From contig NZ_KI912266.1 of NCBI RefSeq assembly GCF_000235425.2, forward strand, positions 4,720,787 through 4,784,786: a stretch of DNA of 64,000 nt, read 5' to 3'. The DNA is from Pseudofrankia saprophytica (GTDB lineage Bacteria; Actinomycetota; Actinomycetes; Frankiales; Frankiaceae). Positions 1-64,000 of the stretch are shown in pieces. Each line of letters begins with the position of its first letter. Position 1 is the first letter of the stretch. A program made the translations under genes and the position numbers. Below the pieces are notes generated by a model. It worked only from the letters and a program-made list of their open reading frames with translations. It did not search any database and was not told the origin of the DNA.

Positions 1-844
1 CCCGGTCGACGAGACCGGTGACGAATTCCACGGCCTTCGGGACAATGTGGCGTTCGAGCAGCTTCACGTCCTGCCGGATCGCGAATACGCTTTCGGCCAT
101 CCACCCCGCCGGGTCGAGGTCGTGGTAGCCGATCAGTGTCGATCCTGACTTCACCCCGCCGGCGTACATGCAGGGCTCCAGCTCGCCGGCGAAGGAGACC
201 ATCTCGACCCACTCGACCTTCAGAGAGGTCCTCGCGGGATCCGGTGCCGGCTCCATCAGGACGGCGCCCGCACCGTCGCTGAGCATCCAGCGCAGGAAGT
301 CCTTCTCGAAGGCGAGGTAGCCGTTCTTCCGAACCTCCTGAATCCTCTCCAGCTCGGCCGCGAACTTGTCCGCCGTCAGCTGCGCCGAGATGCGCTCGGA
401 CCCGGTCGCGACCGCGTTGGTCGCGCTGCCGGACCCGACCGAGAGAAACGCGGTCTTCAACGACTGCATGCCGGCATTGCACGCGCCGGAGAACGAGTAG
501 GTCTCGACCGGTCCGATACCGAGCTCGCCGTGCACCATCGACGCGTGGCCCGGGAGGATCTGGTCGGGCGAGGTCGTTCCGCAGGCGAGCAGCCGCAGCT
601 TGGCCAGGTCGTCGCCCGGGAGAAGGGCCCGGACCGCCCGGGCCACGAGCGCCGCGTTGGTCAGCCGCTCCCGCCCAGGCCCCAGTGCGTAGTGCCGGCT
701 GGTGATGCCGTTGCGGCCCAGGATGATCCGCCGGATGCGCGACGGCCGTCCGCCGACCATGCCAAGGTAGGCCTCGATGTCGTCGTTGGCCACGGGATCG
801 TGGGGAAGGAAGCTCGCCGTCCGGGTGATGTAGACGTCGTCCAC
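1..844 (-). CDS. 3-oxoacyl-ACP synthase III (KAS III / FabH-like ketosynthase), partial
   Basis: Thiolase-fold condensing enzyme that would join an acyl starter to a malonyl-type extender in fatty-acid or polyketide chemistry. The C-terminus lies beyond the left edge; 281 residues are visible. The catalytic cysteine sits in SFSGACNAGMQ at about residue 122. The N-terminus (VYITRTASFLPHDPVANDDI, then RNGITSRHYAL near residues 44-54) resembles DarB-type KAS III enzymes of dialkylresorcinol and flexirubin-like pathways rather than housekeeping FabH; that resemblance is from memory of the family. GTG at 844 is the only plausible start, because an in-frame stop lies eight codons upstream; a GGAG lies four bases before it. 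No partner gene is in the window. The condensing-enzyme call is secure, the substrate is not. Confidence 0.85.
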   Translation of the reverse strand, partial: MDDVYITRTASFLPHDPVANDDIEAYLGMVGGRPSRIRRIILGRNGITSRHYALGPGRERLTNAALVARAVRALLPGDDLAKLRLLACGTTSPDQILPGHASMVHGELGIGPVETYSFSGACNAGMQSLKTAFLSVGSGSATNAVATGSERISAQLTADKFAAELERIQEVRKNGYLAFEKDFLRWMLSDGAGAVLMEPAPDPARTSLKVEWVEMVSFAGELEPCMYAGGVKSGSTLIGYHDLDPAGWMAESVFAIRQDVKLLERHIVPKAVEFVTGLVDR

Positions 845-1268
845 CTGGCTCCGATCAGGGACTCGTCATGCCGTCGCCATACCGGCAAAAGCGCGGGAAC
901 GGGCCGAGTGACGGGGAATTGAACGACTCGAAGGATCCGGCGGCCACGAAATACGGCGCCGTCGGCGAACAAAAAGCTAGGTGCGAGCGTCGAGGCGGTC
1001 AATCTGGTTGACCACGCCGTGAGCCAGGTCATAACCACTCCGCCGCCCGAAGCCCGGCCCGGGCGGCGACCGGGGTCTTTCCTGAGATGCGGAGCGCCCG
1101 CCTCCGGAGAGTGAAAACGATGCGACCACGACGGTCGATCCGTACGCTTCGCATTTGTTCACCAACGCCCGCTGCCCACCAGCGGGCCACATTCACCGTT
1201 CGCCACCGGCGCCCGGTGCGGGCGGCCGCCCAGTGCGGCTGGCGAGGCCCAGGCGTCCGGCGGGGTGA
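845..1268. other. Intergenic region, no gene recognised
   Basis: About 420 bases between the ketosynthase start and the end of the LuxR-type regulator. Short frames here are arginine- and proline-rich and look like noise. It must hold the ketosynthase promoter, but I cannot point to convincing -35/-10 boxes or a clear palindrome. Confidence 0.5.
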
Positions 1269-2276
1269 CTACCGGCGGGGTGGCGGCAGCAGCCCGAGGC
1301 GGGCGGTGATGGCGCCCAGCTGGAAGCGGCTGGTCACGCCGTGCTGGACATAGAGGTCGGCGACGTCGCGCCGGACGGTGCGTGGGGTGATCCCGAGGCG
1401 GTCGGCGACGGCCTGGTCGGTGTGCCCCTGGGCCAGCAGCGCCAGCACCGCCCCGCGGCGTGCCTGCTCGGAGCCGTCGGCCGGCGGCCGCGGACCGTTC
1501 AGCGGCTGCGCGTCCTTGTGCACCCGCTCGACCAGGTCACTGATCACCGCCAGCGGGCCAGGCGCGCGCACCAGCAGCGCACCCTGACCAAGGTCGTCCG
1601 GGTCGACGGGCAGGACGGCCTCCCGCCCGTCGACGATCATCACCCGCATCGGCACGAGGGCGCTCTGGCGCACCCAGCCGACCGCCGGCAGCCGCCCACC
1701 GCCCAGCGCCCTGGCCGCCGCCACCTGGTCGGGCGTCCACACCGAGGCGACCCGCACCCCCCGGCCGGCCGCCCTCGCCAGTCCCTGCAGCATGTCCACC
1801 GCGGCCGGTCGCGGCGGGGTCGGCCCGGACAGCAGGAAGCCGATCTGGGTGGTCGCGTTCTCGACCAGCTCGGCGATCTGCACCCACACCTGGTGCGGGT
1901 CGAGGATCGCGGCCACCCCGTCGGCGTTGTCGGGGCGGCGACGGCCGCCGACGTAGTCCGACAGCAGCCGGCTGCGGTACAGCGCGGTCCGCTGCGCGAC
2001 CAGCGCCGCCTCCCGCGCCTCCAGGGCACGCTCCCGCGTCGCGTGCTCGACATACAGCGCTATGGAGGGGTCCTGCGCCTCCCAGCCCTCGTCGATCTTG
2101 CGCAGCAGCCCACGCCCCGCGAGCCGGTCGACCTCGGCCGTCACCTTCTCCACCGGGAGGCCGGCCCGGTCCGCGAGCATCTCGATGGTGGCCCGGTGGT
2201 GGCCGGCGGCGGCGCGGAAGACTGCCAGGCCCGTCTCATCCAGCCCGAACAGCGCCTGCTCGTCCCCCGGCACCAC
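1269..2276 (-). CDS. LuxR-type transcriptional regulator with N-terminal winged-helix domain
   Basis: A 335-residue regulator. Residues 1-60 look like a TrmB/MarR-type winged helix (LDETGLAVFRAAAG, then a helix around LADRAGLPVEKV). A central region of about 180 residues with the feel of a phospholipase-D-like or sensor fold follows. The C-terminal 60 residues are a LuxR/GerE helix-turn-helix (QAVADRLGITPRTVRRDVAD). This arrangement is common in streptomycetes and relatives as orphan regulators beside secondary-metabolite genes. I chose GTG 2276 because a GGGGAG lies about ten bases upstream and the family similarity begins right after it; the frame is open further upstream. It is transcribed toward the ketosynthase at 1-844, but 424 bases separate them. 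Target genes are unknown. Confidence 0.8.
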   Translation of the reverse strand: MVPGDEQALFGLDETGLAVFRAAAGHHRATIEMLADRAGLPVEKVTAEVDRLAGRGLLRKIDEGWEAQDPSIALYVEHATRERALEAREAALVAQRTALYRSRLLSDYVGGRRRPDNADGVAAILDPHQVWVQIAELVENATTQIGFLLSGPTPPRPAAVDMLQGLARAAGRGVRVASVWTPDQVAAARALGGGRLPAVGWVRQSALVPMRVMIVDGREAVLPVDPDDLGQGALLVRAPGPLAVISDLVERVHKDAQPLNGPRPPADGSEQARRGAVLALLAQGHTDQAVADRLGITPRTVRRDVADLYVQHGVTSRFQLGAITARLGLLPPPRR

Positions 2277-3059
2277 GATCCCCCACTCCCCAGCCGTCAC
2301 GGAAGGGAACCGCCGCCCCCACCCGCCGCACCACAGCCGACGGCGGGCGTAGCGAACTGACGACGCCTGGTCGCACGATGGCGTGGCGGGCAGGTTAACG
2401 CAGGAAACGTGGGCGAACGATCCAAATCGGAAGCCATATGCGCTCACCGCGACTGGATGACCGTTTTGCCGTGAATAAACCACTATGCCCCGGGCAGGAA
2501 ACGTCGACGATCACCCGCGTGACGGCGCCGCGGCGGCGCCCGGGAGGCGCCTCGAGCGTCACGCGCGGGACGCCGCCAGGCGGGCGAAGGCCGCGCCGAG
2601 ATGAGGGCCGGCGCGGCCACGAGACACGGCCGCGGGCGGCCCGAAGTTGCGCCGCCGCGGCCGCCAATGCCGGTGTCATCTTGCTCACAGGATGGCTTGC
2701 GACCCAAGATCGAAACGATACCCAAACGACCAGAATGCCGGAGAAAACCATCGGCGCAGAAGCCGACGGCAATCCCGGCGGCACCAGCGGTAAAGTCCCC
2801 ACCAAATAGGGGTCTCGACCGCCCCCTCCCAATGTGCTAACGGAAGCCGTCGAACAGTCCGTGCTGAGGACGAGAAACCCCCGATGGCAATGCACCGGAG
2901 ACCACCTCTCCCCCATTGACGTTCGGCTATCGTGACCAACAGGACCACACGGTGGTATCGATCGGGAGTCGGCGCGTCACCGGCCGCTACCTGAATTCGC
3001 GCTGGTAGACCGACTTCGATGCCGCTCCCATGCCGTTGGTCACTCGCACGGGGGGCTGG
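2277..3059. other. Intergenic region between divergent genes
   Basis: About 780 bases between the LuxR-type regulator and the decarboxylase, which point away from each other. I find no coding frame with convincing composition on either strand. Locally it is less GC-rich (around 2,400-2,480 and 2,700-2,950) than the neighbouring genes, as expected for a promoter region. No clear operator palindrome was found. Confidence 0.5.
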
Positions 3060-4631
3060 ATGGACGGTGCACGAAGCACCGATGAACTAGGGCACCTTCT
3101 TGGCATCGTCGCCGCCTACGCCACCGACTATCTGACCCGCACGGCGCACGACCCGGTCGCTATCCGCGCCACTACCGCGCAGTTGCGCGAGTGGTTTGGT
3201 GGGGAGCTGCCGGCCGCCGGCGCGGATCCGGCCCAGCTCCTGCATTCCTTCATCGCGGCCGCGGAGCCCGGGATCTCACCGTCGACGTCCGGGCGGTTCT
3301 TCGGTTTCGTGACGGGTGGCGCGTACCCGGTGGCGGTCGCGACGGAGTGGCTCACCACCGCGTGGGACCAGACTCCGGTGCTGCACACATCCAGCCCGAC
3401 CGCGTCCGTGGTCGAGGAGACGGTCGCCGGCTGGCTGGTCGGGCTGTTCGGGCTGCCGGCCGCGACCTCCGTCGGGATCACGTCGGGATGCTCGACGGCG
3501 AACCTGACCGGCCTGGCCGCCGCCCGTCACCAGGTCCTCGCGGACGCCGGGTGGGACGTCGGGCACCAGGGGCTGTTCGGCGCGCCGACTCCCCGGGTGC
3601 TTACGAGCCGGGGCTGCCACGTCACCGTCTCGCGGGCGCTGCGGCTGCTCGGCCTCGGTGGGCAGATCCACCTCGTCGACACCGACGACCAGGGCCGGAT
3701 GCGTCTCGACCATCTCGCCGACCTGCTCGCCGCGACGACCGGGCCGCTGATCGTCTGCGCCCAGCTGGGCAACGTGGACACCGGGGCGGTCGACGCGCTG
3801 GCGGAGATCTGCGCGATGACCCATGCGCACGGCGGCTGGGTCCACGTCGACGCGGCCTTCGGCATGTGGGCCGCGGCGAGCTCGCGCCTGCGCGCCGAGC
3901 TGCCCGCCCTCGCCGGGCTCGCGCGGGCGGACTCGTGGGCGACCGACGCGCACAAGTGGCTCAACGTGCCGTACGACTGCGGCGTCGTGCTGTGCGCCCA
4001 CCCGGAAGCGCACCAGGCCGCCATGCGCGCCCGGGCGGACTATCTGCCGGCCGGGCCGGCCGGGTCGCGGGACCCGGTGGACTACACCCCGGAGATGTCC
4101 CGGCGCGCCAGAGCGCTCGTGCTGTGGACGACGCTGCGCCACCTCGGCGCGGACGGGGTGGCCGAGCTGATCGAGCGGTCCTGCCTGCTCGCCCGGCGGA
4201 TGGCCGGGCGGCTCGCCACCGTCGACGGCGTCACCGTGGCCAACGAGGTCTCGCTGAACCAGGTGCTCGTGCGGTTCACCACGCGCCCCGGCGCGGCGAC
4301 GGGTGGGACCGGCATCGTGACCGACCCGGCCGCCGACCCGGCCGCCGAGGCGGCGGATGACGCCCACACCGAGGCGGTCGTCGACGCGTTCCAGCGGGGC
4401 GGGGTCGGCTGGGCGAGCCCGACCCGCTGGCAGGGACGAACCATGCTGCGGCTGTCGGTGTGCAACTGGCAGACCGACACGGCCGCGGTCGACGCCGCGG
4501 TGAGCGCCCTCGTGGATGCCCACCTGCGCCTGCGGTCCCGCCACCAGCCCGACGCCGCGCGGACGCTCGCGCGGCCACCCTCCCAGCCCGGCTCGCCCGA
4601 CCAGGATCTCGTCACGGAAGGAACGGCATGA
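3060..4631 (+). CDS. PLP-dependent group II amino-acid decarboxylase (aromatic-L-amino-acid decarboxylase-like)
   Basis: Fold-type I PLP enzyme (523 aa) that removes CO2 from an amino acid to give the amine. The PLP-stacking histidine is in CHVTVSRALRLLG, the cofactor-binding aspartate in WVHVDAAFGMW, and the Schiff-base lysine is Lys299 in TDAHKWLNVPYD. Length and motif order match aromatic-amino-acid and related decarboxylases; tryptophan, tyrosine, DOPA or another side chain cannot be told apart by eye. ATG 3060 has a G-rich ribosome site five bases upstream; an in-frame ATG at 3030 has none. The last codons overlap the GNAT start by ATGA, so both are almost certainly translated together. 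A tail of about 35 residues after the conserved domain is low-complexity (R, P, S). Confidence 0.9.
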   Translation: MDGARSTDELGHLLGIVAAYATDYLTRTAHDPVAIRATTAQLREWFGGELPAAGADPAQLLHSFIAAAEPGISPSTSGRFFGFVTGGAYPVAVATEWLTTAWDQTPVLHTSSPTASVVEETVAGWLVGLFGLPAATSVGITSGCSTANLTGLAAARHQVLADAGWDVGHQGLFGAPTPRVLTSRGCHVTVSRALRLLGLGGQIHLVDTDDQGRMRLDHLADLLAATTGPLIVCAQLGNVDTGAVDALAEICAMTHAHGGWVHVDAAFGMWAAASSRLRAELPALAGLARADSWATDAHKWLNVPYDCGVVLCAHPEAHQAAMRARADYLPAGPAGSRDPVDYTPEMSRRARALVLWTTLRHLGADGVAELIERSCLLARRMAGRLATVDGVTVANEVSLNQVLVRFTTRPGAATGGTGIVTDPAADPAAEAADDAHTEAVVDAFQRGGVGWASPTRWQGRTMLRLSVCNWQTDTAAVDAAVSALVDAHLRLRSRHQPDAARTLARPPSQPGSPDQDLVTEGTA

Positions 4632-5251
4632 CGTCGCCGGAGATCGTGCACACCTCGGACCCGGACCTGCCCGCGGTCGTCGAGACGCTGTGCCTCGCCT
4701 TCGACACCGACCCGGTGACGGAGTGGAACTTCCCACGGGACCTGGCGAACCGGGCCGCGCTGATCGAGGGCTTCTTCCGGGTCACCGTCGGGATGATCCT
4801 CGACCACGGCGGCACCGTCGCGACGACGACGGACCATGTGGCGATCGGGGTCTGGTCGCCACCCGGCGAACCCACGCTCACCGAGGCCGAGGCCGCCGAC
4901 TACGCGGACGCCCTGTTCAAGGCATGCGGCGAGGGCGGCGAGCGGGCGGCGATCATCATGCAGGCGCTGGACGCCGCCCATCCGGCCGACCTGCCGCCGC
5001 ATTACCACGTGTTCTTCGCCGGGGTCCGTCCCGGGCACCAGGCGCGCGGCCATGCCCTGGCGGTGACCCGGACCCTGGCCGCGGTCACGAACGCGGCCGG
5101 GGCCGGGGTCTACGCGGAGGCGTCCAACCTGCGCAGCCTCGCCCTGTGGGAACGGCTCGGGCTGCGCCGAATCGGCCCGGAGATCACCCTGCCCGACGGC
5201 GGCCCGTCGCTCTACCCGATCTGGGGCGACCCCGGCACCTGGTTCACGTAG
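4628..5251 (+). CDS. GNAT-family N-acetyltransferase, coupled to the decarboxylase
   Basis: A 207-residue acetyltransferase. The acetyl-CoA segment is recognisable around residues 138-150 (VRPGHQARGHALAVTRTLA) and the typical C-terminal part at AEASNLRSLALWERLGLRRI. ATG 4628 overlaps the decarboxylase stop (ATGA) and has GGAAGGA upstream, so it is translationally coupled. The pairing suggests amino acid to amine to N-acetyl-amine, as in arylalkylamine N-acetylation or N-acyl-amine natural products. That pathway is inferred from gene order; the GNAT substrate cannot be read from the sequence. It ends 50 bases before the convergent P450 gene. Confidence 0.85.
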   Translation: MTSPEIVHTSDPDLPAVVETLCLAFDTDPVTEWNFPRDLANRAALIEGFFRVTVGMILDHGGTVATTTDHVAIGVWSPPGEPTLTEAEAADYADALFKACGEGGERAAIIMQALDAAHPADLPPHYHVFFAGVRPGHQARGHALAVTRTLAAVTNAAGAGVYAEASNLRSLALWERLGLRRIGPEITLPDGGPSLYPIWGDPGTWFT

Positions 5252-5300
5252 ACCGCGGAGCCCCCGCAGCCCCGATCACTCACTCGGCGGGCCCCGATCG

Positions 5301-6512
5301 CTAAAGGGAGACGGTCAGCCTGGAGAAGCCGCGCAACGTGAGGTTGGGTCGGAACTCCGGCTCCTCGTCGGTGAGCGCGATGTTCGGGAAGCGCTCGAAG
5401 AGCCGCCGGACGGCGGTCTGGGCCTCCATCCGTGCCAGCGCCGCGCCGACGCAGAAGTGGTGCCCCAGACCGAAGCTGAGGTTGCGGTTCACCCTGCGCC
5501 GCACGTCGAACGTCTCGGCGTCCTCGAACTCCGAAGGGTCGCGGTTGGCCGCCGCGATCAGCGGCACGACGCCCTCCCCCGGTCGCAGCACCACGTCGCC
5601 GAGCCGCATCTCGCTGGTGATGGGCCGCGCCCGCATCATGTGCACCGGCGGGTCGAACCGCAGCACCTCCTCGATCGTCGTGCGGATGAGCGACGGGTCG
5701 GCGCGCAGCAGGGCGAGCTGGTCCGGGTGGCGCAGGAGCTGGTAGACCGCGTTGGTGATCAGGTTGGTGGTCGCCTCGAAGCCGGCGATGAGCAGCACGC
5801 CGGTGTTCGTGAGCAGCTCGTCCTCGCTGGCGAGCCGGCCGTCCTCGCCCGCCTCGATGAGCCTGGTGATCAGGTCGTCGCCCGGGTCCCGGCGGCGCCG
5901 CTCCAGCAGGCCCGCGATGTACCCGCGCATCCGGTGGACGGCGGCGAGGCGCTGGTCGGCGGGAACGCCCGGGTCGACGGAGCGGGCGATCTCGTTGCCT
6001 ATGTCGATGAACTGTTCCCGGTCCTCCGGCGGGGCACCGAGCATGTCGCAGATGACGAGGATCGGCAGCAGCGAGGCGTACTGGGCGACGACGTCCACGG
6101 TCGGGCCGTCGAAGTCGTCCATCAGCTGCTCGACGAGGTCGTTGATCGCCTGGCGGCTGCGCTCGACGCTCGGAGCGGTGAACGCATAGCTGATCAGCCC
6201 GCGCAGCCGGGTGTGCTCCGGCGGGTCGGTGTCGAGCAGCGACCTGGTACGCCGGATCGCCTCGAGTTGCTCCGCGCGCTCGCCCGGGTCGGGCGAGAGG
6301 GTCTGCTGGACGCTCGGGGACGCCGTCACGTCGTAGCTCAGCGCCGCGCTGCGGAACATCGTGAAGCAGTCGGCGTACCGCGAGAGGTACCAGACCCTGT
6401 CGGGCGATCGCCACGCGGGCGCCTGCTCCCGCATCCTCCTGTAGACCGGGTACGGGTCCCGGCGTAACTCCGGGCTCGACGGGTCGAACAGGATCTCTGC
6501 GCTGGTGGTCAT
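5301..6512 (-). CDS. Cytochrome P450, CYP107-like, lacking the conserved I-helix threonine
   Basis: Soluble bacterial P450 of 403 aa. The heme loop is SFGLGHHFCVGAALAR (Cys354), the K-helix ExxR is EEVLR, and the I-helix reads LIAGFEATTN (residues 241-250). The position normally held by the oxygen-activating threonine is Ala247, as in P450eryF, where the substrate takes over the threonine's role. This favours a narrow-substrate biosynthetic P450 over a promiscuous one. ATG 6512 is supported by AAGGAG nine bases upstream. It converges on the decarboxylase/GNAT pair and could modify their product, though no sequence feature proves this. A TetR-type palindrome lies 80 bases upstream. Ferredoxin and reductase partners are not adjacent. 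Confidence 0.93.
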   Translation of the reverse strand: MTTSAEILFDPSSPELRRDPYPVYRRMREQAPAWRSPDRVWYLSRYADCFTMFRSAALSYDVTASPSVQQTLSPDPGERAEQLEAIRRTRSLLDTDPPEHTRLRGLISYAFTAPSVERSRQAINDLVEQLMDDFDGPTVDVVAQYASLLPILVICDMLGAPPEDREQFIDIGNEIARSVDPGVPADQRLAAVHRMRGYIAGLLERRRRDPGDDLITRLIEAGEDGRLASEDELLTNTGVLLIAGFEATTNLITNAVYQLLRHPDQLALLRADPSLIRTTIEEVLRFDPPVHMMRARPITSEMRLGDVVLRPGEGVVPLIAAANRDPSEFEDAETFDVRRRVNRNLSFGLGHHFCVGAALARMEAQTAVRRLFERFPNIALTDEEPEFRPNLTLRGFSRLTVSL

Positions 6513-6915
6513 CGCGGCGGCTCCTTGACGTGGTCGAACGCCGGGCCGGCGGGCACCGGCGCCAGCGGACCGAGGCAGCCGCAACGTAACAGAGTGAGCG
6601 GTCACTCGTTCGAGAGTCTGAGCGAGTGCCCGATGCCGGCGCGCACGGCTGGCGGAAATTCAGCGGCGGTGTGCCGCGGCCGGTGATAACGTGCCGCTCG
6701 GACGATGTAGTGCCCGGGCCTGGTCGCAGCTGGCGATCGTCCCGGGCCGGACGGTGCGGAGGTGGGGTATGGCCGCCACGGTGGCTGTCGCGTTCGCGCG
6801 CCCTCACTCCTTCCGACCGTCCACCGTCACCGGCTGACCACCACGCCGCGCCCGGACCTGGCTGTTCGCCCGTCCGCCGCCGGTCGCCGGGGCATTCCCC
6901 GAGGGGTTTCCTCCG
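6513..6915. other. Divergent intergenic region (P450 / rsgA)
   Basis: About 400 bases. It holds the operator palindrome at 6592-6607 and probably both promoters. The rest shows no convincing coding frame. If rsgA starts further upstream than chosen, part of this belongs to that gene. Confidence 0.45.
6592..6607. promoter_or_regulatory. TetR-type operator palindrome upstream of P450
   Basis: GAGTGA-GCGG-TCACTC is a perfect 6-bp inverted repeat with a four-base centre, typical of TetR-family operators. It lies in the P450/rsgA divergent region, 80 bases before the P450 start. The binding regulator is not identified. Confidence 0.5.
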
Positions 6916-8142
6916 TTGCTCGCGTTTCCCGCTGATGGTCGTGCCTCCCTGCCCGACCGTCCGCACCCGAACCACGCCCGTACCGACATCAACACCGATA
7001 CCGATACCGATACCGATCACCCGCGGCCCGGCCTCGATCTCGGCCTCGGCGGCGAGGGCCTCACCGCCTATGGCTGGGACGCGGGCTGGGAGGACGTGTT
7101 CGCGTCCTACCGTGCCGCCGGCCTCGTCCCGGGCCGGGTCACCCGCGTCGACCGGGGAGCCTGCGAGGTGGTCACGGCGGACGGCCGCTCGTGGCCGGCG
7201 ACGGCGCCCACCGGGCCGGACGGCCCCCGGCCACCGTGCACCGGGGACTGGGTGGCGCTGCGTCCCGACCCGGGCCCCGTCGCTGGTCCGGCCGGGCGCG
7301 AGGCCCTGGCCGTCGCCGCGCTGCTCCCCCGGCGGACCGCGCTGGTCCGCGCGTCCTCGTCCCGGCGGTCCGACCCGCAGCCGCTCGCCGCGAACGTCGA
7401 CGTCGTCGCCGTGGCCGTGCCGCTGACCGCCCCGGTGAACCTCGGCCGGCTCGAACGGCTGGTCACGCTCGCCTGGGAGAGCGGCGCCCGCCCGCTGGTG
7501 GTGCTGACCAAGGCCGACCAGGCGGGCGGCGCCGGGTCCGAGACCGCCCGAACGGCCGAGGCCGACGCCACCGCGGCGGCACCCGGTGTCACGGTCGTCA
7601 TCACCAGTGCGACCGACGGGACCGGGCTGGACGTCCTGGCCGCCGTCCTCACCGGCACCTCGGTGCTGATCGGCACGTCCGGGGCCGGCAAGTCGACGCT
7701 GACCAACGCGCTGCTGGGCGTCGACGCCCAGCGGGTCAGCGCGGTGCGGTCCGCCGACGGCAAGGGCCGGCACACCACGGTCCGCCGCGAGCTGCTACCG
7801 CTGCCCGGCGGCGGGGTGCTGATCGACACTCCCGGGCTACGCGGGGTCGGGCTGTGGGCCGTCGAGGACGGGTTGAGCCAGGCCTTCGCCGAGGTCGAGG
7901 ATCTCGCCGCCGACTGCCGGTTCGGCGACTGCGAGCACCAGACGGAACCCGGCTGCGCGGTGCTCGCCGCGATCGACGACGGGGTGCTGCCGGCCCGGCG
8001 CCTGGCGAGCTACCGCCGGCTGCTGCGGGAGAACGCCTACATGGCGGCTCGTGGCGACGCCCGGCTGCGCGCCGAGCAGGAGCGCCAGTGGAGATCGATC
8101 AGCAAGGAGCAGCGGCGCATGTACCGGGAACGCGGCCGCTAG
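6916..8142 (+). CDS. rsgA: Ribosome small-subunit-dependent GTPase A (RsgA)
   Basis: Circularly permuted GTPase (about 408 aa) that helps mature the 30S subunit. It has an N-terminal OB-fold region, then permuted GTPase motifs: G4 as VVLTKADQ, G1/P-loop as GTSGAGKSTL, G3 as DTPGLRGVG. A C-terminal zinc knuckle carries the cysteines and histidine CRFGDCEHQTEPGC. The N-terminal 40 residues are an unusual extension including a Thr-Asp repeat encoded by four exact copies of ACCGAT (6994-7017). TTG 6916 is an uncertain start; a GAGGGG lies eleven bases upstream. The true start may be downstream, near the OB domain. The perfect hairpin at 8159-8205 follows the stop. Confidence 0.93.
   Translation: MLAFPADGRASLPDRPHPNHARTDINTDTDTDTDHPRPGLDLGLGGEGLTAYGWDAGWEDVFASYRAAGLVPGRVTRVDRGACEVVTADGRSWPATAPTGPDGPRPPCTGDWVALRPDPGPVAGPAGREALAVAALLPRRTALVRASSSRRSDPQPLAANVDVVAVAVPLTAPVNLGRLERLVTLAWESGARPLVVLTKADQAGGAGSETARTAEADATAAAPGVTVVITSATDGTGLDVLAAVLTGTSVLIGTSGAGKSTLTNALLGVDAQRVSAVRSADGKGRHTTVRRELLPLPGGGVLIDTPGLRGVGLWAVEDGLSQAFAEVEDLAADCRFGDCEHQTEPGCAVLAAIDDGVLPARRLASYRRLLRENAYMAARGDARLRAEQERQWRSISKEQRRMYRERGR
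6994..7017 (+). repeat. ACCGAT x4 tandem hexamer inside rsgA
   Basis: Four exact tandem copies of ACCGAT encode a Thr-Asp run in the N-terminal extension of RsgA. Copy number could vary by slippage without changing the frame. Confidence 0.9.
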
Positions 8143-8158
8143 GAAGATCGCCAGGACT

Positions 8159-8205
8159 GTACCCGGATCCGAACTCCGAGCCGCCGCCAGTTCGGATCCG
8201 GGTAC
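8159..8205. repeat. Perfect 17-bp inverted repeat (possible terminator)
   Basis: GTACCCGGATCCGAACT at 8159-8175 is exactly mirrored at 8189-8205, with a 13-base loop between. It begins 16 bases after the rsgA stop, so a terminator or RNA 3'-end stabiliser is the simplest reading. There is no T-run, and such a long perfect stem is unusual for an actinobacterial terminator. The nearest downstream gene starts at 8399. Confidence 0.75.
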
Positions 8206-8398
8206 GGAACTGCTGATCAAGCTCGCGAGCATAACGTGGGAGGTCAGGCGCCAAGGTGTATTCGCCCCGGTGGGAGCCCACGGGAGGCGGCGGGAGGCAG
8301 AGCGTCGACGCTCCGTCCGCGGGTCGGCGGGAGCGGTGGCCTGCCGAGGCGGATCGCGGGGCGAACGAAGTGCCGACGTCGAGAAAACGGAGCGTGCT

Positions 8399-8833
8399 GT
8401 GGCATTACAGCGGGTCGAGATCGGGCTGGTCAGCACGGACGAGGCGTTGGTCGACTTCTTCGCGGACGTGTTCGAGCTGGAACGGCTGCCGCCGATCGGG
8501 TCCAGCTCCGGCATCGTGCATCGCGTCCAGGCACCAGGCGTGGCGCTGAAGGTAATGGTGCCGTCCGTCCCACCCAGCCCCGCCGAACCTGTCGGCTTCT
8601 TCCTCGGCGCCACGGGTCTGCGCTACCTGACGATGTACGTCACCGACCTCGACGGAACCCTCGAACGCGTCGCGGCCCGCAAGGGCCAGGTCCTGCACGG
8701 CCCCATGGACATCGGTCCCGGCGTGCGTATCGCCGTCATCCATGATCCCGACGGCAACACCATCGAAGTGGTCGAAGGCGCCCCACCGCCCGACGGCGCC
8801 GCCGCGCCGCGAGATGATCGCGGCGAGGCGTGA
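8399..8833 (+). CDS. VOC-superfamily (glyoxalase/bleomycin-resistance-like) protein
   Basis: A 144-residue VOC-fold protein. Two beta-alpha-beta-beta-beta halves are visible; the second begins at LRYLTMYVTDLDGTLERV and ends with the hallmark HDPDGNTIEVVE, which supplies a putative metal-ligand glutamate. GTG 8399 is chosen for the GGAG six bases upstream and because the conserved first strand (LQRVEIGLVSTDEAL) starts immediately. The final residues are a charged, low-complexity tail. It lies upstream of the DGPF protein and sigma factor in the same direction with a gap of about 108 bases, so co-transcription is possible but unproven. Substrate unknown. Confidence 0.82.
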   Translation: MALQRVEIGLVSTDEALVDFFADVFELERLPPIGSSSGIVHRVQAPGVALKVMVPSVPPSPAEPVGFFLGATGLRYLTMYVTDLDGTLERVAARKGQVLHGPMDIGPGVRIAVIHDPDGNTIEVVEGAPPPDGAAAPRDDRGEA

Positions 8834-8941
8834 CCGCGGCGTCTCGATCTCGCTCGGCGAGGCATGTCGATCCGCGGCCGCGCCGTTCGACCTGTGGGTG
8901 AGAGGGGTCGAGAAGCGGCCCCCGGACCAGGGAGACCGAAG

Positions 8942-9361
8942 ATGGCCAAGTACATGTTGATCATGCGAGGCACCGACGAGTCCATGGCGAAGATGATGGA
9001 CACGCCGTTCGAGCAGATGCTCGAGACGATAGGTCGCTTCAACGAGGAGCTGATCCGGGCCGGCGTGCTCGTCGCGGCCGAAGGGCTGGACGACCCGAAC
9101 CAGGGTGTGGTGGTCGACTTCAGCGGCGAGACGCCGGTGGTGACAGACGGTCCGTACGGCGAGACGAAGGAGCTGTTCGGCGGCTACTACATCCTCGACG
9201 TCGCCTCGAAGGAGGAGGCGGTCGAATGGGCCAAGCGGATGCCGGCGATGTCCGGCTCGAAGTGCGAGATCCGCCGCGTGCCGGGCATCGACGAGTTCCC
9301 GCAGGACAACGAGTGGATCGTCATGGAGCGGGCGTGGCGGGAGCGGACCGGCCAGCTCTGA
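8942..9361 (+). CDS. YCII/DGPF-domain protein, partner of the ECF sigma factor
   Basis: A 139-residue ferredoxin-like protein of the YCII/DGPF family. The naming motif is present as TDGPYGETKELFGGYY (about residues 66-81), and the protein begins with the usual MAKYMLIMRG strand. Genes of this type are consistently neighbours of ECF42-type sigma factors in actinobacteria, and such a sigma factor starts 17 bases downstream. The biochemical role of DGPF proteins is unresolved; they are often the sigma factor's regulon members. ATG 8942 has GGGAG about nine bases upstream. Confidence 0.9.
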   Translation: MAKYMLIMRGTDESMAKMMDTPFEQMLETIGRFNEELIRAGVLVAAEGLDDPNQGVVVDFSGETPVVTDGPYGETKELFGGYYILDVASKEEAVEWAKRMPAMSGSKCEIRRVPGIDEFPQDNEWIVMERAWRERTGQL

Positions 9362-9377
9362 TCGCCGAGGCTTCCGG

Positions 9378-10697
9378 ATGACCGAGGCTTGCGACGGCCC
9401 GCCGGGCGCCGCGTCGGCGAGTGCCGACGCGGCGCGGCGGGCCGTCGAGGCCGTCTGGCGGATCGAGTCGGCGCGGATCGTCGGCGCGCTGGCCCGGCAC
9501 ACCAAGGACTTCACGCTCGCCGAGGACGTCGCGCAGGAGGCGGTGGCGGAGGCGCTCGTCACCTGGACACGGGACGGCACACCCGCGAACCCGGTGGGCT
9601 GGCTGCTCACGACCGCCAGACGGCGCGCCATCGACAGCTTCCGCCGCCGGTCGGCGCTCGACGAGCGGTACGCGACCCTCGCCGGCCAGCTCGGCGAGGG
9701 CGAGGCGAGCTCGGGCGCGGCCCCGCGGAGGCGGGCGGACGAGGACCTTCCGTGGGATCCGGACCGGGTCGACGACGACGTCCTCGCGCTGATGTTCGTG
9801 GCCTGCCATCCGGTGCTCTCACCGGAGGCCCGGGTGGCCCTGACGCTGCGCGTCGTCGGGGGGCTCGGGAGCGAGGAGATCGCCCGCGCGTTCCTGGTGC
9901 CCGTGCCGACCGTCCAGGCCCGGATCACCCGGGCGAAGAAGACGATCGCGGCCGCGGGTGTGCCGTTCGAGCTGCCACCGGTCGAGGACCGGCGCGAGCG
10001 GCTCGGCGGTGTGCTCAGCGTCCTCTACGTGATCTTCACCGAGGGCTCGACCGCGACGTCCGGCGACCGCCTGTTGCGCCCCGACGTCGCGTACGAGGCG
10101 ATCCGGCTGGCCCGGATGCTGGCCGCGCTGCTGCCCGACGAGCCGGAGGTGCACGGGCTGCTCGCCCTCGTCGAGCTCACGGCCGCCCGGTTCCCCGCGC
10201 GCGTCGGGCCTGACGGCGAGCCGGTGCTCCTGGAGGACCAGGACCGGCGGCTGTGGGACCGCTCCGCGATCCGCCGTGGCCGGGCCGCCCTCGACCGGGC
10301 CTCGACGCTGGGGCGCGGGCTCGGTCCGTATGGCCTGCAGGCGGCGATCGCCGCCTGCCACGCGTCGGCGCCCTCCGTCGCGGCGACGGACTGGGAGCGT
10401 GTCGTGCTGCTCTACGAGGCGCTCGGCCGGGTGGCCCCGTCCCCGATCGTCGAGCTCAACCGTGCCGTCGCCGTCGCGATGGCGCACGGACCGCGTGAGG
10501 CGCTGGTCCTGGTAGACGAGCTGGTCGCCTCCGACCGTCTGTCCGGGTCGTACCTGGTCCCGAGCGTGCGCGGCGAGCTGCTGCGCCGGCTCGGCCGGAC
10601 CGCGGAGGCGCGCGCCGAGCTGGAACTCGCCGCCCGGCTGTGCCGCAACACCCGCGAGCGGTCGGTCCTGCTGCGCAAGGCGGCCGCGCTGTCGTGA
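9378..10697 (+). CDS. ECF42-type RNA polymerase sigma factor with C-terminal TPR-like domain
   Basis: A 439-residue sigma factor. Residues 1-100 contain region 2 (VAQEAVAEALVTW, then WLLTTARRRAIDSFRR). Region 4 is at about residues 150-195 (LTLRVVGGLGSEEIARAFLV, PTVQARITRAKKTI). A long all-helical C-terminal extension of about 240 residues follows (AALDRASTLGRGLGPYGLQA, ELNRAVAVAMAHG), the TPR-like domain that defines this group and replaces a separate anti-sigma factor. The downstream neighbour of a DGPF gene is the expected setting. In studied ECF42 members the C-terminal domain is needed for activity. Start at 9378 follows the DGPF stop by 17 bases. Confidence 0.92.
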   Translation: MTEACDGPPGAASASADAARRAVEAVWRIESARIVGALARHTKDFTLAEDVAQEAVAEALVTWTRDGTPANPVGWLLTTARRRAIDSFRRRSALDERYATLAGQLGEGEASSGAAPRRRADEDLPWDPDRVDDDVLALMFVACHPVLSPEARVALTLRVVGGLGSEEIARAFLVPVPTVQARITRAKKTIAAAGVPFELPPVEDRRERLGGVLSVLYVIFTEGSTATSGDRLLRPDVAYEAIRLARMLAALLPDEPEVHGLLALVELTAARFPARVGPDGEPVLLEDQDRRLWDRSAIRRGRAALDRASTLGRGLGPYGLQAAIAACHASAPSVAATDWERVVLLYEALGRVAPSPIVELNRAVAVAMAHGPREALVLVDELVASDRLSGSYLVPSVRGELLRRLGRTAEARAELELAARLCRNTRERSVLLRKAAALS

Positions 10698-10838
10698 CGT
10701 GACGTGACGTCCGTCGACAGCCTCGCTGGCTCCGCCGAAACGGGGCTGGCTTTGGTTCTGGTCGTCGGTTCACGACCCGGTACAGTGCCCCCACGGCGGT
10801 ACGTCACCGGTCAGGCTGCCGCGCGAGGGAACGGACGT

Positions 10839-11501
10839 ATGAACGACCCTGCCAAGCGGCGCTCCGAACCCGACACCAGACAGCGGCTGATCGACGGCGC
10901 GCTGGAGGCAGTCCGCACGCGCGGCATCGCGGGAATCTCGGCGCGGACCGTCGCCGCGACAGCTGGTGTGAACCAGGCGTTGGTCTTCTACCACTTCGGA
11001 ACGGTGGACGGCCTGCTCTCCGCCGCGTGCCAGTCCGCGACCGCCGAACGGGTCGAGTTCTACCGCGAGCGGCTGGCTGCCGTCGGCTCGGCCCAGGAAC
11101 TGCTGCGGCTCGGCCAGGAGCTGCACGAGATCGAGCGTGGCCATGGGCATGTCACGGTGCTCGCCCAGCTTCTCGCCGGGGCGCAGGTCGACGCCCGGCT
11201 CGCGGACGCCGTGCGCGCGGCGCTCGGGCTGTGGACCACGGAGATCGAGGCAGTGCTCCGCCGCCTGTTCGGACAGTCCGCGCTTGCCGACGTCACCGAC
11301 TTCGCGGGCCTCGCCCGCGCGGTCTCGGCCTCGTTCATCGGCCTGGAGCTGTATGAGGGGGTCGACCCGGACGGCGCCTCGGCCGCCACCAGCTCGCTCA
11401 ACAGCCTCGCCGCGCTGCTTGACCTCCTCGACAGCTTCGGCCCAGTGGCGCGACGGGCGCTACGAAACCGCACCCGTCGCGCCACCAGGACCACTGGCTG
11501 A
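10839..11501 (+). CDS. TetR-family transcriptional regulator
   Basis: A 220-residue repressor-type protein. The helix-turn-helix is at residues 32-58 (ISARTVAATAGVNQALVFYH, ending HFGTVDGLL). The C-terminal ligand and dimer domain has no recognisable specificity. ATG 10839 has GAGGGA about ten bases upstream; the open frame continues upstream but without family similarity. It is convergent with the DUF2071 gene, whose upstream region holds two tandem palindromic sites; whether this regulator binds them is unknown. It follows the sigma factor by about 140 bases, so it probably has its own promoter. Confidence 0.88.
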   Translation: MNDPAKRRSEPDTRQRLIDGALEAVRTRGIAGISARTVAATAGVNQALVFYHFGTVDGLLSAACQSATAERVEFYRERLAAVGSAQELLRLGQELHEIERGHGHVTVLAQLLAGAQVDARLADAVRAALGLWTTEIEAVLRRLFGQSALADVTDFAGLARAVSASFIGLELYEGVDPDGASAATSSLNSLAALLDLLDSFGPVARRALRNRTRRATRTTG

Positions 11502-11542
11502 CGCGTAAGGGACCTTTTCGGCGCCAGGGCGAGCCGCGTTGT

Positions 11543-12268
11543 TCATCCTGAGACACGCATCGGTCGAAGTGGGTTCCAGATCGCTGGGACGTTCCGCATC
11601 AACAGGGCGTTGTCGAGCACCGCGCTGCCCGGCGGAAACCGGTCGGGGTCGTCGAAGAACGTGGACCGCACGTTCCGGACCTCGACGGGCACCACCCGCC
11701 AGGTACCGACGGTCAGTTCGACACCATCCAGGCATGAGGTGTCGCGGCCGGCGGAGTAGCCGACCGACCCGCGCTCGAAGAAGTCCGACGCCTCGTCGAG
11801 GTCAGCGAACAACGTGCTGTCCCGAAACCGCTCGGCGACGCTGGCGTCGATGCTCACCTGGGTCGCGCCGTCCCGGCTGACGTAAGCGATGTGCAGGTCG
11901 CGCGGTGTTTCACGCACGTCGAACGACGCGGGGTGGTGAACTACCGTCAGCCGACCGCTCGCCAGGACACTGGCGGTCGATCCGGTGTCGCGACGGGCGA
12001 CGTAGACGCCTTTCTCCGGCCCCTCGGGCCCGTCCCACTCGACCGCGATCCGGTAGGCGGCGTTCTCGCTACGCAGCCCGAGAGCACCCGGCAGCCAGGC
12101 GGGATGAACCCGGCCCAGCCGGATAAGGCAGATGCCCGCGACCGCCCAGCCGTCGATCTGCAGGGGGCGCATTCCCGCCGGCAGCACCGAAGCCACCACG
12201 GCAGGCGCGACGCGGTAGTTCACCAGCAGACGGCGCTCGATGACACTCGACACACGAGGTTGCCTCAT
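11543..12268 (-). CDS. DUF2071 (YqjF-like) protein
   Basis: A 241-residue member of the DUF2071 family, related in fold to acetoacetate decarboxylase. It begins with RRLLVNYRVAPAVVASVLPA and has the typical middle segment VYVARRDTGSTASVLASGRL and the ending DNALLMRNVPAIWNPL. No enzymatic activity is established for the family. ATG 12268 has AAGGGG seven bases upstream; GTG 12292 is an alternative. Two tandem direct/palindromic repeats lie 24-73 bases upstream, so transcription is probably repressor-controlled. Its 3' end faces the TetR gene across 41 bases. Confidence 0.85.
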   Translation of the reverse strand: MRQPRVSSVIERRLLVNYRVAPAVVASVLPAGMRPLQIDGWAVAGICLIRLGRVHPAWLPGALGLRSENAAYRIAVEWDGPEGPEKGVYVARRDTGSTASVLASGRLTVVHHPASFDVRETPRDLHIAYVSRDGATQVSIDASVAERFRDSTLFADLDEASDFFERGSVGYSAGRDTSCLDGVELTVGTWRVVPVEVRNVRSTFFDDPDRFPPGSAVLDNALLMRNVPAIWNPLRPMRVSG

Positions 12269-12291
12269 GCCGGCCCCTTCGTCGACTTCCA

Positions 12292-12341
12292 CTTAAGCGG
12301 TTGCTCAACTGAAGATTAACAGATCTTAAGCGACCGCTCAA
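12292..12341. promoter_or_regulatory. Twin operator sites upstream of the DUF2071 gene
   Basis: Two copies of CTTAAGCGnnnGCTCAA at 12292-12308 and 12325-12341 differ only at the three central bases. Each is a dyad of the form TTRAGC-N4-GCTYAA. The 33-base spacing is three helical turns, putting both on the same DNA face, as for cooperative TetR-type binding. Confidence 0.55.
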
Positions 12342-12378
12342 ACCTCCGGAACATCGACAGTCAGCACCGAACCGACGA

Positions 12379-12702
12379 TCATTCCGCGAACCAGCCGACG
12401 GCGACCCGCGCGGCTCCTACCCGCCCCGCGAGGGCGCCGGTGAGGAAGTCGACGAATCCGAACGGGGCGTGGTCGTCGAGACACAGCCTCAGGAGCGCAT
12501 GCGCGGCCACGACTGCCGACTCGCCACGGGGGAACAGCGCCTCTTCGTAGACGGCGAGCGCCGCCTCGACGTCGTCGGGGTGCGCGGCGACCGCCTTCCC
12601 GAGCTCGGCGCCGTCGAACGAACCGCGACCGACCGGTCGCCCAGAGGGGTTACCGCGGCCTGCCCGACCGATGAGTTTGTTCGTTCGCCCGAGTCTCTCC
12701 AC
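12379..12702 (-). pseudogene. Truncated FAD-dependent monooxygenase (C-terminal fragment)
   Basis: Only about the last 90-100 residues of a PHBH-type (TetX-like) flavin monooxygenase remain. Recognisable pieces are GKAVAAHPDDVEAALAVYEE, ALFPRGESAVVAAHALL and APFGFVDFLTGAL. The FAD and substrate domains, usually about 300 residues, are missing; the sequence upstream is replaced by the divergent VOC gene. It may still be translated from within, but no flavin could bind. The family match is from memory of its conserved C-terminal sequence. Confidence 0.65.
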
Positions 12703-12731
12703 CAGGACCGATCCATCTGGAGGGACGTGCG

Positions 12732-13109
12732 ATGGGGCAGCCAGTGGTGCATTTCGAGATCATCGGGCGGGATCCCGCGATGCTGCGGGGCTACTACGCC
12801 GAGTTGTTCGGGTGGGAGTTCCAGACCAACGATGCGGCCACCGAAACGGTCTCCGAGCCGGGTAACTACGGGTTCGTGGACGAGACCACGGCCAGCGGCG
12901 GGATCAACGGTGGCGTGGGTGGTGGCGCGGGTTATGAGGGACGGGTTCTGTTCTACGTGGGAGTTCCCAATGTCGAGGCCGCGCTCAGGAAGGCCGAGAG
13001 CCTCGGCGGGAAGCGCCAGATGGGTCCCGAGGGCACTCCCGGAACGCTGGTGGTCGGACGGTTCTCCGATCCCGAGGGGCATGTCATCGGCGTAGCCGGC
13101 ACCGAGTAG
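12732..13109 (+). CDS. VOC-superfamily protein
   Basis: A 125-residue VOC-fold protein resembling the small actinobacterial 'glyoxalase' group. The first half is VVHFEIIGRDPAMLRGYYAE, followed by LFGWEF; the second is LFYVGVPNVEAALRKAESLG, ending FSDPEGHVIGV. ATG 12732 has a strong GGAGGGA about eight bases upstream. The 5' region abuts the monooxygenase fragment on the other strand, marking a rearrangement junction. A pair of VOC halves in one chain suggests a metal site at the dimer interface, but the substrate cannot be inferred. Confidence 0.87.
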   Translation: MGQPVVHFEIIGRDPAMLRGYYAELFGWEFQTNDAATETVSEPGNYGFVDETTASGGINGGVGGGAGYEGRVLFYVGVPNVEAALRKAESLGGKRQMGPEGTPGTLVVGRFSDPEGHVIGVAGTE

Positions 13110-13242
13110 GCGAAGGGTTCCCCATGGCACGCCGGCCGCTGCCTCGCGGTGCCCGGTGCCTCCGCCTGCGCCCGTGGCTTCGACGTCGCCCTTCGGGAGG
13201 TTCGAGGTCTCGCTGATCGTGATGCTCTGGCGCGCCTCACCG

Positions 13243-14061
13243 TCATGACGGCTCTTCCACGCCCACCGTCGTCCTCGGGACCGGGCGCCGCATGGTGACC
13301 CACACCGTCCTGGCCACCGCGAGCACGTCGCCCTGCCGCAGCAGGGCCGAGCCGGCGATCAGCCTGCGCCCCTCACGTCTGATCGACCAGGCGACCACCT
13401 GGTACTCGTGCCCGACCGCCGGCAGTGCCGCCACGTTGACGGTCATCTGGCCCAGCAGGATGGCGGCATCCTCGCTGATGTCATGGGCTTCGATGGCGGC
13501 GATCCCACTGGGGCAGTCCAGTGCCGCCCAGGCGATCTCCGGGCGCACGCTCGGGCCGCCGTCCGCCAACGAGGCGTCCGGTGCCCATGGCGCAGCCCAC
13601 AGGGGCCGACCGTGCACCAGCCCAGGGAAGATACGCAGGCCGTCGCCTCGCCCACGCCGAGTGCCGCAGACGAAGCAGGTCGGGAACTCCGGGCGTTGGA
13701 AGTAACGCGAACGGCCCTCTACCGCACGTGCCTCGGCCATCGAGACGGTGTCGGGTACGCGCAGCGCCGGGCGGTCCTGGGCTGGCGCGGCCTCGGCTAT
13801 GACCGTGCCAGCGTGATGGATCCGAACCGAACCCTCGGCGCCGCCCTCGACGGTCATGGGTGTGACCAACGGCGGCGGTCGGCGCAGGGTGACCGTCACC
13901 GGGCCGTCGAGATACCCGGCGAGGAGACCGCCCAGGTAACCACCGTTGGCGCTGTCGAGCGGTCCGCAGAAGCGAGACGGGATGGTCAGGGTGTGCGGCA
14001 CCGCACGCGGCGGCTGGTCGCCGGCCGCGGGCAGGGGAGCAGGCCTCAAAGCGTGTGCCAT
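13243..14061 (-). CDS. Hotdog-fold thioesterase-like protein
   Basis: A 272-residue protein that I read as a double-hotdog acyl-CoA thioesterase-like protein. Supporting segments are FCGPLDSANGGYLGGLLAGY near the start, VTLRRPPPLVTPM (substrate-strand pattern), a CxxC pair in FPTCFVCGTRRGRGDGLRIF (about residues 126-145), and LLGQMTVNVAALPAVGHEYQ in the second half. The CxxC pair followed by a glycine-rich loop is typical of a hypothetical actinobacterial subfamily. ATG 14061 is chosen because upstream residues look non-coding; the ribosome site is weak. It may be a broad acyl-ester hydrolase; the function is tentative. Confidence 0.7.
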   Translation of the reverse strand: MAHALRPAPLPAAGDQPPRAVPHTLTIPSRFCGPLDSANGGYLGGLLAGYLDGPVTVTLRRPPPLVTPMTVEGGAEGSVRIHHAGTVIAEAAPAQDRPALRVPDTVSMAEARAVEGRSRYFQRPEFPTCFVCGTRRGRGDGLRIFPGLVHGRPLWAAPWAPDASLADGGPSVRPEIAWAALDCPSGIAAIEAHDISEDAAILLGQMTVNVAALPAVGHEYQVVAWSIRREGRRLIAGSALLRQGDVLAVARTVWVTMRRPVPRTTVGVEEPS

Positions 14062-14288
14062 GGGGTGGACGCTAGGACCGCCGCACGGGTCCGGACATCG
14101 GGCAACATACCCGCGCACCGCCGGCTCGATCTCCCTGCTAGCACGGATGACGGGCGCGGGCATCGGGCGGTTGACCGAGCGGTCCGACCGGCGACGCGTC
14201 GCCGATGAGTTGGCAGGCCGCCGACGGTCAGTCGGTTAGGAGTAATGACGACAGGTAGCCAGCCGCTCCGGCTGACCAAGGAGGAACC

Positions 14289-14924
14289 GTGGGCCTCATT
14301 CACATCGACCTGTTCAGCACGCTTGACGGTGTCGGGCAGGCGCCCGGCGCGCCTGACGAGGACACGGAGGGCGGCTTCGGGTTCGGCGGCTGGCAGGCGC
14401 CGCTGTTCGACGACGTCGTCGGCCAGCAGGTCGGTGCCGGTATGGAAGGTCTCGACGCGCTGCTGCTCGGCCGGAAGACCTACGAGATCTTCGCTGGCTT
14501 CTGGCCCCACCAGGAAGACGGTGTCGACGGCGGGATCGCCAAGCTCTTCAACAGCGTGCCCAAGCACGTCGCCTCGCGCGGCAACCCGACCCTTGAGTGG
14601 GCCAACTCGGAGCTTCTCGGGCCCGACCTGGCTGTCGCGGTACGCGAGGCACGTGATCGCCACGCGAACGTGCACGTCATCGGCAGCCTCGACCTGGTCC
14701 AGACCCTGCTTACCGAGCGGCTATTCGACCGGCTGTCGCTGTGGGTCTTCCCGGTCGTCCTCGGGGCCGGCAAGAAGGTCTTCGCGCACGGCGCCGTACC
14801 CGCGAACCTCACGCTCACCGAGCCACCTGTCACCTCGACCACCGGCGCGGTGCTGCTGCGCTACGCCCTCACCGACGGCACCCCTGGCACCGGTGACATG
14901 ACGCGAGACGACCGCGGGGTGTAG
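14289..14924 (+). CDS. Dihydrofolate-reductase-like (RibD C-terminal domain) protein
   Basis: A 211-residue NADPH-dependent reductase-fold protein of the RibD-C/YyaP family, not a true folate reductase. The start IHIDLFSTLDGVGQAPG, the LLLGRKTYEIFAGFWP loop, and the cofactor segment VHVIGSLDLVQTLL are all present, as is LWVFPVVLGAGKKVF. GTG 14289 has an excellent AAGGAGG site five bases upstream. It stands alone: the upstream gene is divergent and the downstream one convergent. Members of this family are widespread in actinomycetes with unknown substrates. Confidence 0.9.
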   Translation: MGLIHIDLFSTLDGVGQAPGAPDEDTEGGFGFGGWQAPLFDDVVGQQVGAGMEGLDALLLGRKTYEIFAGFWPHQEDGVDGGIAKLFNSVPKHVASRGNPTLEWANSELLGPDLAVAVREARDRHANVHVIGSLDLVQTLLTERLFDRLSLWVFPVVLGAGKKVFAHGAVPANLTLTEPPVTSTTGAVLLRYALTDGTPGTGDMTRDDRGV

Positions 14925-14951
14925 CCCCGTCGTGGCCGACACGGTCGATGC

Positions 14952-14968
14952 GGCCGCGCGCCGCGGCC
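14952..14968. terminator. GC hairpin between convergent genes
   Basis: GGCCGCG-CGC-CGCGGCC is a perfect 7-bp stem with a three-base loop, 28 bases after the DHFR-like stop and in the convergent gap. It has no T-tract. It may act for both directions. Confidence 0.4.
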
Positions 14969-15086
14969 TCCGGCTCCTCGATGTGGTCGAGCAGGTCGAG
15001 AACGAGGCCCATCGATCGCGGTGTAGTTCAGGCAGAGCCCGGCACGCAGCCGCTGGATGCGCGCGATCGGCATCGCCCCTATCGCC

Positions 15087-15647
15087 TCAGGACGCGCTGG
15101 CGAAGTCCACGTTCTGGGTCTCGACGGTGCCGGCCGTGCGGCCCGGGGCCGTCTGGTAGGTCCAGTACAGGTTGGTGTGGGCGATGACCGCCTCCGGCGG
15201 CGGGGCGCCCCACGCCGTGGTGTCCTCGGTGGTGTGGGCGTCGCTCACCAGCGTCGCGTCGTACCCCCGGGCGAGCGCGCCGTGCAGCGTCGAGCGGATG
15301 CACTGGTCGGTCTGGGCACCGACCACGATGAGCCGCCCGACCCGCAGCCCGGCCAGCACGACCGCCAGGTCCGTGTCCTCGAAGGAGTCGCCGTAACGCT
15401 TCTCGATGCGCCGCTCCTCGTCACCCGGGCGCAGCTCGGGGACGATTCGCCAGCCGTCGCTCTCCGGCACGAGGTGCTCGTCGGTCTGCTGCACCCAGAT
15501 GATCGGCACCTGGTCCCGCCGCGCCTTCTCCACCAGATAGGCCATGTTCGCGATGGCCGCGTCCCGCTGGTACGCGTCGTTGACGACCGCGTTCTGCACA
15601 TCGATCACGAGCAGCGCGGTGTTCGGCCGGTCTGGAAGTGTGGTCAC
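15087..15647 (-). CDS. Isochorismatase-family cysteine hydrolase
   Basis: A 186-residue hydrolase of the isochorismatase/nicotinamidase fold. The catalytic triad is visible: Asp in LLVIDVQNAVV, Lys in RIEKRYGDSF, Cys in GAQTDQCIRSTLHG. The cis-peptide loop before the cysteine (VVGAQTD) is intact, so it should be an active amidase or hydrolase. GTG 15647 has GAGGAGG eight bases upstream, far better than the further upstream start. It is a single gene between pyruvate oxidase and the DHFR-like protein. Substrate unknown; isochorismate itself is unlikely without neighbouring siderophore genes. Confidence 0.9.
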   Translation of the reverse strand: MTTLPDRPNTALLVIDVQNAVVNDAYQRDAAIANMAYLVEKARRDQVPIIWVQQTDEHLVPESDGWRIVPELRPGDEERRIEKRYGDSFEDTDLAVVLAGLRVGRLIVVGAQTDQCIRSTLHGALARGYDATLVSDAHTTEDTTAWGAPPPEAVIAHTNLYWTYQTAPGRTAGTVETQNVDFASAS

Positions 15648-15763
15648 TGGCCGCCTCCTCGTGTGGATCTCCAGCACTAGCCACCGTAGCCCGAGCCACC
15701 GACATATTCGACCGATTTGTCGGGGATCGGACCGCCGTCAGCGGACCTAGCGAGGCCTTCTGG

Positions 15764-17500
15764 TCACTCTGCGTCCAGGTCCCGCAGGTTGGTCCTGGCC
15801 AGCTCGACGAGCTCGTCCCCACCGCCGGACACGATCGTCCTCGTCGCGTACAGGGTGAAGCCCTTCATCTGGCCATACGTGAGCTTCGGGGGAAGCGCGA
15901 GCTCGTGGCGGGCCGTGTGGACGTCGACCAGCGCCGGGCCGTCGTGCGCAAACGCTGCGGCCAGCGCCTCCTCCAGCTCGCTCGCGCTCTCCACCCGCGC
16001 GCCGAACAGACCGGCGGCGCGGGCGATCCCGGCGAAGTCGGGGTTGTCGAGCTCCGTGCCGTAGGTGACGATGCCGCCGGCCTTCATCTCCAGCTCGACG
16101 AACGACAGCGCGCCGTTGGTGAACACCACGACCTTGACCGGCAGCCGCTGCTGGCGCAGCGTGATCAGCTCGCCGAGCAGCATCGCGAGGCCGCCGTCGC
16201 CGGACAGCGCGATGACCTGTCTGCCCGGCTCGGCCGCCTGCGCGCCGATGGCCTGTGGCAGGGCGTTCGCCATGCTGCCGTGGTTGAACGAGCCGATCAG
16301 CCGACGGGTGCCGTTCATGTGCAGGTAGCGGGCCGCCCAGATGGAGGGCGTGCCGACGTCGGCGGTGAAGACCGCGTCGGCGGTGGCGAGCCGGTCGACC
16401 GTGGCGGCGGTGTACTGCGGATGCAGCGGGGTGCCGTCCCGACCGGGGCGGGCCAGGCGATCCAGCCGGGTCCGAGCCCGCCGGTAGTGCGCGATCATCC
16501 GGTCCAGGTGCGCGGAGTCGCTCTTGACGGCGATCAACGGCAACAGGGCGTCGATCGTGTCCCTGACGGTGCCGACCAGCGGCACCTGGACCGGCACCCG
16601 GCGGCCGATCTGCTCGCCCCGCACGTCCACCTGGATCACCGGGACGCCCTCGGGCAGGAAGGGCCGGTAGGGAAAGTCGGTGCCGAGCATGACCAGGGCG
16701 TCGCAGTGCTCCATCGCCCGATACCCGGAGCTGAACCCGATCAGCCCGGTCATCCCCACGTCGTAGGGGTTGTCGGGTTCGACGACGTCCTTGCCGCGCA
16801 TCGCGTGCACGACCGGCGCCTTCAGCGCCGCGGCGAGCCCGACGAGCTGGTCGTGCGCGCCGGCGCAGCCCGCGCCGGCAAGGATGGTCACCCGGCTGGC
16901 GGCATTCAGCACTCGCGCCGCGTCCGCCAGCGCCGGCTCGTCCGGGCGGACGACCGGCCACACGGCCCGCACCGGCGCCGGCGCGGGACCCCCGGCGGCC
17001 TCGGCGAGGAAGATCTCACCGGGGACGATGATCACGGCGACCCCGCGACGCTGCAGTGCCGCGCGCATCGCGAGCTCGAGCAGGCGCGGAAGCTGCGCCG
17101 GGATGCTGGCCAGCTCGCAGTAGACGCTGCACTCGCGGAACAGCAGTTCCGGGTGGGTCTCCTGGAAGTAGCTCCCGCCGATCTCCTCCCGCGGGATGTG
17201 CGCGGCGATCGCCACGACCGGCACCCGACTGCGGTTCGCGTCGTACAGCCCGTTGATCAGGTGCAGGTTGCCCGGGCCGCAACTGCCCGCGCACACCGCG
17301 AGCTCCCCGGTCAGCGCCGCCTCCCCGGCCGCCGCGAACCCGGCCGCCTCCTCGTGCCGGACGAGCTGCCAGGAGATCGCGCCGTCGCGGCGCAGGGCGT
17401 CGGTGAACCCGTTCAGCGAGTCGCCAGGGATCCCGTACACCCGCCGCACTCCGGACACCCTCAGCGTCGTCACCATCACGTCGGCCACCGTGGTCGCCAT
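15764..17500 (-). CDS. poxB: Thiamine-diphosphate-dependent pyruvate oxidase/dehydrogenase (PoxB-like)
   Basis: A 578-residue TPP enzyme in the PoxB/acetolactate-synthase superfamily, expected to convert pyruvate to acetate and CO2 with FAD and the quinone pool. The catalytic glutamate is in LVRHEEAAGF (near residue 50), the FAD region begins at ILAGAGCAGAHDQLV, and the TPP signature starts ALSGDGGLAMLLGELITL with the matching Asn in VVFTNGALSF. The early VYGIPGDSLNGF is typical of PoxB rather than acetolactate synthase. The membrane-binding C-terminal helix known in E. coli is not obvious. ATG 17500 has AAGGAG six bases upstream. Confidence 0.88.
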   Translation of the reverse strand: MATTVADVMVTTLRVSGVRRVYGIPGDSLNGFTDALRRDGAISWQLVRHEEAAGFAAAGEAALTGELAVCAGSCGPGNLHLINGLYDANRSRVPVVAIAAHIPREEIGGSYFQETHPELLFRECSVYCELASIPAQLPRLLELAMRAALQRRGVAVIIVPGEIFLAEAAGGPAPAPVRAVWPVVRPDEPALADAARVLNAASRVTILAGAGCAGAHDQLVGLAAALKAPVVHAMRGKDVVEPDNPYDVGMTGLIGFSSGYRAMEHCDALVMLGTDFPYRPFLPEGVPVIQVDVRGEQIGRRVPVQVPLVGTVRDTIDALLPLIAVKSDSAHLDRMIAHYRRARTRLDRLARPGRDGTPLHPQYTAATVDRLATADAVFTADVGTPSIWAARYLHMNGTRRLIGSFNHGSMANALPQAIGAQAAEPGRQVIALSGDGGLAMLLGELITLRQQRLPVKVVVFTNGALSFVELEMKAGGIVTYGTELDNPDFAGIARAAGLFGARVESASELEEALAAAFAHDGPALVDVHTARHELALPPKLTYGQMKGFTLYATRTIVSGGGDELVELARTNLRDLDAE

Positions 17501-17873
17501 CGGCTGCTCCTTGCCACGAACCGGCCATGCGGGCGGGAAGGCGCCAGTCAGGGCGGTCACGCCCCAAGCCGGTTGGACCGTCATCCGCCGACGTCAGTCA
17601 GCCATGCCGCCGATGTCGGCCGACCGGGCCCGGAGCCCTGACAGGGGTGTCGCGTGCGCGGCCTCGCGGAAGCGAGGTCCGGGCTCCTGTTCGGCGGCGC
17701 CGCCATCATTCTGCGGGGGTCCAGTCGATTGTGCTGGCCCAGCTCTCCGCTCGGGTGATGATCTCGGTGACGAGCGGGCCCTTGGCATCCGCGCTGTCAT
17801 GATCCCCGCCGTGGGCAGCGCCGCTCACCGCCGTCCCGCGGCGACGGCGCGATCGCGACGCGGTCCGGATGGC
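17501..17873. other. Intergenic region with a possible short ORF
   Basis: About 370 bases between poxB and the TetR gene, both on the minus strand. It must contain the poxB promoter. The only frame with protein-like composition is the 40-codon one listed separately at 17706-17828. Confidence 0.45.
17706..17828 (-). CDS. Possible 40-residue peptide or C-terminal remnant
   Basis: A short frame starting at GTG 17828 and ending at 17706. The middle, GPLVTEIITRAESWASTIDW, has amphipathic, protein-like composition and a natural codon pattern, unlike the arginine-rich noise around it. The ribosome site (GGGAC) is weak. It could be a small peptide gene, or the surviving end of a lost protein. I do not recognise a family. 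Confidence 0.25.
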   Translation of the reverse strand: MSGAAHGGDHDSADAKGPLVTEIITRAESWASTIDWTPAE

Positions 17874-18497
17874 TCATTCGCGCCTCGACGGGTCCGGGTC
17901 GAGAAGCTCACGGATCAGGGCGTCAGCCACCCATTCCTCGAACGCGTCGGGCGCCCAGCCGGACTCGACGACCAGCTCGCCGTAGACGCCGGGGGCGGCG
18001 AGCGCGCGGTAGATCGCCTGGGCCTGGGGGACGGGGACGCGCAGCGCGCCGTCGAGCGAGGCGACGATCATGTCCATCACCTGGTTGCGGCCGGCCAGCT
18101 TGGCCTGCAGGAGCGCCCTGGTCTCGGCGTCCTCGTCCGAGGCGGCCGCGAAGAGGGTCACCACGTCGAAGCCGGCCTCGTACAGCGTCCGCAGCCAGTG
18201 GGCGGCGGCGCGCAGACGCGACCTGGGGTCGGGCTCGGCGACCGCCGCCTGGGCGAGCTCACGGGCGCGGGCCTCTTCCAGCCATCGTTCGCAGATCGCC
18301 GACAGGATCTCCCGCTTCGCACCGAAGGCCGAGTAGACGGTCCGGGCCGCGACGCCGGCCTCGGCGGCGATCGCGTCCATGCTCGTCGCCCGGTAGCCCC
18401 GAGCCGCGAACAGGCGGCGGGCCGCCTCGGCGATCCGCTCGCGGGTCTGCTGGGCCTGAAGTTGTCGGTAGCTGGACGTGTTGACAGGCGGAGCCAC
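17874..18497 (-). CDS. TetR-family regulator controlling the divergent SnoaL gene
   Basis: A 207-residue TetR protein. The DNA-binding region is TRERIAEAARRLFAARGYRA followed by AAEAGVAARTVYSAFGAKRE (about residues 16-60). The C-terminal domain (LRTLYEAGFDVVTLFAAASD) gives no ligand clue. GTG 18497 is the sensible start because the three operator copies begin seven bases upstream. The divergent SnoaL gene shares this region, so autoregulation plus control of that gene is very likely. The frame stays open upstream, but that stretch is operator DNA. Confidence 0.9.
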   Translation of the reverse strand: MAPPVNTSSYRQLQAQQTRERIAEAARRLFAARGYRATSMDAIAAEAGVAARTVYSAFGAKREILSAICERWLEEARARELAQAAVAEPDPRSRLRAAAHWLRTLYEAGFDVVTLFAAASDEDAETRALLQAKLAGRNQVMDMIVASLDGALRVPVPQAQAIYRALAAPGVYGELVVESGWAPDAFEEWVADALIRELLDPDPSRRE

Positions 18498-18508
18498 GTG
18501 GGTACAGT
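18481..18508 (+). promoter_or_regulatory. Putative sigma-70 promoter for the SnoaL gene
   Basis: TTGACA at 18481-18486 and TACAGT at 18503-18508 with a 16-base spacer point toward the SnoaL gene. The -10 box overlaps the first operator copy, so a bound TetR protein would block RNA polymerase. The -35 lies inside the start of the TetR gene. Confidence 0.5.
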
Positions 18509-18576
18509 AGCACTGCTTTCGATGCAGTAGTACTGCATCGACGGCAGAGACAGCGCAGTGAAAGCAGTTCAACTGC
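18504..18576. promoter_or_regulatory. Three phased TetR operators
   Basis: ACAGTAGCACTGC (18504-18516), GCAGTAGTACTGC (18524-18536) and GCAGTTCAACTGC (18564-18576). The second and third are perfect 13-base palindromes with a central unpaired base; the first is imperfect. Centres are 20 and 40 bases apart, close to two and four helical turns, so all face the same side of the helix. Confidence 0.75.
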
Positions 18577-18626
18577 ATCAGACGAGAGCCCGCGCACCCG
18601 GTACCGATCATGAAAGGAAGCAGGCT

Positions 18627-19055
18627 GTGGAAACCGAAGCGAACAAGCGCACCGTCCGCCGCGTCTTCGAGGAGGCCTTCACTCAGGGCAACCTCGACGC
18701 CGTCGACGCGTGCCTGGCCCCCGACGCCGTCGACCGTCATCCCTTCGCCGAGGACGAACCCGACTTCCGCGCGCACCTCAAGGGCACCATCCGCATGCTG
18801 CGCGCGGCCCTGCCCGACCTGGAGACCACGGTCGAGGATCTGATCGCCGAGGGCGACCGGGTCGCCGCCCGGGTCCACCTGACTGGCACCCACACCGGTG
18901 GGCCCCTGTTCGGGGCCGAGGCCACCGGTGGCCGGGTCGCGGTCGAGCAGTTCCACATCGTCCAGTGCGACGACCAGGCCCGTGGTGTCCGGCACTGGGC
19001 CTACGTCGGCATCGACCAGCTCCAGCGTCAGATCGCCGCGACGCCCGGGCGCTGA
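18627..19055 (+). CDS. SnoaL-like ester cyclase / polyketide-cyclase-fold protein
   Basis: A 142-residue SnoaL-like protein (cone-shaped alpha+beta barrel). Family segments are FEEAFTQGNLDAVDACLAPD, AVDRHPFAE, LRAALPDLETTVEDLIAEGD and VHLTGTHTGGPLFG. True SnoaL closes polyketide rings, but most actinobacterial relatives have no assigned substrate. GTG 18627 has AAGGAAG about nine bases upstream. It is divergent from the TetR gene and should be derepressed by that regulator's ligand. A broken second SnoaL-like gene follows at 19118. Confidence 0.85.
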   Translation: METEANKRTVRRVFEEAFTQGNLDAVDACLAPDAVDRHPFAEDEPDFRAHLKGTIRMLRAALPDLETTVEDLIAEGDRVAARVHLTGTHTGGPLFGAEATGGRVAVEQFHIVQCDDQARGVRHWAYVGIDQLQRQIAATPGR

Positions 19056-19117
19056 GGCCACCACCCTTCACATCCGGCGGCGGCCCTGCCCGGGGCCGTC
19101 GCCGGGAGGAGCCCATC

Positions 19118-19290
19118 ATGACCAGGCCCACCAGCGCCGATACCCCGTCATCCGTCTCCTCGACCGACGCCGCGACCGTCGACCGGCTGGTCCGGGAGCA
19201 GTTCGCCGTCATCGAGACCGGAGACCTCCGCCTCGCCGACACCAACGTCACGCCGAACTTCGTCAACCACCATGACCATGTTCAGGACGT
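19118..19290 (+). pseudogene. SnoaL-like gene fragment (N-terminal)
   Basis: A good ribosome site (GGGAGGA) and ATG 19118 lead into about 50 residues that read as another SnoaL-like protein (VREQFAVIETGDLRLADTNV, then [10 protein letters not shown]). After about residue 52 the similarity stops and the frame turns into serine/threonine/arginine-rich noise through to about 19540. The downstream DNA belongs, in a different frame, to a dehydrogenase remnant. So the gene was cut by a deletion or insertion, leaving a fused relic. Confidence 0.6.
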
Positions 19291-19440
19291 CGACTTCTCA
19301 CGATGCCGGGTGTCGTCTGCACGCCCCACATCGGCTACGTCACCAGGGACGAATGGGAGCTGCAGTTCGCCGACGTCTTCGACCAGATCAACGCCTACGC
19401 CGCCGGCACGCCGATCAACGTCGTCAATCCCGAAGCCCTC
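19291..19440 (+). pseudogene. D-2-hydroxyacid dehydrogenase C-terminal remnant
   Basis: About 50 residues in this frame match the end of D-2-hydroxyacid dehydrogenases (phosphoglycerate-dehydrogenase-like): [20 protein letters not shown], then [20 protein letters not shown] and VVNPEAL. The histidine in TPHIGYV is the family's catalytic-histidine position. Everything upstream (the NAD domain and the remaining catalytic residues) is missing, replaced by the SnoaL fragment in another frame. It cannot be functional. Confidence 0.65.
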
Positions 19441-19651
19441 CGGTCCGCCCGTCACGACGAGCGTCCTTGTACACCCATGGACACGACGTTCTTTCGCCGT
19501 CGCCAAGGGCACCAGATCGATGATCTATATCACCCTATGAATCCAGTTGGGTACCACTCGCTAATCAGGGGTACGACCGCCCCAGGCGGCCGGACCGTCG
19601 GTGCCCTTGTCCGCATCGAATCGGGGCCGGCGGGAGGGGGACTGGCTGCGG
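19441..19651. other. Degenerate stretch before the GGDEF gene
   Basis: About 210 bases with no recognisable protein. Together with the two fragments before it, this makes about 600 bases (19056-19651) with no intact gene. It probably contains the promoter for the GGDEF protein. Confidence 0.4.
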
Positions 19652-22066
19652 ATGGGCAACGGCGCAACGACATCAGCCGATCCGCGGACGGGTCCGGATG
19701 CGCGCCGGTTCGCCGTCGGGCTCGCCGGGTTCGCGGTGGCCGTGACGGTCTGCGCGCTGGTGTTGCCCGCCGGCGAGGCATTGACGGCCGTCCGCGTGGC
19801 CAACGCCACGGCCGTCGTCGTCAGTACCGGCGTCTGCGCCTGGGCGGCGAGCCGTCATCACGGGATCGAGCGGTGGTGGCGCGCGCTGATGTGCGTGATG
19901 CTCCTGATCGGGGCGGTGATGACCGTGCCGTACCTGTTTCTCGTGGCGGAACAGGGGCAGGCGATCCCCAAATACAACGCCATCGCCCTGCTCATCTTGC
20001 TTCTGCCCCCCGCCTCCGGGCTGGCCGGGCTGATGCTCTACCCGTCCGAGCCGTTCGACGTCACCATTCGGGGTCCGACCGGACGCCATGACCGCTACTG
20101 GCTCCTGGTGATCGTCCTGGACAGCCTCATCGTGACCGGCGCGCTCGCGCTCCTGGCCTGGATCGTCATCCTCCAGGGCGTCGTCCGTCCCGGTATCCGG
20201 TCCCCGACGGTGCTGTATTCCTTTGGGCTGACGGCGGTCTCGCTGGTGCAGGTGCTCGCCGTGATTCTCGTCCTGGCATTCCGCCGGCTCCGGCGCCCGA
20301 GTGGCCTCGTCGTGCTCGGCCTCGGGCAGCTCGCGTGCGTCTTCTCGCTGTTGGTCCAGCTCGACGTCCAGGTCCGCGGGGCGACGGACTACACGCACCT
20401 GTTCGATCTCGGCTACGTCGTGGGGCCGCCGATGATCGCGTTGGCCACCCTGTTGCCGACAACGGCGTCGGCATCGGCCCTCGGACCGGGGGACGCCGAC
20501 CGGCCCGAGGCGCCCGCCCGTAGTCCACGGCGCCGCTGGTGGCAGGCCGCGTTGCCCTACCTGCCGCTCCTGACCGCCAGCGGATTCGCCCTGGCCACGA
20601 TCTCGCAGCAACGCGGGCTGACCGTGGAGATGTGGGGACTGCTCTTGCTGCTGTTCCTCACCCTCGCCCGCCAGGTGGTCACCCTGGCGGACAACCTCCG
20701 GCTGGTTGACCGGGTCGAGGAGGACCAGATCGCCCTGCGCCACCTGGCCTTCCACGACCCGCTGACCGGGCTGGCCAACCGTGCGCTGTTCACCGACCGG
20801 CTCGCGCACGCCCTGAACCGGCAGGCCCGGGCTCCCGGCCGCCTCGCCGTGCTCTTCTGCGACCTCGACGGCTTCAAGCACGTCAACGACACGCTCGGGC
20901 ACGCCGCGGGCGACGAGCTGCTGCGGCTGACGGCCCGTCGTCTGCGCGCCGCCGTGCGCGCCGCCGACACCGTCGCCCGCTTCGGCGGCGACGAGTTCGC
21001 GATCCTGCTCGAGGCCGACGACCCGGCAGAGGCGGCCCGGCGGCTCACCGACGCCGTCAGGGAACCGTTCCTGCTCGCCGACACCTACTACGTCGTGCGG
21101 GCCAGCACGGGAATGGCCGTGGTCGAGCCCGCCGCCGAGCCGGTCACCGCCGAGACGCTGCTGCATCACGCCGACCTGGCGATGTACACGGCCAAGGCCA
21201 AGGGCGACGGTGGCCTGACCCTGTACACCCCGCGGCTCGCCTCGCCGGACACCCTGTCCGCGCTGCACACGGCACTGGGGGCGGCGATCCGCGGCGACCC
21301 AGCCGGCGGACGTCTCGAGGTGGACTACCGGCCGATCGTCGAGCTCATCAGCCGGACCTCGGTGGCGCACGAGGCCCGGCTGACCTGGCACCATCCCACC
21401 CTCGGCACGGTGCCAGCCGACCGGATGCTGACCGCCGCCGCCTCGGCCGGCCTCGCGCCCGCCCTCGACGATCTGCTGCTCCAGACTGCCTGCGCTCACG
21501 CCGCCGACCACCAGGACGCGGCGGGCGGACCACTGCCTGTCCACATCCCGCTGTCCACGGCCCAGCTGACCGGCCGGGACATCACCCGGCAGATCCTGGC
21601 CGCGATGGACACCACCGGTGTACGGCCGCAGACGCTGGTGCTCGAGCTCGTGGGCACCTCCCGCACGCCCGATCTGCATGCCACGGCGCGCTCTCTCGGG
21701 CGCCTGCACGACCTCGGAGTGCGGATCTCGCTGGCCAGGGTGGGCACCACCGACACCGCCCCGGACGCGCTGCGCATCCTTCCCGTCGACATGATCGTCC
21801 TGCACGAGTCACTCATCGCGGCGCTCACCGGGACGCGGCACGAGCCGGCCACGGCCGCGCTCTCGCACGGCTACCTGACCGCGGCGCTCCGACTCGGGCT
21901 GACCGTGATCGCCGATGGTGTCGCCGACGAGTCCACCGCCGCCCGCGTCCACGGCATCGGCTGCCGCCAGGCAGCCGGCCGGCTCTTCGGCGACTGGCAC
22001 CCCGAGCGGTCCGGTGGCCTGGCCGCGATCCGCCCCCGTCGTCAGTCACCGATCGAGCGGCTGTAG
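19652..22066 (+). CDS. Membrane GGDEF protein with degenerate EAL domain
   Basis: An 804-residue signalling protein. Residues 1-340 are a membrane sensor with about eight to nine hydrophobic helices. The GGDEF domain follows a short linker: [18 protein letters not shown], then [12 protein letters not shown] with GGDEF at residues 445-449, and the RxxD inhibitory site (RAAD) five residues before. That half should make cyclic di-GMP. The EAL half is broken: EAL is EAR (574-576), the VNLS-type strand is VHIPLST, and DDFGxG is replaced by LARVGTT (694-700), so metal-binding residues are absent and it should not cleave c-di-GMP. ATG 19652 has a G-rich site. A paralogue without EAL lies at 31192. 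Confidence 0.92.
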
Positions 22067-22090
22067 CACCCATCCCTCTACCCCCGGGGT

Positions 22091-22121
22091 ATATACGCAG
22101 GGTATACGCTCAGGTTATATT
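22091..22121 (+). promoter_or_regulatory. TATA-rich operator/promoter of the PadR cassette
   Basis: Three similar words, GGTATATAC (from 22088), GGTATACGC (from 22101) and GGTTATATT (from 22113), lie in tandem. TATATT at 22116-22121 is a good -10 box six bases before the ATG, implying a leaderless mRNA. The alternating TATA dyads are typical of PadR operators. Confidence 0.5.
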
Positions 22122-22127
22122 GCTCGC

Positions 22128-22652
22128 ATGAGCGTCCCCCTGACCCTCCTCGGCCTGCTCGAGCGCGAGCCCAGCCACGGCTACGACCTCAAGCGCGACT
22201 ACGACACCTTCTTCAACCGCGGCAAGCCCCTGCCGTTCGGGCAGGTCTACGCCACACTCAGCCGCCTCACCCGCGACGGCAAGATCGTGATCGGCGACGT
22301 CGAGCCGGGCGTCGGGCCGGACCGCAAGCGCTATGTCATCACCGACCTCGGCGCGACCGAGGTCGACACCTGGCTGACCGAACCGGTGGAGCCCGAGCCC
22401 AACCTGCAGACGGTGCTGTTCAGCAAGGTCGTGCTGGCGCTGATGCTGGGCCGCCCCGCCGAGGAGTACCTCGACACCCAGCGCGCCGCGCACCTGCGGC
22501 GGATGCAGGAGCTCACCACGGTCAAGCGCGGCGGCGACCTCGTCGACGCCCTGCTCGCCGACCACGGGCTGTTCCATCTCGAGGCCGACCTGCACTGGAT
22601 CGACACGACGGCCGTCCGGCTGGACGCCCTGCGTACCGTGGTGACGGCATGA
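22128..22652 (+). CDS. PadR-family transcriptional regulator
   Basis: A 174-residue PadR protein. The winged helix is at the N-terminus (LTLLGLLEREPSHGYDLKRD, then LPFGQVYATLSRLTRDGKIV), and a C-terminal helical dimer domain carries charged helices (DTQRAAHLRRMQELTTVKRG). It starts directly at the putative transcription start, with no ribosome site. The stop overlaps the ABC ATPase start by ATGA. PadR proteins beside ABC/FtsX exporters usually repress them until a toxic compound or antibiotic appears; that regulatory logic is inferred. Confidence 0.92.
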   Translation: MSVPLTLLGLLEREPSHGYDLKRDYDTFFNRGKPLPFGQVYATLSRLTRDGKIVIGDVEPGVGPDRKRYVITDLGATEVDTWLTEPVEPEPNLQTVLFSKVVLALMLGRPAEEYLDTQRAAHLRRMQELTTVKRGGDLVDALLADHGLFHLEADLHWIDTTAVRLDALRTVVTA

Positions 22653-23338
22653 CGGCCGGTGGGGGCGTGACAGCCATCGAGGCGCGCGACGTCGTCCTGT
22701 CGTTCGGCGAGACCCCGGCGCTGCGCGGCGCGAGCCTCGCCGTGGATGAGGGCGAGATCGTCGCCATCATGGGCCCGAGCGGCTCCGGCAAGTCCACCCT
22801 GCTGCACTGCCTGGCCGGGATCCTCGTGCCGAGCGCCGGCGAGATCCACTTCGGGGGCGACCGCGTCGACCAGCTGGGCGAGAACGAGCGCAGCGTCCTT
22901 CGCCGGGACCGGTTCGGGTTCGTCTTCCAGTTCGGGCAGCTCGTGCCGGAGCTGACCGCCCAGGAGAACGTCGCGCTCCCGTTGCTTCTCGGCGGCATCC
23001 GGCGGGGGGCGGCGATGGCCGCGGCCCTGCCCTGGTTCGAGCGGCTCGGCCTTGCCGGACTGGAGCGGCGCCGGTCGGGTGAGCTCTCCGGTGGTCAGGC
23101 GCAGCGGGTGGCGCTCGCCCGCGGCCTCGTCGCCCGGCCGAGCGTTTTGTTCGCCGACGAGCCGACCGGAGCGCTCGATTCCATCACCGGCGAGCAGGTC
23201 ATGAACCTGCTCGTCGACTCGGCCCACGAGCAGCACACCACCGTCGTGCTCGTCACCCACGAGGCCCGGGTCGCCGCGTACGCCGACCGGCAGGTCATCG
23301 TGCGCGATGGCAGGGTGAACGCGCTGGTGCACTCGTGA
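22649..23338 (+). CDS. ABC transporter ATP-binding protein (MacB/LolD-like)
   Basis: A 229-residue ATPase. Walker A GPSGSGKST, Q-loop FQFGQLVPEL, signature LSGGQAQRVALARGL, Walker B VLFADEPTGALDS and the H-loop VTHEAR are all intact. The close fit to the MacB/LolD/BceA group, together with the FtsX-type permease immediately downstream (GTGATC overlap), points to a mechanotransmission-type or lipoprotein/peptide-export complex rather than a nutrient importer. It is co-translated with PadR and the permease. Confidence 0.93.
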   Translation: MTAGGGVTAIEARDVVLSFGETPALRGASLAVDEGEIVAIMGPSGSGKSTLLHCLAGILVPSAGEIHFGGDRVDQLGENERSVLRRDRFGFVFQFGQLVPELTAQENVALPLLLGGIRRGAAMAAALPWFERLGLAGLERRRSGELSGGQAQRVALARGLVARPSVLFADEPTGALDSITGEQVMNLLVDSAHEQHTTVVLVTHEARVAAYADRQVIVRDGRVNALVHS

Positions 23339-25512
23339 TCCGGTTCGCGGTGCGGCTGTCGGTGGCCGGCGGGCGGGAGGCCCTCGTCCGGCTGGTCATC
23401 ATCGCGGGCGCGGTGGCGCTCGGCGTCGCCATGCTGCTCGCGCCTGTCGCGGGCCTGAACGCGGTGGGCGCGCAGAACCAGCGGTACGCCTGGCTCAACA
23501 CCGCTGCCGGCCCGGCGGCCCGCGGCGGCGACGGGATGCTGTGGCTGATCCGCGGCGACTACTACCACGGTCGCACGATCGGTCGGGTCGAGGTCGCCGC
23601 GCTGGGATCGGACGCGCCGGTACCGCCGGGCATCCCCCGGCTGCCGGGCCCCGGTGAGTACTACGTCTCCCCCGCGCTGGGCGAGCTGCTACGAGCCACG
23701 CCCGCGGCGGAACTCGCCGACCGCTTCCCCGGCCGCGGGGTCGGCACCATCGGCAGGTCGGCGCTGCCCTCCCCCGACTCGCTGCTCATCGTCCTCGGCC
23801 GCCCACCCGCGGACCTCAGGGCGCTGGGGGCGACCCGGGTCACGCAGATCATGACCACCACGCCGAGCGCCTGCCGCGACTGTTACATCGGGTTCAACGC
23901 CGACATCATGGCGGTCACCCTCTCCGTCGTCGCCGTGTCGCTGCTGTTCCCGGTGCTCATCTTCATCGGCACCGCGACGCGGCTGGCCGCAGCCCGCCGC
24001 GAGCAGCGCTTCGCGGCGATGCGGCTGGTGGGCGCGACGCCGAGGCAGATCTCGCTGCTGTCGGCGGTGGAGTCGACGCTCGCGGCCGCCGTCGGCACCG
24101 CCGTCGGGTTCGGCCTGTTCCTCGCGATCCGGCCAGGGCTGGCCGGGATAGCGTTCACCGGCGAGCGGTTCTTCCCCGCGGACCTGTCGCTCACAGCCCT
24201 GGATGTGCTGCTGGTCGCCCTCGGGGTACCGGCCAGTGCTGTCGTGGCGGCCGGGCTGGCGCTACGCCGGGTCCGGATCTCGCCGCTCGGCGTGACGAGG
24301 CGGGTCACGCCCCGCTCGCCGCGTGCCTGGCGGGTGTTTCCGCTCGCCGCCGGGCTCACGGAGCTGGCCTTCTTCATCGGTCGGCGGCCCGACGCGACGA
24401 GCGGCCAGCTCATCGCGTACTTCACCGGCTTCGTACTGATCCTGATCGGGCTGCTGCTGGCCGGGCCGTGGCTCACGATGCTGGCCGCCCGCCTGCTGGC
24501 CGGCCGGGCGAGCCGGCCGGCCGCGCTCATCGCGGGACGGCGCCTCGCCGACGACCCGCGGGCCGGCTTCCGGTCGGTCAGCGGCCTGATCGTCGCGCTG
24601 TTCGTGACCAGTGCGGCGACCGGGGCCATCACGACGTTCGTCGCCAACCGCGGCGCGCCCCGCACCGACTCCGTGGCGACGACGAGCGTGCGTAAGATCT
24701 TCTGGCCCGAGGATGGCCCGGCGCCGACGGCGGCCCAGCTCCCCGCCGGGCTCGGGGCGATCCCCGGCGTCCGCAATGTCACGTTGGTCCACCGGGACAC
24801 CGACCCGGAGAAGTGGCGACCAGTGATCACGTGCGCCGAGCTGGACCGTCTGGCGGTCTACGGCCGCTGCCCGCCCGGCGCCCAGGTCGCCACCGTCGCC
24901 CCCGGCCTCGTCGGCTCGGCCAGCGCGGGAATCGACGCCATCGAGGCGGTCGACGTCACGCCCGCCGAGGTCACGCGGATGCCCATCCTGTCCGTGGTCG
25001 TCGACACCACCGACCAGGCGGCGTTCGAGCGCGCCAGGACCATGCTGGAGAACGCGTTCCCCCAGGGACAGCTGCCGGCGAGCGAGGGCGAGTGGGAGGC
25101 CGACGGCGCGCGGCCGCTGGTGCGGTTCCAGCAGCTGGCGAACGTGGTCATCCTGTGCAGCCTGCCGATCGCGGGCTGCGGGCTGGCGGTCAGCGTGGCC
25201 GGCGGGCTCAGCGACCGCAGGCGACCGTTCAGCCTGCTGCGGCTGACCGGGGTGCAGCTCGCGACGCTGCGCCGGGTGGTCGCGATCGAGAGCGTGGTAC
25301 CGCTGCTGGTCACCGCCGCCGTGGCGATCGGCATGGGGTTCCTCGCCGCGCAGCTGTTCCTGCGCGCGCAGCTCGACTACACGCTGGTCGCGCCGGGCTG
25401 GGTGTACTACGCCGTCGTCGCCGGTGGGCTCGCGCTCTCGCTGGCGGTCATCGCCTCGACGCTGCCACTGCTGCGGCGGATCACCGGCCCGGAGACGGCA
25501 CGCAACGACTAG
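23335..25512 (+). CDS. FtsX-like ABC permease
   Basis: A 725-residue permease with FtsX-type topology: one N-terminal helix (VIIAGAVALGVAMLLAPVAG), a large extracellular domain, three to four central helices (VTLSVVAVSLLFPVLIFIGT), a second set, another extracellular domain, and C-terminal helices (VYYAVVAGGLALSLAVIAST). The cytoplasmic segment AARREQRFAAMRLVGATPRQ is the family's coupling helix for the ATPase. GTG 23335 overlaps the ATPase stop. The partner is the ATPase at 22649; substrate unknown. Confidence 0.9.
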   Translation: MIRFAVRLSVAGGREALVRLVIIAGAVALGVAMLLAPVAGLNAVGAQNQRYAWLNTAAGPAARGGDGMLWLIRGDYYHGRTIGRVEVAALGSDAPVPPGIPRLPGPGEYYVSPALGELLRATPAAELADRFPGRGVGTIGRSALPSPDSLLIVLGRPPADLRALGATRVTQIMTTTPSACRDCYIGFNADIMAVTLSVVAVSLLFPVLIFIGTATRLAAARREQRFAAMRLVGATPRQISLLSAVESTLAAAVGTAVGFGLFLAIRPGLAGIAFTGERFFPADLSLTALDVLLVALGVPASAVVAAGLALRRVRISPLGVTRRVTPRSPRAWRVFPLAAGLTELAFFIGRRPDATSGQLIAYFTGFVLILIGLLLAGPWLTMLAARLLAGRASRPAALIAGRRLADDPRAGFRSVSGLIVALFVTSAATGAITTFVANRGAPRTDSVATTSVRKIFWPEDGPAPTAAQLPAGLGAIPGVRNVTLVHRDTDPEKWRPVITCAELDRLAVYGRCPPGAQVATVAPGLVGSASAGIDAIEAVDVTPAEVTRMPILSVVVDTTDQAAFERARTMLENAFPQGQLPASEGEWEADGARPLVRFQQLANVVILCSLPIAGCGLAVSVAGGLSDRRRPFSLLRLTGVQLATLRRVVAIESVVPLLVTAAVAIGMGFLAAQLFLRAQLDYTLVAPGWVYYAVVAGGLALSLAVIASTLPLLRRITGPETARND

Positions 25513-25573
25513 CCGGACAGGCCTTGGCCCGGCTGTCCGGTCCGATGGCCACCCGGTCCGCCGGGTGGCCATC

Positions 25574-26662
25574 ATGGTGCCCGTGGTGGACGGTGTGACG
25601 GCGGCGGCCGTGGAGTCGGAGATGACCAGCGAGCAGGTCGGCCGCTGGCTGGCGGTTGCCGGCACGATCGCCGGGATGGTGCCGCCGGGCGCGGTTCGGG
25701 TTCTCGTCGACGGCTCCGGGGCCGGGGCCATGCCCGCCCTGCTCGCGGACCGGCTGGCGGACCGGCTGGCGGACCGGCTGCGCGCGGACGGTCGCCCCTG
25801 CCGCCGGCTGGCGGGCGCGCCGCCGGCGGCGGCGAACGGTGGCACGACGGGCGGCGAGGACGACGCCGACCTGGTGGTGCTCGCGGACGGTCCGCGCTGG
25901 CGCGCCGAGCCGGCCGGCGGCGAGTGGGATGTCGTCGTCTGGTTGCGATCCCGCTCGGCGCGGCGCGACGACCGCGACGACGAGCGTCGCCCGGACGTCG
26001 TCGTCGACGTGGACGACCCGGCGTGGCCGGTGATCAGGCGCGTCGCGTCCCGGCTGGCCGGCGACGGGAGCTGGCATGTCAGCGAGAGCCAGGCGTTCTT
26101 CGGCGTCCGCGCGGCCACGTGGGACACGAAGTTCGGGGACGACCTGCCCGCGTACGCCGCCGCCGTCGGCGAGATCGGGCTGCGCCCCGGCGCGGTCGTG
26201 CTCGACGCGGGCTGCGGGACCGGGCGCGCCCTGCCCGCGCTGCGCGACGCGGTCGGACCGGCCGGCACGGTGATCGGCCTGGACCTGACCCCGGAGATGC
26301 TCGTCGCCGCGCGGCATGCGGGCCGAGACGCCGACGTGGCGCTGGTGCTCGCCGATGCCCGCCGCCTGCCCATCCCCACCGGCACCGTCGACGCGGTCTT
26401 CGCCGCCGGCCTCGTGCACCATCTGCCGGACGTGCCCGGCGGCCTCGCCGAGCTCGCGCGGGTCAGCCGCCCCGGCGGACGGCTTGCGATCTTCCATCCC
26501 TCGGGCCGCGCCGCCCTGGCGGCCCGCCACGGCCGCGCCCTGCGCCCGGACGAGCCGCTCGCCGTCACCCGCCTCGAGCCACGGCTTGCCGCCACCGGCT
26601 GGCGCCTGGACAGCTATGACGACCCGCCGCACCGCTTCCTCGTTCTCGCCACCCGCGAGTAG
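25574..26662 (+). CDS. Uridine-kinase-like domain fused to class I methyltransferase
   Basis: A 362-residue two-domain protein. Residues 1-160 resemble the P-loop uridine-kinase-like proteins common in actinomycetes, but the P-loop reads VLVDGSGAGAMPALLADRL: the lysine and Ser/Thr of GxxGxGK[ST] are gone. Later parts still fit (DADLVVLADGPRWRAEP, DVVVDVDDPAWPVIRRVASR). Residues 170-362 are a complete SAM methyltransferase with motif I VVLDAGCGTGRALPAL (near residue 212) and post-motifs LTPEMLVAARHAG and ADARRLPIPTGTVDAVF. A 12-bp unit is repeated three times at 25745-25780. ATG 25574 is uncertain; ATG 25634 (MTSEQ) is possible. It is not clearly part of the transporter operon. Confidence 0.8.
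   Translation: MVPVVDGVTAAAVESEMTSEQVGRWLAVAGTIAGMVPPGAVRVLVDGSGAGAMPALLADRLADRLADRLRADGRPCRRLAGAPPAAANGGTTGGEDDADLVVLADGPRWRAEPAGGEWDVVVWLRSRSARRDDRDDERRPDVVVDVDDPAWPVIRRVASRLAGDGSWHVSESQAFFGVRAATWDTKFGDDLPAYAAAVGEIGLRPGAVVLDAGCGTGRALPALRDAVGPAGTVIGLDLTPEMLVAARHAGRDADVALVLADARRLPIPTGTVDAVFAAGLVHHLPDVPGGLAELARVSRPGGRLAIFHPSGRAALAARHGRALRPDEPLAVTRLEPRLAATGWRLDSYDDPPHRFLVLATRE
25745..25780 (+). repeat. Three 12-bp tandem repeats in the methyltransferase gene
   Basis: Three exact copies of GCGGACCGGCTG encode Leu-Ala-Asp-Arg repeats right after the degenerate P-loop. Slippage would add or remove four residues without a frameshift. Confidence 0.9.
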
Positions 26663-26693
26663 GACTGGTCACCGCGAGCGGCGACGAACGCCT

Positions 26694-26722
26694 GTCCGGA
26701 TCCCTCAGACCGGATCCTGGAC
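26694..26722. terminator. Hairpin between convergent genes
   Basis: GTCCGGATCC pairs with GGATCCTGGAC with one bulged T, giving a 10-bp stem with an 8-base loop. It begins 32 bases after the methyltransferase stop and covers the last codons of the convergent Lrp gene. It could terminate both. Confidence 0.5.
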
Positions 26723-27184
26723 CGGCAGCGGCAGTGGCCGGGGCGGGACGGGGCTGGACACGACGATGGAGCTGATCGTCTGCCCATATGCCAGGAACCG
26801 GTCGAGGACGGATTCAAGGCCCGCCACGGTCGGGGCGTGGACCTTGAGCAGGAAGCAGTCCTCGCCGGTGATGCGGTGGCACTCGCTGACCTGATCGGTC
26901 GTCCGGGCGAGGGCGGCGAGTTTCTCCAGCCGCCCGGGTATGGGACGGACTCGGACGAACGCGGCGACCGGTAGGCCGACGGCCGCGGGGTCGACGTCCA
27001 TGCGGAATCCGGTGATCACGCCGTTGCGCCGCATGCGCTGCACGCGCTCGGTCACCGCCGGGGACGACATGCCGACCCGACGGGCCAGCTCCGACATCGC
27101 GATCCGGGGATCGGCGTGCAGCTCGGCGAGCAGGCGCGCGTTGACGTCGTCGATCCGCTCGTCGTCATATCGACGGTCAGCCAC
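26705..27184 (-). CDS. Lrp/AsnC-family transcriptional regulator
   Basis: A 159-residue Lrp-type protein. The N-terminal helix-turn-helix (NARLLAELHADPRIAMSELA, then RRVGMSSPAVTERVQRM) is followed by the RAM/ACT-like effector domain (VAAFVRVRPIPGRLEKLAAL, HRITGEDCFLLKVHAP). That second domain binds amino acids in known members. GTG 27184 starts the protein; upstream bases are only a weak ribosome site. It is divergent from the EamA transporter gene 88 bases away, so it may regulate that exporter, a common pairing. Confidence 0.93.
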   Translation of the reverse strand: MADRRYDDERIDDVNARLLAELHADPRIAMSELARRVGMSSPAVTERVQRMRRNGVITGFRMDVDPAAVGLPVAAFVRVRPIPGRLEKLAALARTTDQVSECHRITGEDCFLLKVHAPTVAGLESVLDRFLAYGQTISSIVVSSPVPPRPLPLPVQDPV

Positions 27185-27272
27185 CTAGATCACCTACATT
27201 CCGAAGGAAGTTCCCGAGCAGGGCCTTCGATCACCCATGGAGTAGCTGGCTCCAGGCTTTGAGAATAGATCC

Positions 27273-28745
27273 GTGGCAGCGTGCGGCGGGGTGACGGCGA
27301 CGATCCACGGCCCCAGCCGGGTCGGACGCACGGTCGGGGCACTGCCACCCGCGTCGTTCTTCGGGGTCAGCGCGGTCTTTCACTACCTGGGCCCGTCACT
27401 GGCTGTGCTGCTGTTCGCCCGGGTCGACGCCCTGGGTGTGGCCTGGCTGCGCATCGCCTCGGCCGCGGTCGTCTTCGCCGTCTGGCGGCGGCCCTGGCGG
27501 GCTCTGCGCCGGTTGCGCGGGCGGGACCGGTGGGTGCTTGTCGGTCTCGGCGGCGTGCTGGCCGGCATGAACTCGCTGTTCTACCTGGCCGTCGACCGCC
27601 TTCCGCTGTCGACGGTGGGGGCTGTCGAGTTTCTCGGCGTCGTCGCGTTGGCCGCCGCCGGCGCCCGGACCCGGCGCAACGTCCTCGCGCTCGCGCTGGC
27701 GATCGCCGGGGTGCTCGTCCTCACCGATGTCCGGCTGGCCGGACAGCCGCTCGGGTTCGTGTTCGCGTTCGCCAACTGCGCCGGGTTCATGCTCTATGTG
27801 ATGCTCGGTCACCGCGTCGCCACCGCGAGCGCCGCGGCCGCCGACGACCACGCTCCCGAGCCGATGGGCGGCATCGACCAGCTCGGCGCGGCGATGCTGG
27901 TCGCGGCGTTCGCCGCGACGCCCGCCGGCATCGCCGCCGCCGCGCCCGCCTTCACCCATCCGGTCTGGCTTGTCTGGGGCATCGGCGTCGGCGTCTGCAG
28001 CTCGGTCATCCCCTACGTGGCCGACCAGCTGGCGATGGCCCGACTCCCCCGGGCCACGTTCGCGCTCATGCTCGCGCTGCTGCCCGCCGCCGCCGCGGTG
28101 ATCGGCCTGGCTGTCCTCGGCCAGGTGCCGACCTGGCGCGACCTGGCTGGCATCGCCCTCGTCATCACCGGCGTCGCCGCTCACCAGCCCGCGGGCCGGC
28201 CGGTGGCGGCGTCCCACGAGCCCTCTCGGCGGGTTCCGCGAGACCACCGGCACGGGCGAGGGCGGGCGGGCCAGGGCGAGAATGGGGCGGTGAGCGCTGA
28301 CGAGCCGGCGGAGGTCCGTCTCGAGCGGGTGGGAGCCGAAGTGACGCTGCCATTGCGGCAGCGGGTGCTGCGGCCACACCAGACGGTCCGTGACGTGGCG
28401 TTCCCGGGTGACGACGAGCCGGACAGCGCCCATGTGGTCGCCGTCCTGGCGGACGGGACCGTCGTCGGGACCGTGTCGGTGCTGCGGGAGGCGGCGCCCT
28501 GGGGGGCGGCTGGCTGGCGCCTGCGGGGCATGGCGACCGACGAGGCGATGCGCGGCCGCGGGATCGGGGCCAGGCTGTTCGCGGCCGTGGTCGGCCACGT
28601 CCGCGACCAGGGCGGCGGGCTGCTGTGGTGCAACGCCCGTGTGCGCGCCGTCCCCTTCTACGAACGGGAAGGGCTGCGCACGCGGGGTGAGGTGCGGGAG
28701 GAGCCGGGCATCGGCCCGCACGTCGTCATGTGGCGGGACGTCTGA
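27273..28745 (+). CDS. EamA (RhtA-like) transporter fused to a GNAT acetyltransferase
   Basis: A 490-residue frame without any stop between two clear domains. Residues 20-310 are a ten-helix EamA drug/metabolite transporter of the RhtA type (threonine/homoserine-like exporter): GVSAVFHYLGPSLAVLLFAR, LGGVLAGMNSLFYLAVDRLP, ITGVAAHQPAG. After an arginine- and glycine-rich linker, residues 340-490 form a GNAT domain with RGMATDEAMRGRGIGARLF and WCNARVRAVPFYEREGLR. GTG 28290, near residue 340, could start a separate acetyltransferase, so it may be two products from one frame. GTG 27273 is the likely transporter start. A divergent Lrp gene is upstream. Its 3' end overlaps the convergent FtsX gene by 20 bases. 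Confidence 0.82.
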   Translation: MAACGGVTATIHGPSRVGRTVGALPPASFFGVSAVFHYLGPSLAVLLFARVDALGVAWLRIASAAVVFAVWRRPWRALRRLRGRDRWVLVGLGGVLAGMNSLFYLAVDRLPLSTVGAVEFLGVVALAAAGARTRRNVLALALAIAGVLVLTDVRLAGQPLGFVFAFANCAGFMLYVMLGHRVATASAAAADDHAPEPMGGIDQLGAAMLVAAFAATPAGIAAAAPAFTHPVWLVWGIGVGVCSSVIPYVADQLAMARLPRATFALMLALLPAAAAVIGLAVLGQVPTWRDLAGIALVITGVAAHQPAGRPVAASHEPSRRVPRDHRHGRGRAGQGENGAVSADEPAEVRLERVGAEVTLPLRQRVLRPHQTVRDVAFPGDDEPDSAHVVAVLADGTVVGTVSVLREAAPWGAAGWRLRGMATDEAMRGRGIGARLFAAVVGHVRDQGGGLLWCNARVRAVPFYEREGLRTRGEVREEPGIGPHVVMWRDV

Positions 28746-30105
28746 CCTCCCCCAGCGCGGTCCGCATGGTCGCGCGGGCGGCGAACCGGCCGGCGCCCAG
28801 GGTGAGCAGGACGACGACGACGGCGACCAGTGGCGCGATCCACAGCTGGGCGTCCGGGACGACGCCCTCGTGGCGGGCGACCGAGAAGGGGATCACGGTC
28901 GCCAGCGAGCCCAGGGCGCCGAGCACCAGGCCCACGACGGCGACGACGGCCGCCTCCGCGACCACGGACCGCCTGACCTGCGTCGGGGTGGCGCCCATGA
29001 GCCACAGGCGGCGCAGCTCGGCCCGGCGGTCGGCGACGCCGGCGGCGAACGCGTTGACGACCATGATGGCCGCGAACAGGGACGCCATCCCGACGACGAC
29101 GTTGTTCAACAGGTTGATCGTGTCGGAGTCCTCGGTCCCGCCGGGCAGGGTACGGGTGTCGATGCTGACCAGCATGAGCGTGCCGATCGCCGCCGACGTC
29201 AGCACGATCACCGGGGCGAGCACGGCCGCGAGCCGGTGCGCCCGCCGCCGGGCGTTGTACGCCGCGAGGTAGCCGGCGCCCCGGCCGCGGAGGCCCGTGA
29301 CCACCCCCGCGAGCGGGGCCGACAGCCAGCGCAGCAGCAGCGGCGCGAGCAGGGCCAGGCCGAGGCCGACCAGGATCGAGCAGCTCCCGCTCGTCTGCAT
29401 CGCCGCGTACGGGTCGTCGGAGTTCGCCGTCACGGTGATCGTCACGACGCCCCCGCCGATGCCGTAGGCGATCAGGAGCAGCGCCCCCACCACCCGGTAC
29501 CAGCGCATCCGGCCGGTCTCCGCGTCGCTGTCGCGCAGCGTCACGCCGGCGGGCGCGCGGGTCGCCCGCCGGGCCGCGACCGCCGCCGCCGCGACGCTGG
29601 TGAGCACGACCAGACCGGCCGCGGCGCCAAGGGACGCGGGCCCCGCCGCGTACCCGACGGAGGCCGAGACGAGGTGGCCGCGCAGCAGGTCGAGCAGCAG
29701 CCAGCCGGTGCCGGCGGCGAGCATCGCGCCGACGAGCGCGCCGCAGGCGGCGACGGCCAGCGCCTCCCGGCGAATCAGCCGGCGGGCCTGGCGCGGGGTC
29801 GCGCCGAGGGTGCGCAGCAGCCCGATCTCGCCGGCCCGCCGCGCCGCGGTGAGGCCGACCGTCGAGGCGACGGAGAAGAGCACGATCAGCGTGCCCCAGC
29901 CGCCGACGACGGCACCCATGATGATCAGAGTCTCCCGGTCGGCGTCCCGGTCCGGCGCGGTGGGGCCGAGCGCGAGCGCGGTCTCGACCAGGGTGGCGAA
30001 CGAGCCGATCAGCGCGGTGCCGAGCAGGACCGCGAGGAAGGTCGCGACCTGCGCGGTCATCCGGTGCCGCAGCGACCGGAGCGCGAGACCCGTCAGCCCG
30101 CTCAT
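28726..30105 (-). CDS. FtsX-like ABC permease
   Basis: A 459-residue permease, about the length of the compact FtsX family without a large extracellular domain. Helices are visible at the N-terminus (VATFLAVLLGTALIGSFATL), in the first core (AVVGGWGTLIVLFSVASTVG), and in the C-terminal core (LFAAIMVVNAFAAGVADRRA, LWLMGATPTQVRRSVVAEAA). Both cytoplasmic coupling segments (RRAGEIGLLRTLGATPRQAR and RRAELRRLWLMGATPTQVRR) are intact. ATG 30105 overlaps the ATPase stop by ATGA. It is paired with the ATPase at 30102. Substrate unknown, likely a drug, peptide or lipid. Confidence 0.9.
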   Translation of the reverse strand: MSGLTGLALRSLRHRMTAQVATFLAVLLGTALIGSFATLVETALALGPTAPDRDADRETLIIMGAVVGGWGTLIVLFSVASTVGLTAARRAGEIGLLRTLGATPRQARRLIRREALAVAACGALVGAMLAAGTGWLLLDLLRGHLVSASVGYAAGPASLGAAAGLVVLTSVAAAAVAARRATRAPAGVTLRDSDAETGRMRWYRVVGALLLIAYGIGGGVVTITVTANSDDPYAAMQTSGSCSILVGLGLALLAPLLLRWLSAPLAGVVTGLRGRGAGYLAAYNARRRAHRLAAVLAPVIVLTSAAIGTLMLVSIDTRTLPGGTEDSDTINLLNNVVVGMASLFAAIMVVNAFAAGVADRRAELRRLWLMGATPTQVRRSVVAEAAVVAVVGLVLGALGSLATVIPFSVARHEGVVPDAQLWIAPLVAVVVVLLTLGAGRFAARATMRTALGEVRRPAT

Positions 30106-30857
30106 CGCCGCGCCACCCGCTCGTCGAGGTGGGCGGCGTGGGCGGCGACGACGTCCGCGGTGGGCGCCTCGATCCGACCGGCGACGCGGCCGTCGACGAG
30201 GAACACCACCGCGTCGGCGTAGGCCGCGGCCACCGGGTCGTGGGTGACCATGACGACCGTCTGGCGGAACTCGTCGACGCACGCCCGCAGGAGCGCGAGC
30301 ACGTCCCGGGCGGTCGCCGAGTCGAGCGCGCCGGTTGGCTCGTCGGCGAGGACGACCGCCGGGTCGGTGACCAGGGCGCGGGCGATCGCGACCCGCTGCC
30401 GCTGCCCGCCCGACAGCCGCCCGGGCAGGTGGTGGGCGCGGTCCGCGAGCCCGACCAGGTCGAGCAGGCCGCGCACCCGGGCCCGGTCGGGCCGCCGCCC
30501 GGCGAGCCGCGGCGGCAGGCCGACGTTCTGCTCGGCCGTCAGGTAGGGCATCAGCTGGAAGTCCTGGAAGACGAAGCCGATGCGCTCCCGGCGCAGCCGG
30601 GAGCGGCGGTCCTCGTCCCAGTCGGTGACGTCCGTCCCGGCCACCAGCACCCGGCCGCCGGTCGGCCGGTCGATCCCGGCGGCGCAGGACAGGAAGGTGG
30701 ACTTGCCGGAGCCGGAGGGGCCCATCACGGCCGTGAAGGTGCCGCGGGGGAAGGCGAGGTCGACGCCGTCGAGGGCGTGCACGGTTCCCGCGCCCGCGCC
30801 GAAGGTCCGGGTCAGGCCCTGTGCCTCCAGCGCTGAGGCGACTGGCGGGGCTGTCAT
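30102..30857 (-). CDS. ABC transporter ATP-binding protein (MacB/LolD-like)
   Basis: A 251-residue ATPase. Walker A GPSGSGKST, Q-loop FVFQDFQLMPYLTAEQN, signature LSGGQRQRVAIARALVTD, Walker B VVLADEPTGALDS and H-loop VTHDPV are complete. ATG 30857 has GGAG seven bases upstream. It is the first gene of a two-gene operon with the FtsX permease. Unlike the PadR-led cassette at 22.1 kb, no regulator is adjacent, so it may answer to a distant factor. Confidence 0.93.
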   Translation of the reverse strand: MTAPPVASALEAQGLTRTFGAGAGTVHALDGVDLAFPRGTFTAVMGPSGSGKSTFLSCAAGIDRPTGGRVLVAGTDVTDWDEDRRSRLRRERIGFVFQDFQLMPYLTAEQNVGLPPRLAGRRPDRARVRGLLDLVGLADRAHHLPGRLSGGQRQRVAIARALVTDPAVVLADEPTGALDSATARDVLALLRACVDEFRQTVVMVTHDPVAAAYADAVVFLVDGRVAGRIEAPTADVVAAHAAHLDERVARR

Positions 30858-31191
30858 GAGATCACTCCAGGCGAGTAGGCCGTTCGTGGCGGGTAGCGAC
30901 ACTCACGCTAGAAACGGGTCCGCCCGCGCACGAGGGGCCTGAACCGCCGCCGTGGGTGGGCCTAGCCCCACCGTCCGCGCGGGCGGCCGACGACGTGCCG
31001 TCGCGGATCCGCGTCCGCACCTGGCGAGGGCCGCCGACGGCCACAAGGCAGACGAGATCGGCTACGGCATGACATGCATGAGGGCGTCCGACCCCGGCGG
31101 GCAGAGGCGGGCGCCCCCGGTCGACCGGACCCACCAGATCATCACTGAATGAATTCGGTTGATTGCGGTAAGCTACCGGTGGGATGCAGTG
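30858..31191. other. Divergent intergenic region
   Basis: About 330 bases between the ABC ATPase and the second GGDEF gene. It must hold both promoters. A small dyad GGTA-AGC-TACC lies near 31168, shortly before the GGDEF start. No coding frame is convincing. Confidence 0.4.
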
Positions 31192-32853
31192 ATGTCTGGA
31201 CTCCGCGGCGTCGACGCCGCAGACAGGCTGTGGCGTCCGACCGGTCTGGGCCGCGCGCCACGGTTGTTCCGGTATGCCGTCGTCGCCTCCGTAGCGCTCC
31301 TCGGGCTCGATGTCGCCCTCGCGGCGCTGCTGGAGCTGCACACCGCCCGAGTCGCCACGGACCTCGTCAACGCCACCCTCCAGCTCGCCGCCGCGATCGC
31401 CTGCTTCTGGTCCGCCCGGCGGGTGCATGGCGCGGAGCGCCGCTGGCGGGTGCTCATCGCCATCACCGCCGCGGGCGGGATGTTGGCGAGCCTGTCGGTG
31501 ATGCCGGCGCTCCTGGCCGGCCGCATGCCCCACCAGGGCGGCATCTCCGCCGGGTACGCCGCCTTCCTCGTCCTCTACGTCCTGGCCCTGGCCGGTCTGC
31601 TGTCCCTGCCCACCGACCGGGTCGGTGAGCACGGCGGCGATCTGGGCCGGCGGCGGCACAGCGCCTACCGCTGGTACACGATCACCCTGCTGGACTGCAT
31701 GCTGATCGTCGGCTCGATCGTCCTGCTGCAGTGGGGGATGACGCTCGCCACGCTCGTCCAGGCAGGCCACCACACCGAGACGTTCGAGCTCGCCCTGATC
31801 CACCAGGTAGCCGGTCTGATCCTCGCCGCCGCGGTTGTGCTGATCGCCACCTTCCGCCGGCCGCGCGCCCCGGTGGTACTGGCCCTGCTCGGCACCGGCC
31901 TGCTGGCCTACGCCGTCACCACCAATCTCATGCCCTACGTAGCGGCGGTGCATGGGCTGGAGCTGCCGCCCTGGGGCATGGTCGGGTTCGCCCTCGCCTA
32001 TCTGCTGATCTTCCTCGCCGCGCTCGCCCCCGTTCCGCGCCCCACGCACCCGGACGGCCCCGCTCCACCCGGCCCGCGGGCGATGTGGGCACACGCCGTG
32101 CTGCCCTACGCGACGCTCGTGGCCGCGGGCCTCCTGGTCGTCGACAAGCGGCTCGCCGGGGTCCGGCTCGACCTGTTCGAGACCTACGGCATGATCGCGC
32201 TGGTGGTGGTGGCCCTGATCCGACAGATGGTCACCGTCGCCGAGAACACCCGGCTGCTCACCGAGACCCAGGAACAGCAGGAGCAACTGCACCACCAGGC
32301 ATTCCACGACCCCCTGACCGGCCTGGCGAACCGGGCGCTGTTCACCCGACGTCTACAGCGGGTCCTCGCCTGCGCCCCCGATGGCGACGGCACCAGGATC
32401 ACCGCCGATTACGCCCCCGACACACGAGTGTCCCTTCTGTTCCTGGACCTCGACGGCTTCAAGCGGGTGAACGACACGTTCGGCCATGCCGCCGGCGACG
32501 AGCTCCTCAAGATCATCGCCGACCGGCTGCTGACGGAGACCCGCGCGGTCGACACCGCCGCCCGTCTTGGCGGCGACGAGTTCGCCGTCATCCTCGACGG
32601 CGGCGGCCCTGACGACCCCCGCCACGTCGGCGAGCGGCTCGCCGTCGCCATCCAGGCGCCCTGCCTGCTGGTCGGACAGCACTACACCCCTAGCGCCAGC
32701 CTGGGCATGGTCATCCTCGACAGCGTCGCGTCCCGGCCCACCAGCCCCGACGTCCTGCTCCGCCAAGCCGACCTGGCCATGTATACGGCCAAACGGGGAC
32801 GAACGGGGACGGTCGTCGTCTACCACCCCGCCCTCGCCGAGAGCGCCAGCTGA
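31192..32853 (+). CDS. Membrane-bound diguanylate cyclase (GGDEF)
   Basis: A 553-residue membrane protein with about nine hydrophobic helices in the first 350 residues (YAVVASVALLGLDVALAALL, QVAGLILAAAVVLIATFR). A GGDEF domain follows: [50 protein letters not shown] with GGDEF at residues 460-464. The RxxD inhibitory site (RAVD) is five residues upstream, so product inhibition is likely. No EAL domain is present. It is closely related in layout to the GGDEF-EAL protein at 19652. ATG 31192 has a weak GGTGGGA upstream. The sensor has no recognisable ligand motif. Confidence 0.93.
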   Translation: MSGLRGVDAADRLWRPTGLGRAPRLFRYAVVASVALLGLDVALAALLELHTARVATDLVNATLQLAAAIACFWSARRVHGAERRWRVLIAITAAGGMLASLSVMPALLAGRMPHQGGISAGYAAFLVLYVLALAGLLSLPTDRVGEHGGDLGRRRHSAYRWYTITLLDCMLIVGSIVLLQWGMTLATLVQAGHHTETFELALIHQVAGLILAAAVVLIATFRRPRAPVVLALLGTGLLAYAVTTNLMPYVAAVHGLELPPWGMVGFALAYLLIFLAALAPVPRPTHPDGPAPPGPRAMWAHAVLPYATLVAAGLLVVDKRLAGVRLDLFETYGMIALVVVALIRQMVTVAENTRLLTETQEQQEQLHHQAFHDPLTGLANRALFTRRLQRVLACAPDGDGTRITADYAPDTRVSLLFLDLDGFKRVNDTFGHAAGDELLKIIADRLLTETRAVDTAARLGGDEFAVILDGGGPDDPRHVGERLAVAIQAPCLLVGQHYTPSASLGMVILDSVASRPTSPDVLLRQADLAMYTAKRGRTGTVVVYHPALAESAS

Positions 32854-32863
32854 GTCCTGGGAC

Positions 32864-32882
32864 CGGCGGGGCGGCCCCGCCG
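32864..32882. terminator. GC hairpin between convergent genes
   Basis: CGGCGGGG-CGG-CCCCGCCG forms an 8-bp stem with a 3-base loop, 11 bases after the diguanylate cyclase stop, in the gap before the convergent dioxygenase end. A GC-only terminator for one or both genes is likely. Confidence 0.5.
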
Positions 32883-32944
32883 ACCTCGCCGGCCGGCATG
32901 GGCGCCCGGAGTAGCCGCGCGCTCAGGGGCTGTCGGGCACACTG

Positions 32945-33919
32945 TCAGCCCGGCTGGCCGCCGGGCGGCTGACCGCCGGGCATGCCAGCCGTCTGACCGT
33001 TGCCCGAACTGGTGGTGGTGTCGACACCGACGGCGAGGGTGACGGTGTAGCCGGCGGTGGTGGAGCCGGTCACGGTGGCGAGTTGCTGGGCGCCGCCGTC
33101 GTCCCCGAACACGTTGTCGCTGGTGAGGCTGACCTTGGAGAGGTTCGCCACGGACGCCTCGTAGCCAGACTGCGCGTAGACCTGGTCGCAGATGTCCTTG
33201 GGCAGCGCGACTTGGGACGTGGCGATGGCCTTGCTGGCGTCGGTGATGCTGGCCTGGTCGGGGTAGACCTCGAAGTGGATGTGCGGCCACCGTCCGCTGT
33301 AGCACGCCGGGAAGATGCTGGTGAAACGCACCTTGCCGCCCGTGTCGGCGACCTGGACGCCGCGCAGGTAGTTCTGGTCGGTGACGCCCTGCGAGTACAT
33401 CGAGTAACGGCCCTCCCGGTCGCAGTGCCACACGTAGACGGCCACACCGGTGAATGCGCCACCACCTGCGAGGTCGGCGATCGTCAGTTCCAAGGTCATG
33501 GGGACGCCCTTGGCGGTATCCGTAGCCGTCCCGAAGCTGGACCGGATGTCGCTACGCACGACGCCGCTCTGCTGGAGCACGTCGGGACCGTTGGAACCGT
33601 CGCCGGGGTACGGACCCGCCGTCTCCTCCGGGATCTCCCCCGACGCGCCGCTCGTTGACGTGGACGCCGTCGCACCGGCGGTCGTGGACCCGGCCGTCGC
33701 GGCACCGGCGGTCACGCCCGCCGACGTGCCGGAGCCTGACCCGCACGCCGCCAGGCCCGCCGTCGCCGCGCCGAGCCCCACCATGGTCAGAAGCCGCCGC
33801 CGGCTCAGCAGGGTGCCAAGGTCGAACGCGAGTCCCTGGTCGACGACATCCTCCGCCGGCCGGGCGAGCGGACGTCCCTCATAGGACGAGATCCCATCGG
33901 TCCGCTGTTTCCTGGTCAC
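32945..33919 (-). CDS. Tat-exported intradiol dioxygenase-like lipoprotein
   Basis: A 324-residue exported protein. Residues 36-60 are a twin-arginine signal (LLSRRRLLTMVGLGAATAGL) ending in a lipobox LAAC, so it is probably anchored at Cys59. A serine/threonine/alanine linker follows. The catalytic part is intradiol ring-cleavage dioxygenase-like: ETAGPYPGD supplies the first tyrosine, VAVYVWHCDREGRYSMYSQG the core, and SGRWPHIHFEVY the two iron-ligand histidines. Cytoplasmic catechol dioxygenases lack such a signal; extracellular members of this family act on lignin-type or plant aromatics or have unknown substrates. GTG 33919 has GGAGGA six bases upstream. Confidence 0.85.
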   Translation of the reverse strand: MTRKQRTDGISSYEGRPLARPAEDVVDQGLAFDLGTLLSRRRLLTMVGLGAATAGLAACGSGSGTSAGVTAGAATAGSTTAGATASTSTSGASGEIPEETAGPYPGDGSNGPDVLQQSGVVRSDIRSSFGTATDTAKGVPMTLELTIADLAGGGAFTGVAVYVWHCDREGRYSMYSQGVTDQNYLRGVQVADTGGKVRFTSIFPACYSGRWPHIHFEVYPDQASITDASKAIATSQVALPKDICDQVYAQSGYEASVANLSKVSLTSDNVFGDDGGAQQLATVTGSTTAGYTVTLAVGVDTTTSSGNGQTAGMPGGQPPGGQPG

Positions 33920-34313
33920 GCGCGTCCTCCTGTGACGATCGGATGGTTCCGCGCTTCACAGCATCACAGGATCAACTTTGCCCCGGCTGTGCGCTCGCTG
34001 TGCTGCGCCTTTGCAACCTCCCGTCCACCCCCGGCGACGTCCGGGCATCTCGGCACCCGGCAGCGCGTCGTCGAAGCCGCCACCGACGCTGGCACGTCGG
34101 CTCGCCGGTCCTCGTCATCGGCCTCGCCGCGGGCGGCGGCCTCGCCGCGGGCGGCGGCCTCGCCGCCCTTCTTACCGCCACGACCCTCGCGACCCGCCGC
34201 CGGCGGCGGGTCGCCCGAACCACCAGGCGCGGCGCTCACCGGACCTGACCGTGCCGCTCGCCGCGCCTCCCCGCCGCTCACCGTGCCCCTCGAAACCGCC
34301 GTCCGCCGGCTCG
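33920..34313. other. Intergenic region with GC-rich tandem repeats
   Basis: About 390 bases between the dioxygenase and SDR genes. An 18-bp unit starting GCCTCGCCGCGGG is repeated exactly at 34121-34138 and 34139-34156, and a partial third copy follows. No gene is evident; the repeat may stall polymerase or be slippage debris. Confidence 0.6.
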
Positions 34314-35255
34314 TCAACGCTGGTCGCCGCGGGCGGCGGCCTCGAGGGCCGGGGCGACCGCGGTGACGCTGATCGTGTCCCCGTTCGGCACGGCACCGTC
34401 GGGCTGGCGCAACAGCCACGCGACGACGGCACCCACCGCTTCGGGAGGCCGCCCGTACTCGGCGACCCAGCGCAGGTCGGGGCGGGCGAGCACCCGCTCG
34501 GTGGCGACCGGTCCAGGCTCGACGTTGAAGCACCGAATACCGCGCCCGCCCAGCTCGGCGGCGATCGCGCCGGCCATCCGGTGGAAGCCGCCTTTGCTGC
34601 ACCCGTAGGTGACCGCCCAACCGCCGGCCGTGCCCGGGCCACTGCGCGGGTCGGTCGTCCCGGCGGCCGAGGTGATGCCGACGACCGTGCCGCCGCCCGC
34701 GTCGACCATCGCCCGGACCACCCGCTGGGTGAGCAGCAGCTGCGCGGTCAGGTTGGCGTAGATCCGGCGTTCGATCTCGGTCCGGCTCACGTCGAGAAAG
34801 CCGGCGTCGCCGCCCGGCCCGACGTAGATGGCGTTGTTGACGAGCACGTCGAGCCGGCCGAACGCGTCGAGCACGCCCTCCACCGCCGGGGCCAGCTGGT
34901 CGGCGTCGAGCAGGTCGAGCCGCACCGGCACGACCCGGGCGCCGAGCGCCGCCGCCTCGGCCGCCGTCGAGTCCAGGCTGCCCGGCAGGCCATGGGGGCG
35001 GTCGCCCTCGCGGACGGTGCGCGCCGTGATCGCGACGTCGTAACCGTCGGCGGCGAGGGCAAGTGCGACGGCCCGGCCGATGCCGCGGCTAGCACCGGTG
35101 ACCAGCGCGGTGGGGCGCCGGCCCCGCTCGCTCCGATCGCCCTGCTCGTCGCGCGGCTGGGTGCCCTGCTGGGCAGCCGGCTTGGCGACCGACTGGGCAG
35201 CGGGCTGGGTACCGGCCTGGGTGGCCGTGGACTCGGTGGGCTCGTATGCCGTCAT
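34314..35255 (-). CDS. Short-chain dehydrogenase/reductase (SDR), extended N-terminus
   Basis: A 313-residue classical SDR. NAD(P)-binding is ALVTGASRGIGRAVALALA, followed by VLVNNAIYVG, and the active site is TSAAGTTDPRSG through YGCSKGG. The first 48 residues are unusual: a glutamine/alanine/threonine-rich, low-complexity segment (STATQAGTQPAAQSVAKPAA) that precedes the Rossmann fold and is probably disordered. ATG 35255 overlaps the upstream SDR stop by ATGA, so the two are translated together. Both may act on the same hydroxyl or keto substrate in sequence. A steroid or lipid role is possible given the shared operator with the cholesterol-oxidase-like gene, but it is inference. Confidence 0.88.
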   Translation of the reverse strand: MTAYEPTESTATQAGTQPAAQSVAKPAAQQGTQPRDEQGDRSERGRRPTALVTGASRGIGRAVALALAADGYDVAITARTVREGDRPHGLPGSLDSTAAEAAALGARVVPVRLDLLDADQLAPAVEGVLDAFGRLDVLVNNAIYVGPGGDAGFLDVSRTEIERRIYANLTAQLLLTQRVVRAMVDAGGGTVVGITSAAGTTDPRSGPGTAGGWAVTYGCSKGGFHRMAGAIAAELGGRGIRCFNVEPGPVATERVLARPDLRWVAEYGRPPEAVGAVVAWLLRQPDGAVPNGDTISVTAVAPALEAAARGDQR

Positions 35256-36058
35256 GACTCGGGAAGCTCGGGCGCCCAGGAGACGCCGTTGATGTGGCTG
35301 CCGCCGTCGACGAAGAGTGTGTTGCCGGTCAGGTAGCGGGCGTCCTCGCTGGCAAGGAACACGGCGACACCGCCGATGTCGGCCTCCGGGTCGCCGAGGC
35401 GTCCCATCGGGTTCATGGCCGCGGCGCCGGCGAGCAGCGCCGGGTCCTGCTGAGCGAGCCGTTCGAAGGCGGCCGACCGCGCCGCCGGGCAGATGACGTT
35501 GGCGACCACCCCGTACGGCGCCCATTCCCGGGCGGCCGTCCGGGTGAGGGTGCGCAGCGCCTCCTTGGCGGCGTTGTAGTCGAGCGAGCCGACGTGCGCG
35601 TTCACCCCGTTGAGCGAGCAGATGTTGACGACGCGGCCCCACCCCTGCGCCTTCATCAGCGGGAACGCCGCCTGCATCGCCCAGAACGGCCCGTAGAAGC
35701 CGACCCGCAGGGCGTGGTCGAGCTGGGCATCGGTCTTGCGTTCGGCCCGGCCGAGTCCGCCGCCGCTCCAGGCGTTGTTGACCAGCACGTCGACCGTGCC
35801 GAACTCGTCCTTGGCCGTGTTCACCGCGGCGACCACCTGGGCCCGGTCGCTGACGTCGGTGAGCACGAACCGGACGTCACCGCCGACGTCCGCCTCCAGC
35901 TCGGCCGCCGTCGCGCGCCCCAACGGCTCGTTGTACTCGGCGATGACGACCTTGGCTCCCTCGCGCAGGAATCGGCGGGCGATGCCGCGCCCGATCCCCT
36001 CCCCCGCGCCGGTCACGATCGCCACCCGTCCCGCCAGACGACCCGTCGGACCTGTCAC
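35252..36058 (-). CDS. Short-chain dehydrogenase/reductase (SDR)
   Basis: A 268-residue classical SDR. It has VAIVTGAGEGIGRGIARRFL for the dinucleotide fold, VDVLVNNAWSGGGL, the catalytic serine in VNICSLNGVNAH, and YNAAKEALRTLTRTAAREWA with the Tyr-x3-Lys. The C-terminal YLTGNTLFVDGGSHIN is typical. GTG 36058 has AAGGAG six bases upstream. It is the first gene of the pair with the 34314 SDR and has a TetR-type palindrome about 70 bases upstream. The exact substrate is not readable. Confidence 0.93.
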   Translation of the reverse strand: MTGPTGRLAGRVAIVTGAGEGIGRGIARRFLREGAKVVIAEYNEPLGRATAAELEADVGGDVRFVLTDVSDRAQVVAAVNTAKDEFGTVDVLVNNAWSGGGLGRAERKTDAQLDHALRVGFYGPFWAMQAAFPLMKAQGWGRVVNICSLNGVNAHVGSLDYNAAKEALRTLTRTAAREWAPYGVVANVICPAARSAAFERLAQQDPALLAGAAAMNPMGRLGDPEADIGGVAVFLASEDARYLTGNTLFVDGGSHINGVSWAPELPES

Positions 36059-36130
36059 CGGTACTCCTTCGCCCTGACGTCACGCGGACGGGCGGACCGT
36101 ACGGGCCGAGACCTGGCGGGGTCAATCGTT

Positions 36131-36147
36131 TCTGATGACCCGTCAGA
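36131..36147. promoter_or_regulatory. TetR-type operator, copy A
   Basis: TCTGATGACCCGTCAGA is a dyad of the form TCTGAYG-N3-CRTCAGA. It lies 72 bases before the first SDR start and 116 before the divergent SHOCT gene. The reverse complement of the site at 48460-48476 matches it at 15 of 17 bases, so the same protein probably binds both. Confidence 0.65.
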
Positions 36148-36263
36148 TCTGGCGACGGGCGCGGCGGGGCTCCGGCCAGCCGAACGTGCGCGAGATCCGG
36201 GTCCATACGATCGGCGTTGTCGACGTGACCGACGATCCACCTTCGCCGGATAGGGGCAGTCCG

Positions 36264-37208
36264 ATGCTCTGGCGTCACCTCAAGGCACAGCTGATCGTCC
36301 AGTTGTGCGGCGGCCTGGTCGGGCCGATCTTCCTGCTCGTGTACTTCTCGACCGGCCCGGAGAATCGTCATCTGCTCTCGTGGATGCTCGTCGCGGGCCT
36401 GCTGATCACGGCGATCGACGTGGTGGTCGCCATGCTGCTGGCTCGCGCCGACACCAGCGCGGTCATGCTCATCGGCCGGGCGGCCTTTCCCGGTCGGGCG
36501 GGCTTTGCCGGTCGGGCGGCGTTCCTGGGCCAGGCAGTCACCGGAACCGGCACGCGGGCCGCCGAGCTGGAGCGTGACGGTGTGCTGGCGCTCGCCCGGA
36601 TCACCGGCATGGCCGAGACCGGCATCAGCGTCAACGACCAGCCGCTGGTCGGGATCCGCCTGCGCGTCGAGGGACCGGGCTTCGCGTTCGACGCCCAGGA
36701 ACAGGCGGCTGCCGGGGTGACCCGCATGGCCACCCTCAACGCGCGCAAGGTCGTCGTCCTCGTCGACCCGGCCACCCAGGCCGTCGCCATCGACTGGGAC
36801 CGCAGCGCCCTGGTCAACGGCCAGGTTCTCGCCCGGTTCACCCTCGCCGAGGACGACACGGCCTATGACCTGACCGGCCAGGCCGGCCCGCTGCTGGAGA
36901 TCCTGCGGATCCTGAAAGCCCACGACATTCCGTTCGACCGGATGGTCGACGCCCGCTCGAACCCGGACCTGCGCGACCAGCTGCGCGCCGTGGTGCGACA
37001 GGCCACGGCCCGCGAGGGCACGGCCCGCGAGGGCACCGCGGCCTGGTCCCCGCCGACCACCGACGCCGACGGCGCGCCCACGTTGCTGACCAAGCCGAAG
37101 CGGCCCGCGGCCGAGCGTCTGCGCGAGCTCGACGCGCTCCGCGCCACGGGCGCCATCAGCGACACCGAGTACACGACCAAGCGCGACCAGATCATCGCCG
37201 AGATCTAG
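36264..37208 (+). CDS. SHOCT-domain membrane-associated protein of unknown function
   Basis: A 314-residue protein. Residues 10-60 contain two hydrophobic helices (LIVQLCGGLVGPIFLLVYFS, MLVAGLLITAIDVVVAMLLA). A glycine/arginine/phenylalanine repeat follows (near GRAAFPGRAGFAGRAAFLGQ). The middle is soluble beta-rich sequence. The last 35 residues are a clear SHOCT domain (RLRELDALRATGAISDTEYT, then TKRDQIIAEI), a short C-terminal motif thought to mediate oligomerisation or membrane attachment. ATG 36264 has AGGGG nine bases upstream. No catalytic motif is visible. Confidence 0.75.
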   Translation: MLWRHLKAQLIVQLCGGLVGPIFLLVYFSTGPENRHLLSWMLVAGLLITAIDVVVAMLLARADTSAVMLIGRAAFPGRAGFAGRAAFLGQAVTGTGTRAAELERDGVLALARITGMAETGISVNDQPLVGIRLRVEGPGFAFDAQEQAAAGVTRMATLNARKVVVLVDPATQAVAIDWDRSALVNGQVLARFTLAEDDTAYDLTGQAGPLLEILRILKAHDIPFDRMVDARSNPDLRDQLRAVVRQATAREGTAREGTAAWSPPTTDADGAPTLLTKPKRPAAERLRELDALRATGAISDTEYTTKRDQIIAEI

Positions 37209-37344
37209 CCGCCTCCGCCTTGCGCCCCTGACCCGCTCGGCGACCCGAGGGCTTCGCCGGGCAGGTCGGCCGAGTTCGCCCACGCCCGGGCGCGATGGCG
37301 AAAATCCGCCAGACACACCGGACCGTCGATCGAATGATGAAGGC

Positions 37345-37815
37345 ATGACCACCGCGATCACCACCGCCTACCGCCTCCGGCCGATCGATCCTGACGACGC
37401 CGACCGGCTGCGTGCCGAGCACCCGGACGCGCCGGTGTACGCCGTCGACGCCCACCCGGGCTACCCGTGCCGGCAGTGCCTGCGGGACGCGGCCGTGGGC
37501 GAGGAGGTGATCCTCGTGTCGCACGATCCGTTCACGGCCGACAGTCCCTACCGCTCGGCGAGCCCGATCTTCCTGCACCGCGCCCCCTGCGAGCCACCTT
37601 CGGACCTTCACGCCCTTCCGGCGCAGCTCGCCGGCCGGCAACTGTCCGTCCGCGCCTTCGACGGAGACGCGGTGATGATCGACGCGGCTGTGATCGCTGG
37701 CACCGACCTCCCCGGGACGCTCGACCGCTTCTTCGCACTCGAGGCGTGCGACCACGTCCACGTGCACAACGCGAGCCGTGGCTGCTGGGCCACCCGTGTC
37801 GACCGCGCTCGCTGA
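37345..37815 (+). CDS. DUF1203-family protein
   Basis: A 156-residue DUF1203 protein. Recognisable segments: AHPGYPCRQCLRDAAVGEEV near residues 36-55, SHDPFTADSPYRSASPIFLH, and the ending FALEACDHVHVHNASRGCWA. Conserved cysteines at CRQC and near the C-terminus and several histidines suggest a metal or redox site, but the family is uncharacterised. ATG 37345 is chosen because the conserved domain begins right after it. It stands alone. Confidence 0.85.
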   Translation: MTTAITTAYRLRPIDPDDADRLRAEHPDAPVYAVDAHPGYPCRQCLRDAAVGEEVILVSHDPFTADSPYRSASPIFLHRAPCEPPSDLHALPAQLAGRQLSVRAFDGDAVMIDAAVIAGTDLPGTLDRFFALEACDHVHVHNASRGCWATRVDRAR

Positions 37816-37966
37816 CCAGCGAGACCGCCTGCCTTCCGAACCATGAAAAGCGCGCCTTTGTCACCGTTGTCACCGCTGTCACCGCTTGGCGGGCAGCTCG
37901 CCACAGCTGGTCGCCGGCTCGCCCCAGACCGGGAATGCCGTCCCGCGGCCAGGTGGTTGCGCAGGC

Positions 37967-38665
37967 ATGACGACGATCGGACTGATCGGAAGCGGGAACA
38001 TCGGCTCGACCGTGGCCCGGCTGGCGGTCGCGGCCGGCCACGACGTGGTGCTGAGCAACTCGCGCGGTCCCGAGACGCTGGCCGGCCTGGTGGCCGAGCT
38101 GGGTCCCCGGGCGCGGGCCGGCACCGCGGCCGAGGCGGCGAGGGCCGGCGACCTGGTGGTCGTGACCATCCCGTTGCGGGCCTACGAGAGCGTTCCGGTG
38201 GAGCCACTCGCCGGCAAGATCGTGCTCGACACCTGCAACTACTACCCGCAGCGTGACGGGCAGATCGCCGAGCTCGACGACGAGAGCACCACGACCAGCG
38301 AGCTGGTGGCGCGCCACCTGCCCGGCTCGAAGGTCGTGAAGGTCTTCAACAACATCTACTTCAAGCACCTGCTGTCGCTGGCGCGCCCGGCCGGGGCGCC
38401 GGACCGCTCGGCGCTGGCGATCGCCGGGGACGACGCCGACGCGAAGGCCGCGGTCGCCGTGTTCCTCGACCAGATCGGCTACGACACGGTCGACGCCGGC
38501 CCGCTCGCCGAGGGCTGGCGGTTTCAGCGCGACACGGCCGCGTACGCCGGGCTCTACTTCGGTCCGGATGGACGCGCGGGCGACGCGGGCGAACCGATCG
38601 ACGGCGCTGCCCTGCGCACCAAGCTCGCCGCCGCCCGCCGCTACGCCGACACCGCCGCCGGCTGA
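37967..38665 (+). CDS. NADPH-dependent F420-reductase-like oxidoreductase
   Basis: A 232-residue protein of the F420-dependent NADP oxidoreductase family. The N-terminal dinucleotide motif is TIGLIGSGNIGSTVARLAVA, then VLSNSRGPETL, and the downstream segments VVVTIPLRAYESVP, LDTCNYYPQRDGQ and VVKVFNNIYFKHLLS match. F420 use is plausible in an actinomycete but cannot be proven, because many family members are plain NADP(H) oxidoreductases. ATG 37967 is close to the start of the Rossmann fold; the ribosome site is only AGG. Confidence 0.85.
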   Translation: MTTIGLIGSGNIGSTVARLAVAAGHDVVLSNSRGPETLAGLVAELGPRARAGTAAEAARAGDLVVVTIPLRAYESVPVEPLAGKIVLDTCNYYPQRDGQIAELDDESTTTSELVARHLPGSKVVKVFNNIYFKHLLSLARPAGAPDRSALAIAGDDADAKAAVAVFLDQIGYDTVDAGPLAEGWRFQRDTAAYAGLYFGPDGRAGDAGEPIDGAALRTKLAAARRYADTAAG

Positions 38666-39112
38666 CCCCAGAGCGGATCATCCGCAGACGCCACAGCCCA
38701 CCATCCACCGCGACCGCCGATACCTGACAAATGGGCACCGCCTGGGCGGGTTACCCCACGGGTACGGTCGATAACTAGCGGCAGTCGGGACGCAACCCGT
38801 CCGGTCGCGGTGGCCAGCCGGAGTTTTCCGGCATCGCCTGGTAGGGCAGGTGCGGGGCGGACGCCAGCGGAGAGCCCGCGGGCGCGGACGCCACGGCCGA
38901 GACCGGCGACGCACGATGCGGACGGGACGGCCTCGCCAGACTCTGCGACCGCATCCTCACGGACGTCGCCGGCCTGGCCGGCGGCGAGGACGACCTGCGC
39001 CTGCTCGCCGTCGCAACTCCCTGACCCACAGGCCGTCCTCGGGCGCCGGCGTCGCGAGGTTCGAAAAGCTGATCGTCGTTCCTGCCTTCCGGTGGTCGCC
39101 CACCAGACCAGG
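38666..39112. other. Intergenic region with a possible phosphatase remnant
   Basis: About 450 bases. Its plus-strand end (38850-39024) may be the tail of a lost PP2C/SpoIIE phosphatase, listed separately. The rest has no convincing frame. Confidence 0.4.
38850..39024 (+). pseudogene. Possible SpoIIE/PP2C phosphatase C-terminal remnant
   Basis: In one plus-strand frame the last residues before the stop at 39022 read GLARLCDRILTDVAGLAGGE, then DDLRLLAVATP, the typical ending of SpoIIE-type phosphatases (a Gly-Glu-Asp-Asp then a hydrophobic strand). There is no upstream phosphatase core, start codon or ribosome site. It is best read as a relic; the match is short and uncertain. Confidence 0.3.
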
Positions 39113-39817
39113 TCAGGCCTTAAATTGAATCTCGAACCAGTGCCGTATGTGTTCGTCGGTATGAGTACGGCCGATGCGGATTGCCTCGCCGATCAGCACA
39201 CGGAGATCTGCGGGGTAGTAGTCCTCGTTCCTGAGAGTCAGCTCGCGCAGGACGAACCGGCGCACGGCAAGGTCTTCATTCGACACGAACTCGCGCAATA
39301 TGGCTTCACGCCATGCTGCGCGCAGGTCCGCCAACGACGCCCATTCCGCCGGATCCACCGGCTCCATGATCCCCACTGCGTGGGCTTTGTGCCGCCAGGG
39401 CATGCACGTCCAATACCATGCTCGAACCGCGCCGGCACGCTCGGCATTTGTCCCGCCGCGGAGGAAGCCGAGCAATGCGGTCTGGACCCGACGCCGGCCG
39501 AAATTTTCCACGGCCGGCCTGATGAACTGGGCGTTGAAGCTTGGATCCGGCTCATAGACCCCTGCCCGGACAAGTGCCTCGAAGAACTGTTCCGGCAGCT
39601 TGTCGTGCTCTCGCAGTCTGCGCCGGATGGCAGCCCTGGCCGCGTGTTGCCAGGCCCGGGTCCCGGGCTCCGTCGGCCGGATGTCCGCGCGGACGAGGCT
39701 CGCAAGATCCACCAGATGACGGCGATATATGGCGGCGACATCCCCGGCGCACGGGGGTCGCGGCTTGGGTGCCTCCGGGGGCCGCTCCAGTGCGTTCGCT
39801 GTTTCGTCCGCGTTCAT
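39113..39817 (-). CDS. Hypothetical protein
   Basis: A 234-residue protein that I do not recognise. The composition is natural (not arginine/proline-rich as in shadow frames), and it is helix-rich: AAIYRRHLVDLASLVRADIR, LREHDKLPEQFFEALVRAGV, RRRVQTALLGFLRGGTNAER, WASLADLRAAWREAILREFV. The C-terminal part (NEDYYPADLRVLIGEAIRIG) has an unusual run of acidic and aromatic residues. No signal peptide or membrane helix is seen. ATG 39817 is a guess; the frame is open to 40087. The DNA here looks somewhat less GC-rich than the neighbours. Confidence 0.65.
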   Translation of the reverse strand: MNADETANALERPPEAPKPRPPCAGDVAAIYRRHLVDLASLVRADIRPTEPGTRAWQHAARAAIRRRLREHDKLPEQFFEALVRAGVYEPDPSFNAQFIRPAVENFGRRRVQTALLGFLRGGTNAERAGAVRAWYWTCMPWRHKAHAVGIMEPVDPAEWASLADLRAAWREAILREFVSNEDLAVRRFVLRELTLRNEDYYPADLRVLIGEAIRIGRTHTDEHIRHWFEIQFKA

Positions 39818-40270
39818 GGCCATCCATGTCGAACAGGTCCGTGTCGGCGTTGGGGTTTCGCCGGCCCACGTCGCCGGTCTGCCAGGCCGTACCTTGATCT
39901 CGCGCCTCGGGACACGCTGGATCCAGCTTGCGAGGTGCCCCAGCGACGTCTGCCTGGCACCCGCGACGGCGGCCCAACCAGCGTGGCAGTGACGCAGGCC
40001 CAACCCCTCCGTGATCGCCGGTTGCGCCCTGCCATGGCTGCCAGCGGGGCCAGGCCATGGCCACCGGAGGGCGCGAACAGTGATCAAGCCTCAGGCCGAC
40101 CACCAGGGCAGCGATGGTGAACCTCACGTCGGCGTTCCTGGCCGAATCCAGTCAGAGCCTGTGGCGCCCGTAACGGCCCATCCGGCGCCACAGGCCATGG
40201 CTCGATCCCATGCCGACGGAAGGACAACCGACGCCGGTGCCGGCGTCGGTGCCCCGACGGACGTCGAAAA
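39818..40270. other. Intergenic region, nothing recognised
   Basis: About 450 bases upstream of the hypothetical protein (its promoter, or an N-terminal extension if it starts further up) and beyond the lipoprotein end. The frame of the 39113 gene stays open here but its sequence looks non-coding. No operator or RNA structure is apparent. Confidence 0.35.
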
Positions 40271-40669
40271 TCAGGTGCAGGCGTTCTGCAGCGCGGTGCC
40301 CGCGCTGATCAACGGGGTGTTGTCGGGCATCTGCGGCGTGGTGGAGGTGGAACTGGAAAGGTTCCCGACGAACGTGCCCAGACCGTCCATCGCCTCGGCG
40401 ACCTGCAGGCCGGCCGTCTTCACATCGCCGCTCGCGCCGTTGGCCGTGGCCCGGATCGCGGCCGCCTGGTCGTGGTAGGTCTTCGCCATCGCGGTGGGAT
40501 CATTGACCTGCGACATACTGGTCGTGCCGAGATCCTGGATAGCCTTCTGCATCGACGTGCAGGCAGCGGCGTTGTCACCGCTGCTCGAACAGGCCGCCGT
40601 CAGTCCGAACATTCCCGTGAGGGTTCCGACCGCGATTGCCGTCGACAGGCGGCGGGGTGCACTTGGCAT
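40271..40669 (-). CDS. Small secreted lipoprotein, unknown function
   Basis: A 132-residue exported protein. The signal peptide (RRLSTAIAVGTLTGMFGLTA) ends in a lipobox LTAAC, so Cys27 would carry the lipid anchor. The mature part is helical and rich in A, S, T, D and Q (ACTSMQKAIQDLGTTSMSQV, MAKTYHDQAAAIRATANG), with two further cysteines, one early and one at the end (LQNACT), which may form a disulfide. ATG 40669 has AAAGGGA seven bases upstream. Family not recognised. Confidence 0.8.
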   Translation of the reverse strand: MPSAPRRLSTAIAVGTLTGMFGLTAACSSSGDNAAACTSMQKAIQDLGTTSMSQVNDPTAMAKTYHDQAAAIRATANGASGDVKTAGLQVAEAMDGLGTFVGNLSSSTSTTPQMPDNTPLISAGTALQNACT

Positions 40670-40896
40670 GTGACGTCCCTTTTCGTTGCTTTTGGGAGGA
40701 ATCTGCGCACACGGTACACCGCCCAAACCGGGCAGCCTCAGCGGCCTCACGTGCGGCCGGCGCGCATGGCCAGCTCAGGCACCGAGAAGGCGTCGCCGGG
40801 CGACGGCCTGCAGAAGTCACCTATCCACATGTCGGGTTTCCGACACGCGGATGCGTCACCATCCCGTCCCGCGGAGGTGGGGCCGGGGCCGAGCCC

Positions 40897-41667
40897 TCAG
40901 CGTTTGTGCCCGACGGCGAAGACGCGACGGAACGGCAACAGCACTCGGCCGGCGTCGTCGACTGGGAATGCCTCGGCCAGGCGCCCTTTCAGTTCCCGCT
41001 CGAACGCGGGGCGCAGGTCGGCCGGCAAAGCGGCGAGGGTGGGCCGCAGGCTCGTTCCGGAGATCCAGGTGAAGACCGGGTCGGGTCCGGTCAGCACGTG
41101 CAGGTAGGTGGTCTCCCAGGCGTCGGCGATGAGGCCCTCGGCGGCCAGGGCACGCAAGTACGCCGCCGGGTCGTGCGCGGCCCCCGCCTCGACGTCGGCC
41201 GTGTGGGCGGCATACGGCGGCTCGGCGGCGAGCTGGGCGCCCAGCGTGTGGCTCGGCGCGGCGAAGTTGCCCGGCACCTGGAACGCGAACCAGCCGCCCG
41301 GCGACACCGCCCGGGCGAGCGCGGGCAGGAGATCGAGATGGCCCGAAACCCAGTGGAAGGTGGCGTTCGAGACCAGCACGTCGACGCTGCCGGCCGGCGC
41401 GGCGCTCACCCAGTCGCGCAGGTCGGCGACCCGCCAGGTGATCCGCTCGTCCGTGGCCTTCGCGATCATCGCCGAGCTGCTGTCGACGCCGACGACGCGG
41501 GCCGCGGGCCACCGGTCGGCGAGCAGGGCGGTCAGGTTGCCGGGGCCGCAGCCCAGGTCGACGACGGTGGCCGGCTCGGCCGAGACCCTGGCCATCAGGT
41601 CCGCGAACGGCCGGCCACGCTCGTCGGCGTAGGTCAGGTAGCGGTCCGGGTCCCAGGTATCCGCCAT
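40897..41667 (-). CDS. tam: trans-aconitate 2-methyltransferase
   Basis: A 256-residue class I methyltransferase of the Tam type, which transfers a methyl group from SAM to trans-aconitate and protects the citric acid cycle. It begins WDPDRYLTYADERGRPFADL, with SAM motif I VVDLGCGPGNLTALLADRWP, then DVLVSNATFHWVSGHLDLL and FAFQVPGNF. Length matches E. coli Tam. The ribosome site GGAGG is eight bases before ATG 41667. It is convergent with no adjacent partner; the NmrA-like gene upstream has the same direction with a gap of 54 bases. Confidence 0.9.
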   Translation of the reverse strand: MADTWDPDRYLTYADERGRPFADLMARVSAEPATVVDLGCGPGNLTALLADRWPAARVVGVDSSSAMIAKATDERITWRVADLRDWVSAAPAGSVDVLVSNATFHWVSGHLDLLPALARAVSPGGWFAFQVPGNFAAPSHTLGAQLAAEPPYAAHTADVEAGAAHDPAAYLRALAAEGLIADAWETTYLHVLTGPDPVFTWISGTSLRPTLAALPADLRPAFERELKGRLAEAFPVDDAGRVLLPFRRVFAVGHKR

Positions 41668-41721
41668 CGCAGCCTCCAGGCCACCCGACTTCAGAGCAGT
41701 AGCAGGCTAACCCTCATGGGC

Positions 41722-42468
41722 TCACCGCGCTCCGGCGGCCAGCCAGGCGTCGAAGGTGGTGGGCATGATGCGGGCGCCCGCGCCGGGCAGCATGGCGTTG
41801 CCGGCCATGCCGAGGCCGTGTACCCCCTCCCACGTCGGCACGAGCCGGATCTCCCGGCCGCGTGCCGCGTAGGTGCGCCGCGCCATGTCGACCAGGTCCT
41901 GGGTCTCAGGGCCGGCGATGTCGAGCCGCTCGCGCCGGGGCTCACCGACGGCGGTCTCGGCCAGGACCGCGGCGACGTCGGCGGGGGCGATCGGCTGCAT
42001 GAGCAGCGGTGCGACGACAGCGGTGCCGTCCCGCTCGGTCCAGGAGGCGACCATGGCGGCGAAGTCGTGGAACTGGGTGGCGCGCACGATCGTCCACGGC
42101 ACCGGTCCCCGCTCCACGGTGGTCTCCTGCGCCAGCTTCCCCGCGTAGTGCGCGTTCGCCGGCGGCTCCGACATGCCGACGATGGACAGCGGCACGTGAT
42201 GCCCCACCCCGGCGCGCTGTTCCGCGGCCAGCAGGTTCGCGGTGGTGGTCGTGAAGAAGTCGACGACCGTAGTGACGTCCTGTGCCGGGGTGTTCGAGCA
42301 GTCGATCACGGCCGCCACGCCGTCCAACGCCTTGTCCAGCCCCTCCCCGGTCAGGACGTCGACGCCGAGTGACCGGGCGACGTCGACCACCTCGTGCCCG
42401 CCGTCCCGGAGGACCTCGCTGGTGAGCCGCCCGATCCGGCCTGTGGCTCCCACTACCGCCACCCGCAT
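41722..42468 (-). CDS. NmrA-like NAD(P)-binding protein
   Basis: A 248-residue atypical SDR of the NmrA/HSCARG group. The Rossmann motif is RVAVVGATGRIGRLTSEVLR; later segments are VIDCSNTPAQDV, HHVPLSIVGMSEPPAN, HYAGKLAQETTVERGPVPWT, IVRATQFHDF. Some family members reduce quinones or ketones; others sense redox state without catalysis. ATG 42468 has an excellent GGGAGGT seven bases upstream. It is divergent from the Rrf2 regulator (83 bases between starts), so that regulator probably controls it. Confidence 0.9.
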   Translation of the reverse strand: MRVAVVGATGRIGRLTSEVLRDGGHEVVDVARSLGVDVLTGEGLDKALDGVAAVIDCSNTPAQDVTTVVDFFTTTTANLLAAEQRAGVGHHVPLSIVGMSEPPANAHYAGKLAQETTVERGPVPWTIVRATQFHDFAAMVASWTERDGTAVVAPLLMQPIAPADVAAVLAETAVGEPRRERLDIAGPETQDLVDMARRTYAARGREIRLVPTWEGVHGLGMAGNAMLPGAGARIMPTTFDAWLAAGAR

Positions 42469-42508
42469 CGCTACCTCCCGCACGTCTGGCTATTGCGGAG
42501 AAAACATA

Positions 42509-42526
42509 TCCTAAATCTCCTAGATC
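42509..42526. promoter_or_regulatory. Tandem Rrf2-type operator candidate
   Basis: TCCTAAATC-TCCTAGATC are two adjacent 9-base direct repeats, unusually AT-rich for this window. They lie midway between the divergent NmrA and Rrf2 starts, a natural place for a repressor of both genes. Confidence 0.45.
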
Positions 42527-42551
42527 CCGCCACCTCCGATACGGTGGCGGC

Positions 42552-43022
42552 GTGAGGCTGCCGGAGAGCACCGAGTGGCTGTTGCACTGCGCCGTCACGC
42601 TCGCCCTGCTGAAACCCGGGCAGGCGGCCTCCGCCGGCCAGCTGGCCGGCTACTACGACCTGCCTCTGCCTTCGCTGGCCAAGCAGCTTCAGGCGCTCGT
42701 GCGTGCCGGCGTGCTCACGGCGACGACCGGCCCGCGAGGCGGGTTCCGGCTGGCGCGGGACCCAGCGGACATCACGGTCCTGGAGGTCGTCGAGGGGGTC
42801 GACGGCGCCGCCGCCCCCTACCGGTGCCGCGAGATCCGGCAACACGGCCTCGGCGCCCTGCCCACCGAGGACTGCGCCGCCCCGTGCGTCCTGGCCACCA
42901 CCATGGCCCGGGCGCATCAGGCCTGGCGCGACAGCCTGGGCTCGGTCTCTCTCGCCGACATCGTCAGCGACCTTCCACCCGGCGCCCCCGGCCGCACCCG
43001 CCGGTTCCTTCCCGGGCGGTGA
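42552..43022 (+). CDS. Rrf2-family transcriptional regulator
   Basis: A 156-residue Rrf2 protein. The winged helix is at the N-terminus (LALLKPGQAASAGQLAGYYD, then PLPSLAKQLQALVRAGVLTA). Three cysteines in the C-terminal half (YRCREIR and EDCAAPC) match the spacing of iron-sulfur sensing members such as NsrR and IscR, so redox or nitric-oxide sensing is possible. GTG 42552 has no clear ribosome site. It is divergent from the NmrA-like gene and probably its repressor. Confidence 0.88.
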   Translation: MRLPESTEWLLHCAVTLALLKPGQAASAGQLAGYYDLPLPSLAKQLQALVRAGVLTATTGPRGGFRLARDPADITVLEVVEGVDGAAAPYRCREIRQHGLGALPTEDCAAPCVLATTMARAHQAWRDSLGSVSLADIVSDLPPGAPGRTRRFLPGR

Positions 43023-43044
43023 GCCGCCCGTGCCTCACTGATCG

Positions 43045-44325
43045 CTAGCGCACGGTGAAGTCGCAGGCCAGCCGCTTGACGCCGTTGATGAAGCTGCTGG
43101 CCAGCCACTCGGGCTCACCGACCGCCCGGATGTCGGGGGCCTGGGCGAACAGCTCCCGCCACATCACCGAGATCTCCCTGCGGGCCAGGTGGGCGCCGAG
43201 GCAGAAGTGCGGGCCGGCGCCGCCGAAACCGAGGTGGGGGTTGGGGTCGCGGCGGACGTCGAACCGGTCGGCGTCGGCGAACACGGCCTCGTCGCGGTTC
43301 GCCGACGAGTAGAACAGCAGGACCTTGTCGCCGGCGTGCAGCCGCTGCCCCGAGACCTCGACGTCCTGGGTGACCGTGCGGCGCATCCAGCGCACCGGGC
43401 TCGACCACCGGACGATCTCCTCGACGGCGGTCCGGCTCACCCCCGCCACGTCGCCCCGCCAGGCGGCCCGCTGCTCGGGGAACGCCGTCAGCGCGAGGAG
43501 CGCGTGGCTGATCGCGGTGCGGGTGGTCTCGTTGCCGGCGACCAGCAGCAGGATGAAGAACGAGGCGATCTCGCTGTTGTCGAGGCGTTCGCCGTCGACC
43601 TCGGCGAGGGCGAGCGCGGTCGTGAGGTCGTCGGTCGGCGCGGTCCGCCGGCGCGTCGCCTCCTGGTTCAGGAGGTCGGCGAGCTCCGCGCCGGCGCCGA
43701 GCAGGGCGGCCACGATGTCGGCGCCCTCCGGGACGTAGTCCGGGTCACCGGAGCCGAGGATCACGTTCGTGCAGCGGAAGACGTCGCCGTACCGCTCCTG
43801 CGGCAGGCCCATCATCCGGCAGATGACCTCCAGCGGGAGCCGGGCCGCGACCCGCGAGACGAAGTCACCCGGCCCCTTGGCGACCAGGTCGTCGACGATC
43901 GCACGGGCGATCGCGGCGATGTCCTGCTCCGTCTGGGCGATGATGCGCGGCGTGAAGGCCCGGGAGACGATGCGCCGCAGCCGGTGGTGCCGCGGCGCGT
44001 CGAGGTTGATCATCCCGCCGAAGAACTCGAGGAACTCGGGCGGCAGGTCCGGGATCGAGGTCGCGCCGCGGGCCGAGGAGAAGGTGCCCGGCTCCGAGCT
44101 GATCCGGACGATGTCCGCGTGCCGGGTGGCCGCGTAGTAGCCCGGCCCGGTCGGGATCAGCTCGCTCACGGACGACGGCTCGCGGTAGAACGGCAGGCCC
44201 GGCCGCCCGCGCAGCCGGGTGAACGCGGCGTCTATCTCGGCACGAGGCCGGACCCAGAAGGAGAGGTCGGAGAGGTCGACGTCGTCGACCGCCCGAATCG
44301 GACCGGCACCGGTGGCGGCTGACAT
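43045..44325 (-). CDS. Cytochrome P450, CYP125/142-like
   Basis: A 426-residue P450. The heme loop is GFGGAGPHFCLGAHLAR, the I-helix LLLVAGNETTRTAISHALL has the normal Thr-Thr pair, and the ExxR is EEIVRW. MINLDAPRHHRLRRIVSRAF and the ending SSFINGVKRLACDF resemble the CYP125/CYP142 group, whose best-known members hydroxylate the cholesterol side chain in mycobacteria. That family tie is by eye. ATG 44325 is preceded by GGAGGGA. It could belong to a steroid or long-chain-lipid catabolic theme with the cholesterol-oxidase-like gene at 48.5 kb, but no redox partner is adjacent. Confidence 0.92.
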   Translation of the reverse strand: MSAATGAGPIRAVDDVDLSDLSFWVRPRAEIDAAFTRLRGRPGLPFYREPSSVSELIPTGPGYYAATRHADIVRISSEPGTFSSARGATSIPDLPPEFLEFFGGMINLDAPRHHRLRRIVSRAFTPRIIAQTEQDIAAIARAIVDDLVAKGPGDFVSRVAARLPLEVICRMMGLPQERYGDVFRCTNVILGSGDPDYVPEGADIVAALLGAGAELADLLNQEATRRRTAPTDDLTTALALAEVDGERLDNSEIASFFILLLVAGNETTRTAISHALLALTAFPEQRAAWRGDVAGVSRTAVEEIVRWSSPVRWMRRTVTQDVEVSGQRLHAGDKVLLFYSSANRDEAVFADADRFDVRRDPNPHLGFGGAGPHFCLGAHLARREISVMWRELFAQAPDIRAVGEPEWLASSFINGVKRLACDFTVR

Positions 44326-44592
44326 GACTCTGCGTCCCTCCTGACGTGCGGCTGACCTGCCCTCTTCCGCTGCCACCATCTACGCGTCCGCGACGCTTCG
44401 TCGTCCCGGCGCGCCGCCCGCCGACGACGAGCCGTGGCCGTCCGGGTTCACGCCATCCGGCGAGGCCCCGGTCCCCGGTAAGTGTGACCTGGATCGCAGG
44501 ACCTGGTGATCGGAAACGGCATACAGGTCTCCACGAGTCTCGCGTTCCGGTTCGGCGGCGGCCTTCCCCGAGCTGGTCGCCGGGTGGGTCAG

Positions 44593-45717
44593 TCAGCCGG
44601 CGGCGCGGCGCGCCCGGGCCTCGAGCCCACTCGGGGCGAGCAGGATGGCGGCCAGCGCGGCCAGCTCGACCACCGGCGAGACGTGGCTGCCCAACCACGG
44701 CACAGCCAGGCAGACCAGCGCCGTGACGGCTCGCGGCCCCGCCGGCGCGAAGCGCAGCGCCCGACGGAACGCGGCCGACCCGAGCGCGAAGGTCGCCGTT
44801 CCGATCGCGATCAGCATGGCGGAGGCGGTCGATCCGCGGGCCAACAGGTCCTCGCTGGACAGTCGGATGCCCGCCGCCAGCAGCAGGACCCCGAAGATCA
44901 TTATGTAGTGGGCAAGGAAATAGCCGGTGATGGCCAAGATTGGGCGCCGCCGCGGGTCGGCGTTCCGCATGGCCGTGACCGCCCGGTCGTCGTCCCCGCC
45001 GAAGTACCACCACCACATGACGGTGAGCACGACGAGCCCGGCCAGGGCCCCGGCTATCAGGCGCGGGACGATCCGGCTCTCCTCGCTGGCCAGGGCCACC
45101 CCGACCAGCGACTCGCCGAGCACGATGAGAATCACCAGGCCGTGCCGCTCGCCGAAATGGGCCGCGTTGATGTCGAAGTTGCTTTCCAGCCGGACGAGGA
45201 ACGGCGTCACCACCTGGACCAGCGCGGCCATCGTCCACAGCACCGGCACGACCCGTCCACCACTGAACCCGGCGGCCAGAATGAGACCGGTACTGAGCAG
45301 GTTGGACGGCAGGAACCGGGCGACCGCCCGGTAGGCCGCCCGCCCGGTGAACATGATGAACCCGGCGGCGTGGACGAGAATGACGGCCAGGTAGGCAAAG
45401 CCGAACGTGATCCCGCCACCGTGAAACGCGGTCGGCACCGCCATGGCGACGACGAAGAACGCGGCCATCCCGAACAGCAGCACCGCCCGACGGCCCGAGG
45501 TGTTCGGATCGTTGGTGTTGGTCAGCCACGCGAAGCCGCCGTACATCCAGAAGATGACCGACAGCTCGACCGCGGCCCGTCCCACCCCGGCCAGATCGGC
45601 CGACCGCACGATCACGGCCGTGGTCTGGGTGACGGTGAAGACGAACACGAGATCGAAGAACAGCTCGGTCGTCGAGACCCGGGACGGGGCGATCGACGGA
45701 CGGCTCACGTCGGTCAC
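44593..45717 (-). CDS. ltrA: LtrA-like membrane protein
   Basis: A 374-residue protein with about 11-12 hydrophobic helices. The family signature is TTELFFDLVFVFTVTQTTAV at the start, then FGERHGLVILIVLGESLVGV, the most conserved stretch of LtrA (low temperature requirement A) proteins. The role is not known beyond cold growth in the original Listeria mutant. I chose GTG 45717 (VTDVSRPS) because the signature begins 18 residues later; the frame is open for another 99 codons without family similarity. It is a single gene, and the P450 at 43045 runs the same way. Confidence 0.88.
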   Translation of the reverse strand: MTDVSRPSIAPSRVSTTELFFDLVFVFTVTQTTAVIVRSADLAGVGRAAVELSVIFWMYGGFAWLTNTNDPNTSGRRAVLLFGMAAFFVVAMAVPTAFHGGGITFGFAYLAVILVHAAGFIMFTGRAAYRAVARFLPSNLLSTGLILAAGFSGGRVVPVLWTMAALVQVVTPFLVRLESNFDINAAHFGERHGLVILIVLGESLVGVALASEESRIVPRLIAGALAGLVVLTVMWWWYFGGDDDRAVTAMRNADPRRRPILAITGYFLAHYIMIFGVLLLAAGIRLSSEDLLARGSTASAMLIAIGTATFALGSAAFRRALRFAPAGPRAVTALVCLAVPWLGSHVSPVVELAALAAILLAPSGLEARARRAAG

Positions 45718-46423
45718 GCGGGAACCGGACCCCTCCCAGCCAAACGACCCCAAGTTGCCTGCCTCGGCGACCCGCTGGTCCGCCGGCCTCACCGGCACTG
45801 GTTCGGGCAGGCCTGCCCGGTCGTCCGGACGGTGCCATGCGTGATCCTCCTGCCGGCGACCGAGCCGCTGCCTGCCCCCGAAGCTCTGGACGTGACCGGC
45901 GGCGCGGAGCGACATTCCCACTCTAATCACCGCGATCTGCCCCCGGGCATTCACCGACCACATGTCGCGGCCTGCTGCCGTGTCCGTGGGGAACGGTCGG
46001 CCGGCCGTCGCCACCGCTTCGGGTTCACGCCAGGCCGTACATGAGCACGGCGGTGCCGAACGGCGCCCCGCCGCGGCCGGTCGGTATTACTGGGTCTGAC
46101 TCTCCTGTCGGCGTCGCCCGCGGCCGACCCGGTTGGTCGGTCGGCGCACCGAGGGCATGGTCCCGTCGTGGGCTTCCCGTGAGCACGAGCGCGGTTTCCC
46201 GCCACGGCCGGGAGGAATTCCCGCGCCGTTCGGGACCGGTCGCGGTGCGCACCGTGAACGTGATTCACCCGGCGGCCGGAGACGTCCCAGTGGACCATCA
46301 AATATGAAGCCCGTCTCACCCCTCCGCGAACATGATTCATTTCGCGGTGATGGACCTGGCAGGGACGCCACGGAGTTCCCTCCGTTCCCGCCGGCCGGTC
46401 CACGGCCCGACCCGGCGACACGG
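45718..46423. other. Intergenic region, nothing recognised
   Basis: About 700 bases between LtrA and the LOV phosphatase, both on the minus strand. The LtrA frame continues upstream to 46014 but without family similarity. No clear gene, operator or RNA structure was found. It must hold the LtrA promoter. Confidence 0.4.
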
Positions 46424-48235
46424 TCAGGCCGGGTTAGTCCCGGTGAGCCGGACGAGCAGGACGGCGATGTCGTCCTGCTGGGGTTCGTCGCCCGCCGCCT
46501 GCCGGGTGAGCGCGTCGGCCAGTCCGTCCAGGTCGGGGTGGGCGCCGCCCGCATGGCCGGAGACCGGCTCAGGGGTGTGGCCGGCGAGCAGGGCGGCGGC
46601 CTGGTCGATGCCCTCCTCGATATCCCGCCCACGCCGCTCGACCAGCCCGTCCGTGTAGAGGAGCAGGGTCGAGCCGGGTGGCACCGAGAGGCTCGCCTCG
46701 CCGCGGCCGCCGGCGTCCATGACGCCGAGCAGGAGCGAGTTCGCGTCGGCGAGCGGCTCGACCGTGCGCTGCCCGGTGCCGTCGACGGTGCACAGCAGCG
46801 CCGGGAGATGCCCGGCGTTGGCGTAGCTCAGCGTCGCCCCGCCGCCGGGGTCCGGCGCCAGGACGGCGTAGAAGACGGTCGCGAAACTGTCCATGCCGAG
46901 TCCCTGGACGACCCGGTCGAGACGCTCGAGCACCTCCCCGGGCCCGGCCAGCTCCCAGGCATAGGCCCGCAGCATGCTGCGCAGCTGCGCCATCGTCGCC
47001 GCCGCGGGCAGGTCGTGGCCCATGACGTCGCCGATGGCGATTCCGACCCTGCCGTCGGGCAGGAGCAGGACGTCATACCAGTCGCCGCCGACGCGGACCG
47101 TGTCGCTGGCCGGAAGGTACCGGGCGGCGAAGGACAGGGCGGGCACGGTTGGCATCTCGGGCAGCAGGCTGCGCTGCAGCGTCTCGGCGACCGTGTGGGC
47201 GCGCACGTACAGGCGGGCGTTGTCCAGCAGCAGGCCGGCGCGCCGGCCCAGGTCGACGGCCAGGTCCAGGTCGTCCCGGTCGTAGCGGCGGCCGGACGCC
47301 GCGGTCGTGATCAGGCGAAGCACGCCCACGACCTGGCCGCGGGCCAGCAGCGGTACCGCGAGAAACGAACGCGGTCGCATCCGGCGGTAGGCGTCGAGCT
47401 CGGCGGCGCTGGTCGCGGACCGCACCATGTCGTCGTCACGGACCTCGGGCACCAGGACCGGCCGACCGACGGACAGGACCCGGCCGACCAGTCCCCATCT
47501 GGTTCCCGGCAGGCCACGGGCGGCCTCGCCCGCCAGGAAGTCGGCCTCGATGCCGGGGTCGAGACCGGCGAGCGCGGTCCGGCCCGACTCGTCGCCCCAG
47601 GAGGCCAGGTCGACCACGGCCAGGTCGGCCAGCCTCGGCACCAGCACCCTGGCCAGGGCCCGCAGGGCGGCCGGCCCCTGCCGCAGCGCTCCCGACATGA
47701 CGTCGGTGACCTGTCCGAGCAGCTCCAGGCGGTCGTGCGCGGCCCGTTCGACCCGCGCGGCCCATTCGGCGGTGGACCGCGCCTGCTGCTCGCGGACGAG
47801 GAGTTCCTCCCGCCGGGCCCTCGCCTCGACCCGATCTGTCACGTCGCTCTGCACGCCGACGAAGTGCGTGAGCCGTCCGTCCCGGTCGAGGACGGGGGCC
47901 AGCGCGATCTCGCTCCAGAAGGTGCTGCCGTCCTTGCGGTAGTTGAGGATCTCGACCCGGGTGGGCCGGCGCTCCCGCTGGGCGGCGCCCAGCCTGGCGG
48001 CGGCCGCCGGGTCGCTGCGCGGGCCCTGCAGGAAGCGGCAGTTTCGCCCGACGGCCTCGGCGAAGGAGTAGCCGGTGATCCGGGTGAAGGCGTCGTTGAC
48101 CCAGGTCAGCGGGGTGTCGGGCTGGTACGGGTCGGCGAGCGTGAAGCTCACGTCCGTGCTCCGCAGGACACGTTGGTAGAGGTCGTCAGCCGCCGCCATC
48201 CCCAGGGACCCATCCGCCGGGCCGCCGGATGCCAT
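46424..48235 (-). CDS. LOV-GAF-PP2C (SpoIIE) blue-light-responsive phosphatase
   Basis: A 603-residue three-domain signalling protein. Residues 15-130 are a LOV-type PAS domain: WVNDAFTRITGYSFAEAVGR, then NCRFLQG with the flavin-adduct cysteine at residue 66, NYRKDGSTFWSEI and FVGVQSDVTDR. All canonical LOV residues are present, so FMN binding and blue-light adduct formation are expected. A GAF domain occupies about 165-345. The C-terminal 250 residues are a SpoIIE-type PP2C phosphatase: GGDWYDVLLLPDGRVGIAIG, DVMGHDLPAAATMAQLRSML, LLLYTDGLVERRG, QQDDIAVLLV; metal-binding aspartates are intact. Such phosphatases normally act on anti-sigma-factor antagonists. ATG 48235 is preferred; MAAADD (48199) is an alternative. 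No partner-switch genes are adjacent. Confidence 0.95.
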   Translation of the reverse strand: MASGGPADGSLGMAAADDLYQRVLRSTDVSFTLADPYQPDTPLTWVNDAFTRITGYSFAEAVGRNCRFLQGPRSDPAAAARLGAAQRERRPTRVEILNYRKDGSTFWSEIALAPVLDRDGRLTHFVGVQSDVTDRVEARARREELLVREQQARSTAEWAARVERAAHDRLELLGQVTDVMSGALRQGPAALRALARVLVPRLADLAVVDLASWGDESGRTALAGLDPGIEADFLAGEAARGLPGTRWGLVGRVLSVGRPVLVPEVRDDDMVRSATSAAELDAYRRMRPRSFLAVPLLARGQVVGVLRLITTAASGRRYDRDDLDLAVDLGRRAGLLLDNARLYVRAHTVAETLQRSLLPEMPTVPALSFAARYLPASDTVRVGGDWYDVLLLPDGRVGIAIGDVMGHDLPAAATMAQLRSMLRAYAWELAGPGEVLERLDRVVQGLGMDSFATVFYAVLAPDPGGGATLSYANAGHLPALLCTVDGTGQRTVEPLADANSLLLGVMDAGGRGEASLSVPPGSTLLLYTDGLVERRGRDIEEGIDQAAALLAGHTPEPVSGHAGGAHPDLDGLADALTRQAAGDEPQQDDIAVLLVRLTGTNPA

Positions 48236-48459
48236 CCGGTGGTGCCCGGCGCGCCTCGATCGACCGGGCACCTCACAGCCCGGCGACGCACGATCATCCC
48301 ACCCTTGCTCACCGTACGTGTCGTCGCGATTTCGTCGCGCATCCACTCCTCCACCTTAGGTCCGACTCGTCACGACGGCCGCTCGGCGACCGATGCCCCG
48401 CGCGGGACCTCTTGACGAGCCGAGGGGCGTCCGAGATCATCTCCCCCGCGCCACGTTTT

Positions 48460-48476
48460 TCTGACGGACCATCAGA
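48460..48476. promoter_or_regulatory. TetR-type operator, copy B
   Basis: TCTGACGGACCATCAGA is a dyad with the form TCTGAYG-N3-CRTCAGA, 26 bases before the cholesterol-oxidase-like start. Its reverse complement matches the site at 36131-36147 except for two central bases. Confidence 0.7.
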
Positions 48477-48502
48477 TTTGAACCAGTCAACAAAGGGGCA
48501 TC

Positions 48503-50269
48503 ATGACTCGTCACCACGAGCCCGCACCCCACCGTCCGGACGAGGATCCGGGCCGGAGCCACGCCTCCCGTCGGGCCGTCATCGCGGGAGCGGGCCTGAC
48601 CGCGTTCAGCCTGCTGCAGTGGACGCCCGCCTTCCGGCTGACGCCGGCGGAGGCGGCCACCCCCGCGCCCCCGAACTTCCCGACGTCCGTTCCCCTGTAC
48701 CTGCAGGCCTTCCAGAACTGGTCCGGCGAGATCAAGGTCGACAACCTGTGGACCGCCGCGCCCGCCTCACCCGCCGACGTGGTGACCATGGCGAACTGGG
48801 CGCATGCCAACGGCTGGCGATTACGGCCGCGGGGCGCGCGGCTGAACTGGTCACCGCTGGTGGTACCGGCGGGCGCATCGGGCGTCGTGCTCGTCGACAC
48901 CACCGCACACCTCACCGCGATCACCGTCCACGCCGGCAGCCCGGCATCGGTGACCGTCCAGCCGGGCGCCACGGTGGACGCCGTGCTGGCGGCGCTCGAA
49001 CCGGCCGGCTACGGGGTGACCGCGACCCCGGCGATCGGTGAGAACACAATCGGCGGAGTGCTGGCGGTCGGCGGGCGCGGGACCGGGATAGCCGCACAGG
49101 GCGAGACCCTCCCCGCCGGCCACACCTTCGGGTCGCTGAGCAACCTGGTGGTCTCCCTGACCGCGGTGGTCTGGGACGCCGGCCAGAACCGCTACGTGCT
49201 GCGCACCTTCCAGCGCGGCGACGCCGAGGCCGGCGCGCTGCTCGTCCACCTCGGCCGGGCCTTCATCACCGAGGCGACGCTGCGGGTGGGGCCGAACCGG
49301 CGCCTGCGCTGCCAGAGCTGGTTCAACGTCAGCGCCGACACGTTGTTCGCTCCCCCGGCCTCGGCCGGGGCCCAGTCGTTCGCGAGCTACGTGAACTCCA
49401 GCGGCCGGGTGGTGTGCATCTGGTTCCCGTTCACGGCGAACCCGTGGCTGCGGGTCTGGACCGTGAGCCCGAACAAGCCGGTGCTGTCCCGGCAGGTCTC
49501 CAGCGCGTACAACTTCCCGTTCAACGACATCATCCCGCAGCAGGTCTCGGACCTCCTGACACAGATCATCACCGGCGACGTCTCGCAGACGCCGACGCTG
49601 ATGCAGACCCAGATCAGCCTGGTCGGTGCGGGCCTGGTCTCGACGGCGAGCTGGGACATCTGGGGCTGGTCGAAGAACCTGCTGTCCTACGTCAGATCGA
49701 GCACGCTGCGGATCACGACCACCTGCCACGCGATCCACACCCGGCGCGCGGACATCCAGCGGGTGGCCGCCGAGTTCTACGCCTTCTACAAGGGCAAGCT
49801 CGCCGAGTACCAGGCGCGCGGCCAGTACCCGATGAACGCCCCGGTGGAGTTCCGCGTCACCGGTCTCGACAATCCTGCCGACTCGCTCGTGCCCGGCGCG
49901 CGCCCGGCGCTCCTGTCACCGCTGCGGCCGCGGCCGGACCACCCCGAGTGGGACGCGGTGGTGTGGGTCGACGTGGTGAGCGTTCCCGGCACCCCGTACC
50001 AGGACCAGTTCTACCGGGAGCTGGAGACGTGGCTGCGCAGCAACTACGCCGGCGCCTACGCCGCCGTCCGGCCGGAATGGTCGAAGCGCTTCGCGCACAC
50101 CGACGCCGGCCCCTGGACCGACCCCGCGGTGCTCGGCACGACGATTCCGGCGAGCTACTCCGCCGGCGCACCGGCCGGCGCCGACTGGAACGCCGCCCGG
50201 GCGATCCTGTCCGCACTGGACCCGCACCGGGTGTTCAGCAACGCGTTCCTGGACACCCTCCTACCCTGA
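48503..50269 (+). CDS. Cholesterol oxidase-like (BCO2/VAO-type) flavoprotein, Tat-exported
   Basis: A 588-residue protein closely matching Brevibacterium type II cholesterol oxidase (BCO2), a VAO-fold enzyme that oxidises cholesterol with O2. A Tat signal (ASRRAVIAGAGLTAFSLLQW, RR at 23-24) directs export. Shared segments: LQAFQNWSGEIKVDNLWTAA, TFGSLSNLVVSLTAVVWDA, WLRVWTVSPNKPV, APVEFRVTGLDN (the catalytic-site Glu and Arg), HPEWDAVVWVDV, LDPHRVFSNAFLDTLLP. BCO2 binds FAD covalently through a histidine in its RPRGAMHGW; here the matching region is RPRGARLNWSPL, with Leu114 in that place, so FAD would be non-covalent. ATG 48503 has AAAGGGG upstream. A TetR-type palindrome is 26 bases upstream. 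Substrate may be a sterol or another alcohol. Confidence 0.9.
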   Translation: MTRHHEPAPHRPDEDPGRSHASRRAVIAGAGLTAFSLLQWTPAFRLTPAEAATPAPPNFPTSVPLYLQAFQNWSGEIKVDNLWTAAPASPADVVTMANWAHANGWRLRPRGARLNWSPLVVPAGASGVVLVDTTAHLTAITVHAGSPASVTVQPGATVDAVLAALEPAGYGVTATPAIGENTIGGVLAVGGRGTGIAAQGETLPAGHTFGSLSNLVVSLTAVVWDAGQNRYVLRTFQRGDAEAGALLVHLGRAFITEATLRVGPNRRLRCQSWFNVSADTLFAPPASAGAQSFASYVNSSGRVVCIWFPFTANPWLRVWTVSPNKPVLSRQVSSAYNFPFNDIIPQQVSDLLTQIITGDVSQTPTLMQTQISLVGAGLVSTASWDIWGWSKNLLSYVRSSTLRITTTCHAIHTRRADIQRVAAEFYAFYKGKLAEYQARGQYPMNAPVEFRVTGLDNPADSLVPGARPALLSPLRPRPDHPEWDAVVWVDVVSVPGTPYQDQFYRELETWLRSNYAGAYAAVRPEWSKRFAHTDAGPWTDPAVLGTTIPASYSAGAPAGADWNAARAILSALDPHRVFSNAFLDTLLP

Positions 50270-50303
50270 CCCAGCCGCGGCGGCCTGCCAGGCAGCACGG
50301 CCG

Positions 50304-52130
50304 TCAGCCGAGGGCGCGGTCGAGGTTGAACGCGGCGCTGATCAGCGACAGGTGGGTGAAGGCCTGCGGGAAGTTGCCCTGCTGCTCGCCGGTGCGGCTG
50401 ATCTGCTCGGCGTACAGGCCCACGTGGTTGGCGTAGGTGAGCATCTTCTCGAAGGCGAGCCGCGCCTCGTCGAGCCTTCCGGCCCGGGTGAGCGCCTCGA
50501 CGTACCAGAACGAGCAGATCGAGAAGGTGCCCTCCTCGCCGCGCACGCCGTCGGGGCTCGCCGCGGGGTCGTAACGGTAGACCAGCGAGTCGGACACCAG
50601 CTCCTCGCCGAGTGCGTCCAGGGTGGACAGCCACTTCGGGTCGGTGGGCGAGACGAACTTGGCCAGCGGCATCATCAGCACCGAGGCGTCCAGGACGTCG
50701 TCGTCGAGGTGCTGGACGAACGCCCGCCGGTTCGCGGACCAGCCGCGGCGCATGACCTGCAGGTAGATCTCGTCGCGGCAGCCCCGCCAGCGCACGATGT
50801 CGGCGGGCAGGCCACGGTGCGACGCCAACCGGATCGCCCGCTCGACCGCCACCCAGCACATCAGCCGCGAGTACAGGAAGTTCTTGCGGCCACCGCGGGT
50901 CTCCCAGATGCCCTCGTCGGGTTGGTCCCAGTGGTCGCAGACCCAGTCCACCAGCACGCAGACCTCGTCCCACAGGCCGCTGGAGATGGGCTGCCCCCAC
51001 TTGTCGTAGAGGTAGACGGAGTCGAGGAGCGCCCCGTGGATGTCCAGCTGGAGCTGGTCGGCGGCGGCGTTGCCGACCCGGACCGGGGCGGAGTCCCGGT
51101 ACCCGCTGAGATGGCCCAGCTCCTCCTCTGACAGCTGGCCGCGGCCGTCGATGCCGTACATGATCTGGAGCGGGCCGCGGGGGCAGTTGTCGCGCAACGT
51201 GACGCGCTCGGACAGGAAGTCCATGAACGCCCGCGCCTCGTCGGTGAATCCCAGCCGCAGCAGCGCGTAGACGCAGAACCCCGCGTCCCTGATCCACACG
51301 TATCGGTAGTCCCAGTTACGCTCCCCGCCGATCTGCTCGGGCAGGCTGGTCGTCGGGGCCGCCACGATCGCCCCGGTCGGCGCGTAGGTGAGCAGCTTGA
51401 GGGTCAGCGCGGAGCGGTGCACCATCTCCCGCCACCGCCCCCGATAGCGGGACGCGGCCAACCACCGGCGCCAGAACGCCACCGTGGCGGTGAACTCCCG
51501 CTCGGCCTCGGCATGCGGACACCCACGCGGCGCGATGTCACCGCCCACCCGGTCGAGGGCGAAGACCGCGGACTCCCCCTCCAGCAGCTTGAAGATCGTC
51601 CACACGTCCCGGCCGTCCCCGTCGAGCGGCACCGTGGCGGTCAGTGCGAGGGAGAGCGACGCCGACTCGAACAGCGTCGCGCCGCCCTCTGTCCTGACGG
51701 TGTGCGGCAGCCGGGCGTAGTCGAACCGGGGGGCCACCCGCGCGCGCATCGGAATGGACCCGCGCACGCACACCACGCGCCGGATCAGCCGGTGCCGGTC
51801 GCCCGCGCTCGCGTCGCCGATGATCGGCATGAAGTCCTGGACCTCGCCCACACCGTCCTCGGTGAAGAACCGGGTGATCAGGACGTTGGTGTCGGGGAAG
51901 TAGAACTGCCTCGACCTCGCCGGCGCGTCGGCCGTCAGCTCGAAGTGCCCTCCCCGGTCCGCGTCGAGGATCGAGCCGAAGACGCTGGGCGCGTCGAAGG
52001 ACGGGCAGCAGTACCAGTCGATGGTCCCGTCCGTGCCCACCAGGGCGACGGTGCGCAGGTCGCCGATCAGCCCGTGGTCGGCGATCGGCAGGTAGCGCGG
52101 GCCCCCGGCCCACCAGTCCTGCCCGGTCAT
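50304..52130 (-). CDS. Glycoside hydrolase family 15 (glucoamylase/trehalase-like)
   Basis: A 608-residue (alpha/alpha)6-barrel hydrolase. The N-terminal domain begins ADHGLIGDLRTVALVGTDGT and IDWYCCPSFDAPSVFGSI. In the catalytic barrel I see NWDYRYVWIRDAGFCVYALL, QPDEGIWETRGGRKNFLYS (general-acid glutamate) and VRGEEGTFSICSFWYVEALT (general-base region). No secretion signal, so it is cytoplasmic and probably cleaves trehalose, maltose or short alpha-glucans, as most bacterial GH15 of this length. ATG 52130 is chosen because the domain begins about ten residues later. Single gene; convergent with the cholesterol-oxidase-like gene. Confidence 0.93.
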   Translation of the reverse strand: MTGQDWWAGGPRYLPIADHGLIGDLRTVALVGTDGTIDWYCCPSFDAPSVFGSILDADRGGHFELTADAPARSRQFYFPDTNVLITRFFTEDGVGEVQDFMPIIGDASAGDRHRLIRRVVCVRGSIPMRARVAPRFDYARLPHTVRTEGGATLFESASLSLALTATVPLDGDGRDVWTIFKLLEGESAVFALDRVGGDIAPRGCPHAEAEREFTATVAFWRRWLAASRYRGRWREMVHRSALTLKLLTYAPTGAIVAAPTTSLPEQIGGERNWDYRYVWIRDAGFCVYALLRLGFTDEARAFMDFLSERVTLRDNCPRGPLQIMYGIDGRGQLSEEELGHLSGYRDSAPVRVGNAAADQLQLDIHGALLDSVYLYDKWGQPISSGLWDEVCVLVDWVCDHWDQPDEGIWETRGGRKNFLYSRLMCWVAVERAIRLASHRGLPADIVRWRGCRDEIYLQVMRRGWSANRRAFVQHLDDDVLDASVLMMPLAKFVSPTDPKWLSTLDALGEELVSDSLVYRYDPAASPDGVRGEEGTFSICSFWYVEALTRAGRLDEARLAFEKMLTYANHVGLYAEQISRTGEQQGNFPQAFTHLSLISAAFNLDRALG

Positions 52131-52463
52131 AGACCTGTCGTTCCCCGGGCGGGCCGGCCGTGAACGGGCATCGCCGTTCGCCGTGCCGCTCCACCGTTTC
52201 GCACCGCACCGTCTCGGCGGGGTCGGTTCAGGTCGAGGGTGATCTGAAGTAGGTGGGGGGATTGGCCGCGATGTCCTGGAGCCGTTCGGGGAGGCGCCAG
52301 GTCACGTAGGCGGCGATGGTGGCTGCCCACACGGCGGTGACCAGCACCACGCCGCTCGTCGAGATCAGGGGTTCGAGGAGGGCGATGCAGACCCCACCGC
52401 GCGGCGGCGCGCATAGGTCGCGACCAGGTTTTGCGTGGGTGGCCGGCCTGGTGATGCCTGTGG
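52131..52463. other. Intergenic region with a membrane-protein remnant
   Basis: About 330 bases. A minus-strand frame ending at 52228 looks like the end of a small membrane protein, listed separately. The rest presumably holds the GH15 promoter. Confidence 0.35.
52228..52420 (-). pseudogene. Possible C-terminal membrane-protein remnant
   Basis: One minus-strand frame reads CIALLEPLISTSGVVLVTAV, then WAATIAAYVTWRLPERLQDI, AANPPTYFRSPST and a stop. It has one good hydrophobic helix and natural composition, but no ATG/GTG start with a ribosome site in a sensible place. It could be a tiny membrane protein or the end of a lost one. No family recognised. Confidence 0.25.
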
Positions 52464-52946
52464 CTAACGTTCCTGTGTGGTGCCGGTCTCGGTGAATCGG
52501 GCCAGCTGTTCGGTGACTGTGCCCCAGCCCTCCAGGAAGCCGAGGTCCTGGTGCCGGGCGCGGGCGGTCGGGTCGCCGTGGCGGACGACGATCCGGTAGT
52601 CGGTGCCGCTGGGATGGTCCAGGAAGGTGATCTCCGCGGTCATGGGTACCGGCGCGGGGACCGCGGGGCGCCAGGCGCTGTCGATCGCGTTGGTGAACAC
52701 GAGGCGCTCAAGCTCATCGACGACCAGGAAGCAGGCGTCGAGGTGTGGGGTGAATTCGGTGCCGTCGTCGCTGAGCCGCGTCACGAAGGCGCCGCCGGGC
52801 CGTGTGTCGAGGCGGTCGACGCGGCAGAGCGTCGGAGCGGGAAGCCACCAGCGTTCGAGGCTGGCCGGGTCGGTCCAGGCCTTCCAGACAGCGGCGCGCG
52901 GCGCGTGGATGAGGCGTTCCAGCGAGAGGTCGAGGTCGTGGTTCAT
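52464..52946 (-). CDS. SRPBCC / AHSA1-like protein, partner of ArsR
   Basis: A 160-residue START-like (Bet v1-fold) protein. Typical segments: LERLIHAPRAAVWKAWTDPA at the start, WWLPAPTLCRVDRLDTRPGG, and RARHQDLGFLEGWGTVTEQL at the end. Actinobacterial operons often pair an ArsR gene with an AHSA1-domain protein, as here, where ATG 52946 overlaps the ArsR stop by ATGA. The ligand or role is unknown; some relatives stimulate Hsp90-type chaperones, but most do not. Confidence 0.9.
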   Translation of the reverse strand: MNHDLDLSLERLIHAPRAAVWKAWTDPASLERWWLPAPTLCRVDRLDTRPGGAFVTRLSDDGTEFTPHLDACFLVVDELERLVFTNAIDSAWRPAVPAPVPMTAEITFLDHPSGTDYRIVVRHGDPTARARHQDLGFLEGWGTVTEQLARFTETGTTQER

Positions 52947-53278
52947 GCCTGCTCCTCGGGCGAGGTGACGAACTGGACGAGACGGTCGGTGCGGTCCTCC
53001 CAGCCACGCCGCTGCTCCGCCAGCCAGTTCTCGAGCGGCGCGAGGCCGTCGCGGTTGAGCTCGCAGGTGCGGACCCGGCCGGACTTCGCCGTACGGATGA
53101 GGCCGTTCTTCTCGAGCGTGCGGACATGCTTCATGAAGGAAGGAAGGGCCATGGGGAAGCCGTCGGCGAGGTCGCTGACGGTCGCCGGCCCGCGGCCGAG
53201 GCGGCCGAGCACCGCGCGCCTGGTCGGATCCGCGAGAGCCACGAGCAGCCCGTCGAGCCGCACCGAATACTGTTCCAC
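52943..53278 (-). CDS. ArsR-family transcriptional regulator
   Basis: A 111-residue winged-helix regulator. The DNA-binding part is LVALADPTRRAVLGRLGRGP, then DLADGFPMALPSFMKHVRTL. The metal-binding cysteines of true arsenic sensors (ELCVC-type) are absent, so this belongs to the metal-independent branch usually paired with SRPBCC proteins. GTG 53278 is supported because a consensus-like promoter places transcription about there; no ribosome site exists, so translation is probably leaderless. It is the first gene of the two-gene operon. Confidence 0.93.
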   Translation of the reverse strand: MEQYSVRLDGLLVALADPTRRAVLGRLGRGPATVSDLADGFPMALPSFMKHVRTLEKNGLIRTAKSGRVRTCELNRDGLAPLENWLAEQRRGWEDRTDRLVQFVTSPEEQA

Positions 53279-53281
53279 GCG

Positions 53282-53324
53282 GCTAAGTATTGCGGGCCGC
53301 GATACTTAGCGCAAGAGCTAAGTG
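53282..53324 (-). promoter_or_regulatory. ArsR promoter overlapped by its operator
   Basis: GCTAAGTAT and ATACTTAGC (53282-53290 and 53302-53310) form a perfect 9-bp inverted repeat with an 11-base centre. On the minus strand, TTGCGC (53314-53309) and AATACT (53291-53286), 17 bases apart, form the promoter. The -10 box ends seven bases before the GTG start. A third half-site GCTAAGTG follows at 53317-53324. Bound repressor would cover the promoter. Confidence 0.65.
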
Positions 53325-53331
53325 TCTGGCT

Positions 53332-55413
53332 CTACCGCGCGCCCTGAGCCTGGCCTGGTGCGGCCGGTGCTTCGGCCGCCGGAACCGAGGATGGTTCCGG
53401 ATCTGGGGTGTCGACGAACTGGCGGGCCTGGAGGGTGAACAGGTCGTGGTAGATGCCGGGGCGGCTCATCAGCTCGGGGTGGGTTCCCTCGTCGACGACG
53501 AGCCCCTCGTCGAGCACGTAGATGCGGTCGGCGGTCCGGACGCTGGCCAACCGGTGGGTGATCAGCAGGACGATCCGGTCCCGGCCGAGCCGCTGGATCA
53601 GGCTGAACAGCGTCTGCTCGGCGCGGGCGTCGAGGGCCGCGGAGGGTTCGTCGGCGATGAGGAACGGGGCGTCCCGGTAGACGGCGCGCGCGCAGGCGAT
53701 CCGCTGCCACTGGCCCCCGGACAGGTCATGACCGGCGTTGTACTGGCGGGCCAGCGAGGTGTCGTAGCCGTGCGGCAGCTTGTCGACCACCTCGTCCGCG
53801 CCGGTGGCCCGGGCGGCGGGGATGACGCTGTCCGGGCCGTCGGTCGCCAGCCGACCGACGCGGCCGACCGCGATGTTCAGCCGGGCCGACATGGGCCACT
53901 GGGTGTAGGACTGTGGGATCAGGCCGACCCGGTCCCGGACGCTGTCCGGGTCGACGTCGGCGAGGTCGACGCCGTCCCAGGTCACGGTGCCGGCGTCCGG
54001 CAGGTACAGGCCGGCGAGCAGCTTCGCCAGCGTGGACTTGCCGCTGCCGTTCGCGCCGACGAACGCGACCACCTGGCCCCGGCGCAGCTCGACGGAGACG
54101 CCGCGCAGCGCCTCGGTGCCCGTGTGCGGATAGCTGTAGGTGGCGCCGTCGACGCGGATGACGGTCGGGTTCACCGGGGCCGTCGGCGTCCGCCGCTCCG
54201 GGATCCGACGGGCCGCCTCCTCGATCCAGGCCCGGTACTCGCCGAAGTAGAGGAAGTTCTCGTAGGCGTCGTTGAGGCTGGACAGCGCGGTCGACAGGGC
54301 TCCCCGCCCGTTGCGGATCGCGAGGACCGCGGTGCCCGCCGCGGCGAGCGGCATCACCCCGGCGTCGAGGAGCAGGACGAGCATGCCGTACACGGCGCCG
54401 AGGGCGAGCCCGGCGACGCTCTCGCCGATCAGCCGGTACCGGACCTGGCCGCGGCCGACCCGCAGTTGCTCGGCCTCGTTCGCGCGGGCGAGCAGGGTGT
54501 ACTCGTCGAGCAGGAAGCGCCCCAGCCCGAACGAGCGGATCTCGGCGGCGCTGCTCCGATCGATCATGTAATACCGCAGCATGTACTGCCGCCGGACCTG
54601 GCGGATGGTACCGAGCCAGGACGCGTACGCCAGCCGAGCCGAGCGCGCCGTCGCCCAGCCGTCCGGCAGGATCGACAGGACCAGCAGCGGCAGCAGGAGC
54701 GGATGCAGCACGCTCAGCACGCCGCCCGCGGCCACCATCCGCACGGCGGAGGTGAACACGTCGGCGGTGTTGTCAACGAGCTGGCGCCCGCCCGAGGCAC
54801 CGCGCTCGGCGGCGTCCAGGTCGTCGACGAACCGTGGGTCGTCGAAGGCCATCACGGAGGTGCGGGTCGCGACGTCGAGCAGCCGGACCATGCAGACCCG
54901 GTCGATCCGCGGGCCGAACCGGCGCCGCAGCAGGCTCTCGACCAGGGACAGCGCGGTGCGCACGACTCCCGCACCCGCGACCAGCGCCAGCGCCGGCAGC
55001 GCCTCGCGGATCCGGTCCGGCGTCGGGCCCGCGCTCAGCAGCTCGGTGAGCGCGCCGGCCACGGCGAGCAGGCCGGCCGCCTCCGCCAGCCCGGACACCA
55101 CCCTGACGGCGACCAGGGCCAGCAGCCCGGCGCGGTCGGCCTCCCAGGCGAGCGACCACGACAGCTTGAGCAGCCCCGGAAGCCGTCTGGCCATGGTGCG
55201 TACGCCGGTACGTTCCATCGTCTTCTTGTGCTTCGTCCACGCCCCGGTGGGGTCCTCGTCCTCCTTTCCGTACGTCAGGACGGGATCGTGGAGCGCGGCG
55301 CCGGGCGGCGAGCCGTCCTCCGGTGACGGACCGCTGGTCTCTTCGCCCCGCTCGGAGCTGGGAACGTCCCGCTGCGCCGGTAGCGCGCCCGTGCGGTCTG
55401 GGTTGCCGTCCAC
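53332..55413 (-). CDS. ABC exporter half-transporter (TMD-NBD fusion)
   Basis: A 693-residue protein. The N-terminal 75 residues are charged and cytoplasmic. The membrane part, about residues 76-400, has the six-helix exporter pattern (LLALVAVRVVSGLAEAAGLL, MVAAGGVLSVLHPLLLPLLV). The ATPase domain follows: Walker A GANGSGKSTLAKLLAGL, Q-loop IPQSYTQWPM, signature HDLSGGQWQRIACARAVYRD, Walker B FLIADEPSAALDARAE, H-loop ITHRL. As a half-transporter it should work as a homodimer. GTG 55413 is weak; the real start may be at ATG 55218 (MERTGV) if the charged extension is not translated. Substrate unknown, likely lipids, peptides or drugs. Confidence 0.9.
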   Translation of the reverse strand: MDGNPDRTGALPAQRDVPSSERGEETSGPSPEDGSPPGAALHDPVLTYGKEDEDPTGAWTKHKKTMERTGVRTMARRLPGLLKLSWSLAWEADRAGLLALVAVRVVSGLAEAAGLLAVAGALTELLSAGPTPDRIREALPALALVAGAGVVRTALSLVESLLRRRFGPRIDRVCMVRLLDVATRTSVMAFDDPRFVDDLDAAERGASGGRQLVDNTADVFTSAVRMVAAGGVLSVLHPLLLPLLVLSILPDGWATARSARLAYASWLGTIRQVRRQYMLRYYMIDRSSAAEIRSFGLGRFLLDEYTLLARANEAEQLRVGRGQVRYRLIGESVAGLALGAVYGMLVLLLDAGVMPLAAAGTAVLAIRNGRGALSTALSSLNDAYENFLYFGEYRAWIEEAARRIPERRTPTAPVNPTVIRVDGATYSYPHTGTEALRGVSVELRRGQVVAFVGANGSGKSTLAKLLAGLYLPDAGTVTWDGVDLADVDPDSVRDRVGLIPQSYTQWPMSARLNIAVGRVGRLATDGPDSVIPAARATGADEVVDKLPHGYDTSLARQYNAGHDLSGGQWQRIACARAVYRDAPFLIADEPSAALDARAEQTLFSLIQRLGRDRIVLLITHRLASVRTADRIYVLDEGLVVDEGTHPELMSRPGIYHDLFTLQARQFVDTPDPEPSSVPAAEAPAAPGQAQGAR

Positions 55414-55613
55414 CGGTTCAGCGTCAGCGAGAACGCCGGTCCGAACCTCGGATTTTGGGGGTCTTTCGCTTCCCGCGCGCCGGTGGGCGCCCCTGCCACC
55501 ATTTGCCCGGTTTCACTATCGGCTGCGTGTCCGGTCCCCGCCGGCCAAGCTCGATCCGGACGCACCGCCCGGCGACGGCGCCGTCCACGTGCCGAACCGA
55601 CGAGGGAGCTTTC

Positions 55614-56633
55614 ATGAAGGCTGTGCGGGTGTTACCGGGTGGTGGGCTGGAGGTCGCCGAGGTGCCGGTGCCGGAGGTGGGCGCCGGGGAGGTGCTGGTG
55701 AAGGTCGCCGGCGCCGGGCTGTGCCATTCGGACTGCCTGATCGCGGCGGCTCCCACGGTGTACCGGCCCGACGGAGCGGGATTCACGCTCGGTCACGAGA
55801 CGGCCGGCTGGGTGGAGGCGGTCGGGCCCGGCGTGCGCGGACTGAGCGCGGGGCAGCCGGTCGTCGTGCACGCCGAGTACGGCTGCGGCCAGTGCCCGAC
55901 CTGTGTCGCCGGCCACGAGCGGTACTGCCCGGTCATCAGGCCGGCGAGCGGCGCGGGCCTCGGGTTCGACGGCGGCCTGGCGGAGTTCCTCCGGGTGCCG
56001 GCGCGGACGGTGGTCGCGCTCCCCGACGGTCTCGACCCGACGGACGCCGGGCCGCTCGACGACGCCGGGCTGACGCCGTACCACGCGATCCGGTCGTCGA
56101 TGCCGTGGCTGGGCGCGGGGGCCGTGGCCACGGTCATCGGCATCGGCGGGCTCGGCCACCTCGCCGTGCAGATCCTGCGCGCGCTCTCGCCGGCGACGAT
56201 CGTCGCCATCGAACGCGACCCGCGCCGCCGCGAGTTCGCCCTCGAGCTCGGCGCCGACGTCGCCCTCGACCCGGGCGACCACGCGGCGGGGCGGGTCAGG
56301 AAGCTGGGTCGCTCGTCGTTCGTGCTCGACCTGGTGGGCGCCGACGAGACGCTCGCGCTCGCCGTCGCCTGCGCCGCCGAGCGCGGCAAGGTCGTCTGCG
56401 TCGGCGCCGCCCTCGGCTCCGTCCCCTTCGGGCTGATCCACGCCCCCTGGGAGTGCGTCCTGCAGAGCAGCTACTCCGGCGAGGCCTGGGAGCTGCGCGA
56501 GCTCGTCACGCTCGCCGCCGCCGGCAAGGTGCGCGTCAGCGCGAACCACATCTCGCTCGACGAGGTGCCGGCGGCCTACGAACGGCTGGACCGCTCCGAG
56601 CACGGCCTGGGCCGCACCATCGCCGTGCCGTGA
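55614..56633 (+). CDS. Zinc-dependent alcohol dehydrogenase (medium-chain)
   Basis: A 339-residue MDR-family alcohol dehydrogenase. Catalytic zinc is held by GLCHSDCL (Cys37) and TLGHETAG (His/Glu). The four-cysteine structural zinc site is GCGQCPTCVAGHERYC. The dinucleotide fold is VIGIGGLGHLAVQILRAL. ATG 55614 has GAGGGAG about six bases upstream. It converts an alcohol to an aldehyde, or the reverse, with NAD(P); substrate is not readable. It is divergent from the ABC exporter (200 bases between starts) and convergent with the glycosyltransferase. Confidence 0.93.
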   Translation: MKAVRVLPGGGLEVAEVPVPEVGAGEVLVKVAGAGLCHSDCLIAAAPTVYRPDGAGFTLGHETAGWVEAVGPGVRGLSAGQPVVVHAEYGCGQCPTCVAGHERYCPVIRPASGAGLGFDGGLAEFLRVPARTVVALPDGLDPTDAGPLDDAGLTPYHAIRSSMPWLGAGAVATVIGIGGLGHLAVQILRALSPATIVAIERDPRRREFALELGADVALDPGDHAAGRVRKLGRSSFVLDLVGADETLALAVACAAERGKVVCVGAALGSVPFGLIHAPWECVLQSSYSGEAWELRELVTLAAAGKVRVSANHISLDEVPAAYERLDRSEHGLGRTIAVP

Positions 56634-56691
56634 GCCACCCCGGCCCGTGACCGGCCGCGCCGCCGGCGGGCCACGGCGTCAGGCCGCAGCG

Positions 56692-58971
56692 TCAGCGGCC
56701 CGCCGCGCCGGCCAGGGCGACGTCGAGGGTGGGTAGCACCCGCGCGGCGAGCCATCCGGGTCTGACGCCGGCCGCGCCGTCCGGCAGGCGCCGCCAGCCA
56801 AGACCGGGCGCGAGCAGGGAGAGGTCACCGGTCGCGCGCCGAACCAACGGGAACCGTTCCTCCCACCCGCCAGCATGCGGGTCGGCGCCCGCGGCGAACC
56901 CGACGACCAGCTCGGCCGGCGACGACTGACCGGCGGTGATCTCGTCCGGTCCGGTGATCGCTCCGGTCGTCAGGGCAAAGGTGTGGGTGAGCGCGCCGGC
57001 GCCATCGCTCCCGCCGGGAGGCAGGGCGGCGAGGTCCAGCGAACGGGTCTCACCCCCCAGCCGGATGTACATCCGCGCGCCGGCTCCGACGCTGGCGGGC
57101 GCGGCGGCGTTCCCCCCGGTCGCCGCCGCGGGCGGGCGGATGGTCACCCGGATCTCGACCCGGGTGCCGGTCACCTGGCGCAGCGGGACGAACGAGCCCC
57201 GGTAGCTGCCCGGGACATCCGCGTCGACGAGCTCGTCCGGTCGCAGCCGGTAGAGCGTGCGCCCGGGCATCCGCTCGGGAAGGGCGGCGACGGCGGGCCC
57301 GATGTCCGCCGCGTAGACGATGGGGCCGTCCAGCCCGGGGCTGTTGCGCAGGGTGTGGTACGGGACCTGGGTGTACCGGCTGGCCACGCCGGACGTGACG
57401 ACGACCAGCGCCGGGCCGGGCAGGTCGTCCGGGACGAGCGCGTCCAGGAAGTCGTTGCCGGCGTCGACGTTGTGCTGCACGTCGATCCTGGCCTGCAGGG
57501 TGGGCACGGTGAGCGCCACGAACCCGACCGCGGTGAGCGCGAGCGCGGTCGGTCGGACGAGGCGGGTAGGCAGGCTGGCCCGCGCCGGGCGGGCCGGGCT
57601 GCTGGCCGGGCGGGCGGCGGGCGCGGCCGCCCGCCGCGTGCGCGGCCGCCCCGGTAGCAGGGTCCAGAGCCACCGGGCGCCGGCGGCGGCGAGGATGACC
57701 AGGGGCGTGAACCCGGCCAGGTGGTAGTGCGGGCCGAGGCCGTTGCGCAGGCCCGGCACGGCGAACGCCGAGCCCCACCAGAAGAAGTAGCCGGCCAGCA
57801 CCGCGGCGGTCGTCGCGAGGAGCAGCAGGCGTTCGGGGCGTCGCCGGGGGGCCAGCAGGCCGACGGCGGCGAGAGCGACCAGTCCCAGGCCGCCGAAATA
57901 CCAGCTCGGTGCCGCGCCCAGGGTGTCCCAAAGGGCCTGTTCGGCCGCATGCCGGGTGAACAGGAAGCTCGGTTCGGTGGGCAGGATGCGCCGCGCGCCG
58001 AAGCCGAAGGTGTCCAGCGGGTCCGAGGCCGACAGCGGCAGCCGCAGCGGCGATCCCGTCACGTGCCAGCAGTAGGCCAGCAGGACGGCGACCAGCGGCG
58101 CGGCGCCGAGGGCGGCCCAGGCCGAGCGGGTCAGCAGCCTCCGGGGGGTCCGCCGCTGCCGCGCGGCCACGAAGAGCACCAGGGGCAACATGACGAGGAC
58201 CACGTCGTACGGCCGGTTGAGCAGCGCGAACCCGACGAGCGCGCCGCCACCGATGAGCGCCGGTCGTGATCCGGTACGGGCCCCGCGTAGCAGGAGGGCA
58301 CTGGCCAGCGTGAGCACTGCCGCGCAGCAGGCGTAGGCGAGCGGAAGAGCCGTGTGCAGCAGGACCAGCGGCGAGAGCGCGAGGAGCACGGCGGCCACGA
58401 GGGCCGTCCAGACGTCGTCGAACAGCTCGCGGGCGAGCAGGTAGGCGCCGATGACCCAGCAGGCCGCGACCGCCGCGGGAGCGACGGTCATCGTGCCGAA
58501 CAGCGCCTGGGAGACGGCGAGCAGCGCGGGCCAGCCCGGCAGGTACTTGGTGAAGACATGGTTGCCGTGGACGCCGGTCAGCCACGGCTGGAAGAACGGC
58601 TCCACCACCCGCGCGTCCAGCGTGAGCCGGCCGTCGAGCAGCATCCGCGCCTGCAGGACGTAGGCGGCCTCGTCGGCGTCGCCGGAACCGCGTGGGTAGA
58701 GGAAGGCCTGCAACAGGAGGCTGCCGACGAAGGAGCAGAGCGCCAGCAGCAGGACCGCCGCGGCCGGTGCGCCGATCCGGATCCGCCGGAGCCCCCGACG
58801 CCCTTGGAACGCCTGAAGCTGGAGCCCCTGAAGCCCACGGAGCCCTCGGGGACGCGGCGGGAGGTCCTGAGCCGGTCCGCCGGGCCCGGTCCGGGCGTCG
58901 ACCGGTCCGGGCTGTGCCGGAATACCTGACTCGGGGGCGACCGCTTCGGGTGCTGACGAGTCGATGGTCAT
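56692..58971 (-). CDS. GT-C membrane glycosyltransferase (GT39/ArnT-like)
   Basis: A 759-residue polytopic protein. A cytoplasmic N-terminus contains a glycine/leucine/glutamine/arginine stretch (PRGLRGLQGLQLQAFQGRRG). About 10-12 membrane helices follow. The first extracellular loop carries the acidic pair (RGSGDADEAAYVLQARMLLD) that GT-C enzymes use to bind a metal and a polyprenyl-phosphate sugar; HLAGFTPLVILAAAGARWLW and LTAVGFVALTVPTLQARIDV are typical. A soluble beta-rich domain of about 200 residues ends the protein, on the outer face. It probably transfers mannose or another sugar from a lipid donor to an envelope glycan or lipid; target unknown. ATG 58971 is taken as start. Confidence 0.85.
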   Translation of the reverse strand: MTIDSSAPEAVAPESGIPAQPGPVDARTGPGGPAQDLPPRPRGLRGLQGLQLQAFQGRRGLRRIRIGAPAAAVLLLALCSFVGSLLLQAFLYPRGSGDADEAAYVLQARMLLDGRLTLDARVVEPFFQPWLTGVHGNHVFTKYLPGWPALLAVSQALFGTMTVAPAAVAACWVIGAYLLARELFDDVWTALVAAVLLALSPLVLLHTALPLAYACCAAVLTLASALLLRGARTGSRPALIGGGALVGFALLNRPYDVVLVMLPLVLFVAARQRRTPRRLLTRSAWAALGAAPLVAVLLAYCWHVTGSPLRLPLSASDPLDTFGFGARRILPTEPSFLFTRHAAEQALWDTLGAAPSWYFGGLGLVALAAVGLLAPRRRPERLLLLATTAAVLAGYFFWWGSAFAVPGLRNGLGPHYHLAGFTPLVILAAAGARWLWTLLPGRPRTRRAAAPAARPASSPARPARASLPTRLVRPTALALTAVGFVALTVPTLQARIDVQHNVDAGNDFLDALVPDDLPGPALVVVTSGVASRYTQVPYHTLRNSPGLDGPIVYAADIGPAVAALPERMPGRTLYRLRPDELVDADVPGSYRGSFVPLRQVTGTRVEIRVTIRPPAAATGGNAAAPASVGAGARMYIRLGGETRSLDLAALPPGGSDGAGALTHTFALTTGAITGPDEITAGQSSPAELVVGFAAGADPHAGGWEERFPLVRRATGDLSLLAPGLGWRRLPDGAAGVRPGWLAARVLPTLDVALAGAAGR

Positions 58972-59196
58972 CGCGACATGCCGCGTCCGGCCCTCACCAT
59001 CATGAAGGCCTCACGGCCCAACCCCGTCGTCCCCGGTCATGCGTCCGCACCATCCGTCGCCCGCCTGTCCGCCGGCCCCGTCTCACGGCATCCGTAACAA
59101 CCAGCGCATTCGCGCCAACTGGGATGATAGAGAGTGCGCCAGTCCAGGCAGGAGAGGGTTCCTCCGGCCGGAAGCCGCGCGAACGCCGGGTTTCGA

Positions 59197-59712
59197 TCAG
59201 GCGAACAGCCGCCCGCGGGACGAAGATCGCGGGCGGTCGGCAGAGTCGGGATTGCGGGTGGCGATCGCGGCGTTCAGTGCGGTGGCGAAGCCGGTCCAGG
59301 CCACATACGGCAGCAGCGCCGCCGCGGCTGGCCGGTCGGCCCGCCAGGCGCACGCCAGCAGCGCCAGGTTGGCCGCGTCCAGCGCGGCGATCTCAGCCAG
59401 CGCCCAGCGCGGGCGCCTGGCCCGGAAGAACAGCGGCGTCCAGCCGGCGTTCAGCGCGAGGTCGATCGCGAACACGCGCCGCAACCGCCGCCGCTGCTGC
59501 TCCTGGGCGGCACCATCCAGCGCACGGGCGCCGGCGAACGCGATCAGCGCGTACAGCGGGGTCCAGACGGCGGGGAACGCCGCCGGAGGCGGCTGCCAGG
59601 CGGGTTTGTCCAGAGTCCGGTACCAGTTGGAGTCAGGGCTGGTGGCGACGGCGCCGAGGGCGGCGGCGCCCGCCGTGGCCAGGCCGGTCCTGACGAGAGT
59701 CGGAACGCTCAT
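59197..59712 (-). CDS. TspO/MBR-family tryptophan-rich sensory protein
   Basis: A 171-residue membrane protein with five hydrophobic helices. The family signature is WYRTLDKPAWQPPPAAFPAV, followed by WTPLYALIAFAGARAL (about residues 29-65). LNAGWTPLFFRARRPRW and YVAWTGFATALNAAIATRNP cover the later helices. TspO proteins bind porphyrins and cholesterol-like ligands and help in stress responses. ATG 59712 is likely but lacks a strong ribosome site. Three tandem 17-base repeats lie just upstream (59749-59799). It is next to Dps on the same strand, 106 bases apart, which fits a stress theme. Confidence 0.92.
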   Translation of the reverse strand: MSVPTLVRTGLATAGAAALGAVATSPDSNWYRTLDKPAWQPPPAAFPAVWTPLYALIAFAGARALDGAAQEQQRRRLRRVFAIDLALNAGWTPLFFRARRPRWALAEIAALDAANLALLACAWRADRPAAAALLPYVAWTGFATALNAAIATRNPDSADRPRSSSRGRLFA

Positions 59713-59748
59713 CCTGGCCTGATACCCGGCGGACGCCCAGCATCTCCG

Positions 59749-59799
59749 GCACCGAGCATTCCCGGGCACCGAGCATTCCCGGGCACCGGGCGTCCCCGG
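59749..59799. repeat. Three 17-base tandem repeats upstream of TspO
   Basis: GCACCGAGCATTCCCGG occurs exactly at 59749-59765 and 59766-59782, and with three changes at 59783-59799. They occupy most of the Dps/TspO gap. They may be regulatory sites for TspO or a slippage-derived repeat. Confidence 0.85.
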
Positions 59800-59818
59800 A
59801 CATCGGGCCCGGACTAGG

Positions 59819-60286
59819 TCAGATCATCGCCTGGAACATCCAGTGCTGCATCTCCAGCTCCTTGAGCGCACCGATGATCAGGTCCTGGGTGACGGGGTCC
59901 GGCTCCGCGGTGGCGTCCATCCGGCCACGCATCCGGGCGACGACCTCGGCCAGGACGTCGGTCATCAGCCGGACGACCTTCTCGTCCTGGACATAGCCGG
60001 ACTCCACGCCGTGGATCTGACCGCGGTGGGCGACCGTGGCCACCTGACCGTCCGGGTTCACCCCGATGGCCACCGCGCGCTCGGCCGCCAGATCGGTGTG
60101 GCGGCGGGCGACGTCGACGACCTGGTCGAGCTGGCGGTGAATCGAGCGGAAGGTCCGGCCGGTCACGTTCCAGTGCAGCTGCTTCGCGAACAGCGAGAGG
60201 TCGATCAGATCGACGACCATGGCTTCCAGGGCCTCGCCGGTTATGGTGCGCGCGTCGTCTGACAGCGGGCTGCGAATGGCACTCAT
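59819..60286 (-). CDS. dps: Dps-family DNA-binding/ferritin-like protein
   Basis: A 155-residue ferritin-like four-helix protein that forms 12-mers, binds DNA and stores iron as a peroxide defence. The ferroxidase site is shared between subunits: LHWNVTGRTFRSIHRQLDQV, then ARRHTDLAAERAVAIG (near residues 37-75), with the usual histidine, aspartate and glutamate. The rest fits in length and hydrophobic pattern. The positively charged N-terminal tail that binds DNA in E. coli Dps is short here. ATG 60286 has a strong AGGAGAGGA upstream. Confidence 0.95.
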   Translation of the reverse strand: MSAIRSPLSDDARTITGEALEAMVVDLIDLSLFAKQLHWNVTGRTFRSIHRQLDQVVDVARRHTDLAAERAVAIGVNPDGQVATVAHRGQIHGVESGYVQDEKVVRLMTDVLAEVVARMRGRMDATAEPDPVTQDLIIGALKELEMQHWMFQAMI

Positions 60287-60738
60287 GGAGTTCCTCTCCT
60301 CGCGATGGCGGTCAGGTCCTTGTCTGGAAATGCCCGCAGAGAAGATCGTTACAGCGGCCTCGTACGCGTGACGGTGACGGGCCGGTCCGACGGTTTGGTC
60401 CCGGGCTGATACCGGACTGATACCGGACTGATGGAAGTGAGGAGAGGACGATCCGGGTCGTGGCCCGGCGCCGGGGCCGCCCGTGTCGGAACACCCTGAA
60501 TGACCGGAACTCATCGCGATGGCCCTGACCGCCGAGTGCTCTCGTGCGGCACCACAGTCCCGGCAACGACCGGTCCGCCATCCCGCGTCGGCGTGTGCGG
60601 CCCAGGGGCGGTACCGGGCCGAATCGGTCCATGCCGGGCGTCGCTGACCCCACTCGACAGCCGGCTGGGGCAGACGCCCGCGACGGCCGTGTCCGGGGAG
60701 GGACGAAGACCGCATGATCCGCCGCACGGGCTCGCTGC

Positions 60739-60789
60739 GGCAGGTGGAATTGGGGTCCAGACCGGGTCTGGACCCCAATTCCACCTGCC
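60739..60789. repeat. Perfect 24-bp inverted repeat with 3-base loop
   Basis: The 24 bases at 60739-60762 are exactly mirrored at 60766-60789, with only three bases between. The left arm begins GGCAGGTGGAATTGGGG. It lies in the middle of the 750-base gap, 450 bases upstream of dps and 247 bases upstream of the 61037 gene. It has no T-run. The sequence differs from the 17-bp hairpin at 8159. Confidence 0.8.
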
Positions 60790-61023
60790 CCGAGGATCTG
60801 CTCCGTCCGCGGGCGACGATCACCGCGGGCCGCGCCGTTCGTCGGACAGTCCTCCGCGACGCGAGGCGGCTGTCCTCTGGCCCGCGATCCTCGAGGTGGT
60901 CGTCGGGCGTCGTGGCGGATGTGGCGGAGTTGGGCGGCGAGTTGACGGGCGCGGGCGAGCGGCCTGACCGATTCGGGCGGCCTGGGAGTGCGGGATCGTT
61001 GCGCCAAAACGGTCACGGGCGGC

Positions 61024-61029
61024 TAGCAT
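61024..61029 (+). promoter_or_regulatory. Putative -10 box for a leaderless mRNA
   Basis: TAGCAT at 61024-61029 is seven bases before the ATG at 61037, and no ribosome site exists. A TTGCGC lies about 19 bases further up. A leaderless transcript, common in actinomycetes, is likely. Confidence 0.4.
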
Positions 61030-61036
61030 TCGCGCC

Positions 61037-61396
61037 ATGAGCAGGTACCTGGAGAACGCTGCCCGCATGCTCGAAAAGGCCGAGAAAATGGCCGATGAGA
61101 ACGGGATTGATTCCGGTGAATATCGCGTCTGCGTGGAACTTGCCCGCGAGTACCAGAGGCTTGCCGAGATCGAGCGGGGGCAGGCCCCAGCCCATTTCCT
61201 GGCACCAGGAACACCCAGGGATGAATTACAAGGTTACTGTCCGATGTCGGGGCAGCCGCTCGCGCCCGCTTCTGCCGGCGGTATTCGGATGACCTCGGAC
61301 CGTCCTGGCGGCCGCGGCCAGGGGCGTAGCAGCGTGCTGAACTGCAACAATGGCTTCTGCGGTTTCCTGTCGACAGGGCAACCCCAGTGCGGATGA
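61037..61396 (+). CDS. Small helical, cysteine-containing protein, unknown function
   Basis: A 119-residue protein. Residues 1-45 are a strongly charged helix (MSRYLENAARMLEKAEKMAD, then SGEYRVCVELAREYQRLAEI) with coiled-coil character. The second half is glycine/proline/serine-rich and ends with three cysteines (LNCNNGFCGFLSTGQPQC). Composition and codon use are natural, and the DNA is less GC-rich than neighbours. No ribosome site precedes ATG 61037; a -10 box at 61024 suggests a leaderless message. Family unknown. The cysteines might form a metal site or disulfide. Confidence 0.65.
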   Translation: MSRYLENAARMLEKAEKMADENGIDSGEYRVCVELAREYQRLAEIERGQAPAHFLAPGTPRDELQGYCPMSGQPLAPASAGGIRMTSDRPGGRGQGRSSVLNCNNGFCGFLSTGQPQCG

Positions 61397-61482
61397 TCGA
61401 TTTTTGATCGCGCCTGTGGGTGTCGCGCGCGACGCCGCTCACCGCGGACGGCCGGCTGGCGAGCTGATCTGGGCCATCGCGA

Positions 61483-62760
61483 TCAGGCCTGGTCCGGTGG
61501 ATCGCGGTCGGGGGCCGCGGGCAGGGTCACGGTCACCACCAGGCCGCCGCCGTCACGGGCCTCTGCCCTGGCCGCGCCGCCGTGGGCCTCGGCCACGGAC
61601 CGGACGATCGACAGTCCGAGCCCGGCCCCCTTGGCGGTGATCAGCCGTTCGGTCGCCATCCGGTGGAACGGTTCGAACAGCGACGGGACCTCGTAGGACG
61701 CCACCGCGGGCCCGGTGTTGGACACCTCGATCTCCACCAGGCTGTCGTCCCGGGCGCGACTGGCGACCCACACCTCGCCGCCGTCGCCGATGTTGTGCCG
61801 GACGCCGTTCTCGACCAGGTTGTGCACCAGCCGCTCCAGCAGCAGCGCGTCGCCGCTCGTCGGGGCCTCGGTCGCCGACTCGTGCACGACGATCCCGGCG
61901 CGTTTCGCCTCCGGCGCGGTCTGGCCGACGACGTGGGTGACCACGTCCGCCAGATCGACGGGCCGGCGCGCGGTGATCTCCTTCTCCGAGCCCGCCAGCA
62001 GCAGCAGTCCACTGATCAGCCGCTCGTGCCGAAGGTTGATCTTCAGTAGATCGTCGCCCAGCTGCTTCACGTCCTCGGAGGCCGACCGCCGGTGCATCGC
62101 CACCTCGACGAGGGCGCGACCCACGGTGAGCGGGGTGCGCAGCTCGTGGGAGGCGTTCGCGATGAACCGGCGCTGCCCGTCGAACGACCGGTCGAGCCGT
62201 TCCACCATCGTGTCGAACGCGTCGGCCAGCTCCTTCACCTCGTCGTGCGGGCCGCGCAGGGCGATCCGCTCGTGCAGCCCCCGGTCGGCCGCCGGCGCGG
62301 CCGCGATCCGGCGGGCCGTGTCGGTGACCCGGTGCAGGGGCGCGAGGACCCGACCGGCGACCAGCCAGCCGAAGCCGGCCGCCGCGCCGCCGACCACACC
62401 CAGCGCGATCCCGCCCTGGACGAGCAGCGACCTGGTCGCCGCGCGGCGAAGCTGGTTCTGCTGGTCCCGCAGCCAGCGCTCAGCGTCCGCTCCGGTGATC
62501 AGAGTGTCGCTGCCATCCGGGGAGGACGTCTGCCTGCCGAGCGAGGTGGTGGTCGTCACGTTCCCGTTGGACTCGACCCGCTGGGCGAGCACCTTCGTCC
62601 CGGATCCGCGCATCTGCTGCTGGAACAGCGCATACGTGGCGCCGAGCAGCACCACCCCGGCGACCAGGAACAGCCCGCCGTAGATCAGCGTCAGCCTGGT
62701 CCGCAGCAGGCGGCGCCGGGACGACGACGGTCGGACGGCGGTGGCGGTGGCAGCGGTCAT
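61483..62760 (-). CDS. Two-component sensor histidine kinase
   Basis: A 425-residue membrane histidine kinase. Two transmembrane helices (LTLIYGGLFLVAGVVLLGAT at the start; LLVQGGIALGVVGGAAAGFG near residue 115) flank an extracellular loop of about 65 residues. A HAMP domain (RVLAPLHRVTDTARRIA) follows. The phosphorylated histidine is in FIANASHELRTPLTVGR. The ATPase has the N-box LVHNLVENGVRHN and the G-box GAGLGLSIVRSVAEAHGG. ATG 62760 overlaps the response regulator stop by ATGA, so both are translated together. Signal unknown. Confidence 0.95.
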   Translation of the reverse strand: MTAATATAVRPSSSRRRLLRTRLTLIYGGLFLVAGVVLLGATYALFQQQMRGSGTKVLAQRVESNGNVTTTTSLGRQTSSPDGSDTLITGADAERWLRDQQNQLRRAATRSLLVQGGIALGVVGGAAAGFGWLVAGRVLAPLHRVTDTARRIAAAPAADRGLHERIALRGPHDEVKELADAFDTMVERLDRSFDGQRRFIANASHELRTPLTVGRALVEVAMHRRSASEDVKQLGDDLLKINLRHERLISGLLLLAGSEKEITARRPVDLADVVTHVVGQTAPEAKRAGIVVHESATEAPTSGDALLLERLVHNLVENGVRHNIGDGGEVWVASRARDDSLVEIEVSNTGPAVASYEVPSLFEPFHRMATERLITAKGAGLGLSIVRSVAEAHGGAARAEARDGGGLVVTVTLPAAPDRDPPDQA

Positions 62761-63413
62761 GAGATTCGATAGCCGACGCCGGTGACGGTCTCGACAACCG
62801 GCGGGTCACCGAGCTTGCGGCGCAGTTTGAGGATGGCCAGCCGCACCGCGCCGGTCAGCGGGTCGGCGTGCTCGTCCCACGCCTTCTCCAGGAGGAACTC
62901 GGCCGACACCACGGCGCCCTTCGCCCGCAGCAGCTCGGCGAGGACGGCGAACTCCTTGCGCGACAACGGCACGTATCGGCTGTCCCGGAACACCTGCTGG
63001 CGGGCCGGGTCCAGGGTGATGCCCGCTCGGTTCAGCACCGGTGGCGCGGCCGGCCGGGCGCGCCGGCCCAGCGACTGGACCCGGGCGGCGAGTTCCGCGA
63101 CGGCGAACGGCTTGGTCAGATAGTCGTCCGCGCCAAGGTTGAGCCCGTCGACCCGGTCGGTGACCTCGGCGGCGGCGGTGAGCATCAGCACCCGGGCGGT
63201 CGCGCCGGAGGCGACCAGCTCCCGGCAGACATCGTCGCCGTGCACGGCCGGCAGGTCCCGGTCGAGCACGACCACGTCGTAGCTGTGGACGGTCAGCCGG
63301 TCCAGCGCCGCCTCGCCGTCGTACGCGACGTCCACCGCGTGTGCCTCGTCACGCAGCCACTCCGCGACCGCCTCCGCGAGCATCGGCTCGTCCTCCACCA
63401 CCAGTACCCGCAC
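62757..63413 (-). CDS. OmpR-family response regulator
   Basis: A 218-residue response regulator paired with the histidine kinase. The receiver starts VRVLVVEDEPMLAEAVAEWL; the phosphorylated Asp is in DVVVLDRDLPAVHG and the conserved Lys in DDYLTKPFAVAELA. The C-terminal winged helix ends LRRKLGDPPVVETVTGVGYR, typical of OmpR/PhoB proteins. GTG 63413 is preferred over an upstream GTG because the receiver begins directly there and a GGAG is near. It probably regulates its own operon and perhaps the divergent lipoprotein at 63645. Confidence 0.95.
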   Translation of the reverse strand: MRVLVVEDEPMLAEAVAEWLRDEAHAVDVAYDGEAALDRLTVHSYDVVVLDRDLPAVHGDDVCRELVASGATARVLMLTAAAEVTDRVDGLNLGADDYLTKPFAVAELAARVQSLGRRARPAAPPVLNRAGITLDPARQQVFRDSRYVPLSRKEFAVLAELLRAKGAVVSAEFLLEKAWDEHADPLTGAVRLAILKLRRKLGDPPVVETVTGVGYRIS

Positions 63414-63644
63414 GGCGCCACTCCGCTCATCCCGTCGACCCGCCGACACATGCTCGCCGACCACTCTGTTTCCTCACCGTTAGCGCAAGCTGATGATCTT
63501 GAAATCGCCCCGGTCGGAGGGCGGGCCACCAGCCGCCGACGGCGGCCATGGAAACGCCGGCGAAACGCCCCGGTGCGTTGCATCAGCGCTCGACCGGTCG
63601 CGACCAGCGCCGGTCGAGACAGAGCGACCTGGCAGGGAGACGAC

Positions 63645-64000
63645 GTGACGCGAAGGCTTTCCCGGCGAATGCCGACGGTTCTGGCGGCGCTGCCGCTGGC
63701 CCTCATGCTGGCCCTCGCCGGCTGCGGTTCGGGCGACGACAGCGGCACGGTGGCCTCGGCCGCCGGGGTCGGGTCCGGGGGCGCGGGCGCGGACGGAGCG
63801 ACCGACGGCGCCACCGCCACCAGCTCTCCGCGGCCGGGGGATCTGGCCGTCAAGTTCGCGCAGTGCATGCGCGAGAACGGCATCGACATGCCCGACCCGG
63901 TGGACGGCCGCATCGAGCTACGGATCGACCCGAGCACCCCGAAGGAGACCGTCGACGCGGCCATGGCGGCCTGCCGCGAGTACAGCCCGCAGGCGAACGG
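63645..64000 (+). CDS. Lipoprotein, partial (C-terminus beyond the window)
   Basis: The first 118 residues of an exported lipoprotein. The signal peptide (MPTVLAALPLALMLALAGCG) ends in a lipobox LAGC. A glycine/alanine/threonine linker follows, then the conserved motif LAVKFAQCMRENGIDMPDPV, known from actinobacterial lipoproteins that accompany HlyD/MacB-type export systems. GTG 63645 has GGGAG six bases upstream. It is divergent from the response regulator gene, so that two-component system is its likely controller. The downstream partner is outside the window. Confidence 0.8.
   Translation, partial: MTRRLSRRMPTVLAALPLALMLALAGCGSGDDSGTVASAAGVGSGGAGADGATDGATATSSPRPGDLAVKFAQCMRENGIDMPDPVDGRIELRIDPSTPKETVDAAMAACREYSPQAN

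Follow-up and report, generated by a model that had tools for sequence, protein, structure and literature searches.

The window, i.e. the whole stretch of 64,000 nucleotides analysed here, carries two SDR genes and a cholesterol oxidase gene of the PF09129 type, with a P450 gene lying between them (Table 1). The sequence-only reading had singled out two nearly identical 17-mers as operators of the SDR operon and of the oxidase gene. Both are present at the coordinates it gave, in the promoters of these two transcription units, and the reverse complement of operator 2 differs from operator 1 at the 8th and 9th bases only, both within the central three bases. No other match to TCTGAYGnnnCRTCAGA at zero mismatches occurs in the window, where 0.001 exact matches would be expected in 64 kb under a first-order Markov model of its own composition. 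When up to three mismatches are allowed, the window holds seven matches, the five others having three mismatches each, which is no excess over the mean of 7.94 in shuffled sequences.

Table 1. Coordinates of the two operators, of the neighbouring genes and inferred promoters, and of the candidate repressor gene
Feature	Position	Strand	Remarks
Operator 1	36131–36147	−	TCTGATGACCCGTCAGA; reads TCTGACGGGTCATCAGA in the SDR-operon direction
Operator 2	48460–48476	+	TCTGACGGACCATCAGA; kept in L102
Inferred core promoter, SDR operon	36096–36125	−	TTGACC, 18-base spacer, TACGGT; consensus reading
SDR 1 (adh_short_C2)	35252–36058	−	Pfam
SDR 2	34314–35255	−	Pfam match within longer ORF 34314–35642; ATG at 35255
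P450, CYP124-like	43045–44379	−	Closest solved structures CYP124 (3e-118), then CYP125MRCA (2e-110)
Inferred core promoter, cholesterol oxidase gene	48412–48440	+	TTGACG, 17-base spacer, GATCAT; consensus reading
Cholesterol oxidase, PF09129 type	48503–50269	+	Closest solved structure, cholesterol oxidase 3js8
Candidate TetR gene	G000:C1:6968422–6969303 (L047:8422–9303)		About 2.2 million bases from the window operators

The start codon of SDR 2 overlaps the stop codon of SDR 1, and the two genes therefore probably form one operon. Operator 1 lies immediately upstream of its inferred core promoter, and the core of this operator is kept upstream of L275 and L276, the two further close SDR orthologs that were found. 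In the alignment of these promoters, TTGACC is present in all three and TACGGT in two, L275 having TACCGT. Operator 2 lies downstream of the inferred oxidase core promoter, of which both boxes are kept in L102. The proposal that a CYP125/142-like P450 belongs to the same regulon was not borne out: the nearest solved structure is CYP124, and the gene was rejected as a member, having no operator, since operators 1 and 2 are the only ones in the window.

Scanning the 9.98-Mb genome retrieved four exact 17-mers for 0.15 expected from the same window-based Markov model, and 13 copies of the 15-base core for 4.7 expected, with a single match to the reversed pattern. Nine of these 13 core sites occupy the promoters of genes for catabolic or redox functions; part of the gene calls behind these placements, and those for the f14, L173 and G046 loci below, come from a simple G+C-at-third-position heuristic. 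A second cholesterol oxidase is among the genes so preceded, and both PF09129 oxidases carry a site; a steroid theme is suggested by the gene families of the targets. The outcome announced as refuting, numerous random matches sharing no functional theme, was not observed: in plain counts, the targets are mostly catabolic and include both oxidases. Three sites lie outside this theme, one between ABC-transporter and sigma-factor genes (L037), one within an ORF (L039) and one within an alanyl-tRNA synthetase gene (L050). A fourth, about 7 bp ahead of a luciferase-like ORF (L049), was left out as uncertain.

The sequence-only reading had also proposed, as a check, the search for a TetR gene with the site in its own promoter, and one with an operator-like match there was found, far outside the window. 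Its product scores 33.0 bits against an HMM built from the TetR_N domains of the same genome, and its NCBIfam matches are TetR-type repressors, each below its cut-off. EthR is the nearest solved structure by sequence, although only a weak match (3e-6), in which the best-aligned residues, 71–156 of 293, are mainly those of the HTH part. The recognition-helix region AGTS.ATFYQYF is identical, save at the dotted position, in all 26 aligned orthologs. An operator-like match is found 38 bp upstream of the candidate TetR start in four of the five loci examined, and own-promoter matches accompany the orthologs in all nine carriers of family f1. In families f12 and f14 a match lies near the TetR start in six of seven loci, and in f14 the TetR gene has directly upstream of it an SDR gene bearing a site of its own. 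No own-promoter match accompanies the TetR of f18/g24 (a group taken to be Streptomyces) in any of 14 loci, G051 included; this TetR may already have been named. The own sites of the candidate TetR in the genus reach matrix scores of 13–16, versus 26.6 and 29.3 for the window operators; the matrix was built from 25 typed sites (one of them entered twice), many of which were later scored by it, and the TetR-promoter matches are outside this training set. The surrounding region also holds KstR-like, KstR2-like, ChsH2-like, CoA-transferase and lipid-transfer genes, and the two strong KshA_C matches are located away from the KstR-like/KstR2-like/ChsH2-like part.

The distribution of the operator tends to follow that of this protein. 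Among 393 genomes, the exact 17-mer occurs in 47 of the 60 with the TetR and in 10 of the 333 lacking it, an association whose Fisher values ignore phylogeny; it is missing from the other 13 TetR-positive genomes. Within family f1 the figures are eight of nine versus none of 26. One genome (G007) has three CTGAYGGNCCRTCAG matches, for one in the control, yet no TetR match. In the 20 oxidase-bearing genomes, the TetR is present in all seven with a site, and also in eight of the 13 without. An upstream site at 0–1 mismatch was detected for eight of the 33 cholesterol oxidase loci scanned, in Pseudofrankia, Frankia and Streptacidiphilus (L102, L114, L115, L117 and four loci of Streptacidiphilus), and is absent from the other 25. 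The operator, its targets, its conservation and the association with the candidate are direct outcomes of the computation, and this comparative evidence supports the common regulon postulated for operators 1 and 2.

It is probable, from sequence comparison, that the candidate TetR is the repressor acting at both operators, at its own gene and on a scattered set of steroid/lipid-catabolic genes, partly together with KstR. The possibility that the two operators form a pair by chance, or represent a terminator-like palindrome with no regulatory role, looks very remote. It draws some support from G046, where most of the 17 CTGAYGGNCCRTCAG matches fall within called genes or at 3′ ends; the G+C-rich core by itself can therefore arise by other routes, and a large regulon in G046 was rejected for the same placement. 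Against it stand the very low chance expectation in the window, the conservation of the sites at orthologous positions, the families of the targets and the 258 exact sites in the 393 genomes, versus three for the reversed control among the matches listed.

A different regulator, of the TetR or another family, might bind the operators, the candidate being correlated through shared ancestry and gene clusters only. TetR_N matches number at least 150 in the genome, own-promoter sites having been looked for at 30 of them, and the f18/g24 protein lacks a site of its own; but none of these 30 control genes has an own-promoter match, versus the nine of nine and six of seven loci mentioned above, which makes this explanation unlikely. 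Still less probable is that the candidate is a bystander and the operators are targets of a local sterol-oxidase regulator, the TetR whose gene (L041:7145–7939) directly precedes that of the second cholesterol oxidase. This TetR gene is near a strong site and is kept beside the oxidase gene of Pseudofrankia sp. BMG5.36, P. asymbiotica and Frankia nepalensis (73–78% identity); in the last of these, its MVERR start has a site 146 bp upstream. However, the upstream site is absent in the other three of four loci, for which this TetR was rejected as the regulator, and its HTH region (VSVPGLYHYV) is unlike that of the candidate. Moreover, it was observed only beside the oxidase, so that the sites in other families are not explained by it alone. 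A TetR adjoining a P450 operon (L173:7311–7928) was likewise rejected, the site there following the TetR gene and preceding the next one.

The candidate TetR, retained as the probable repressor, would act as follows. A dimer bound to TCTGAYGnnnCRTCAGA, over the core promoter or next to it, would block transcription until freed from the operator by a ligand, which may be a steroid or an intermediate activated with CoA. Binding, repression and ligand are all putative.

Two other TetR regulators of steroid catabolism invite comparison. KstR likewise controls many catabolic promoters, but its operator, with the consensus TNNAACGTGTTNNA given in PMC8228715, is unrelated to the present one, and this genome encodes its KstR-like protein in a separate gene (L043:14306–14992, KstR match at 2e-30). 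The KstR2 operator, AAGCAAGNNCTTGCTT in PMC8228715, also differs, and the KstR2-like gene of the candidate TetR region (L044:10412–11152, KstR2 match at 5e-56) is distinct from the candidate. Neither KstR nor KstR2 is among the candidate's 15 PDB matches at E ≤ 0.001. Lcin1, an additional palindromic motif in a steroid cluster, is described in PMC7593942 as predicted by footprinting for the bile-acid catabolism of Nocardioides simplex, with an unproven regulator; its consensus TCCCGGT[C/G]ACCGGGA is again different.

Six KstR-type sites are found in the supercluster, and three operators of the genome have a KstR-type palindrome nearby, at distances of 45, 50 and 99 bp, where 0.005 such pairs would be expected. 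The chances appear about even that the candidate is a third TetR repressor of steroid/isoprenoid catabolism, so far undescribed, conserved together with its operator across several actinomycete families and forming with KstR a double lock on a subset of promoters. These promoters would then open only with both ligands present.

A full-text search of open-licence PMC papers with the operator spellings found no paper, and neither operator nor regulator is named in the titles or abstract openings among the matches listed. The operator set seems to represent a real, apparently undescribed TetR regulon, which would give the scattered genes for sterol oxidases and other catabolic functions in Frankia relatives an operator and a probable regulator. 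That steroid regulators exist besides KstR and KstR2 was put forward in PMC8228715, and this idea can now be tested directly with one protein and a small number of DNA probes. The operator footprint reaches Streptacidiphilus, and operator and TetR co-occur in genomes taken to be Streptomyces, a genus in which, according to PMC4810484, just 1 of over 50 species was reported to have the cholesterol pathway.

The operator TCTGAYGnnnCRTCAGA marks what is, by prediction, a genuine TetR-repressor regulon. Both 17-mers located by the sequence-only reading lie exactly where it had placed them, and the window, C1:4720787-4784786, holds no other exact match, while a Markov model predicts 0.001 per 64 kb and 0.15 for the whole 9.98 Mb genome. 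Genome-wide, the core CTGAYGnnnCRTCAG occurs 13 times, versus once for its reversed control. The scan proposed by that reading points to a functional theme, nine of the 13 copies being at promoters of catabolic or redox genes (see table). Among the papers listed by literature searches, judged by titles and abstract openings, none describes this operator.

Operator sites and related features in Pseudofrankia saprophytica and relatives
Feature	Location	Remark
SDR operon	window 36131-36147	core site, among the nine
Cholesterol oxidases (PF09129), two	window 48460-48476; L041	core sites, among the nine
Acyl-CoA dehydrogenases, divergent		core site, among the nine
Old-yellow-enzyme-type reductase	L040:6959-6975	core site, among the nine; DabA gene as divergent neighbour
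Amidohydro_3 gene		core site, among the nine
Aldehyde dehydrogenase and luciferase-like monooxygenase, divergent pair		two such promoters, among the nine
Amidohydro_2 gene and divergent alcohol dehydrogenase		core site, among the nine
Between ABC-transporter and sigma-factor genes	L037	core site, outside the nine
Within an ORF	L039	core site, outside the nine
About 7 bp ahead of luciferase-like ORF	L049	core site, outside the nine
Within alanyl-tRNA synthetase gene	L050	core site, outside the nine
Alcohol dehydrogenase/enoyl-CoA hydratase pair	L048	near-exact site
Upstream of 341-residue protein without Pfam match	L046	near-exact site
Candidate TetR gene	C1:6968422-6969303 (L047:8422-9303)	
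KstR-like TetR	6.86-6.98 Mb	top PDB matches KstR, 2e-30
KstR2-like TetR	6.86-6.98 Mb	5e-56
ChsH2-like OB-fold protein and CoA transferase	6.86-6.98 Mb	
Lipid-transfer protein	6.86-6.98 Mb	
Acyl-CoA ligases	6.86-6.98 Mb	
Oxidase loci with site, Pseudofrankia sp. BMG5.36	L102, L114	
Oxidase locus with site, P. asymbiotica	L115	
Oxidase locus with site, Frankia nepalensis	L117	
Oxidase loci with site, four Streptacidiphilus	L109, L112, L113, L148	
Rrf2-family regulator gene	window 42552-43022	

The repressor is most likely the candidate TetR, judging from its own promoter and its distribution. TetR genes close to sites were sought with an HMM made from the TetR_N domains of the genome itself, and one ortholog set recurs in site-rich clusters, comprising the own protein and those of L174, L181, L185 and, in another family, L192; pairwise BLAST puts these four at 51-81% relative to the own protein. 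In four of the five loci the TetR start is preceded, at exactly 38 bp, by an operator-like match, none being found ahead of the start in L192 (genome G051). The sequence-only reading had called for a TetR gene with the site at its own promoter, and this one has an operator-like match there: among 30 loci examined, such a match is near the TetR start in 9/9 carriers of family f1 (taken as Frankiaceae), 6/7 of f12/f14 and 0/14 of f18/g24 (taken as Streptomyces). No match at ≥12 was seen within 600 bp upstream of the 30 best-scoring of at least 150 other TetR genes in the genome. The recognition-helix region is nearly invariant over 26 orthologs. In five of six f14 loci, this TetR has an SDR-like gene immediately upstream, and a site stands 21-22 bases before that SDR-like gene; in the sixth (L209), the site overlaps the called start of a gene. 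These SDRs need not be orthologs of the window SDR, since the three compared are 35-39% identical to it.

Co-occurrence was analysed across the class in 393 genomes, of which 60 carry the TetR (E <= 1e-30) and 57 the exact 17-mer; the 17-mer is found in 47/60 TetR-positive versus 10/333 TetR-negative genomes (Fisher 8e-39, ignoring phylogeny), and within f1 in 8/9 versus 0/26 (4e-7, likewise ignoring phylogeny). Exact sites total 258, versus three reversed-control matches counted by eye. Several cases count against the link between TetR and operator: 13 of the 60 TetR-positive genomes lack an exact site, G046, G100 and G174 (68% complete) carry 6-7 sites each with no TetR match at E <= 1e-30, and G007, again with no TetR match, has three matches to a stricter 15-mer (control 1). 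Among 20 oxidase-bearing genomes, a weak test, the TetR is present in 7/7 with the site and also in 8/13 without it.

The operator ends 5 bases ahead of TTGACC-N18-TACGGT at the SDR operon and begins 19 bases past TTGACG-N17-GATCAT at the cholesterol oxidase gene (both consensus readings), and an operator-like match begins 38 bp upstream of the longest-ORF start of the candidate TetR gene. All three positions would suit steric repression at these predicted promoters. The name SDR operon is apt, because the start of SDR 2 (35255) overlaps the stop of SDR 1. At the second cholesterol oxidase (L041:8389-8405 and 8551-8567), a degenerate operator copy lies upstream of the main one. This spacing is 151-163 bp in 4/4 loci (L041, L114, L115, L117) and could be compatible with looping.

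The window oxidase has its closest named match in Pseudofrankia sp. BMG5.36 (95%). Relatives of the cholesterol oxidase were found at 51 loci, and in 33 of these the scan covered the 500 bp before the approximate gene start and the first 150 bp after it; eight bear the site with 0 or 1 mismatch, its arms constant and its centre variable, and the best match in the other 25, Frankia sp. AgB1.9 (76% identity) among them, has at least three mismatches. For the SDR gene the comparison covered its two close orthologs in the family (91%, 95%), and both retain the site core; further matches are at 45-46% identity. A descriptive tally of 36 hand-picked site-adjacent proteins from other genera gives as commonest families SDR (7), luciferase-like monooxygenase (5), Amidohydro_2 (4), thiolase (3) and acyl-CoA dehydrogenase (3).

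The regulon would be partly shared with KstR. The KstR-type palindrome TAGAACnnGTTCTA agrees in its outer letters with TNNAACGTGTTNNA, the KstR consensus published in PMC8228715. With up to one mismatch, the genome has 13 copies of it (control 5), six of them within the TetR neighbourhood (6.86-6.98 Mb), and one such site ends 5 bases ahead of the KstR-like gene, taken as its longest ORF. KstR-type sites are 45, 50 and 99 bp from three operators (L038, L043 and L047 promoters), so that three pairs fall within 150 bp versus 0.005 expected genome-wide (P 2e-8); inside the neighbourhood there are two versus 0.075 expected (P 0.003, one near-exact operator counted). In relatives, the pairing recurs in three loci at the two acyl-CoA dehydrogenases (L170, L178, L183), in two at the promoter of the aldehyde dehydrogenase and luciferase-like genes (L174, L181) and in L185 at a different promoter. 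These arrangements suggest joint control; neither of the two window operators has a KstR-type site beside it.

As to the steroid or lipid catabolic role earlier proposed, we infer steroid substrates from gene families alone: the neighbourhood holds KstR-like, KstR2-like and ChsH2-like genes, and the nearest structure to the window oxidase is a cholesterol oxidase, 3js8. KshA_C gives two strong and two weak matches in the genome, none inside the neighbourhood.

In a steroid regulon, the DabA-type inorganic carbon transporter gene would be an unexpected companion. In L112, L113 and L148, a divergent gene faces away from the oxidase on the other side of the oxidase operator; the start of the gene at L112:3443-4729 and those of its counterparts are, we presume, glycosyltransferase-like. 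In G051 (L188:10933-14141), one operator separates an Amidohydro_2 gene from the gene of a SARP-type regulator (BTAD, NB-ARC, TPR), which runs divergently. In G046 (family f13), CTGAYGGNCCRTCAG occurs 17 times, mostly within called genes or at gene ends, these copies being possibly terminators or other palindromes. Within the window, the Rrf2-family regulator gene adjoins a CYP124-like P450 and an NmrA-like gene.
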